Virus record (IMG/VR): IMGVR_UViG_3300044859_000729
Coordinates: 1 to 26,277 of that record
DNA from: a virus
Length of the DNA: 26,277 bases
Strand: one strand, 5' to 3'
Part shown: positions 1 to 26,277 of the stretch, piece after piece
How the letters are laid out: the number at the start of each line of letters is the position of its first letter
Numbering within the stretch: position 1 is the first letter of the stretch
Position numbers and translations under genes: made by a program
Notes under the pieces: model-generated
The model's database searches: none
Told to the model about the DNA's origin: nothing
What the model saw: only the letters and a program-made list of their open reading frames with translations

Positions 1-741
1 AAAGGCGTTGCTTTGGCGCCATCGGTTACGAGGGAAATGCGGATTAGGGACCGCATGGAACGCGCGATGCAGGGCAAAAACGAGGCGTTTGATACAGAGG
101 ATGTTATTAATCGGATTGCCGCAGGCGAAAAGGTTGACATCAGCCCGAAAATGCTTCAAACGGTCCTGAGTTCAATGATTCTTCGCAAGGACCACCCCGA
201 TATTACCAATTTGAATTTGGCGAATACCCGTTTAATGTCGCAAGATAACTTGGGTATTGCAAGAGCAGACATGCCGCAAATTCCAACAAATAAAAAAGAA
301 GAGTTCTTGTCCTTGTTGGAAAGCCGCGGTGTGAAGGTCGCGCGCGAGGAAGTTAAGGCATCAGAGTTGAAGCCGATTCAGGCGGAAATTTCTGGCACAA
401 CGAGCGGTCAAATTATGGTTCGGATGATTACTGACCGTGAACCAGCGGAGATGCAAAGTTTTGTTGGGCAAGCAATCGTTGTTTCTAAGGACAACTATGT
501 CATTGACGGGCATCACCGTTGGGCGGCAAGTGTCGCTTTGGAATTGGCAGGCGAAGGTTCACGAAAGATGAAAATTCTTAAAGTGGACATGCCCCACGAG
601 CAGTTGATTGGTGTAACAAAAAAGTGGAACGAATCGCAAGGTATCAAGGGTTTAGAGTTGGGACAAAACAACCCGAAAGACCCTGACATGAGCAAAGCCC
701 GCCTGTTGAAAATGATTGATTTGATTGTGGCAGGCGAATAG
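1..741 (+). CDS. ParB/sulfiredoxin-like domain protein, 5' end cut by window
   Basis: The reading frame is open from base 1, so the gene probably starts upstream; TTG at 13 and ATG at 37 are possible internal starts only. Counting codons from base 1, a segment DNLGIxRxDMPQ lies near 83-93 and the signature VSKDNYVIDGHHRWAA at 161-176. The latter matches the ParB N-terminal/sulfiredoxin fold nucleotide-binding motif (hydrophobic-D-G-x-H-R). ParB-like proteins bind or cleave DNA or hydrolyse nucleotides; here the activity is unknown. The same two segments recur in the gene at 3109, so the two are paralogues. The stop overlaps the GTG of the next gene (TAGTG). Placed just before the prohead protease gene, it could be the C-terminal domain of a portal or MuF-type protein lying outside the window; this cannot be seen. 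Confidence 0.75.
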   Translation, partial: KGVALAPSVTREMRIRDRMERAMQGKNEAFDTEDVINRIAAGEKVDISPKMLQTVLSSMILRKDHPDITNLNLANTRLMSQDNLGIARADMPQIPTNKKEEFLSLLESRGVKVAREEVKASELKPIQAEISGTTSGQIMVRMITDREPAEMQSFVGQAIVVSKDNYVIDGHHRWAASVALELAGEGSRKMKILKVDMPHEQLIGVTKKWNESQGIKGLELGQNNPKDPDMSKARLLKMIDLIVAGE

Positions 742-2894
742 TGGAACCGTTTATGGATGAAACCGTTGATGACATGCAAGAGGTTCAGGATTGGCTTGAC
801 GGCAAAATCTCGTGGATGGAAATGAGCGAGCCTGTCCGCGATGCGATTGATGAGGTCATGTTGGAGGAATCGGAAACGGAAGAGCCAATAGAGGAACCGT
901 CCGAAGAGCCACCTTTCACCGCAGAAATTGTTAAATCAAAAGAACTTGAATTGCTGCATAAGGCTGACGACGAACACCGTTTCACTTTGGGTCCTTGGTA
1001 TATACCGAACCGATACGACGCCCATGGCGAGTGGACGGACGCGGATGAACTTCAAAAATCTCTTTGGGAGTATGTCAAATCTGGTGACAGAGGTATCCGC
1101 TTGCAGCACAACAAAGACATTGTGGCAGGCGAATGGTTGGAGGCTATGTCTTTCCCTGTGCCTGTAACGATTGGCATGACCAAGGATGCGAACCCAAAAC
1201 AGGTGACATATCCTTCGGGAACAGTATTTCTGGGTGTCCAGTGGAAACCGTGGGCTTGGGAGTTGGTGAAGGCAGGAAAGATTCAGGGCTTTTCTATTGG
1301 TGGCGCAGCAGCACGAATTGAAATGGGGATGCCTGAGGGTATGGCTAAAGCCTCTTTCGGCGGTGACCGTAGCGCTGCTGGTCGTTACGCGGCTGAGCAG
1401 AGATGGCAGAACCGTTCAAGGGTTGCACAGGCAACTGCTCGCTATCGCGCGGTTGGGCGACAGGGTATTTTCGGTGCGGGCGCACGGCTCGCTGAGGCTC
1501 AGAGGCGGAAAGAGGAGCGCGAACGAACAGGCGTTGAGAAACCTAATCTGATTGACCGCATCAAATACTATTTCAGCGAGGATTACACCAACCCTAAACC
1601 GCTGGCAGACATTGACCGTGAGGACAGACAGCGCATTTTGGCTCAAAGGCGTGACCGATTGAGCGGTCCGATGGAACGCCGAGGCAACATTGATGCGATT
1701 TACCTTCCTTCTGGTAGAACTGCCATTGTTCAAGGAGGCAAGATTTCCACCACCCCGTTTGCAGGCGCGACTATTCGCCGTGGAAGCGGCTACAAGGGCA
1801 AGATGAAGAAGTCCGACGAACAAGTCAGGGCGTCGGTAATAGTTAATGCCCGTATTGAGGCATTTCGTAAGGCTTCGTTTGGTGGTGACCGTTCCGCGGC
1901 TGGCAGGTACGCCGCGAACATGCGATGGATGAATGAAACGCAGATGCCAAGAATCAAGATGACTGGAATGGGCGAATACGATTTTCCGTCTACGCCAAGC
2001 GGGGTAAGCATTGGGCGTTTAGCACCAAGTTTGTTATCGCATTGTGATTTTGATTCGGTTGCTTCAGAGTTGGATGCTAAAGGCTTGACGATGGACAGCG
2101 CTCAAACGCCGTTGATTGTTTACAGTCATCTATCAAGGGAACGACAAAAGCAGTGGATGTCCGAAGTTAACAGTTCCCTAGAAGGCGTCCCAACGCACCC
2201 AGACCGCGGCTCACAAGTATTTGTATTGGGCGGCGGCGGAGGAGCAGGGAAAAGTTCAAGTCCGAAAGGTACAATACCTTCAGATGGGAAAGACAACACG
2301 CCGAGGGAAGCGGTGTTGGTTGACTCGGATGAGACCAAAAAGCGTCTCGCTGCTTACAGTGCGCTTCAGAACTCAACAGCCAAAGACCAAAAAGATGCCG
2401 CCTCTTTTGTGCATGAGGAATCCTCAATGATTGCGGCAATGACAACGACTGCCGCTATCCAAACCAAGCGGGATGTGATTCTTGACGGCACCTTTGACAA
2501 CGGCGCACCAAAATCTTTGGCGAAATTAGATTTGATGAGAGGTCTTGGAGCAGAGAAGATTACGGGACTGTTCTTCTCATGCGATACCGATACGGCTCAA
2601 GCCCGCGCCCAGAAACGCTATAAGGATGCTAAAGCGCGCGGAGAAAAGGCACGGTTCGTTCCTGCTCCACCGCTCCGCAAAGCACATGTTTCGGTGTCCA
2701 AGAACTTCCCCGAGTATGTGGCGTCTGGTAAGTTTGACTCAATTACTTTGACTGATACAAACGGCAAACAAGGCGAAGAGTTCCAGATGTTTACTTGGGA
2801 CCGAACTAAAGGCTCAACGGTTATCAACGAAGCCGCCTACCAACGGTTCCTTGATAAAGCGAATGACCCAATAAATAAGCGAGGTAGCAAGTAA
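741..2894 (+). CDS. XkdF-type prohead protease fused to zeta-toxin-like kinase
   Basis: This is a 717-residue two-headed protein. After an acidic N-terminus (1-58), residues about 60-195 resemble the XkdF-type phage serine protease (Peptidase_S78_2); H123 in RLQHN and S185 in GFSIGG are candidate catalytic residues. Two copies of KASFGGDRSAAGRYAA..RW follow at 203-222 and 377-396, separated by a basic linker. Residues about 490-690 look like a zeta-toxin P-loop kinase: Walker A GGGGGAGKSS (497-506), VDSDETKKRL (527-536), HEESS (558-562) and ILDGTFDN (580-587). Prohead proteases trim scaffold and capsid during head maturation; zeta kinases phosphorylate UDP-sugars and can poison cell-wall synthesis. 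The GTG start overlaps the previous stop; ATG 753 is an alternative. No obvious zeta antitoxin adjoins it. The protease call is good, the kinase call strong at fold level, its substrate unknown. Confidence 0.82.
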   Translation: MEPFMDETVDDMQEVQDWLDGKISWMEMSEPVRDAIDEVMLEESETEEPIEEPSEEPPFTAEIVKSKELELLHKADDEHRFTLGPWYIPNRYDAHGEWTDADELQKSLWEYVKSGDRGIRLQHNKDIVAGEWLEAMSFPVPVTIGMTKDANPKQVTYPSGTVFLGVQWKPWAWELVKAGKIQGFSIGGAAARIEMGMPEGMAKASFGGDRSAAGRYAAEQRWQNRSRVAQATARYRAVGRQGIFGAGARLAEAQRRKEERERTGVEKPNLIDRIKYYFSEDYTNPKPLADIDREDRQRILAQRRDRLSGPMERRGNIDAIYLPSGRTAIVQGGKISTTPFAGATIRRGSGYKGKMKKSDEQVRASVIVNARIEAFRKASFGGDRSAAGRYAANMRWMNETQMPRIKMTGMGEYDFPSTPSGVSIGRLAPSLLSHCDFDSVASELDAKGLTMDSAQTPLIVYSHLSRERQKQWMSEVNSSLEGVPTHPDRGSQVFVLGGGGGAGKSSSPKGTIPSDGKDNTPREAVLVDSDETKKRLAAYSALQNSTAKDQKDAASFVHEESSMIAAMTTTAAIQTKRDVILDGTFDNGAPKSLAKLDLMRGLGAEKITGLFFSCDTDTAQARAQKRYKDAKARGEKARFVPAPPLRKAHVSVSKNFPEYVASGKFDSITLTDTNGKQGEEFQMFTWDRTKGSTVINEAAYQRFLDKANDPINKRGSK
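1347..1406 (+). repeat. AGRYAA motif, copy 1
   Basis: Codes for KASFGGDRSAAGRYAAEQRW, residues 203-222 of the protease-kinase protein, directly after the protease domain. First of four copies in this region (others at 1869, 3307 and 4365). Confidence 0.9.
1869..1928 (+). repeat. AGRYAA motif, copy 2
   Basis: Codes for KASFGGDRSAAGRYAANMRW, residues 377-396 of the same protein, ahead of the kinase domain. Its DNA differs from copy 1 at many third codon positions (for example GGTGGT against GGCGGT) while the protein is nearly identical, which points to selection on the peptide rather than a recent DNA copy. Confidence 0.9.
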
Positions 2895-3109
2895 TGGATT
2901 GGGAACGAGTCAAGTATTTTGCGGTCGCTATTGTCGGCGGGAGAAGTAAGGCAGATTTGGCTAAACAGGGCTATTTCGTGGATGCGACAGATGAAGATGC
3001 TTGGGCTTTGGCGTCATCGCAACCGCAACGCTACGCGGACGAGGAAGTTGAATCAGACATTGGTGTATGTGCGGCATTGCCGCCAGAGATTTTGGAGCAG
3101 TTGGTCTGA
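2894..3109 (+). CDS. Small hypothetical protein, 71 aa
   Basis: Not recognised. The ATG overlaps the previous stop (TAATG), with a GAGG nine bases upstream as a plausible ribosome site, and its own stop overlaps the next start (TGATG), so it is translationally coupled on both sides. The protein is acidic. Its first half (VAIVGGRSKADLAKQGYFVDATDEDAWALA) looks like a small alpha/beta unit, and it ends in a helix. No Cys, no membrane segment, no signal peptide. Its position between two effector-like genes would fit a small partner or immunity-type protein, but nothing in the sequence proves that. Confidence 0.7.
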   Translation: MDWERVKYFAVAIVGGRSKADLAKQGYFVDATDEDAWALASSQPQRYADEEVESDIGVCAALPPEILEQLV

Positions 3110-4149
3110 TGTCATGCGATTGTGGTTGCAGCGGTTCTGACCCGATTAGCAAAGGTCAAAGAGACATTCTTGATGGTTTACGCGAAGGCGTCCTATGGGA
3201 TTTGCCTCAAACCGATTGGGATGTGGTCGTTGCTCAAGTAGAAGAAGTAGGCGACATCCGCAAAACAACTGGTTCAGTGCAAACAATTTTGTATGGCGCT
3301 ATCCGTAAAGCAAGCCAAGGTTTCGGCGGGGACCGTTCAGCGGCAGGTCGTTATGCGGCGGAGCAGCGTTGGAAAAATCAGCAACGGAAACAACAGATGG
3401 CTCAAGGAATGACGCCCACAACACCAATGGGTAATGCTCCACAAAAACCTCAAGCAGAGGTGATGACGGACAACCCGAAAGAAGCATTGGATGCTTTGCG
3501 CCAAGGCAAAACCGTCGCAATGGGTGATGCCAAACAGGTCAACACACTTATTGAAGAACTGCACAAATTCACCAAAGAGGCAAAAGCCAAAGGCGAAAAA
3601 GTCAAACTCAATCTCTGCAAAGTTTCGGTCCCCGGGACGAATCTGTTTTGCGGTAATTCGTTGACTGGTCCAGATGGCAAACCTATTCCGCGAGACAAAA
3701 TGCCGCAGTTGGCTGGCAAACCTAAGAAGGGTTCTCCTGTTGATGACCCGAAAAAGTTTCCTGTTGACAAGGACGGCGAAGTCAATGTTGGTGAGGCGTT
3801 TGAAAAACATCTTGAAGGAAAAGGCATCGGAACAAAAATCCGTGAAGTTCCAGCCAACATGTTGAAGGCGTCGCAAAGCGAACTTAAAGGAAGCAATGTT
3901 GCTTTTATGATGAGTCCAGAGGGTCAAAAGGCTGTTGGTCTTGACACAAACACCATTTATGTGTCCAAGGATGGTTATGTTATTGACGGTCACCATCGTT
4001 GGGCTGCAAAAGTTGGCTTGGATGGTTCGGACGGCAAATTGGGTGACATGAAGATGAAGGTAAAAGTTATTGACATGCCGATTCAGGATGTTTTGCGGGA
4101 GGCTAATGCGTTTACCTCCATCATGGGCATTGAACCAAAGAGCGCATAA
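3109..4149 (+). CDS. Second ParB-like domain protein with AGRYAA motif
   Basis: The start at 3109 is chosen because it overlaps the previous stop (TGATG) and has GGAG about 10 bases upstream; an in-frame ATG at 3067 would overlap the previous gene by 43 bases. The protein has 346 residues. It starts with a CDCGC cluster (3-7), then an N-terminal domain (about 13-66) shared with the next gene, then the AGRYAA motif (67-88, with a two-residue insert), a Gln/Lys-rich linker, and a C-terminal domain. That domain has CKVSVPGTNLFCGN near 170, IPRDKMPQ, and VSKDGYVIDGHHRWAA at 285-300, the ParB/sulfiredoxin-like signature, matching the first gene of the window. A 47-base gap follows. Biochemical activity is unknown; DNA binding, nuclease or nucleotide hydrolysis are all possible for this fold. 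Confidence 0.78.
   Translation: MSCDCGCSGSDPISKGQRDILDGLREGVLWDLPQTDWDVVVAQVEEVGDIRKTTGSVQTILYGAIRKASQGFGGDRSAAGRYAAEQRWKNQQRKQQMAQGMTPTTPMGNAPQKPQAEVMTDNPKEALDALRQGKTVAMGDAKQVNTLIEELHKFTKEAKAKGEKVKLNLCKVSVPGTNLFCGNSLTGPDGKPIPRDKMPQLAGKPKKGSPVDDPKKFPVDKDGEVNVGEAFEKHLEGKGIGTKIREVPANMLKASQSELKGSNVAFMMSPEGQKAVGLDTNTIYVSKDGYVIDGHHRWAAKVGLDGSDGKLGDMKMKVKVIDMPIQDVLREANAFTSIMGIEPKSA
3307..3372 (+). repeat. AGRYAA motif, copy 3
   Basis: Codes for a KASQGFGGDRSAAGRYAAEQRW-type segment, residues 67-88 of the second ParB-like protein. It sits exactly at the boundary between the N-terminal domain and the linker to the ParB-like domain. Confidence 0.9.
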
Positions 4150-4196
4150 CCTTGGTCAACCCTCTTGCGGGCGGGTGCTTGTAACATCGGACAACC

Positions 4197-5036
4197 ATGA
4201 AACAGTCGGACCGTATTCTTTTGGATGGTTTGCGCTCAACAGTGCTTGCCGATATTCCACAAAGTCATTGGGAGGAAGTTGAAAAAGCGGTTGAGGACGC
4301 GGGCGATGTACGCGAGGTTTCGGGTTATGCGCGCACGATTGTTTTTGATGCGATTGAGGTAGCGAAGGCGTCTTTCGCCACGCGCTCAGAAGCAGGTCGT
4401 TATGCAGCCAACATGCGTTGGCGTGGTTCTGTTTCGCAGGGCGGTGTGGCGGCTAATGAGGCTCGGATGGCTGAAAACGCTCGTCTAGGTCGCGGCGCCG
4501 ACAATCCCGCGCGCGGGGGCATCAGCGAGGAACAACTGCGCCGTAAGTTTGACCGCTATGGCGATGGTGAAGGTCCGCAAAACACAAGAGAAGAATTGCA
4601 AGGCTTCATTGACAGGGGCTACACAACGCGCGACCAGATGAACGAGTACGACCAAAAAGTTCTTGACGGGAAGATTTCTGGCGGTGAAAGAAAGTATACG
4701 GGCGAACCATCAGATAAAAAACCGTTTCTTGACTTAACCGACATTGACCCAAGCGGAAGTATGGAATCAGGTTCGGCAAAGCCAGCAAAAGATGATTTGA
4801 CAGAAAAGTTGCCTAAGGCTTATCAGCGCGTAATTAGCAGAGCAGCCAAAACAAAACAAGGCTATTTGAAAACCGTTGATGAATTGGATTCTGTGAAACG
4901 AGAACGCAAAAATGAGATAAAAACTGCAATGAGTGAGGGATTTACTCGCGCCGAAGCAAAAGCGGGAGTTGATGAATACATTGCAATTTTGGAACAGGCA
5001 ATTAGCGCCAGCAAATTTAACGATGAAAAAAAGTAG
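4197..5036 (+). CDS. Unknown protein with duplicated N-terminal domain and AGRYAA motif
   Basis: 279 residues, no known family recognised. Residues 2-56 align with residues about 13-66 of the upstream protein (DRILLDGLRSTVLADIPQSHW against QRDILDGLREGVLWDLPQTDW, and GDVREVSGYARTIVFDAI against GDIRKTTGSVQTILYGAI), so the two arose by duplication. KASFATRSEAGRYAANMRW follows at 57-75, a variant lacking GGD. The remainder is charged: a low-complexity stretch, PFLDLTDIDPSG near 180, and a helical, probably coiled-coil end (about 215-279). The C-terminal part has no ParB or kinase signature. The ribosome site is weak (CGGACAACC before ATG). It may be a third cargo or effector variant built on the same N-terminal platform. 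Confidence 0.72.
   Translation: MKQSDRILLDGLRSTVLADIPQSHWEEVEKAVEDAGDVREVSGYARTIVFDAIEVAKASFATRSEAGRYAANMRWRGSVSQGGVAANEARMAENARLGRGADNPARGGISEEQLRRKFDRYGDGEGPQNTREELQGFIDRGYTTRDQMNEYDQKVLDGKISGGERKYTGEPSDKKPFLDLTDIDPSGSMESGSAKPAKDDLTEKLPKAYQRVISRAAKTKQGYLKTVDELDSVKRERKNEIKTAMSEGFTRAEAKAGVDEYIAILEQAISASKFNDEKK
4365..4421 (+). repeat. AGRYAA motif, copy 4 (variant)
   Basis: Codes for KASFATRSEAGRYAANMRW, residues 57-75 of the 279-residue protein. ATRSE replaces GGDRSA; the AGRYAAxxRW core is unchanged, marking the core as the constrained part. Confidence 0.88.
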
Positions 5037-5045
5037 TTTGATAAA

Positions 5046-5243
5046 ATGGTTGACAGTGAGGCTTTGCCACCAGCAATAGAGGCGTGGGTTAAGCAACTTT
5101 TAGACCCAGCGTTTGTAGCGTTGATTCGCGCTCAACCTTATGAAAGAGTTGATGTTCGTTTGTCGGCATCAAAGAGTCGTGTCTCGCGCTCACCGCAGAT
5201 AATTCTTAACGGTGGACAGTTAGAGTACATTGATGCAAATTAA
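5046..5243 (+). CDS. Small hypothetical protein, 65 aa
   Basis: Not recognised. It begins nine bases after the previous stop and ends the first gene block. The protein has a predicted helix (PPAIEAWVKQLLDPAFVALIRAQ) followed by a basic strand region (ERVDVRLSASKSRVSRSPQIIL) and NGGQLEYIDAN. No clear ribosome site precedes the ATG, so expression would depend on coupling to the upstream gene. The length and coding-like composition support it modestly. Confidence 0.55.
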   Translation: MVDSEALPPAIEAWVKQLLDPAFVALIRAQPYERVDVRLSASKSRVSRSPQIILNGGQLEYIDAN

Positions 5244-5337
5244 CTTTTTGTAAATTTTTTAAGGCATACCAGCATTGAACCGACTTTTCGGAATCGTGCC
5301 ATTTGGCGTGTTTTTTGGAAATCGTAAAAAGTGCATT
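5244..5337. other. AT-rich gap between gene blocks
   Basis: AT-rich gap with T-runs at about 5244-5260 and a small inverted repeat CCGA-CTTT-TCGG (5280-5291). There is no GC-rich stem followed by a T-run, so it is not called a terminator. It separates the structural/effector block from the insert with its own promoters. Confidence 0.5.
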
Positions 5338-5346
5338 TGGTAGAAT
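5338..5346 (+). promoter_or_regulatory. Candidate extended -10 promoter
   Basis: TGGTAGAAT is an extended -10 (TGn plus TAGAAT). A -35 is poor: TTGGAA at 5315-5320 is 20 bases away. Transcription from here would give a very short leader carrying AAGGAGG (5355-5361) before the ATG at 5365. Seen as a plausible but unproven promoter. Confidence 0.4.
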
Positions 5347-5364
5347 GTGTATGGAAGGAGGAAC

Positions 5365-5718
5365 ATGGACCAAATCACAAAGGTGAGAGAAGCGATAGAA
5401 ACTTATGGGCGTCCGATGTGGGTTGCCTATACAACGAAGCAGGAGCGTGATGCTATTGCTGGGGATGTGTTGGCTGAGATGCTGGCGGGGGCAAGGAGAG
5501 AGGTGCCGAGGGATGAGCGGTACCGAACCTTGATGCGTTGGGCGGAAGCCAATGTGTTCGCGGAGGTCACTACCAAGATGGTGATGGAGATGGCTGAGGT
5601 GAGCAGGGCTACAGCCCTGAAGTTGGTTGGGGAACGCCCCGATGTGTTCAAGCCATTGAAGCGCGGTGTTTGGGAAGTGCGGGATGCGACTGCCGATAGG
5701 CAGGCTGACCGAGCCTGA
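5365..5718 (+). CDS. Small helical protein with winged-helix-like C-terminus
   Basis: 117 residues from the ATG at 5365, chosen for the strong AAGGAGG three bases upstream; an in-frame GTG at 5347 would put that ribosome site inside the gene. Residues 1-60 are helical and charged. Residues about 70-108 (TTKMVMEMAEVSRATALKLV, then ERPDVFKPLKRGVWEVRD) have the pattern of a helix-turn-helix followed by a beta wing ending in a Trp strand, as in winged-helix DNA-binding proteins. It could be a phage regulator. AGG and AGA arginine codons appear here more than in the neighbouring capsid genes, suggesting a separate origin. Family membership is not certain. Confidence 0.65.
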   Translation: MDQITKVREAIETYGRPMWVAYTTKQERDAIAGDVLAEMLAGARREVPRDERYRTLMRWAEANVFAEVTTKMVMEMAEVSRATALKLVGERPDVFKPLKRGVWEVRDATADRQADRA

Positions 5719-5747
5719 TTGACAGAGGGGCAGGGACGGGATACACT
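5719..5747 (+). promoter_or_regulatory. Sigma70-type promoter TTGACA-N17-TACACT
   Basis: A perfect -35 TTGACA (5719-5724) and a -10 TACACT (5742-5747) are separated by exactly 17 bases. Initiation would fall near 5754, giving a leader of about 15 bases that carries GGAGGAGGG (5756-5764) before the ATG at 5769. The -35 begins right after the previous gene's stop. The same layout recurs at 13976-14004. Confidence 0.85.
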
Positions 5748-5768
5748 GAGGGTATGGAGGAGGGAACC

Positions 5769-6944
5769 ATGACCGAAGAACTCAGAAAATATAGGACTTA
5801 CGCAAGCGAGGAAGAGGCGCTCATTGAGCGTTTTGAGAAACTCGCTAAGCGCGCCAAGAAGTTGGGTGTTGAGCCTCCCCGCTTTGAGGTGGTCAACAGA
5901 TACGAGGCAGAGTACACCCCTCTTGTCGGCAAAAAGTTTCCTGTCGCCGCTATTGAGTACATCATTCACGAGGCAAAGGTTGCCCTTGAAGGTGGCTGGC
6001 AATTCATCGGTGTCATTGAGCGTGGTGCCGAAGCCAACATCGTGTTGGGTTTGAAGGAACACGCCGAACTGTTCAAGCAGTTCCAAAAAGTTGACCTCGT
6101 TTGTGAGCATTGCCAACTGAAGAGGCAACGGGCTAAGACCCTGATTGTCCGCAACGAAGTTGGTGAGGTCAAGCAGATTGGTGTTGACTGTGTTCGCGAC
6201 TTCCTCGGTCACGAGCCACCTCGCTTGTGGGAATTTTTCGCTGAGGACGAGTATCCAGATACAGACTTCCGTGAGATGGAAAGCGATTTCCGCACACTTC
6301 ATTCCGCTTGGGAATATGTCCTAACGGCATTTCGCATTGCTGAAGTCAGAGGTTTCACCGCAACTCGCGATGCCGATGGCATGTTGTTGCAAAACAGCAC
6401 CAAGGATTTGGTACAGGATGCTTTGAGGAGCAGGGAAGAGTTGGCAAAGTATCCGCTCGGTGACGAGGTTTACCAAAAGGCTGAAGCCGCATTTGACTGG
6501 ATTGTCAAACTTGAAACGGATGACACTTTCCTTCAAAGCCTAAAGCAGATTGTACTTACGGGTTTCCCGAAGCCAAAGTACATTGGTATTCTTGTGAGCA
6601 TCGTAAAAGCACACCCTCGGTTCCTTCAAGGTGAAGAGGTCGCCAAAAAACAGGTTGAGGAGCAGGCGAAACTTACGCAGGTAGTTGAAGGCAAGCAGGA
6701 AATCGTTGGTGTGGTCCTCACCCAATACTGGAAAGATACGGATTACGGTATGCGACAGGTAATGGTCGTGTTGGATGACCGCGGCTTCAAGGTGTGGGGA
6801 ACGGTTCCCGCAAGCATTGACCCGAAGGAGGGCTACCGTGTTAAATTCAGCGCTGGTGTTTCGGCTGGCAACGAATTTGGTTTCGGTTTCTTTTCCCGCC
6901 CAACAAAAGCAGTAATCCTAGATGAACCAAAGGTGGCATTATGA
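5769..6944 (+). CDS. Cys-containing protein with OB-like C-terminal domain
   Basis: 391 residues. ATG 5769 is preferred over ATG 5754 because GGAGGAGGG lies between them. A charged helix opens the protein. The central part contains CEHC (112-115), KRQRAKTLIVRNEVGEVKQIG, C141 and H148 in CVRDFLGHE, a possible zinc site of the CxxC...C...H type; I have a general memory of a similar 'C.hC...R..T..v....g..kqvG..C..dFlG' pattern in phage proteins of unknown function. The end (about 300-391) is beta-rich, with VGVVLTQYWKDTDYGMRQVMVVLD and a FGFGFFSRPTKAVI tail, resembling an OB-fold nucleic-acid-binding domain. A role in DNA or RNA metabolism is inferred. It has its own strong promoter and overlaps the next gene by ATGA. 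Confidence 0.75.
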   Translation: MTEELRKYRTYASEEEALIERFEKLAKRAKKLGVEPPRFEVVNRYEAEYTPLVGKKFPVAAIEYIIHEAKVALEGGWQFIGVIERGAEANIVLGLKEHAELFKQFQKVDLVCEHCQLKRQRAKTLIVRNEVGEVKQIGVDCVRDFLGHEPPRLWEFFAEDEYPDTDFREMESDFRTLHSAWEYVLTAFRIAEVRGFTATRDADGMLLQNSTKDLVQDALRSREELAKYPLGDEVYQKAEAAFDWIVKLETDDTFLQSLKQIVLTGFPKPKYIGILVSIVKAHPRFLQGEEVAKKQVEEQAKLTQVVEGKQEIVGVVLTQYWKDTDYGMRQVMVVLDDRGFKVWGTVPASIDPKEGYRVKFSAGVSAGNEFGFGFFSRPTKAVILDEPKVAL

Positions 6945-7273
6945 ACATGTTTATTTTCACTTCGTTGATTGTCGTGACATCGGTCGGCGGAACTCTTGCC
7001 GCCATCAAGTTCATGCGTTCACCAAAGAACCCCGACATTGAGCGTTACAAAGCAATTCATATTCCTGTATGGGTGAATCAAAACGAGTTCGGGTCAATGT
7101 TGATTGAGCAGATGTTGGTGTCAGCGTTCCGTCAAGCCATGGACAACTCCAACGCTTTACGCAAAAACATTTCAGATGTTCAACAGGAACGACTGTTTAC
7201 TGACTTTTTGGAAATCTCACATTCTTACGCTGAGGGCATGGTCCGTCGGTACACAGAACCCGACTTTTACTAA
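6941..7273 (+). CDS. Single-pass membrane protein, 110 aa
   Basis: The ATG overlaps the previous stop (ATGA), so it is translated with the upstream gene. Residues 3-23 (MFIFTSLIVVTSVGGTLAAIKF) form one membrane helix, followed by a positive stretch (KFMRSPK), predicting the N-terminus outside and the rest in the cytoplasm. The rest is helical and ends in RRYTEPDFY. A lone helix at this position is atypical for a classical holin. It may be a host-modifying or membrane-anchored accessory protein. No family recognised. Confidence 0.7.
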   Translation: MNMFIFTSLIVVTSVGGTLAAIKFMRSPKNPDIERYKAIHIPVWVNQNEFGSMLIEQMLVSAFRQAMDNSNALRKNISDVQQERLFTDFLEISHSYAEGMVRRYTEPDFY

Positions 7274-7384
7274 ACCCCTGTTCATCCCTATCTGGTGCGG
7301 TGCTGACCGTACACTCGCCTTTGTCCAAGACCCGCGGGTTGATTCACGAAAGTGATGATGCTTGCGGATTTTTTTAAGGTAAAC

Positions 7385-8218
7385 ATGAACAACAACAAAA
7401 AGCGCAAAATGGTTGCCTTGAAAGTTTTGGAAACAAGCGGAGTGGACCACCCCGCCCACCTTGAAGAAGGTTGGATAGTAATGAAAAGCGCTAATGCTAC
7501 GGAGGCAACTGTGAGCGAACAAGTGGAAGTTATGGACGAAACGCTGGAACAAGCGTATATTGAGCGTGTCGTTGAACTAGAAAAGGCTCTTGAAGCCTCC
7601 CAAGCCGCAATGCGAAAGATGTACGACGGCGACATGGAAGATGCCGACGAAGAAGAAGAAGATGATGACGACATGGCAAAAATGTCAAAGAAGAAGAAGA
7701 AGATGCCTGACTTCATTCAAGACAAGATTGATGCCAAAGAAGATGATGAAGATGAGGAGACGATGAAGTCTCTGATGAAGTCGCTTCCTGAGCCAGTCCG
7801 CGAAATGTTAGAAAAGGCACAGGGCGAAGCCAATGTTGCCCGTGAGGAACTCCGCAAGGAGCGCCAAGAGCGCCGCAACGAGGAATTTGTTGCTAAAGCC
7901 GCAGAATGGAACCATTTGACGATTGACGCCAAAGAGTTCGGTCCTGCTCTTGCTCGTTTGAGCGAAATTGATGCGAACCTTAGCCAAATGGTTGAGAAGG
8001 CTATGAGCGGCGCAAACGCGCAAGCAGAGTCGGCTTCAATCTTTGATGAGATTGGTCGTCCAGTTCGCTCGGATGATAACTCCGCCTATGCGAGAGTTGA
8101 AACCATGGCAAAGGCTGCTGTTGCTTCTGGAGAGTTCGTAACTCTTGAGCAGGCAATCGCAGGCGTTGTTGTTAAAAACCCAGACCTCTACGCGGCATAC
8201 CGCGCCGAGTCCCGCTAA
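7385..8218 (+). CDS. Capsid scaffolding protein
   Basis: 277 residues from ATG 7385, chosen for AAGG five bases upstream; a GTG at 7352 in frame would add MMMLADFFKVN without a ribosome site. The N-terminus (VLETSGVDHPAHLEEGWIVMKS) is of the type seen in phage head scaffold/protease-linked proteins. The middle is extremely charged: DADEEEEDDDDMAKMSKKKKK, then a long acidic/helical stretch (about 95-190) expected to form coiled coils. The C-terminal third is Ala-rich and helical. Gene order protease, scaffold, decoration, major capsid matches known head modules, and the upstream XkdF-type protease is the likely processing enzyme. It is separated from that protease by the 5244-7273 insert. Confidence 0.8.
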   Translation: MNNNKKRKMVALKVLETSGVDHPAHLEEGWIVMKSANATEATVSEQVEVMDETLEQAYIERVVELEKALEASQAAMRKMYDGDMEDADEEEEDDDDMAKMSKKKKKMPDFIQDKIDAKEDDEDEETMKSLMKSLPEPVREMLEKAQGEANVAREELRKERQERRNEEFVAKAAEWNHLTIDAKEFGPALARLSEIDANLSQMVEKAMSGANAQAESASIFDEIGRPVRSDDNSAYARVETMAKAAVASGEFVTLEQAIAGVVVKNPDLYAAYRAESR

Positions 8219-8236
8219 GCACGAAGGAAAAGCGCA

Positions 8237-8629
8237 ATGGCATACGAAATCAGTAATTACACCCTCAAAATCACTCTTGAGGCTGGCGCAGACTTGTCTG
8301 CTGCTCAGTACAAGTTTGTGAAAATCTCTGCTGGTAAAGCAGTTGTTTGCTCAGGCGCCACGGACATTCCAATCGGCGTTCTTCAGAACAGCCCAATCTC
8401 AGGTGGAGAAGCCTCCATCTTGGTTGCTGGCGGCACGAAACTCGTTGCTGGTGCGGCTATCGCGGCTGGCGTTGTCATCGGTACTTCCAGCACTGGTAAG
8501 GCTGATGCGAAGGTTGCAGGAACCGATACAACAGAATACGCAGTTGGAGTAGTAATTCTTCCTTCAGGTGCCGATGCTGACATTCTTACAGCAGTAATCA
8601 ACTGCGCTAGTCCAAACCGCGCAGCGTAA
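8237..8629 (+). CDS. Capsid decoration/cement protein (DUF2190-like)
   Basis: 130 residues, AAGGAA upstream of the ATG. The composition is Ala/Gly/Val-rich and all-beta: YKFVKISAGKAVVCSGATDIPIGVLQNSP, then a central VLVAGGTKLVAGAAIAAG and TEYAVGVVILPSGADADILTAVI. This 'parsigned value - ipIGVlqn - G....gv.l...a.a...i.v' arrangement is typical of DUF2190 capsid cement proteins, which form trimeric knobs that stabilise the expanded shell. It lies directly before the major capsid gene, the usual place. Confidence 0.8.
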   Translation: MAYEISNYTLKITLEAGADLSAAQYKFVKISAGKAVVCSGATDIPIGVLQNSPISGGEASILVAGGTKLVAGAAIAAGVVIGTSSTGKADAKVAGTDTTEYAVGVVILPSGADADILTAVINCASPNRAA

Positions 8630-8655
8630 TCAGGAAACACAGGAGCAGATAACAC

Positions 8656-9606
8656 ATGCCACAGCCAACACAAACACAGGTCCATGTTGACGCGATTCTG
8701 ACCAACATCAGCGTCGCTTACTTTCAACAGAACCAGAACTTCATCGCAACACGGGTTTTCCCTGTTGTGCCAGTCTCTAAGCAGAGCGACAAGTTCTTCA
8801 CCTACACCAAGAACGATTGGTTCCGCGATGAGGCTCAGCGCCGTGCGGATGCAACCGAGTCTGCTGGTGGCGGCTACAACCTCTCAACTGACTCATATCA
8901 GGCTGATGTTTATGCTTTCCACAAGGACATTGGTGACCAGACTCGTGCGAACGCCGATGCTCCAATCAATGTTGACCGTGAGGCGGCAGAGTTTGTTACC
9001 TCGCGTTTGATGCTGAAGATGGAAACACAGTTCGTCAGCAACTTTTTCACCACTGGTATTTGGGGAACCGATACCACGCCAAGCAACCTGTGGAGTGATT
9101 ACACCTCTTCGGACCCAATCGGAGACATTGAGAGTGGCAAGCGCGCCATCTTGAGCGTCACTGGCTACGAGCCAAACACTTTGGTTCTTGGTTACGATGT
9201 GTTCATTCAGTTGAAGAATCACCCTGACCTTGTTGACCGCATCAAGTACACCACGAGCAATGTCCTCACAGAAGATGTGATGGCAAGCCTGTTCGGTGTG
9301 CCTCGCGTGATGGTCGCAAAGAGCGTCAAAGCCACAAACAACGAAGGTGCAACTGGCGCCTATGCGTTCAACTACGGCAAGAACGCCCTTCTTACTTACT
9401 CCGCTCCATCAGCAGGATTGCTACAGCCTTCGGGCGGTTACATCATGTCGTGGACTGGTGTTTCGGGTGGTTTGGGTCAAACTGTTGGCGTGTCGCGTAT
9501 GCGTATGGAACAGTACAAGGCTGACCGTGTTGAAGCCGAAGTGGCTTTTGACATGAAGGTCATTGGTTCGGACCTCGGTTACTTCTTCTCCGCTTGCGTA
9601 GCATAG
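8656..9606 (+). CDS. Major capsid protein (HK97-like fold)
   Basis: 316 residues, with AGGAG upstream of the ATG. The N-terminal region (VDAILTNISVAYFQQNQNFIATRVFPVVPV) and the long acidic/aromatic loop (KFFTYTKNDWFRDEAQRRA) fit phage major capsid proteins of the group with DUF2190 cement. The centre contains TGYEPNTLVLGYDVFIQLKNHPDLVDRIKYT, a typical P-domain helix-strand unit, and the end is beta-rich (RMRMEQYKADRVEAEVAFDMKVIGSDLGYFF). There is no obvious N-terminal scaffold domain, so the separate scaffold at 7385 is expected to be needed. Position and order support the call. Confidence 0.88.
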   Translation: MPQPTQTQVHVDAILTNISVAYFQQNQNFIATRVFPVVPVSKQSDKFFTYTKNDWFRDEAQRRADATESAGGGYNLSTDSYQADVYAFHKDIGDQTRANADAPINVDREAAEFVTSRLMLKMETQFVSNFFTTGIWGTDTTPSNLWSDYTSSDPIGDIESGKRAILSVTGYEPNTLVLGYDVFIQLKNHPDLVDRIKYTTSNVLTEDVMASLFGVPRVMVAKSVKATNNEGATGAYAFNYGKNALLTYSAPSAGLLQPSGGYIMSWTGVSGGLGQTVGVSRMRMEQYKADRVEAEVAFDMKVIGSDLGYFFSACVA

Positions 9607-9618
9607 TAGGGGGCGCCA

Positions 9619-10038
9619 ATGGCTAACCGACTTACTAAAGGCAAGGGTCTATTTGGTTCGCTTCGTACAAGCGGTCCTGTTGCTGTCAATACTTTGACCG
9701 CAAAGACCACTGTTACGACTTTGACTGATGCCGCTGAAACTTTGACTGCCGCTATGGTTGTCACGAACGGCGGGTTGCTTGTTGGTACTCCTTCTGCTTC
9801 GCGGGCTAAGACAATTCCTACGGGAACTCTTACTTGTGCGGCGTTGAAGGGCTACGCAGTGGGCGACACTTTTGAGGTCAATGTTGTTAACTTGGCTTCT
9901 TCTACTTATCCACTCGTTATTACGGCTGGTACCGATGCGACCATTGTTGGTGCAGCCTCGGTGAGTGCCGCAACATCGGCTACATTCAAGGTTCGCGTAT
10001 CCGCTGCTAATACGGTAGTTTGGTACAGAACAGCATAA
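9619..10038 (+). CDS. Small beta-rich structural protein, 139 aa
   Basis: Preceded by GGGGG-containing ribosome site just after the capsid gene stop. The protein is Thr/Ala/Val-rich with repeated TxTxT runs and predicted all-beta structure: NTLTAKTTVTTLTDAAETLTAAMVV, then a domain with VGDTFEVNVVNLASSTYPLVITAGTDATIVG, ending in VVWYRTA. Short beta-rich proteins in this position are often capsid-surface or head-fibre proteins. No exact family is recognised. Confidence 0.72.
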   Translation: MANRLTKGKGLFGSLRTSGPVAVNTLTAKTTVTTLTDAAETLTAAMVVTNGGLLVGTPSASRAKTIPTGTLTCAALKGYAVGDTFEVNVVNLASSTYPLVITAGTDATIVGAASVSAATSATFKVRVSAANTVVWYRTA

Positions 10039-10045
10039 GCGCTAG

Positions 10046-10057
10046 GGTCAAGTGACC
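10046..10057. repeat. Inverted repeat in gap
   Basis: GGTCA-AG-TGACC, overlapping a second repeat CAAG-TGAC-CTTG (10049-10060), in the 46-base gap before the next gene. The loop is too short for a stable RNA hairpin and no T-run follows. It could be a protein-binding site or chance. Confidence 0.35.
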
Positions 10058-10084
10058 TTGGTGTTCTACTTTTGAGAGAGTTTT

Positions 10085-10324
10085 ATGGCATTTAGAGTTC
10101 TAAAACCTATTTCCGCTGATGATGGTTCCATTATTCCTACTGGCACTCTTGTTGAGGCTGAGGGTTGGCGGAATCTTCGGGCTTTGATTAACGGTCGCTA
10201 TTTGGGCGAGGTTTCTGTTGTTGAGGTCGCTGTTGTTGACGAGGCTGTTGATGCTGAGGTAGTAAAACCGAAGGCTAAGAAGGCAAAAGTTGTTGAGGAA
10301 GTGACTGACAATGACAATCTCTAA
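10085..10324 (+). CDS. Small head-region protein with acidic Val/Glu-Lys tail
   Basis: 79 residues. The N-terminal half (GSIIPTGTLVEAEGWRNLRALINGRYLGEV) is a compact beta-helix unit of the 'G.iv......r.L...G.i' type; the tail is a Val/Glu/Asp/Ala/Lys run ending in VEEVTDNDNL. The same architecture recurs at 14835, next to the tail tube genes, so the two are probably paralogues or at least the same design. Small proteins with this layout are common in actinophage-like structural operons but have no firm function. A ribosome site GAGAGAG precedes the ATG. Confidence 0.7.
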   Translation: MAFRVLKPISADDGSIIPTGTLVEAEGWRNLRALINGRYLGEVSVVEVAVVDEAVDAEVVKPKAKKAKVVEEVTDNDNL

Positions 10325-10673
10325 TTATGGTGAGTTGGCGTTTCTTGATACGCTTCGCAATGTTTCTTTTGCTGTCACACAACCTTATGTGAAGTTGCAT
10401 TTGGGTGACCCGGGCGAGGCTGGTACTTCTAACCCTGCTGTTGAGGCAACTCGTAAATCGGTGTCATTTTCGGCGGCTTCTTCTGGCTCTATGGCGACTT
10501 CGGCAACGATTACTTGGACGAATGTGTCTACGACTGAAACTTATAGTCATTGGTCATTATGGGATGCGTTAACCTCTGGCAACTGTTTGTGGACTGGTGC
10601 TTTCAGTTCTTCGGCGGCGGTAACTGCTGGTGACACTTTTCAAATCACTTCGCTCACGCTGACCTTAGATTAG
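10311..10673 (+). CDS. Virion structural protein, 120 aa
   Basis: The ATG overlaps the 3' end of the previous gene by 14 bases. The protein is of a recurrent phage type with YVKLHLGDPGEAGTSN near residues 26-41, a Thr/Ser-rich beta region, and HWSLWDALTSGNCLWTGAF near 80-98. I know this pattern as a common small phage structural or tail-tip-associated protein but have no firm role. No signal peptide or membrane segment. It is predicted all-beta, and sits between the capsid and connector genes. Confidence 0.72.
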   Translation: MTISNYGELAFLDTLRNVSFAVTQPYVKLHLGDPGEAGTSNPAVEATRKSVSFSAASSGSMATSATITWTNVSTTETYSHWSLWDALTSGNCLWTGAFSSSAAVTAGDTFQITSLTLTLD

Positions 10674-10687
10674 TTAGGTAGCCCGTT

Positions 10688-11893
10688 GTGGCTATCATAA
10701 AACGGTTTACGCTGGATGATGCCCTGCTGGGCGTCTTGGATGGTGATTCTTTCCTTGATGGTATTCAGGGGGAGGTTGCTACTGGTAGCGGTTCTGGTTC
10801 TCAAACTGGCGTAGGTTTACGCACTGCTGTTACTACGGCTGAGGGTTACGGCGACTCGGACCCGTTTGGTCCTTCTGGAAATGACACGGTTGTAATTCCT
10901 TGTCGTGTTGCTACGGGTGATGGTGTTTCTGGTGGTAGCGCTGACCGTGTAGTCGTTGTTTTGCGTGATGCGACTGGTTCGGGTTCGGGTTCTGATTCCG
11001 CAGTTGGTTTGTATTCGGCGGTGAGGTCCGCATCTGGAAGTGGTGCTGGTGCTGGGATTGCGGATGGCGCTAGGACGGTTATTAAGATTGCTACTGGTTC
11101 TGGTGCGGGTTCTGAGGTTGTAAGTAAGGTTTTGACCAGTATTCGCACGGCTGCTGATTCGGCTGCTGGCGATGGTGATGCGATTGGGGTTGTTACTCGT
11201 TTCGTGTCGGCTTCTGGTTCTGGTTCTGGTGGTTCTCAGGTTTCTGTTGCTTATGAGGCTTACAGGTCTGCTTACGGTTCTGGTGGTAGCGATACAGGCG
11301 ATTCGGCTGACGGTGAGGTCACGCGCGCCCGCATGGGCGCTGGAAGCGGTGTGGGCGGTTCTAGCGTTGCTACTTTGGTTACGAGTTTTGCTGTTGGTTC
11401 GGATGCCGCGGCAGGTAGTGGTGAGGCGTCAGGGTTTTCTACGCGGGCAAGGACGGGTGCTGCTGCTGGTTCGTCGGGTGAGGATGCGATTGGTGTTCGC
11501 ATAGTTTTACGCACTGCTTTAGGTAGCGGTGTTGGTAGTCAAGCCGCTGACGGTCTGCATATCGCGCCTCGGTTGGCTTCTGGTGAAGGTTTTGGTGGTA
11601 GCAGTATTGCTACTTTGAGAACTGTTTTTGGGGTGGCGTTGGATGCTGCTTCTGGTTCTGCGGCGGTTGTTTCGTTGTTGACGGTTATTCGGTCTGCTTC
11701 CAATAGCGGTTCATCGGGTGCGGTGTCTGAAGGGTTAATAGATGTTCCTATTGCTTTGGCTGATGGTTCGGTTTCGGCAGATGGGGCGAGTCTCGCGGTT
11801 GCCGTTAGCGGGGTAGCACTAAAGGTAGATGCAGACGGTTCTACACTGGCTGTTTTGGCAAGCGGAAATGCAGGAACGGTGGCGCTGGGATAA
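10688..11893 (+). CDS. 401-aa protein of 20-residue Gly/Ser repeats
   Basis: GTG start at 10688. Residues 7-25 read FTLDDALLGVLDGDSFLDG, nearly the same as residues 24-42 of the tail hub-like protein at 21376. Residues about 30-355 are roughly 15-16 tandem degenerate repeats of 20 residues, consensus xATGSGSGSxxAxGLxxxxR, often ending in Arg (some units are longer). Residues 356-401 are an Ala/Val/Ser/Asp-rich end. Each unit would give one or two short beta strands with Gly-Ser turns, suggesting a fibrous beta-solenoid or extended fibre. It lies between capsid and head-tail connector genes, so a head fibre is the best guess; its link to the tail hub by two shared elements leaves a neck or tail role open. 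Function not established. Confidence 0.75.
   Translation: MAIIKRFTLDDALLGVLDGDSFLDGIQGEVATGSGSGSQTGVGLRTAVTTAEGYGDSDPFGPSGNDTVVIPCRVATGDGVSGGSADRVVVVLRDATGSGSGSDSAVGLYSAVRSASGSGAGAGIADGARTVIKIATGSGAGSEVVSKVLTSIRTAADSAAGDGDAIGVVTRFVSASGSGSGGSQVSVAYEAYRSAYGSGGSDTGDSADGEVTRARMGAGSGVGGSSVATLVTSFAVGSDAAAGSGEASGFSTRARTGAAAGSSGEDAIGVRIVLRTALGSGVGSQAADGLHIAPRLASGEGFGGSSIATLRTVFGVALDAASGSAAVVSLLTVIRSASNSGSSGAVSEGLIDVPIALADGSVSADGASLAVAVSGVALKVDADGSTLAVLASGNAGTVALG
10775..11752 (+). repeat. Tandem 60-base coding repeat array
   Basis: Degenerate repeats of about 60 bases (20 codons) inside the 10688 gene. Individual units include GSGSGSQTGVGLRTAV, GSGSGSDSAVGLYSAV, GSGAGAGIADGARTVI and GSGVGSQAADGLHIAP. 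They differ at the DNA level, so the array is old or kept diverse by selection. It resembles the repeats at 22591-22836. Confidence 0.85.
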
Positions 11894-11896
11894 TTT

Positions 11897-12655
11897 ATGG
11901 CTGATATTACAATCAAGTTTGGGGACAGGCTTCCTAAGGTTTCGCGCCAGTTTTTGCAGGATGGTGCTGCTGTTGATTTGACTGGGGCTACGGTCGCTTT
12001 CAACATGTTTAGAGCCTCTACGGGCGTTCAGGTCATCACTAATGGCTCTTGCACGGTGGTTACTGCGGGAACAGGCAGTGTTGAGTATCCGTGGACTGCC
12101 ACCGATGCGACTCTGGTAGCGGACTTCTATTTGGCAAGTTTTACCGCTACTTTCAGTGGTCCCCGATTGCTTACTGCACCAAACGACGGGATGTTGACGA
12201 TTCAGATTGTTGGGACGACTGCGGCTGACTGGTCATACACAGGTAATCCTTCTAGTCGGACCATTGACAAGGTGCGGTTTTTGTGTGGTGACACCAATAG
12301 CGCCAACCAACAGATTATGGACGATGAGATTGTTTTCTTGTTGACCGAGTGGAACAGCGATGCGTATACGGCGGCGGCGTTTGCTTGTGAAGCCATTGCT
12401 GGCAAGTTCCAAGCGAAAGCAGATTATTCGCGCAGTGTTGGCGATTTGTCTATTTCTACACAGTTCGGCGCTTCGGCTAAGGGTTATATGGATAGGGCTA
12501 CGCGACTTCGTGCTTCGGCTTTGAGGGCTGCCCCACCATCACCAAACTGGGATGTTGACGGCTATCCAGAATCTTCGGATATGACGATTGGTTTTGGACG
12601 GAACATCGGTTTCGGTTCGGCGGTTATGCCACCAGTGCAGGATTATCCTGAATGA
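11897..12655 (+). CDS. Head-tail adaptor with BppU-like N-terminal domain
   Basis: 252 residues in two parts. Residues 1-115 have the layout of the BppU-like Ig fold (IKFGDRLPKVSRQFLQDGAAVDLTGATVAFNMF, then YPWTATDATLVADFYLASF and a DGMLTIQI strand). Residues about 122-215 match HK97 gp6-like head-tail adaptors (DKVRFLCGDTNSANQQIMDDEIVFLL, ACEAIAGKFQAKADYSRSVGDLSIS, YMDRATRLR). The adaptor forms a ring under the portal. The C-terminal 40 residues are Gly/Pro-rich. It is followed by stopper, neck and tail terminator genes, the expected connector order. The stop overlaps the next start (ATGA). Confidence 0.82.
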   Translation: MADITIKFGDRLPKVSRQFLQDGAAVDLTGATVAFNMFRASTGVQVITNGSCTVVTAGTGSVEYPWTATDATLVADFYLASFTATFSGPRLLTAPNDGMLTIQIVGTTAADWSYTGNPSSRTIDKVRFLCGDTNSANQQIMDDEIVFLLTEWNSDAYTAAAFACEAIAGKFQAKADYSRSVGDLSISTQFGASAKGYMDRATRLRASALRAAPPSPNWDVDGYPESSDMTIGFGRNIGFGSAVMPPVQDYPE

Positions 12656-12978
12656 CGATTGAGGCGGCTTTTCTTGACCTGATGCCCTCAACAGTGACGG
12701 TCTATGCGAAGTCGTCTGCTGACGCCTACAGCAAAGTTACTTTTAGTGCTACAGGTGTGGCTACCCGTTGCCGAGTTCAGCAGACTGGCAGGGTGGTAAA
12801 AAGCGCCGACAACCGCGATGTTTATGAAACGGGTGTCATCATTTTTTATGGAAGCCCCACCATCACAGAGGATTCTAAGATTGTGCTTCCTGACGGCTCA
12901 ACACCACTGATTCATTCCATTCGTACATACAACGATGAGGACGGCGGAAACCACACCACTGTTTCGTTCGGTAGTTGA
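12652..12978 (+). CDS. Head-tail stopper/joining protein
   Basis: 108 residues, overlapping the adaptor gene by ATGA. Beta-barrel pattern typical of small head-closure proteins: STVTVYAKSSADAYSKVTFSATGVATRCRVQQ, then GVIIFYGSPTITEDSKIVLPDGSTPLIHSIRTYNDEDGGNHTTVSFG. These proteins sit below the adaptor, close the filled head and bind the tail. Short length, position and strand pattern support it. Confidence 0.82.
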   Translation: MTIEAAFLDLMPSTVTVYAKSSADAYSKVTFSATGVATRCRVQQTGRVVKSADNRDVYETGVIIFYGSPTITEDSKIVLPDGSTPLIHSIRTYNDEDGGNHTTVSFGS

Positions 12979-12979
12979 T

Positions 12980-13441
12980 ATGGCGCGTTCTAAGCGGATT
13001 ATTGTCCTAGACGGTTTGCCTAGCCTGTATCGGACTTTTGGTGCGGCTGTAGATGGCATCATGCCCGCTATGGAACAGGCGTTGTATGCGGAAGCCCAAA
13101 ACATTTTGGCTGATTCCCGCAAAGAAGTCCCGTTCCTGACTGGCGCTTTGTCTGCTTCTGGTCGTGTCCATGACCCGTACACCGCAAACAACACGGCGAT
13201 GGTTGAAATCACTTACGGCGGTGCAGCAGGCGGCGAGGTTGATGTTAACTATGCGATTATCCAACACGAGAACACAAGTTTTGTTCATGCCGAGGGTCGC
13301 AAGTCGCACTATTTGGAGGACCCAGTTTTGCGCGCCAAAGAAGGTATGCAGGACCGTTTGGCAAAGAAAATTAACGCTGTTTTGAGGCGTCGTGCAGAGT
13401 ACGAGCAATGGTGGCAGGAGACTGAATATGGCGATTCTTGA
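12980..13441 (+). CDS. HK97 gp10-like neck/tail-completion protein
   Basis: 153 residues from ATG 12980, just after the stopper stop. An in-frame ATG at 12935 would overlap that gene by 44 bases and is rejected. Typical family signature: KEVPFLTGALSASGRVH (about 47-65), VNYAIIQHENTSFVH near 90-105, then KSHYLEDPVLRAKEGMQDRLAKKINAVL, the 'hYle.P' helix seen in gp10-like minor capsid/neck proteins. It should link the stopper to the tail terminator. The end overlaps the next gene by 14 bases. Confidence 0.85.
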   Translation: MARSKRIIVLDGLPSLYRTFGAAVDGIMPAMEQALYAEAQNILADSRKEVPFLTGALSASGRVHDPYTANNTAMVEITYGGAAGGEVDVNYAIIQHENTSFVHAEGRKSHYLEDPVLRAKEGMQDRLAKKINAVLRRRAEYEQWWQETEYGDS

Positions 13442-13823
13442 TTCGTTGGCAACATACCTTCAGACCCAAGGGCAAGGTACGGTTGCTACAGACATTTTTT
13501 TGACTCGGATGCCTGACACCCCTGATGCTTGTGTGACTTTGTATGAGTCGCAAGGCGTTGGACCGTCGCACACTTTTGGCGCAAGCGTGTATGCGATTGA
13601 CCACCAAAGGATTCGTGTGATGTGTCGCGCTGGACGCAATGATTATCCCACTGCGCGTAGCAAGGCGACCGCTATCCGTAACATTTTGGGTGCTGTTCGT
13701 AACACCACTTTGTCTGGTGTGGGTATTTTGAGCATTTTGGCTACTTCGGAGATTTACCCATACACACGGGATGGCGACGACCGTCCTCTTATCGGATGCG
13801 ATTTCACGGTATGGCTGAGTTAG
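13428..13823 (+). CDS. Tail terminator protein
   Basis: 131 residues from ATG 13428; an upstream in-frame GTG-type start at 13392 would overlap the neck gene further. The opening ILDSLATYLQTQGQGTVATDIFLTRMPDTPDACVTLYES and the later AIDHQRIRVMCRAGRNDYPTARSKATAIRNIL pattern match DUF3168/tail terminator-type proteins: helix, strand with a Pro-Asp loop, then a core strand-helix unit. These cap the tail tube and fix its join to the neck. The end overlaps the Com-like gene by 13 bases. Confidence 0.85.
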   Translation: MAILDSLATYLQTQGQGTVATDIFLTRMPDTPDACVTLYESQGVGPSHTFGASVYAIDHQRIRVMCRAGRNDYPTARSKATAIRNILGAVRNTTLSGVGILSILATSEIYPYTRDGDDRPLIGCDFTVWLS

Positions 13824-13972
13824 GCGATGAACAGCCAATAATCAATGCTTACGGCGGTGTAAATCAGGACGACGAACCTCGCTGCTGGCGCTGCAAGAAG
13901 ATGCTCGCCGTCAAAGTAACTAGACCATGGGTTATCATTTGTCACCGTTGTAAGGCTAGGAACAGCGTCTAA
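13811..13972 (+). CDS. Com-like zinc-finger protein, 53 aa
   Basis: A small gene: 53 residues, ATG 13811 to TAA 13970-13972, overlapping the tail terminator by 13 bases. Cysteines C25, C28, C44 and C47 form CxxC-x15-CxxC, with CWRCKKML and ICHRCKARN. From memory, phage Mu Com has the same spacing (C-x2-C, 15 residues, C-x2-C), a basic environment after the second Cys pair and a Lys/Leu next to the first. Com is an mRNA-binding zinc finger that switches on translation of the gene after it. The first 20 residues are acidic and polar. Ribosome site is weak, so translation is probably coupled to the terminator gene. Its role here is inferred; a plain zinc-ribbon protein is the alternative. Confidence 0.72.
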   Translation: MAELGDEQPIINAYGGVNQDDEPRCWRCKKMLAVKVTRPWVIICHRCKARNSV

Positions 13973-13975
13973 TAG

Positions 13976-14004
13976 TTGACTCAAGATGACCGTTCGGTTA
14001 CACT
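13976..14004 (+). promoter_or_regulatory. Sigma70-type promoter TTGACT-N17-TACACT
   Basis: TTGACT (13976-13981) and TACACT (13999-14004) are separated by exactly 17 bases, the same -10 hexamer and spacing as the promoter at 5719. It begins four bases after the Com-like gene stop and would start transcription near 14011, feeding the lysin gene. Confidence 0.82.
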
Positions 14005-14010
14005 TTAGGT

Positions 14011-14161
14011 CAGCACAGGTTATTAAGTAACCCACCGAAAGGTCGCCCCGCGGGGTGTCAATCCCCCAAGCACAACTCCGACGAGGAGGACAAGCGCAAA
14101 TAATACTGGCAGTTGTCCACATGGCTTTCTGCTTTTTTATCCGCCTACCAAAGAGGTATCT
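14011..14161 (+). promoter_or_regulatory. Structured 150-base leader before the lysin gene
   Basis: This non-coding stretch holds several short inverted repeats: GGTTA-TTAAG-TAACC, CCCCGCGGGG, a long-range ACAACT/AGTTGT pair (about 40 bases between), and TACC-AAAGA-GGTA (14146-14158), which would hold the lysin ribosome site (AGAGG) in its loop and stem. A strong GAGGAGGA (14083-14090) has no ATG, GTG or TTG at normal distance. It could be a regulatory leader; no known riboswitch is recognised. Confidence 0.5.
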
Positions 14162-14692
14162 ATGGCTCGTTATCTGACAGCAATTATTTCATTAAGTTTT
14201 TTATCCATCCTGTATTCGGTAGGGGTGGTTGATTCAATGGCGTCGGCGCCTGTGGTTGTTTCCAACGCCGCCGAGGGGCGGGTTGCCGAGGAACCTGCCT
14301 TTGTGTTGCCGCAAGTTTTTAAGCACGGAGATTGTTCGTGGGTGCCATCGGTTGCCTTGGCGGCAGGGTGGAAATCGCACCAGTTGCCACGCCTCATGCA
14401 CATTATTGCCCGCGAGTCAGGGTGTTGCCCGAGGCGCATCGGCGGGTCGGTCGTAGATAAGAATTGTGGTTTCGTCAAAATGGCTACCATGAGCCATCCG
14501 TCAGACAGTGGTTTGACCCAACTCAATGGCTGTCACTGGAAACCTGACCACCCACAATATGCAGGTTTGCTTTGTAAGCAAATGGGGATTTGTACGCAGG
14601 AACCGTTGCTGGACCCGTTCACAAATTTGAAAGCCGCAAAACTTTTGCATGATGTTGCTGGTTGGCAACCTTGGGCGATACCCGTTAACTAA
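14162..14692 (+). CDS. Exported lytic transglycosylase-like lysin
   Basis: 176 residues. Residues 4-29 form an N-terminal hydrophobic segment (LTAIISLSFLSILYSVGVV) with one Arg before it and Ala-Ser-Ala nearby, a signal peptide or anchor. The catalytic domain has the SLT/goose-lysozyme layout: E85 in IIARESGC, SDSGLTQLNGCHW (114-126), then LLDPFTNLKAAKLLHDVAGWQPWA (149-172). E85 is the likely catalytic acid. Seven cysteines suggest disulfides and action outside the cytoplasm. It would cut peptidoglycan glycan strands, either for host lysis or entry. Location between tail terminator and tail tube genes is unusual. It has its own promoter and leader; AGAGG lies six bases before the ATG. Confidence 0.82.
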   Translation: MARYLTAIISLSFLSILYSVGVVDSMASAPVVVSNAAEGRVAEEPAFVLPQVFKHGDCSWVPSVALAAGWKSHQLPRLMHIIARESGCCPRRIGGSVVDKNCGFVKMATMSHPSDSGLTQLNGCHWKPDHPQYAGLLCKQMGICTQEPLLDPFTNLKAAKLLHDVAGWQPWAIPVN

Positions 14693-14834
14693 ACAGGTGT
14701 AAACCCTGCTGTAAGGGTGATGCGTTCTACAATCGGGCTGTTATTCGTGTCCCTGTGACCTCGGCATCGCCCGCTCGTACCCATGTGGTCTGGACGATTC
14801 TGGGGTAGAGGTGCGCCTTATCTCAGGAGTTTAG
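14693..14834. other. Gap after the lysin gene
   Basis: 142 bases with no supported gene. It contains a weak hairpin ACCCT-GCTGTA-AGGGT (14703-14718) without a T-run, so not a convincing terminator. AGGAG near 14825 is the ribosome site for the next gene. No promoter was clear. Confidence 0.5.
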
Positions 14835-15104
14835 ATGCCGAAATACCTCGTAAAACAAGGACTGGAGTACCCGCCGAACCGTGTTGTTTTGGCTGGGGAA
14901 ATTGTTGACGACATTCCTTCGCGCTCAATTAAGTGGCTCCGCGAACAAGGCATTATTGAACCTGCTGATGCGAACGCCAAGGCTGCTGCTGAAGAGCCTG
15001 TGGTTGAAGAACCAATCGTTGAAGAAACACCTGTTGTTGAGGAAGTAGCAGTTGTGGAAGCACCTGAGGCTGAAGAGCCACAAGAAGAAAAGAAGGCAAA
15101 GTAA
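14835..15104 (+). CDS. Small tail-region protein with acidic Val/Glu tail
   Basis: 89 residues. The N-terminal part (PNRVVLAGEIVDDIPSRSIKWLREQGIIEPAD) resembles the compact unit in the 10085 protein: a strand, a Gly turn, a short helix, then 'G-hydrophobic-I'. The tail is a long Val/Glu run (VEEP, VEET, VEEV) ending in KKAK. It is preceded by AGGAG and overlaps the tail tube start (TAATG). Function unknown; an electrostatic binding role in tail assembly is possible. Confidence 0.72.
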   Translation: MPKYLVKQGLEYPPNRVVLAGEIVDDIPSRSIKWLREQGIIEPADANAKAAAEEPVVEEPIVEETPVVEEVAVVEAPEAEEPQEEKKAK

Positions 15105-15829
15105 TGGCTTTTATTCACGGCAAAGACACCGTAGTTTTACACGGCGCTTATGCGTTGACCGCTTTCCTTAATGACGGCTCAGTTTCGTCTGATGTGGAGA
15201 CTGCCGAAACGACCAGTTTTGGAAATAGCGCCAAAACCTATGTGACGGGTTTGAAGGACGGGACCATTTCCGCTTCTGGCATGTTTGACGGCGCAGCAAG
15301 CGCTGTAGACGAAATTTTGACAGCGAGCATTGGCTCAGATTTGCTTTCACCTGTTACTTTGGGTGTCAGCGGAACCACAATCGGCAATCGCGTAGCCTTG
15401 CTTCAAGCAAAAACCACTTCGTATGAGGTTTCGTCACCTGTAGGTGATGTTGTTTCCGTGTCGTATGACGCTCAGGCTGACGGCGGCATTGATTACGGTG
15501 TCTCATTGGCGGCTTTGGGTTCAGTATCCGCAACCACCAACAGCACTTCGGTAGACAATGCTGCTTCTACCGCCAATGGTGGTCTTGCCCAGTTGCATGT
15601 CACCGCAAACTCACGGTCCGCTAATGCGACCTTCAAAATTCAACATTCAGCCGATAACTCAACTTGGGCAGACTTGACTACTTTTACTGTCGTTTCTACG
15701 GCAGTTACAACTTCGGAACGGGTCGCAGTTGCGGCTGGCACCACCGTTAACCGATACCTACGGGCGCAGGTAACACTCGCTTCTGGTACAGGCTCAATCA
15801 CATATCAAACATCTTTCGCACGGAGGTAA
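15104..15829 (+). CDS. Tail tube (major tail) protein with extra C-terminal domain
   Basis: 241 residues. Residues 1-135 form a beta-rich tube domain with SSDVETAETTSFGNSAKTYVTGLKDGTISASGMFDG, a signature shared with the next gene. Residues about 136-241 form a second beta sandwich (NATFKIQHSADNSTWADLTTFT and TTVNRYLRAQVTLASGTGSITYQTSFARR), which would project outside the tube as decoration. Tail tube proteins stack as hexamer rings around the tape measure. Start overlaps the previous stop. Confidence 0.82.
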   Translation: MAFIHGKDTVVLHGAYALTAFLNDGSVSSDVETAETTSFGNSAKTYVTGLKDGTISASGMFDGAASAVDEILTASIGSDLLSPVTLGVSGTTIGNRVALLQAKTTSYEVSSPVGDVVSVSYDAQADGGIDYGVSLAALGSVSATTNSTSVDNAASTANGGLAQLHVTANSRSANATFKIQHSADNSTWADLTTFTVVSTAVTTSERVAVAAGTTVNRYLRAQVTLASGTGSITYQTSFARR

Positions 15830-15832
15830 ATC

Positions 15833-16249
15833 GTGGCGTTCGTACATGGCAAGTCAGCAGTATTCAAGTTAGACAACTCATCGGGTACACTCGTTGATTA
15901 TTCGTCGTATCTCAACGATTTAAGTCTCAGCCGAGACATTGAGACAGCAGAAACCACAACCTTCGGGGTTGCTGGTTCAGCAAAAACCTACATCGTCGGT
16001 CTTTCGGATGCTACTTTCAGCATCAGCGGACTGTTTGATGCGACGGCAGATGGAACGCTTGCTGGTGTTCTCGGTTTTGCAACTCCTTTGGAGTTTGAAT
16101 ACGGTCCAGCAGGTTCCTCTGGTGGTTTAATCAAATACTCAGGTAATTGCATTATGACCTCGTATGAGATTTCAGCAGCAGTAGGAGATGCCGTTCAGGC
16201 GTCCGCAGACTTCCAAGTGACGGGTGCTATCACTCGTGGCACTTGGTAG
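15833..16249 (+). CDS. Second tail tube-like protein, 138 aa
   Basis: GTG start at 15833, three bases after the previous stop. It aligns with the tube domain of the upstream gene: MAFVHGKSAVFKL, RDIETAETTTFG, SAKTYIVGLSDATFSISGLFDATADG, then TSYEISAAVGDAVQASADF. It lacks the C-terminal decoration domain. Paralogous tube genes may make two-protein tubes, or one may be the tail-tip-proximal ring. Confidence in family is high, in exact role moderate. Confidence 0.82.
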   Translation: MAFVHGKSAVFKLDNSSGTLVDYSSYLNDLSLSRDIETAETTTFGVAGSAKTYIVGLSDATFSISGLFDATADGTLAGVLGFATPLEFEYGPAGSSGGLIKYSGNCIMTSYEISAAVGDAVQASADFQVTGAITRGTW

Positions 16250-16296
16250 TGATGAACCAATAGGTGCATCAAACCCACAAACATAGGAGAAATATC

Positions 16297-16680
16297 GTGT
16301 CCCTTCGTGACCGCATTATTGCAGTAGACGACCTCCAACGCGAAATCGTAACGATTGAGCAATGGGGTCTTGAAGTAGAAGTTCGTGGAATGAGCGGTGC
16401 GGCAAGAGCCGCCATCGTTCAAGATGCCGCTGACAACAACGGTTCAATCAACTTCGGTAAGTTGATGCCTGAAATCGTGCTGTCTTGCACCTTTGACCCT
16501 GAAACGGGTGAGCAGGTGTTTGCCGCCGAGGACAAGGAACTCATCATGGCGAAGTCTGGTGCTGCTTTGGAAAAAATTAACACGGTCGCGATGCGATTGT
16601 CTGGATTCGGGGCTGATGCTATTGACGCCGCGGGAAAAGACTCCTCATCAACACCGAAAGGCGGTTCCTCTACGATTTAG
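16297..16680 (+). CDS. Tail assembly chaperone, short form (G-like)
   Basis: 127 residues from GTG 16297, preceded by AGGAGA (16284-16289). An earlier in-frame GTG at 16264 lacks a ribosome site. The segment IVTIEQWGLEVEVRGMSGAARAAIVQDAA and the later LSCTFDPETGEQVFAAEDKELIMAKSGAALEKINTVAMRLSGFGADA are typical of tail assembly chaperones, which bind the tape measure during tail assembly. The frame contains a -1 slippery heptamer GGGAAAA at 16632-16638, and ends at TAG 16678-16680 after SSTPKGGSSTI. Confidence 0.85.
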   Translation: MSLRDRIIAVDDLQREIVTIEQWGLEVEVRGMSGAARAAIVQDAADNNGSINFGKLMPEIVLSCTFDPETGEQVFAAEDKELIMAKSGAALEKINTVAMRLSGFGADAIDAAGKDSSSTPKGGSSTI

Positions 16681-16829
16681 CGGAGAAGTTGGGGCGGACG
16701 GTATCTGAACTGTTGTACGGTTCGCCCGCCCATCTCCCTATCACCTCTGCTGAAATCGTTGAGTGGGCTGCTCTGTATAAGTTGAGAGCATACGACGCGG
16801 AACAGGCAAACAAACGACGCAAGAGGTAA
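16297..16829 (+). CDS. Tail assembly chaperone, frameshifted long form (GT-like)
   Basis: Slippage by -1 on GGGAAAA (16632-16638) would join 114 residues of the first frame to 63 residues read from 16638 to 16829. The extension runs RLLINTERRFLYDLAEKLGR, then TVSELLYGSPAHLPITSAEI, VEWAALYKLRAYDAEQANKRRKR. It has no start codon of its own, is in the -1 frame, and looks like the T part of lambda-type GT proteins (LAEKLGRTVSEL... S-E-hydrophobic-x-E-W-x-A). It ends three bases before the tape measure GTG. The heptamer matches the X-XXY-YYZ pattern, the same class as lambda's GGGAAAG. Confidence 0.85.
16632..16638 (+). promoter_or_regulatory. -1 programmed frameshift slippery site GGGAAAA
   Basis: In the zero frame it reads G-GGA-AAA. 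Codons GGA (16633-16635) and AAA (16636-16638) can re-pair as GGG and AAA after one backward step. The downstream -1 frame is open up to TAA at 16827-16829. No clear stimulatory hairpin was identified by eye. Confidence 0.85.
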
Positions 16830-16832
16830 GTA

Positions 16833-19800
16833 GTGGCTGAAGATATTGAAGTAATTGCGCGGCTTGGCTCCGTAGATGAAGGAATGGTTGACGGGTTTCG
16901 TCAAGCCACTAAAGCCGCCGCGCAATTACAACAACAAACAAGTCAAGTAAGTAAAGGTTTAATCGCGGCTGGTGCTGCGGTTGGTGCTGCTGCCTTTGCT
17001 ATGTATAAGTTTGGCAAAAGTTCGTTTGATTCCGCTGCTCGTGTTTCCGAACTTAATGTGGCTATTGATGCGATTGGTAAGTCGTCTGGTGTTGGTGCCA
17101 AAACGATAAATGAAACCGCAAAGGCTATTGCTAAGCAAGGTATTGAGATGGCGGCTGCTCAGCAGATGGCTATTGAGTACGCGCAAGGCAACTTGAACAT
17201 GGCTCAAGCCGCCGAAATTGCTCGTGTCGGTCAAGACTTAGCAGTTATTTCGCAGAAGAACTCTACGGATACTGCCCAGTTGTTGACTCGTGCTATCAAA
17301 ACGGGTAACAGCATGTTGTTGAAATCTGCTGGTGTTTCTCGTATGGCGTCTGAGGGTTACGCGGATTATGCTCGCCAGTTAGGCAAAAACAGTACCCAGT
17401 TGACTGCTACTGAACGCCAACAGGCAATCATCAACCTTATTTTGGATGAGGGCGCGAAGGTTGCAGGCGTTTATGAAGCCGCCATGCAAGAACCAGGTAA
17501 GGTTTTGCGTTCGTTCCCACGGTTGTTGAACGATATGCAGGTGGCTTTCGGTGGGGCTTTGTTGAAGGGCTTTGGTCCAATGATTAAAGCCGCCTATGAC
17601 TTAACGAACGCTTTTTCTAAGTCGGTTAAGGAAGGTGGGGCGCTTTATCCGTTTATTACGGAGTTGGGTTCCGCGTTAAAAATCTTGTTGACTCCTTTTA
17701 AGGAGATGATTGTTGGTTTGACCAACACGATTAAACGCTTTAAGGAGATGGGTTTTTCTGCTGATGGGGCGGCTAAGTCAATCCAAAAGTTTGCGCCGTT
17801 TGTTTTGGCGGCGGCTACGGCGTTGTCTACTTTGGCTGGTAGAGGCATATTGCAGATAATCCCAGGGTTGAAAGGTTTTGCTAAATTCCTTAATCCTGTT
17901 ACCGCTGGTATTGCGGTTTTGATTGCATTGAACCCGAAGTTGAGGGATGGCTTCATGCGAATCGGGAAAGCATTGATGCCGTTGATTCCCGCGTTTTTGG
18001 CTATCGGTAAAGCGATTGCCGATGCAACTACCGTTGTTGTGGACAATTTGGGTTCTATGGTTGATGTGCTTTCTGGTCCTTTAGCAAGTGTCATCAATGT
18101 GGTTGCTGATGCGTTTAAGTTTATGGCTTATTTTATTTCGGCTATCAGCCCTGTTTTGCAGCCGCTCATTATTTTGTTCGGTGTCAAATATGTGGCTAGT
18201 TTGTTGGCTGTTCAAGTGGCGACGATTAAAACGGCGTTTGCTTCTGGTTCTTTGGCAGCGCAAACAGGAATTTTAGGAAAGGTTGTTGCTGCTACCTCAA
18301 GGTTGTGGACTCAATACAACTACAACTTGTTTGAAACGAAAAAAATCATGCCTGCTCTAAAGGCAACATCGGTCGCTACTTTTACGGCTATCAAGGGTGC
18401 GATTATGTCCACGATGGCGGCTTTGGGACCGATGCTTCTGATTACCGTCGGAATTATGGCGTTGATGAAGGTGTTTCAAGCCTTCTCTGACCGCAATAAG
18501 CAGTTAGAAGAACGCACGAAAGCATTGACGGAGGCTGCTAACTCTCAAGTTAAAGCACTCGCGAAAAATCGTGTTGAGTTGGGCAACTATTTGCAGTCAA
18601 CAAAAATGACTGGGAAAACGATTGCTCAAACTGCTGAGGATGGCGAGAAACTCACGAGCGCTCTGTATGGTGTTGGTCGGGAAGCCGCAGATTCAATCGG
18701 CGTCCTCCAATCGTTTCAAGAGAACACCTATGAGGCTGCTTATGCTTTGGCTCTTGCCAAAACTGGGAGTGCCGAGGCGGCTCAAGAAATCGCCAGCGCT
18801 GTTTCCAAGTTTGACAGGTCAGCACAAATCGTCGCTACTGTGTCTGCGGAATACAAAGATTTGGCGTTGGCGTTGGAAGAAATTGATGACCAGTCTGAAA
18901 AAACGGATATTTCTAAGTTCGTTCAGGGTCAGTTGGATGCTGTTGCCGCGTTGGGTAAAGAGGAAGCCGCTCTTGTTGCCGCGACGAAAGCACAGGTTGA
19001 AGCCGACTATGCGAAGCGCGGCGACACGAATACAACGAGAATGTATTTGGACATCCAAAGCAAAGTTGGCAAAGAGTTAATTGCTTTGGCTAAATCGCAG
19101 GAAAAGCAGGCGACCGCTACGGATAAAGCCAAAATTGCTACAAAGTCTATGGTTCAACGCTTGCAAGAGTTGAAGGGTGCCGCTGATGACGGCAAGGTTT
19201 CTGCCGAGGAAATGGCTAAGGCGCTTTATGGTCTTGAGGCTTTTGCTGCTGTTGACACCGCAAAGGGCATTATGGAAATGCGAAAAGGCATGACCGATTT
19301 GATGGACACGGTGAAGGAAAGCAAAGGCAACTTTGATGGTTTGACTTCGGCTGGTTTCCAGTTGTTTGACATGGTTGCAAGCAACGGCGTCAAGATGCGC
19401 GAATTAGGTAAAAGCAACGAAGAAGTTGCAGCAATGCAAACCGTCCTCATTGAGCGGTTTATGGGTTCGGCTAAAGCAGCAGGGTTCACTGACACTGCCG
19501 TGAAACAGTTGTTGGACTCAATGGGAATGTTGAGTGGTTTCCGCCCGAAAGTGGTCATTGACGCCGACATTAAGGGCTTTGAAGCAAAAATTAAGGCTGT
19601 TTATGCTTCGCTTGAGGCGTTGGCGGCTGGAACGAACGATAATCAACTTCGCAAAGAATACTTGGACATGCTTAGCGGCTACAAGCAGGCTATGGCGGCG
19701 TTGCAGAAGGAATCTAACGCTTACAACACCTACAACAGCCAGTTAACGAAGGTTCAGCAGAACGCTAAGGGTGCGGCTAAAGAAACCAAAGAGGTAACCC

Positions 19801-21374
19801 GCGAGAAGGAGCGTTTGCGCGCCGCCATCATCAAAGTGGTTAAAGACGCTTTGGACAAAGAAATCAAAAAACTTGAAGAATTAAAGGCAAAACTAGATGC
19901 CTTGAAGTCGGCTACCGAAGATGCGATTATGGGTGGTTACGATTTTGGTGCTGCTTTGGCTACCGCTAAAGATGAAGCACAAAAAACCAATGACAAGTTG
20001 CAGGCGCTTCGTGACCAAATGATTTCTTTCCAAGATGGTGTGTCGGACGCTGTTTCTGGCTCTTTCCTGATGGCGGATGCTTTAGGGGCGCAAAAACAGG
20101 CTGCTGATGAGTTGGCTGCTGCTAATCAGGATTTGATAGGCGCACAATATGATGTCGCCGCGGCTAATGCGATGGTGGAATCGGCTTCCGAGAAGTATTT
20201 GTCGGCTAGGGGCAGGAAGGCTCGCCGCGAGGCTTTTGAGGAGTTGCAAAAAGCGGCTGCTGATTTGATTCCTGTGCAGCAAAAGTTGGCTGATGCGACC
20301 GATGTTGCTTCGTTGGCGCAGGCTAAACAGATTTCGTTTTTGGAGCGTTTGCAACAGCAAGCGGACCGCGCTAAGGGTTTTGCGGCAAAGTTGCAGCAGT
20401 TGGTTTCGCTTGGTTTAAGCGAAAAGGGTTTGCAAGAGATTGTTTCTGCTGGTGCTGAGACTGGCGGCGCTATGGCAGATGAACTCATCAAGGGTGGTTC
20501 TGGTGCTATTAAACGCACGAACGAGTTGTTTGCCGAAATTGGGGAAGTTGCCAAAAAGACTGGCATGAATTTGGCAGACAATTTCTACAAGATTGGTACC
20601 GATGTTGGCGCAGACTTCATTGCTGCTTTGGCTCGTCAGGCAAACAACGCAGAGAAGTTCTCCACAAGAGTTAAAGAGTTGGTTGCCGCAGGTTTCGCTC
20701 CTGAGGCTATACAACAGGTATTGAACGCTGGCGTGACGGCTGGTACCGAGATTGCTGACGCTTTGTTGGCTGGTGGTCAGCAAGCGGTTACGGAGTCAAC
20801 GGCGTTGCATGATTCGCTTCGGGCTACTGCCGATTCGTTAAAAACTTTGTTGGGTGACAAGTTTTATCAAACAGGTATTGATTTGGCACAAAAGATTGTG
20901 GATGGTTTACAGGCAAAATTGGATGAGTTGGAGGACTTGTTGCCTGATATGGACATTCCGACTTTGAAGGCTACTTTGGGTCAAGTTACGGCTGATGTTC
21001 AAAGTATTGTTACCCCACCAGCCGCTTTTACCCCTGCTGCCAGCGCTTTTAAGCCTGAAGATTTTGTTATTGATTACGCACAAATAGAAAACTTGCAGAA
21101 AGAGTTGATGACATTTGATTGGTCAAATATCAGAATGTTTGCAGACGGCGGAATCGTAAAATCCGCGCAATTAGGTATCGTAGGCGAGAGCGGTCCTGAG
21201 GCAATAATTCCGTTGGATAGGTTGAACTCTATGGGCGGCGGCGGCGGAACAACAATCAATTTGACGGTTAACGCGGGCATGGGTGCCGATGGCAGGAACA
21301 TTTCGGACACGATTGTAAACGAACTCATCAAGTATCAGCGTCGTAACGGCAAGATTCCTGTGGTGACACTCTGA
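16833..21374 (+). CDS. Tape measure protein
   Basis: 1513 residues, GTG start three bases after the chaperone extension. The first 70 residues contain the usual 'QATKAAAQLQQQTSQVSKGL' helix and an AGAAVGAAAFAMYKFG hydrophobic segment. A conserved tape-measure N-terminal region follows (FDSAARVSELNVAIDAIGKSSG, AAQQMAIEYAQGNLNMAQAAEIARVGQDL, TGNSMLLKSAGVSRMASEGYA). Hydrophobic helices occur near 340-365 and 525-550 (MAALGPMLLITVGIMALMKVF). The rest is mostly helical coiled coil with many Ala, Lys and Glu. It ends in ADGGIVKSAQLGIVGESGPEAIIPLDRL, typical for the tape measure C-terminus. Using the known 1.5 angstrom per residue rule, the tail would be about 225 nm. No peptidase or lysozyme domain was seen. 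Confidence 0.93.
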   Translation: MAEDIEVIARLGSVDEGMVDGFRQATKAAAQLQQQTSQVSKGLIAAGAAVGAAAFAMYKFGKSSFDSAARVSELNVAIDAIGKSSGVGAKTINETAKAIAKQGIEMAAAQQMAIEYAQGNLNMAQAAEIARVGQDLAVISQKNSTDTAQLLTRAIKTGNSMLLKSAGVSRMASEGYADYARQLGKNSTQLTATERQQAIINLILDEGAKVAGVYEAAMQEPGKVLRSFPRLLNDMQVAFGGALLKGFGPMIKAAYDLTNAFSKSVKEGGALYPFITELGSALKILLTPFKEMIVGLTNTIKRFKEMGFSADGAAKSIQKFAPFVLAAATALSTLAGRGILQIIPGLKGFAKFLNPVTAGIAVLIALNPKLRDGFMRIGKALMPLIPAFLAIGKAIADATTVVVDNLGSMVDVLSGPLASVINVVADAFKFMAYFISAISPVLQPLIILFGVKYVASLLAVQVATIKTAFASGSLAAQTGILGKVVAATSRLWTQYNYNLFETKKIMPALKATSVATFTAIKGAIMSTMAALGPMLLITVGIMALMKVFQAFSDRNKQLEERTKALTEAANSQVKALAKNRVELGNYLQSTKMTGKTIAQTAEDGEKLTSALYGVGREAADSIGVLQSFQENTYEAAYALALAKTGSAEAAQEIASAVSKFDRSAQIVATVSAEYKDLALALEEIDDQSEKTDISKFVQGQLDAVAALGKEEAALVAATKAQVEADYAKRGDTNTTRMYLDIQSKVGKELIALAKSQEKQATATDKAKIATKSMVQRLQELKGAADDGKVSAEEMAKALYGLEAFAAVDTAKGIMEMRKGMTDLMDTVKESKGNFDGLTSAGFQLFDMVASNGVKMRELGKSNEEVAAMQTVLIERFMGSAKAAGFTDTAVKQLLDSMGMLSGFRPKVVIDADIKGFEAKIKAVYASLEALAAGTNDNQLRKEYLDMLSGYKQAMAALQKESNAYNTYNSQLTKVQQNAKGAAKETKEVTREKERLRAAIIKVVKDALDKEIKKLEELKAKLDALKSATEDAIMGGYDFGAALATAKDEAQKTNDKLQALRDQMISFQDGVSDAVSGSFLMADALGAQKQAADELAAANQDLIGAQYDVAAANAMVESASEKYLSARGRKARREAFEELQKAAADLIPVQQKLADATDVASLAQAKQISFLERLQQQADRAKGFAAKLQQLVSLGLSEKGLQEIVSAGAETGGAMADELIKGGSGAIKRTNELFAEIGEVAKKTGMNLADNFYKIGTDVGADFIAALARQANNAEKFSTRVKELVAAGFAPEAIQQVLNAGVTAGTEIADALLAGGQQAVTESTALHDSLRATADSLKTLLGDKFYQTGIDLAQKIVDGLQAKLDELEDLLPDMDIPTLKATLGQVTADVQSIVTPPAAFTPAASAFKPEDFVIDYAQIENLQKELMTFDWSNIRMFADGGIVKSAQLGIVGESGPEAIIPLDRLNSMGGGGGTTINLTVNAGMGADGRNISDTIVNELIKYQRRNGKIPVVTL

Positions 21375-21375
21375 C

Positions 21376-22890
21376 ATGCCACAGACAATGCCGTGGGGTG
21401 CGGAATACACCCTTTTAGGTGAGTTCAACTTACCGTCAAACATTTTTACTTTGGATGATGCGACGCTCGGAGTTTTGGATGGCAACTGCTATTTAGACGG
21501 TCGCACAGAGGACGATTTGACGGACCGTTTGCAGTCGGTGGAGATAAGCCGCGGACGCCACGACCAGTTCCAAGATTTTCAGGCTGGGACGATGCGATTG
21601 ACGCTTTCCAACAATGACCGCGAACTTGACCCTGTAAACACCGCGTCACGCTATTTTGACCCTGTTTCTGGAACATCTGGAGTCACAATTCGTCGCAAAG
21701 TTACCCTCAAGTATCAAAATACCAAGATTTTTACTGGGCGTATCACCGATATTGATATTGCTTACGACCCAACATCCAGTCCGAACACCCGTTCCACGGT
21801 CACGATTGATGCCGCCGACGACTTCGTTTTGCTTGCCAACACCACCTTGGATGAGGTTTTGCCCACATCACAGTTATCGGGCGCTCGGGTCAATGCGATT
21901 CTTGCTTTGCCTGAAGTCAACTACACGGGTCCAACCAGCATTGACACGGGAACAGTCCTCTGTTTGGACGACCCGATTGCAGAACAAACTAGAACGATTG
22001 ATGCGTTGCAGGCGGTCGCAGCAACAGAACGCGGCTACCTGTATTTCAAGGGTGACGGCACCCTTGTGTTTACGGACCGTATTACAGGCTCACCAATTCC
22101 GCTCAAAATCTTTGCTGATGACGGCACAGGGCAAGAATATGAGTCTTTGTCCATTGTTTACGGGCAAGAAAACCTGTTTAACCGTGTTGTTTGTACGCCG
22201 ATTGACTCGGTGACTCCTAGCGTTGCCGATGATGCTGCTAGTCAAGCCACTTTTGGTATCGCAACCCTTTCCATTGGCGGTCTGCTCTGCTCGGACGCCA
22301 ACGCGCAAACGCTCGCCAACTACCTGTTAGCCCTCTACAAAGACCCGTCGTACCGCTTTGACGGTATGGGTATCACTTTCATGGGCAACAACATAGGGTT
22401 GGTTTCTCAACAAGAAATCATCAACCTTGACTTGGGCGATGTGGTCCGAGTGGTCAAAAACTTTGCTATCGGCACACCAACCTCGGTTTATCAGAATGTC
22501 GCGATTGAACACATTGACCATGCGATTACACCACAATCTCACAACATCACTTTCCGTTACGCCCCAGCGCCGTTCACAACGATAACTCGCACGGCAACTG
22601 GTTCTGGCACAGGCACTCAAACGGCTTCAGGGTTGAGGATTACAGGAAAAACTGCTGAAGGCACTGGTGGCGCTACCGCTGGTGATAGTGCTACGGGTGT
22701 TCGCGTTGCTTTGAGAACGGCTACAGGCTCAGGCTCAGGCTCCGAAACGGCTACCCCGCTCGTTACGAGGGTGGCTGTAGCAACGGGTTCAGGCTCAGGC
22801 TCCGAAACCGCTTCGTTCACAATTCTGTTTGTGTTGGAGTTGGATTCGGCTACGCGAGGCTTACTAGATACGAACATTCTCGGTAACTAG
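21376..22890 (+). CDS. Tail hub/minor tail protein with C-terminal 20-residue repeats
   Basis: 504 residues, ATG one base after the tape measure stop. The first 22 residues precede FTLDDATLGVLDGNCYLDG (24-42), shared with the 10688 protein. The core (about 45-395) has DRLQSVEISRGRHDQFQDFQAGTMRLTLSNNDRELDP, a common start of phage tail hub or Gp37-like minor tail proteins, then KVTLKYQNTKIFTGRITDIDIAYDP and ADDFVLLANTTLDEVLP. Residues 406-487 are four repeats of 20-22 residues (TATGSGTGTQTASGLRITGK type). The last 17 residues (ELDSATRGLLDTNILGN) again resemble the LDDATLGVLDG motif. It should sit at the tail tip next to the tape measure end. Confidence 0.82.
   Translation: MPQTMPWGAEYTLLGEFNLPSNIFTLDDATLGVLDGNCYLDGRTEDDLTDRLQSVEISRGRHDQFQDFQAGTMRLTLSNNDRELDPVNTASRYFDPVSGTSGVTIRRKVTLKYQNTKIFTGRITDIDIAYDPTSSPNTRSTVTIDAADDFVLLANTTLDEVLPTSQLSGARVNAILALPEVNYTGPTSIDTGTVLCLDDPIAEQTRTIDALQAVAATERGYLYFKGDGTLVFTDRITGSPIPLKIFADDGTGQEYESLSIVYGQENLFNRVVCTPIDSVTPSVADDAASQATFGIATLSIGGLLCSDANAQTLANYLLALYKDPSYRFDGMGITFMGNNIGLVSQQEIINLDLGDVVRVVKNFAIGTPTSVYQNVAIEHIDHAITPQSHNITFRYAPAPFTTITRTATGSGTGTQTASGLRITGKTAEGTGGATAGDSATGVRVALRTATGSGSGSETATPLVTRVAVATGSGSGSETASFTILFVLELDSATRGLLDTNILGN
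22591..22836 (+). repeat. Four 20-22-residue coding repeats at the hub C-terminus
   Basis: Units start TATGSGTGT, TAEGTGGATAGD, TATGSGSGSETA and VATGSGSGSETA. The last two share an identical DNA stretch TCAGGCTCAGGCTCCGAAAC. The consensus is the same as in the 10688 protein, roughly 11 kb upstream. Confidence 0.85.
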
Positions 22891-22940
22891 GGAATGGTTT
22901 ACTAAGGAAAATACAAGAAACTCTTAGAATAGGACAACTC

Positions 22941-23360
22941 ATGGCAAGACAGACATTTACTTCCGGGCAGGTGCTTACTGCGGCGCAGATGGGAACGCTG
23001 CAAAGTAGCGTTTGGAGCGACGATGTAAACGCCCAAACAGGCACCTCGTACACATTGGTTCTCGCGGACTCAGGAAAACAGGTCACGATGACCAATGCGT
23101 CTGTTTCCACTTTGACGGTCCCGCCGAACTCCTCTATCGCGTTTGCTATCGGTGTCCGTATTCAGGTCATTCAGTTGGGTGCTGGAGCGGTAACTTTGAC
23201 AGCAGGCGCAGGAGTAACAATTAATAGCCTTGCCACATCTTTTGAAATGGCACAATATCAAGTCGCTACCCTCATCAAGACTGCTACAGACACTTGGGTT
23301 GCTAACCTCGGTGCGGCTGGTGGTGGCGCAGATGTTTTACAAGTACAAGTTTTTAGTTAG
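22941..23360 (+). CDS. Small tail structural protein, 139 aa
   Basis: It starts RQTFTSGQVLTAAQMGTLQSSVW, an opening I associate with phage tail or fibre proteins, then a beta-rich domain (TSYTLVLADSGKQVTMTNASVSTLTVPPNSSIAFAIGVRIQVIQLGAGAVTLTAGAGVTI). That domain resembles the repeated carbohydrate-tail or fibre-type beta unit. The end is Gly/Ala/Asp then VLQVQVFS. AGGAC precedes the ATG. Structural role likely, exact site unknown. Confidence 0.75.
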   Translation: MARQTFTSGQVLTAAQMGTLQSSVWSDDVNAQTGTSYTLVLADSGKQVTMTNASVSTLTVPPNSSIAFAIGVRIQVIQLGAGAVTLTAGAGVTINSLATSFEMAQYQVATLIKTATDTWVANLGAAGGGADVLQVQVFS

Positions 23361-23370
23361 GAGATAACAG

Positions 23371-23733
23371 ATGGCAACATTTACTAAAGCAAAACTGTCA
23401 GGCTCAACTGATGGTAAGGCAATCAAAGTCACGGGTACTGCTACTGCTGGTGCGGTGACGGTGCATACGGCTGTCGCTGGTACGACGGCTGGTGTGTTTG
23501 ACGAGATTTGGTTGTATGCGAACAACACTTCTGCTTCCGCTGTAAAGTTGACGATTGAGTGGGGTACTGCTACTGCCGCTGATGGAAACATTGAATTAAC
23601 TATTGCCGCTGAGTCAGGTTTAGTGCTTGTAATCCCAGGCCTTATTTTGCAAAATGCTATGGTGGTGGAGGCTTTTGCTAGTACTGCTGATGTGATTTTG
23701 CTCACTGGCTATGTTAATGCGATTACCGCATAG
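23371..23733 (+). CDS. Small tail structural protein, 120 aa
   Basis: AGGAG precedes the ATG by a good distance. Beta-rich, Thr/Ala-rich: TGTATAGAVTVHTAVAGTTAGVFDEIWLYANNTSASAVKLTIEWGT, then ESGLVLVIPGLILQNAMVVEAFAST. This looks like a small phage structural beta-sandwich protein of the kind that follows tail-fibre genes. No transmembrane or catalytic signature. Role not known. Confidence 0.75.
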   Translation: MATFTKAKLSGSTDGKAIKVTGTATAGAVTVHTAVAGTTAGVFDEIWLYANNTSASAVKLTIEWGTATAADGNIELTIAAESGLVLVIPGLILQNAMVVEAFASTADVILLTGYVNAITA

Positions 23734-23743
23734 GCGGTAGTTT

Positions 23744-24601
23744 GTGACGCTTCGCTGGGATACTCGCAACAGGGTTTCTACAACTGTCCAATCGTGGATG
23801 TACGGTGTTACTACTCCTCCCATATTTCCACCTCCAACCGTAGAGTATCTAGTTATTGCTGGTGGTGGTGGCGGTGGAAATAATTTTATTGAAGGGGCTT
23901 CAGGAAATTACAACGGTGGTGGTGGTGCAGGCGGCTATCGCAGTTCAGCAAGTTTTGCTGTTGGCGGTTCTGTCACGGTAACTGTTGGTGCTGGCGGAGG
24001 TTCGCAGTCCAAAGGAAGCAACTCGGTTTTCAGCACGATTACTTCTACTGGTGGCGGTGCAAGCAGAAGTGCTGGTGGTTCAGGCGGTGGTGCTTTATTC
24101 AACACAGGCGGCGGCGGTGCAGGAAACGAAGGTGGATTCTCTCCGTCAGAAGGCAACACGGGAGGTTCATCGCCAGGGTCTAACGGTGGTGGTGGTGGTG
24201 GTGGTGGTGCTGGCGGTGCTGGCGGTGCTAGTTCCAACACTAATTCAGGTGCAGGCGGTGCTGGTTCTTCGTCAAGCATCACAGGTTCCGCGGTAACTCG
24301 TGGTGGTGGTGGTGGTGGAAGTGGCGGTGACTTTGCATTTGGTGCTAGTGGAGGTTCTGGTGGTGGCGGCAATGGTTTTGGACCTGGTCTTGCCAATTCT
24401 AACGGTTCGGCAAATACTGGTGGCGGTGGAGGTGGCAAGAACGGTTCTGGTGGTTCTGGAATTGTAATCATTGCCTATGCAGACACATTTGACCCGATTG
24501 CTTCTATTGGTGCTGGTCTTACATATTCGGTTTCAACTGTTTCTCGTTCAGGTTTTCGTGTTTATACTTTTACTGCTGGAACAGGAACGGTGACTTTCTA
24601 A
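23744..24601 (+). CDS. Glycine-rich tail-tip/receptor-binding-type protein
   Basis: 285 residues, GTG start. After a short head (1-33) comes one glycine-rich module: EYLVIAGGGGGG, GAGGYRSSASFAVGGSVTVTVGAGGG, NSVFSTITSTGGGASR, long Gly/Ser/Asn runs, SSSITGSAVTRGGGGG, ending SGIVIIAYADTF near 240. The last part is a beta strand pair ending FRVYTFTAGTGTVTF. The pattern matches the Gly-rich domain of phage tail tips, where Gly runs may pack as polyglycine II helices and contact the receptor, as in T4-like adhesins. The stop overlaps the next start. Confidence 0.78.
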   Translation: MTLRWDTRNRVSTTVQSWMYGVTTPPIFPPPTVEYLVIAGGGGGGNNFIEGASGNYNGGGGAGGYRSSASFAVGGSVTVTVGAGGGSQSKGSNSVFSTITSTGGGASRSAGGSGGGALFNTGGGGAGNEGGFSPSEGNTGGSSPGSNGGGGGGGGAGGAGGASSNTNSGAGGAGSSSSITGSAVTRGGGGGGSGGDFAFGASGGSGGGGNGFGPGLANSNGSANTGGGGGGKNGSGGSGIVIIAYADTFDPIASIGAGLTYSVSTVSRSGFRVYTFTAGTGTVTF

Positions 24602-26277
24602 TGCGTGGCGGTCGTACAAGAGTTTCGCAGTATGTGAATGTGAATCCTCGTTACCCTCTTCAACAAACTTTTAATGGTGGTTTTGAGTCGTATGCGTCTG
24701 TTGCTGGCGTGTTTTACAAGATTCATACTTTTACGAATACGGGTACTTTGTCGTTTGGTTCGCAGTCCACTATCAGTCTGGAAACCGAGTATCTAGTTAT
24801 TGCTGGTGGTGGCGGTGGTGGTCAAGTTCGTGGTGGTGGCGGTGGTGCAGGTGGTTATCGCAACTCCGTTGTAGGTGAAACTACTGGTGGTGGTGGTTCT
24901 GCTGAATCAAAAATAAGTCTTGTTGCTGGTGCTTCGTACACGGTGACAGTCGGCGCTGGTGGTGTAGGTGGTGGTTTTGGTGGCTCGCCTACTGCGGCAC
25001 AAGGTTCTAACTCTGTTTTTGGTTCTATTACTTCTACTGGTGGTGGTGGCGGTAATGGCGGCGGTGGTGGTTCAGGTAGCGGTGCAAACGGGTCCAATGG
25101 GGCGCCTATTGGGAGCAGAACTGCAAGCCCTGTTCAAGGTAACAATGGTGGAACAGGTCAAAACTTTGGTTCGGGTGGTGGTGGTGGTGCTGGTGCTGTC
25201 GGTGGCAACGGATTATCAACCACTTCGGGTAATGGTGGCAATGGTTTAGCATCATCAATTACAGGCACTTCAGTTACTCGTGGTGGTGGTGCTTCAGGTG
25301 GAGGAAACACTGGTTACTGTCCAAATATCGGAACCGCTGGAACAGGTGGTGGTGGTACTGGCGCAGTGACAACTGGTGCAACGGCAGGTACAGCAAACAC
25401 TGGTGGCGGTGGCGGTGGCGGCGGCGCTGATGGAATAAATGTTCTTGCTTCGGCTGCTGGCGGTAGCGGTATCGTCATTTTCCGTTATCTGACAGCAGAA
25501 GCAACAGCAAAAGGTTTGACTGTTACGGCTACAGGTGGTAGTTCTTCTGTTTCGGGTGCATATACGGTTTGGTCGTTTACGGCTACGGGTACGGTGACGG
25601 TTTCGGTTGCGGCTCCTTCGTTGGTTACGGCGGATTATTTGGTTGTCGCTGGCGGTGGCGGTTCTGGCGGAAACATTGCTTCTGGTGCTGGTGCTGGTGG
25701 TATGCGAACTGGCACACAGACATTAACCGCTGGCACTTCATACACGGTTACTGTCGGTGCTGGTGGTGCGGGCGTAATAGAAAACAATTCAACGAACAAC
25801 GGTTCTAATTCTGTGTTTGGTTCTGTCACATCCACGGGTGGCGGAAAAGGCGGAAGTAATTACTCTGATGGTGGTAATGGCGGTTCTGGTGGCGGCGGTG
25901 CAAGAACTGGCGTTGTCGGAACTGGAACCTCGGGTCAAGGTTTTGACGGCGGTGCAGGTAAAGATTTTTCTTCGGGTGGTGGTGGCGGTGCAGGTGCTAT
26001 CGGTAGTGCTGCTGTCAATAATACAACTTCGTCAAATGGTGGTGCTGGTGGTACTGGCGCAGCATCATCTATTACGGGAACATCTGTTACTTATGCAGGT
26101 GGTGGTGGCGGTGCTGCGTATTTGGGCGTTGGTGGTGCTGGCGGTACAGGTGGCGGCGGTGGTGGTGGAAGATATGTTAATGGTAATCCTAGTGCTGGAG
26201 ATGGTGTATCGGGTACAGCAAACACTGGCGGCGGTGGTGGTGGCGGTAACGGGAGTGTATATTCCAATACGGGTGGT
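24601..26277 (+). CDS. Glycine-rich tail-tip protein, two modules, 3' end cut by window
   Basis: ATG overlaps the previous stop (TAATG). The frame is open for 559 codons to the last base, so it continues beyond the window. Head about 1-62 (YPLQQTFNGGFESYASVAGVFYKIHTFTNTGTLSFG) then Gly-rich module 1 (EYLVIAGGGG from 24787 to GIVIFRY near 25492), a beta spacer (YTVWSFTATGTVTVSVAAPS), and Gly-rich module 2 (ADYLVVAGGGG from 25630). Each module repeats the same order: YLVxAGGG, TVTVGAGG, GSNSVFGSITSTGGG, SSITGTSVTxxGGG, TANTGGGGGG. Its large size and Gly-rich tip suggest receptor binding. Simple-sequence DNA (GGTGGT runs) makes expansion and contraction likely. Confidence 0.75.
   Translation, partial: MRGGRTRVSQYVNVNPRYPLQQTFNGGFESYASVAGVFYKIHTFTNTGTLSFGSQSTISLETEYLVIAGGGGGGQVRGGGGGAGGYRNSVVGETTGGGGSAESKISLVAGASYTVTVGAGGVGGGFGGSPTAAQGSNSVFGSITSTGGGGGNGGGGGSGSGANGSNGAPIGSRTASPVQGNNGGTGQNFGSGGGGGAGAVGGNGLSTTSGNGGNGLASSITGTSVTRGGGASGGGNTGYCPNIGTAGTGGGGTGAVTTGATAGTANTGGGGGGGGADGINVLASAAGGSGIVIFRYLTAEATAKGLTVTATGGSSSVSGAYTVWSFTATGTVTVSVAAPSLVTADYLVVAGGGGSGGNIASGAGAGGMRTGTQTLTAGTSYTVTVGAGGAGVIENNSTNNGSNSVFGSVTSTGGGKGGSNYSDGGNGGSGGGGARTGVVGTGTSGQGFDGGAGKDFSSGGGGGAGAIGSAAVNNTTSSNGGAGGTGAASSITGTSVTYAGGGGGAAYLGVGGAGGTGGGGGGGRYVNGNPSAGDGVSGTANTGGGGGGGNGSVYSNTGG

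What the first reader, a model, noticed from the sequence alone, without database searches (positions are those of the whole stretch)
1347..4421. A recurring GGDRSAAGRYAAxxRW motif links N-terminal domains to different C-terminal domains in three adjacent genes
Four copies occur in the protease-kinase, second ParB-like and 279-residue proteins. In each the motif falls at the border between an N-terminal domain (protease or the duplicated domain) and a different cargo-like region (zeta kinase, ParB-like, unknown coiled coil). The core AGRYAAxxRW is kept while DNA third positions differ. One hypothesis is that it is a capsid-targeting or protease-processing tag, so that kinase and ParB-like proteins are packed in the head and delivered with the DNA. 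The motif and its placement are seen; the function is guesswork.
Basis: partly seen in the sequence, partly recalled or inferred. Interest (0 to 1): 0.82.

Follow-up and report, generated by a model that had tools for sequence, protein, structure and literature searches.

The report
Cargo tag on phage head proteins
Uncultured phages seem to stamp many different enzymes with one short repeated protein tag, placed behind a likely protease cut site, that probably marks them for loading into the virus head and delivery into the next bacterium; this could make a phage's injected arsenal readable from sequence alone.

Summary
The four window copies belong to a ~24-residue element: phi-x-K-A, a short spacer, then RS(E/A)AGRYAAxxRW. 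A profile finds 274 copies in 211 non-redundant proteins from IMG/VR phage contigs. It is essentially the only sequence they share. It joins unrelated domains: head protease, zeta kinase, ADP-ribosyltransferase, ParB-like, GNAT, HNH, zincin. Modules are swapped at the tag.

In loci fetched by the capsid gene, 99 of 99 copies within 10 kb lie upstream of it, on its strand; two records also hold a tagged cluster far away. Portal, terminase, scaffold and capsid proteins are untagged in ten records. The phi-x-K-[A/S] pattern is over-represented in the scaffolds, expected head-protease substrates, and HK97's known cut, FNK|S, fits it. Several relatives without this tag carry other tags at the same place.

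Best reading: a head-cargo tag joining a predicted prohead-protease site to an address helix, on polyvalent proteins that are packaged and injected. Packaging, cleavage and injection are inferred; I have no virion data.

The parts
741..2894 (+). 717-aa fusion: XkdF/S78_2 head protease, tag 1, ~150-aa stretch, tag 2, zeta-type kinase
   Evidence: Pfam Peptidase_S78_2 E 1.9e-10 and Zeta_toxin E 4.3e-17
948..1322 (+). Peptidase_S78_2 (XkdF) protease domain, residues 70-194
   Evidence: many invariant columns across the 17 aligned proteins
1341..1352 (+). predicted protease site M-A-K|A before tag 1
1347..1418 (+). tag 1 (KASFGGDRSAAGRYAAEQRWQNRS); core helix 1368-1406
   Evidence: profile E 9e-14; helix 210-223 in a low-confidence stretch
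1863..1874 (+). predicted protease site F-R-K|A before tag 2
1869..1940 (+). tag 2 (KASFGGDRSAAGRYAANMRWMNET); core helix 1890-1928
   Evidence: profile E 6e-15; helix 384-399 in a low-confidence stretch
2202..2768 (+). zeta-toxin-type kinase domain (cargo), residues 488-676
   Evidence: pLDDT about 90
3067..4149 (+). 360-aa protein: ~50-aa helical domain, tag 3, ParB/Srx-like cargo
   Evidence: phrog_2859 E 7.9e-15; Foldseek top hits ParB-N, Noc and sulfiredoxin, weak, E 0.1 and above
3301..3312 (+). predicted protease site I-R-K|A before tag 3
   Evidence: K81 nearly invariant in A4
3316..3384 (+). tag 3; core helix 3334-3372
   Evidence: profile E 1e-13; R90, S91, A93-A98, R101, W102 invariant in 10 proteins
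4197..5036 (+). 279-aa protein: ~50-aa helical domain, tag 4, unknown cargo
4359..4370 (+). predicted protease site V-A-K|A before tag 4
   Evidence: sequence
4362..4430 (+). tag 4 (AKASFATRSEAGRYAANMRWRGS); core helix 4383-4421
   Evidence: profile E 4e-13
1..741 (+). C-terminal part of a further ParB-like cargo protein; its tag, if any, would lie beyond the contig edge
   Evidence: 56% identical to L053_-_10333 (tag at residues 18-41) and 53% to L012_+_2351 (tag at 19-41)
7352..8218 (+). scaffold-like protein (phrog_13547) with 7 phi-x-K-[A/S] sites; untagged
   Evidence: 7 observed, about 2.0 expected
8656..9606 (+). major capsid protein (phrog_1005), untagged; anchor for the context test

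Best explanation
The motif is a head-cargo tag. It has two parts: a predicted prohead-protease site (phi-x-K|A, with phi = I/L/V/M/F) and, a few residues on, a conserved short helix (RSxAGRYAAxxRW) followed by a linker and a cargo domain. SHOWN by sequence: its conservation, its position between modules, module swapping at the tag, its concentration in the head-gene block, and the phi-x-K pattern shared with the scaffold. INFERRED: during head assembly the tagged fusions are gathered into the procapsid, with the helix as the likely address. The XkdF-type protease then cuts at phi-x-K|A while digesting the scaffold. This frees the effector modules, each keeping the helix at its N-terminus, and they are ejected with the DNA into the next host as polyvalent-type effectors.
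For: 274 copies in 211 proteins (at least two, in L052 and L083, look like chance); alignments of 169 of them share essentially only the tag. Pfam matches at E<=0.001 in those 169: S78_2 16, zeta 14, ADP-ribosyltransferase exoenzyme 12, DUF3626 11, GNAT (Acetyltransf_1) 7, HNH 2, topoisomerase 1, M90 1, ATLF 1 (below its curated cut-off); in the 84 scanned against PHROGs, ParB-like phrog_2859 10 and Alt-like ADP-ribosyltransferase 4. Module swaps after a strict recount: 225 protein pairs share the side behind a tag with no detectable similarity before it, 100 pairs the reverse. Capsid-anchored, tag-blind test: 24 of 35 loci with >=4.5 kb upstream are tagged, 99 of 99 copies upstream and co-oriented, though the 80 loci hold more sequence downstream (439 kb) than upstream (386 kb). 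Site: P3 is I/L/V/M/F in 250 of 262 tags that have the K, of 269 examined, against 26% for K in general. Phi-x-K-[A/S] 5-10 per scaffold against 1.1-2.1 expected in 18 scaffolds; pooled KA 51 vs 7.0 and KS 23 vs 3.1 in 11 scaffolds, absent among the 12 top pairs of portal/capsid/tape-measure controls. HK97 is cut at K103/S104 = FNK|S. Seven of nine tag-less relatives examined have other tags; one type occurs in a protein annotated 'internal head protein' of Xanthomonas phage Rb1.
Against: No virion proteomics or cleavage data were available for any tagged phage. The phi-x-K-[A/S] pattern was noticed before it was tested, and the scaffolds are homologous, so pooled counts are not independent. 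In protease proteins KA ranks only fifth, behind conserved core pairs, and some of their sites lie in the conserved domain. Cargo modules do not avoid the site (206 vs 175.7 expected). In phage Kovu the portal also has three such sites. The protease in record G005 is untagged, so the tag is not needed for the protease itself. Tagged genes outside the head block: two in G003 behind the tail genes, one in G004, and three copies in G002 at 3.7-5.7 kb, about 38 kb from its capsid gene. Two of nine tag-less relatives (L318, L320) showed no other tag. No receptor was found: among untagged genes in 22 upstream blocks only scaffold and head-fibre are in all 22. A tag in G001 weakly matches phrog_31590, a family of unknown function (E 3.6e-5), which also matches a cyanobacterial control genome but no tag of the window, G002, G003 or G012.
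Confidence: 0.6

Rival explanations
1. The whole element is only an extended protease recognition site: the helix docks the protease and the cargo reaches the head by other means, such as fusion to the protease, MuF or the ~50-aa domain.
For: The phi-x-K|A part is shared with the scaffold. In the isolate Arthrobacter phage Kovu an RNA ligase is fused to the protease with a phi-x-K-A site (LTKA) between them and no tag.
Against: Scaffolds carry phi-x-K-[A/S] sites without the helix, so the helix is not needed for a site. Spacing between site and helix varies. Most tagged proteins have no protease or MuF match (16 and 0 of 169).
Confidence: 0.2
2. The helix is a small DNA-binding or condensing element that makes the cargo ride with the packaged genome.
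For: The core has conserved Arg residues and two aromatic residues; P1 Dar proteins contact packaged DNA (passages of PMC12810830).
Against: Alternative tags at the same place (GHPFRGNQ, HPGHxxQxxHG) share no such pattern. DNA binding was not tested.
Confidence: 0.1
3. The tag is an ejection or unfolding signal that acts at the portal or tail when the proteins leave the head, not when they enter.
For: Tags in multi-tag proteins are spaced by whole modules (at least 113 residues), and after predicted cleavage each module would start with one.
Against: Nothing in the data separates exit from entry; no portal-linked covariation was tested.
Confidence: 0.07
4. A DNA-level recombination joint or mobile repeat with no protein function.
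For: Modules are swapped at the tag.
Against: Codons are freely mixed while residues are fixed; phi at P3 is 95% conserved.
Confidence: 0.03

Closest known systems
T4 capsid targeting sequence (CTS) of internal proteins and Alt, cut by gp21
   Same: Short sequence on diverse head-internal proteins, linked to a prohead-protease site with a hydrophobic P3 (T4 L/I-x-E is recalled, not from a call); Alt-like ADP-ribosyltransferases are among the tagged proteins.
   Different: CTS is recalled as N-terminal and removed by cleavage; here the conserved helix lies behind the predicted cut, sits inside proteins, recurs up to five times per protein and is a module joint. No sequence comparison with T4 was made.
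Polyvalent proteins of phages and conjugative elements (Iyer et al. 2017, PMC5512222: outline with abstract, section 15, passages)
   Same: Multi-domain proteins with ART, ParB-like, zincin and nucleic-acid domains near virion genes, predicted to be injected.
   Different: The parts read do not describe a common tag; here one short tag recurs across the modules and marks where they are swapped.
HK97 capsid maturation protease and its gp5 delta-domain substrate
   Same: Head protease (S78 membership recalled) cutting at FNK|S (PMC10275583 passage; sequence); phi-x-K-[A/S] 4 times in the first 104 residues against 0.58 expected.
   Different: HK97's scaffold is part of the capsid protein (passages); the window has a separate scaffold-like protein and tagged cargo.
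P1 DarA/Hdf/Ddr internal head proteins
   Same: Head-packaged and co-injected, DarA cut by the prohead protease (PMC12810830 passages); DarA domains occur with the second tag type.
   Different: The passages read describe ordered loading via DarA and Hdf, not a shared short tag.
MuF polymorphic toxins of temperate phages
   Same: A head-associated part fused to exchangeable toxin-like C-terminal domains (abstract starts in the listing).
   Different: The MuF-type protein in record G001 is untagged; the shared part here is a ~24-residue tag, not a MuF domain.

Membership tests
Polyvalent proteins | Several domains of disparate activity in one polypeptide | tested here: met
   Protease-zeta and protease-ParB fusions; up to five tags per protein
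Polyvalent proteins | Encoded beside virion structural genes in phages | tested here: met
   a few tagged genes lie elsewhere
Polyvalent proteins | Delivered into the host with the DNA | not testable with these tools
   Needs virion and infection experiments
T4-type capsid targeting sequence | Directs a foreign protein into the head | not testable with these tools
   Needs a reporter fusion
T4-type capsid targeting sequence | N-terminal position (recalled) | tested here: not met
   Median 53 residues before the first tag and inner tags in 46 of 211 proteins
T4-type capsid targeting sequence | Removed by cleavage (recalled) | not testable with these tools
   The predicted cut precedes the conserved helix, which would stay on the cargo; real cuts are unknown
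S78/XkdF prohead-protease substrates | Carries the site pattern found in the scaffold | tested here: met
   250 of 269 tags have K with I/L/V/M/F two residues before it; scaffold enrichment
S78/XkdF prohead-protease substrates | Actual cleavage | not testable with these tools
   No mass spectrometry for these phages
MuF polymorphic toxins | MuF domain in the cargo-bearing protein | tested here: not met
   No Phage_Mu_F match among 169 tagged proteins at E<=0.001; 7 of 84 match the minor-head PHROG 16619, which the window protein matches over its zeta part

The most novel reading that the evidence does not exclude
Tailed phages with S78/XkdF-type proteases use exchangeable, lineage-specific cargo barcodes (AGRYAA, GHPFRGNQ and HPGHxxQxxHG types seen here). 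Any effector domain fused behind the barcode and a phi-x-K site is loaded into that lineage's heads, cut free and injected. The barcode makes the arsenal evolvable by module swapping and may keep a co-infecting phage's cargo out of the head.
Probability: 0.3. Interest if true: 0.88.

Novelty: new variant of a known kind. Interest (0 to 1): 0.76.

Why it matters
How injected proteins are chosen for phage heads is, as far as I know, clear for few phages. If this reading is right, a 13-residue core plus a cut site would let one list a phage's injected effectors straight from metagenomic sequence, including tagged proteins with no known domain. It would also supply a compact loading tag for phage capsids, and suggest how phages swap effector modules without losing delivery. 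The scaffold comparison gives a testable substrate rule (phi-x-K|A/S) for a family of head proteases.

Tried and rejected
A DNA-level repeat or recombination site was rejected because codons are freely mixed. An ordinary domain was set aside: for the three tagged window proteins Pfam gave no match over a tag at E<=1 and PHROGs only two weak ones (E 0.046 and 0.099); the exception elsewhere is phrog_31590 on tags of G001. Defence-gene identity: PADLOC matched 0 of the 85 proteins of A1 (the other 84 were not scanned). Cultured phages: the 28-aa tag peptide gave no match at E<=10 and the 279-aa protein none at E<=5; short-peptide tblastn is insensitive. The ParB-like protein matched 443 records; the 30 listed all start at residue 192 or later, behind the tag; the other 413 were not seen. 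A separate receptor gene was looked for and not found (22 of the 35 loci). Avoidance of the site within cargo was tested and not seen. First counts of the site in pre-tag segments were inflated by protease proteins; without the 16 of them it is 58 vs 17.1, much of it one VEKA in the ~50-aa domain. First counts of module swaps (288 and 129) were rows, not pairs; one search gives 262 and 114 pairs, and 225 and 100 under a stricter test. No random-boundary null was run for them.

None of 5.39 million texts held the tag strings searched, and the listings seen showed no such tag; subscription papers and preprints are mostly not in that library.
Full report
OBSERVATION. The window is a 26,277-base virus record of IMG/VR. 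Four AGRYAAxxRW copies lie in three neighbouring genes and nowhere else in six frames. The genes are a head protease (Peptidase_S78_2/XkdF) fused to a zeta-type kinase, with two copies; a ParB-like protein; and a 279-residue protein. The truncated first gene is homologous to two proteins that carry the tag near their N-terminus (residues 18-41 and 19-41), so a fifth copy may lie beyond the contig edge.

EXTENT. A DNA pattern scan of IMG/VR returned 110 stretches, some of them chance matches. A 26-column profile built from 175 windows finds 274 copies in 211 non-redundant proteins: 165 with one copy, 32 with two, 12 with three, one with four, one with five. At least two of these (L052, L083) look like chance. 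Reversed-pattern controls gave 0 against 102 matches in 16 records that had been chosen for holding the pattern. Aligning 85 and 84 of these proteins leaves the tag as essentially the only shared sequence, at 5% mean column identity. These 169 are the representatives of at least 120 residues at below 75% identity, out of 171 representatives of the 211.

ANATOMY. Around the core, RS(E/A)AGRYAAxxRW is nearly fixed (windows there were chosen by a regular expression that fixes much of the core, so the profile hits, which include variants such as SEAARYAA and SEAGKYAA, are the fairer picture). Of 269 tags with enough upstream sequence, 262 have a Lys 4-10 residues before the core Arg. In 250 of these the residue two before the Lys is I, L, V, M or F, and the residue after it is Ala in 211. 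For Lys residues in general in these proteins the figure is 26%. The 25 residues after the tag are modestly enriched in Gly, Thr and Pro. AlphaFold models of the ParB-like and protease-zeta proteins put the tags as short helices in low-confidence stretches. Overall confidence is modest (mean pLDDT 68 and 66), and the protease domain is itself poorly modelled, so this supports a linker position only for tag 3 and for the zeta side of tag 2.

MODULES. With tags masked, and requiring no similarity at E<=0.05 on the other side, 225 pairs of tagged proteins (114 proteins) share the part behind a tag but not the part before it, and 100 pairs (55 proteins) the reverse. No null distribution for boundaries was computed. 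The ParB-like cargo of the window is 66% identical to the end of a protease-tag-tag-ParB protein in L086. A ~50-residue helical domain often stands directly before the tag: of 71 reading frames with it (duplicate loci included), 63 carry a tag, and in 61 of the 63 the tag begins within -4 to +10 residues of the domain's end; of the other 8 frames four are cut by contig ends.

CARGO. Pfam matches at E<=0.001 among the 169: protease 16, zeta 14, ADP-ribosyltransferase exoenzyme 12, DUF3626 11, DUF6321 8, DUF5872 8, GNAT (Acetyltransf_1) 7, HNH 2, and single topoisomerase, M90 and ATLF-type zincin matches, the last below its curated cut-off. The tallies do not say on which side of a tag a domain lies; HNH and GNAT pieces also occur before tags. 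PHROGs were run on 84 of the 169: phrog_2859 (ParB-like) 10, Alt-like RNA polymerase ADP-ribosyltransferase 4 (25 of 60 families shown). Much of this repertoire (ART, ParB-like, zincin, GNAT) is what Iyer et al. describe for predicted injected polyvalent proteins (PMC5512222; outline with abstract, section 15 and passages read).

CONTEXT. In ten records of this group (nine others and the window) tagged genes are interleaved with terminase, portal, MuF, protease, scaffold and capsid genes, and those genes, apart from the protease, are untagged where found. Exceptions: two tagged genes behind the tail genes in G003 and one far upstream in G004; three copies in G002 at 3.7-5.7 kb, about 38 kb from its capsid gene; and an untagged stand-alone protease in G005. 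As a tag-blind test I fetched the 80 best loci with a relative of the window's capsid protein (of 512). Of 35 with at least 4.5 kb upstream, 24 carry the tag. All 99 copies in the 80 loci (near-duplicates included) are upstream of the capsid gene and on its strand, although more downstream than upstream sequence was held.

CUT SITE. Scaffolds are expected substrates of a head protease. In 18 of 18 scaffolds phi-x-K-[A/S] is over-represented (5-10 against 1.1-2.1 expected; that test also allowed Ala or Tyr as phi). In a ranking of pairs X1X2 in phi-x-X1X2 over 11 scaffolds, KA, KS and KN come second to fourth, behind HP, which belongs to a conserved VDHPAH motif; none of them is among the 12 top pairs in portal, capsid and tape-measure controls. 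I had seen the pattern before testing it. The isolate Arthrobacter phage Kovu, whose protease domain is about 64% identical, has seven sites in its scaffold, four in its protease protein, three in its portal and none in its capsid protein. HK97 gp5 is cut at K103/S104 (PMC10275583, passage), which is FNK|S in its sequence. Against a strict cleavage model, cargo modules do not avoid the pattern, and in protease proteins KA ranks fifth.

OTHER TAGS. Eleven of the 35 capsid-anchored loci lack this tag; I read nine of them. Four carry His-rich repeats at the same place (KHPGHxxQxxHGG-like in L309, L311, L312; KHLAGKHDQxSH-like in L315), L324 a KHxxHNQxxH-like variant, L292 GHPFRGNQ twice and L285 once; L318 and L320 showed none. 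Pattern scans show that the KHPGHxxQxxHG and GHPFRGNQ kinds recur several times per contig. Where a Lys stands upstream (105 of 141 windows), P3 is I/L/V/M/F in 89. In 58 of the 135, mostly the longest, Pfam families include S78_2 protease 4, Mu F 4, portals 3, ART-PolyVal 2, and single InPase, LPD3, DarA_N and DarA_C matches. Xanthomonas phage Rb1 has this tag in a protein annotated as internal head protein.

MECHANISM AND STATUS. The best single account is a head-cargo tag: site plus address helix, processed in the procapsid. That the tag is real, conserved at the protein level and a module joint is shown. That its bearers are head cargo is well supported by context and domain type. Cleavage at phi-x-K|A is a reasoned prediction. 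That the helix is the address, rather than a protease dock or exit signal, is the weakest step. It works like the T4 targeting sequence but is not filed as one, because its position differs from what I recall of that sequence.

Noticed in passing
   Followed up: partly
L309, L311, L312; L456-L486: A third, His-rich tag (KHPGHxxQxxHGG) stands at the same position in close relatives of the window phage.
   Followed up: partly
L487 (PQ569993.1), locus 6796-10461: Xanthomonas phage Rb1 'internal head protein' contains GDFSGHPFRGNQH, near a gene annotated as DarA N-terminal and a metallopeptidase gene.
   Followed up: partly
PHROG families phrog_14859 and phrog_1530: Families named 'RNA ligase' and 'DNA methyltransferase' match the head-protease domain of the window protein; the names probably come from fused partner domains (Kovu gp20 is annotated RNA ligase and contains the protease domain).
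   Followed up: partly
G001:39551-39652 and 40352-40438 (minus strand): Two tags weakly match phrog_31590, a 74-position family of unknown function that also matches a cyanobacterial control genome; a wider helix family may exist.
   Followed up: partly
G005 (L254): A relative with a stand-alone, untagged 287-residue head protease and no zeta match, while other genes in its head block are tagged.
   Followed up: no
G002 (L075) and G003:34869-37555: Two records share a second cluster of tagged genes (LEKKMSPSEAGRYAAEMRW and neighbours) away from the head block.
   Followed up: no
window 10688-11893 and 21376-22890: Two tail-region proteins share repeated (T/S)A.GSGSGS-type segments.
   Followed up: no
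window 23744-26277: Two adjacent very glycine-rich proteins near the end of the tail genes, possibly tail-fibre or receptor-binding parts.
   Followed up: no
window 7352-8218: Scaffold-like protein begins with a conserved ETSGVDHPAHLxEGWIVMK stretch shared by the aligned scaffold relatives, also in Arthrobacter phage Kovu gp27.
   Followed up: no

Follow-up and report, generated by a model that had tools for sequence, protein, structure and literature searches.

The window, that is, the whole stretch of DNA analysed here, is a single virus record (IMGVR_UViG_3300044859_000729) of 26,277 bases. A repeat-rich open frame, called ORF-R below, follows a small collar-type gene, and a tail hub gene follows the tape-measure gene. 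The features are as follows.

8656–9606, + strand: major capsid protein, for context (phrog_1005, E = 4.7e-95; about 50% identity to Arthrobacter/Microbacterium phage capsid proteins)
10311–10673, + strand: small collar/neck-whisker-type protein (gp80-like), directly upstream of ORF-R (PF23140 Gp80, E = 9.5e-25)
10688–11893, + strand: ORF-R, 401 aa, repeat-rich and fibre-like (open frame; phrog_23524, E = 2.7e-25; homologues L013–L022)
10706–10762, + strand: N-terminal motif copy of ORF-R, FTLDDALLGVLDGDSFLDG
10775–11722 (approximate limits), + strand: ORF-R array of 20-residue Gly/Ser/Thr-rich repeats (autocorrelation peaks at 20 and 40 residues)
16833–21374, + strand: tape-measure protein, for context, directly upstream of the hub (weak phrog_167 match; length and position)
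21376–22890, + strand: tail hub protein, 504 aa (AlphaFold2 model and Foldseek)
21445–21501, + strand: hub motif copy in the N-terminal loop, FTLDDATLGVLDGNCYLDG
22591–22830, + strand: hub C-terminal extension of three to four 20–22-residue repeats
22834–22887, + strand: C-terminal motif copy of the hub, LELDSATRGLLDTNILGN, with the core LDSATRGLLDTNILG at 22840–22884, then one N and the stop
22941–23360, + strand: short fibre-type protein with an N-terminal F.sGqVLTA module, candidate hub partner (phrog_8780 minor tail protein, E = 1.5e-17)
23744–24601, + strand: glycine-rich protein (PF21722), likely a receptor-binding tip (Pfam, E = 9.7e-13)
24601–26277, + strand: another glycine-rich protein, running off the end of the window (open reading frame, composition)

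The original prediction held that ORF-R and the hub share a near-identical leader motif and 20-residue repeats, and that a third motif copy closes the hub protein. All three statements were confirmed, with the coordinates given above: the two leader copies agree in 15 of 19 residues, and the repeat arrays of the two proteins are related (BLASTP, E = 7e-15). Shuffling the hub sequence 2,000 times never gave more than 9/19, and the motif alone aligned between the two proteins with E = 3e-6 in BLASTP without filter. ORF-R is rich in Gly, Ser and Thr and belongs to phrog_23524, a family of unassigned function, which was matched by the repeats of the hub as well (E = 3.9e-14). Autocorrelation gave a repeat period of 20 residues for ORF-R (z = 8.0 at lag 20 and 8.5 at lag 40), and the period of the hub repeats is 20 to 22 residues. 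The idea of a collagen-like fibre was rejected for ORF-R, as its period is 20 and it has no regular G-x-y run. The motif has the consensus F-x-L-D-[DS]-x-x-x-G-x-L-D-x-[TN]-x-(x)-L-[GAD]-[GF] and is 18–20 residues long. Within the arrays of the window lineage, its copies are spaced by 43, 63–66 and 86 residues, which is close to 2, 3 and 4 times 21.5 and means that the motif is in register with the repeats; a motif-to-motif spacing of 65–66 residues was found in the hub and ORF-R alike.

Pfam and NCBIfam hold no model that recognises the window hub, and the hub profile matched no PDB entry at sequence level. The AlphaFold2 model of the protein had a pLDDT of 77, and Foldseek found 57 PDB matches at E ≤ 0.001, including Mu gp44 (1wru, E = 1.7e-14), T4 gp27 (1k28_D, E = 1.9e-13) and 3cdd; the prophage MuSo2 tail protein and contractile-injection hubs were also matched. 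The hub gene starts at 21376, adjoining the tape-measure gene that ends at 21374. By its predicted fold and gene position, 21376–22890 is a gp27/Mu gp44-type tail hub. It shares the predicted core fold and the position after the tape-measure gene with gp27/Mu gp44/VgrG-type hubs, but differs from them by the motif copies in the N-terminal loop and at the C-terminus and by the repeat shaft. A repeat-free hub homologue of 403 aa (L068), modelled from 58 sequences, reached a pLDDT of 91 and gave similar matches (62 in Foldseek). The C-terminal motif copy, which is among the most conserved parts of the hub, was a low-confidence coil in both models, with pLDDT below 50 in the window hub. It is thus very conserved yet unstructured alone, which is how a docking peptide would be expected to look. 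The N-terminal copy had pLDDT below 50 at hub residues 31–42 in the window model and 70–79 in the L068 model, and with such values in the deeper model it may simply be part of the hub fold.

The protein encoded at 10311–10673, directly before ORF-R, scored 87.8 bits against PF23140 (Gp80, fibre I of podophage GP4; cut-off 27), and in the PDB it matched 8jou_a (E = 1.6e-6) and 9c39_K (E = 1.9e-6). The latter comes from the neck map of phage Sf14, where whiskers are described by the authors of the structure. The window protein is in the same family as GP4 fibre I gp80 and the Sf14 neck proteins, and by analogy with these structures it would form a ring or whisker at the neck; a counterpart of the shaft protein ORF-R was not found in the accessible part of the GP4 and Sf14 descriptions. 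ORF-R itself had no match in Pfam and NCBIfam. Judged from gene order, it is probably a head-module fibre tied to the neck collar. When ORF-R, its first 38 residues or its L125 counterpart was searched by tblastn against cultured phages, no match was obtained, for which the low-complexity filter is a possible cause. In L019 (1043–5135), the PF23140 gene is separated from the ORF-R homologue by fibre-type genes, one of them with a Gly-rich stretch, and this homologue starts with MAVLYNNSGFLYNASNLSYNG instead of the motif.

The motif was not confined to this genome. A degenerate DNA pattern for FTLDxxxxGVLDG matched 79 viral stretches versus 3 in 257 Gb of prokaryote contigs, and among these three, one match lay in a non-hub frame and the other two showed no motif in any frame. 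The pattern for the C-terminal form matched 35 viral stretches. Nearly all viral matches were hubs, mostly without repeats. We therefore rejected the ideas that the motif is peculiar to the ORF-R/hub pair, as it is widespread in hubs, and that it is tied to repeats, as most of its carriers have none; motif and repeats can be separated. With a 14-position weight matrix, 217 matches scored above 16 bits versus 0 in shuffled proteins, a count that is not independent because the loci were partly fetched by the motif, and the frequencies below are biased in the same way. In 150 non-identical complete motif ORFs, which take in a few ORF-R homologues, both the N and C copies were present in 99, the C copy only in 32 and the N copy only in 18, and the last copy started 17–19 residues before the C-terminus in 125. 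As a less biased check, complete hubs were retrieved by their N copy, and the C copy was present in 35 of these 37. Of the hubs retrieved by their C copy, only about one-third had the N copy, so a hub can have one copy without the other. Positions L3, D4, G9, L11 and D12 are nearly fixed in N- and C-type copies alike. Among environmental phages, the motif is a signature found widely in gp27/Mu gp44-like hubs. A hub-profile scan of prokaryote genomes gave no match, and no motif-bearing hub was recognised there. The occurrence of the motif in many unrelated proteins without repeats had been named as evidence against a functional link, and only half of this was found: many hubs with the motif are repeat-free, but the carriers are nearly all homologous hubs.

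Two hub variants were seen beside this distribution. At its C-terminus, the hub at 3190–5238 of L023 has IWDSGLWDTGKWDT where the motif is usually found; this sequence keeps the strand-turn rhythm of the motif and may replace it functionally. In a group of hubs with the C-terminal motif only (L105, 4279–6246), a laminin-G-like domain is inserted in the hub.

The position of the motif also bears on a second explanation, by which it is a foldon-like trimerisation or registration cap that starts, interrupts or ends trimeric shafts and binds no other protein. We regard this as unlikely. Hubs of the gp27/Mu gp44 fold are trimeric in known structures, and the motif stands at array ends and in register inside arrays in both proteins, as such a cap would; but it is equally conserved at the C-terminus of shaft-free hubs, and a registration cap has no obvious role in the N-terminal loop of the hub.

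Then, the arrangement around ORF-R was compared between lineages. In L125, L209, L213 and L227, the gene after a PF23140-like gene encodes a repeat protein that starts with the motif, with repeats unlike those of the window, and in L078 a weaker motif variant was seen in the protein after the PF23140-like gene. On this sequence comparison, the arrangement of an ORF-R-type gene, with the motif or a variant, after a PF23140 gene is present in the window lineage and at least two others. The sharing between hub and fibre recurs too. On the contig of L209 (G002), the hub (L261) and the ORF-R-like protein (L267) share the motif and a lineage-specific repeat, which has a period of 20 residues in both proteins but is not of the window type; this hub carries repeats of its own ORF-R-like type and then the motif variant FTLDTSLLDGSDGLG at its end. 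Sharing of motif and repeat with a different repeat type makes an accident of the window genome unlikely. Among the hubs with repeats, three of four matched the ORF-R of their own genome best and the fourth matched an ORF-R of its own lineage, so lineage-matched repeats were seen in four genomes of two lineages. The window has its PF23140 gene and motif-bearing repeat gene downstream of the major capsid gene, but L125 and L271 (G003) have both upstream of it, so the pair appears mobile as a cassette.

The motif and lineage-matched repeats common to hub and ORF-R could also mean that ORF-R is a tail-tip protein, with its N-terminal motif pairing with the hub motif in one joint fibre. This seems improbable, because ORF-R is paired with a collar/whisker-type head-module gene in the lineages seen and because some phages that have the hub motif lack ORF-R. 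In L005 and L033, ORF-R is missing and the hub motif is kept, which means that ORF-R is not an obligatory partner of the hub motif.

Recombination between the two genes was another proposal of the original prediction, and in its recent form it was not supported. The motif DNA of ORF-R and the window hub is 74% identical over 42 nt, whereas that of the window hub is 81–83% identical to the hubs of two other genomes. Apart from the motif, no significant DNA similarity was found between the two window loci. Their comparison gave one 38-nt stretch at 79%, and for the G002 hub and ORF-R-like genes the limit was about 71% over 75 nt. Tested in this way at the DNA level, recent conversion was not supported and is unlikely; an old duplication is possible. 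More generally, fibre modules may have been copied between loci within a genome, leaving shared elements without shared function. Fibre genes are modular, the N-terminal modules of ORF-R homologues have been exchanged (as in L019) and repeat types match within lineages, all of which fit copying; still, we consider it a poor explanation, as the DNA similarity between the loci is weak, the window hub motif is nearer to some other hubs than to ORF-R, and the motif is kept over large divergence, which argues for function.

The reading that we prefer, with a probability of about one in two, is that the motif is a short assembly or docking element that caps or punctuates a repeat shaft in both the hub and a head-module fibre. 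The analysis shows the sequence and positions of the motif, its recurrence, the lineage-matched repeats, the hub fold and the lack of predicted structure in the C copy. Tail hubs have the motif in an N-terminal loop and at the exact C-terminus, and in some phages it is also interspersed in a C-terminal shaft of approximately 20-residue repeats. A second repeat-shaft protein, encoded directly after a collar/whisker-type gene of the head module, starts with the motif or a variant of it in the window and at least two other lineages. From this we infer docking or capping as the role of the motif: in the hub it would most likely clasp the fibre proteins of the genes just after it, and in ORF-R the collar base encoded upstream. 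The virion could then carry shafts of one kind at both tail tip and neck, and a single peg-like connector and a single kind of shaft would serve two virion proteins from different modules. The earlier idea of a common docking site or one fibre system is thus kept in part: the recurrence in G002 and the conserved, unstructured C copy speak for it, but the loss of ORF-R in L005 and L033 and the motif in repeat-free hubs speak against an obligatory joint fibre.

The genes downstream of the hub were inspected for partners. Under a loose pattern, the ORF after the hub had a G..LTA-type N-terminus for 96 of 125 motif-bearing hubs, against a background of 2.8%, and single-linkage clustering of the downstream genes covered 137 of 145 hubs. 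By the strict F.aG..LTA module test, such an ORF followed 47 of 121 hubs, so one clean downstream family was rejected and only the weaker claim is used, by which the short proteins encoded just after the hub are candidate motif partners. The L005 hub continues beyond its repeats and motif into a fused Gly-rich tip, which resembles the ones with genes of their own in the window; the stretch fused in L004/L005 is similar to 23744–24601. The protein at 9619–10038 was tried as a relative of 22941–23360 and rejected, as no similarity was found.

For few siphophages is it known how fibres are attached to the tail hub. There is a published precedent in mycobacteriophage Mysterious, where a loop and C-terminal motif of the distal tail protein (DTP), together with the hub C-terminus, clamp fibre trimers (PMC13252515). 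As far as the available part of that report goes, its baseplate is like the arrangement predicted here in that a loop and C-terminal tail of the tail-tip core anchor fibres and Gly-rich proteins are encoded nearby, but the loop is on the distal tail protein rather than the hub and no shared motif sequence is reported, so the two are likened by description. For the proposed neck fibre, a likeness is found in Anabaena phage A-1(L), in which long multi-gene fibres sit on a neck ring and a bead-chain fibre is made from gp82/gp81/gp80 (PMC10966104); it is likened to ORF-R by description as well. When 50,697 phage records were searched with four hub queries, Pontimonas phage phiPsal1 was the only match, so the group is otherwise without relatives in that collection. 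The phiPsal1 protein gp19 (MG835450) is a 30% identical hub homologue with N and C motif copies, but this hub has no repeats and no other motif-bearing repeat ORF was found in 29 kb of the phage sequence; phiPsal1 was seen in a single DNA preparation and lost afterwards (PMC6106888).

A literature search for the motif strings gave no match. The kind of hub is known; for the pair of terminal motifs, and for a motif common to hub and head-module fibre, no earlier description seems to exist within what was searchable. The near-invariant 18-residue C-terminal tag on many divergent hubs predicts the residues that would hold the fibre, and it lets hubs and ORF-R-like fibres be recognised in viromes where annotation fails. 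The sharing suggests that neck and tail-tip fibres could be built from the same parts. A broader version, in which this single short peptide is a general connector in a large, almost uncultured, probably actinobacterial phage group, with the same shaft at tail tip and neck and sequences that change together between lineages, is tentative and in our opinion rather doubtful.

Two further features were noticed in the window. Directly after ORF-R, 11897–12655 encodes one protein in which a fibre-type beta domain (weak phrog_1084) appears joined to a connector-like domain (phrog_1732); in L033 the connector-like part stands alone. Beside the head genes (741–5036), the segment K-A-S-F-G-G-D-R-S-A-A-G-R-Y-A-A or a variant of it occurs in three consecutive ORFs: twice in 741–2894, and in 3067–4149 and 4197–5036.
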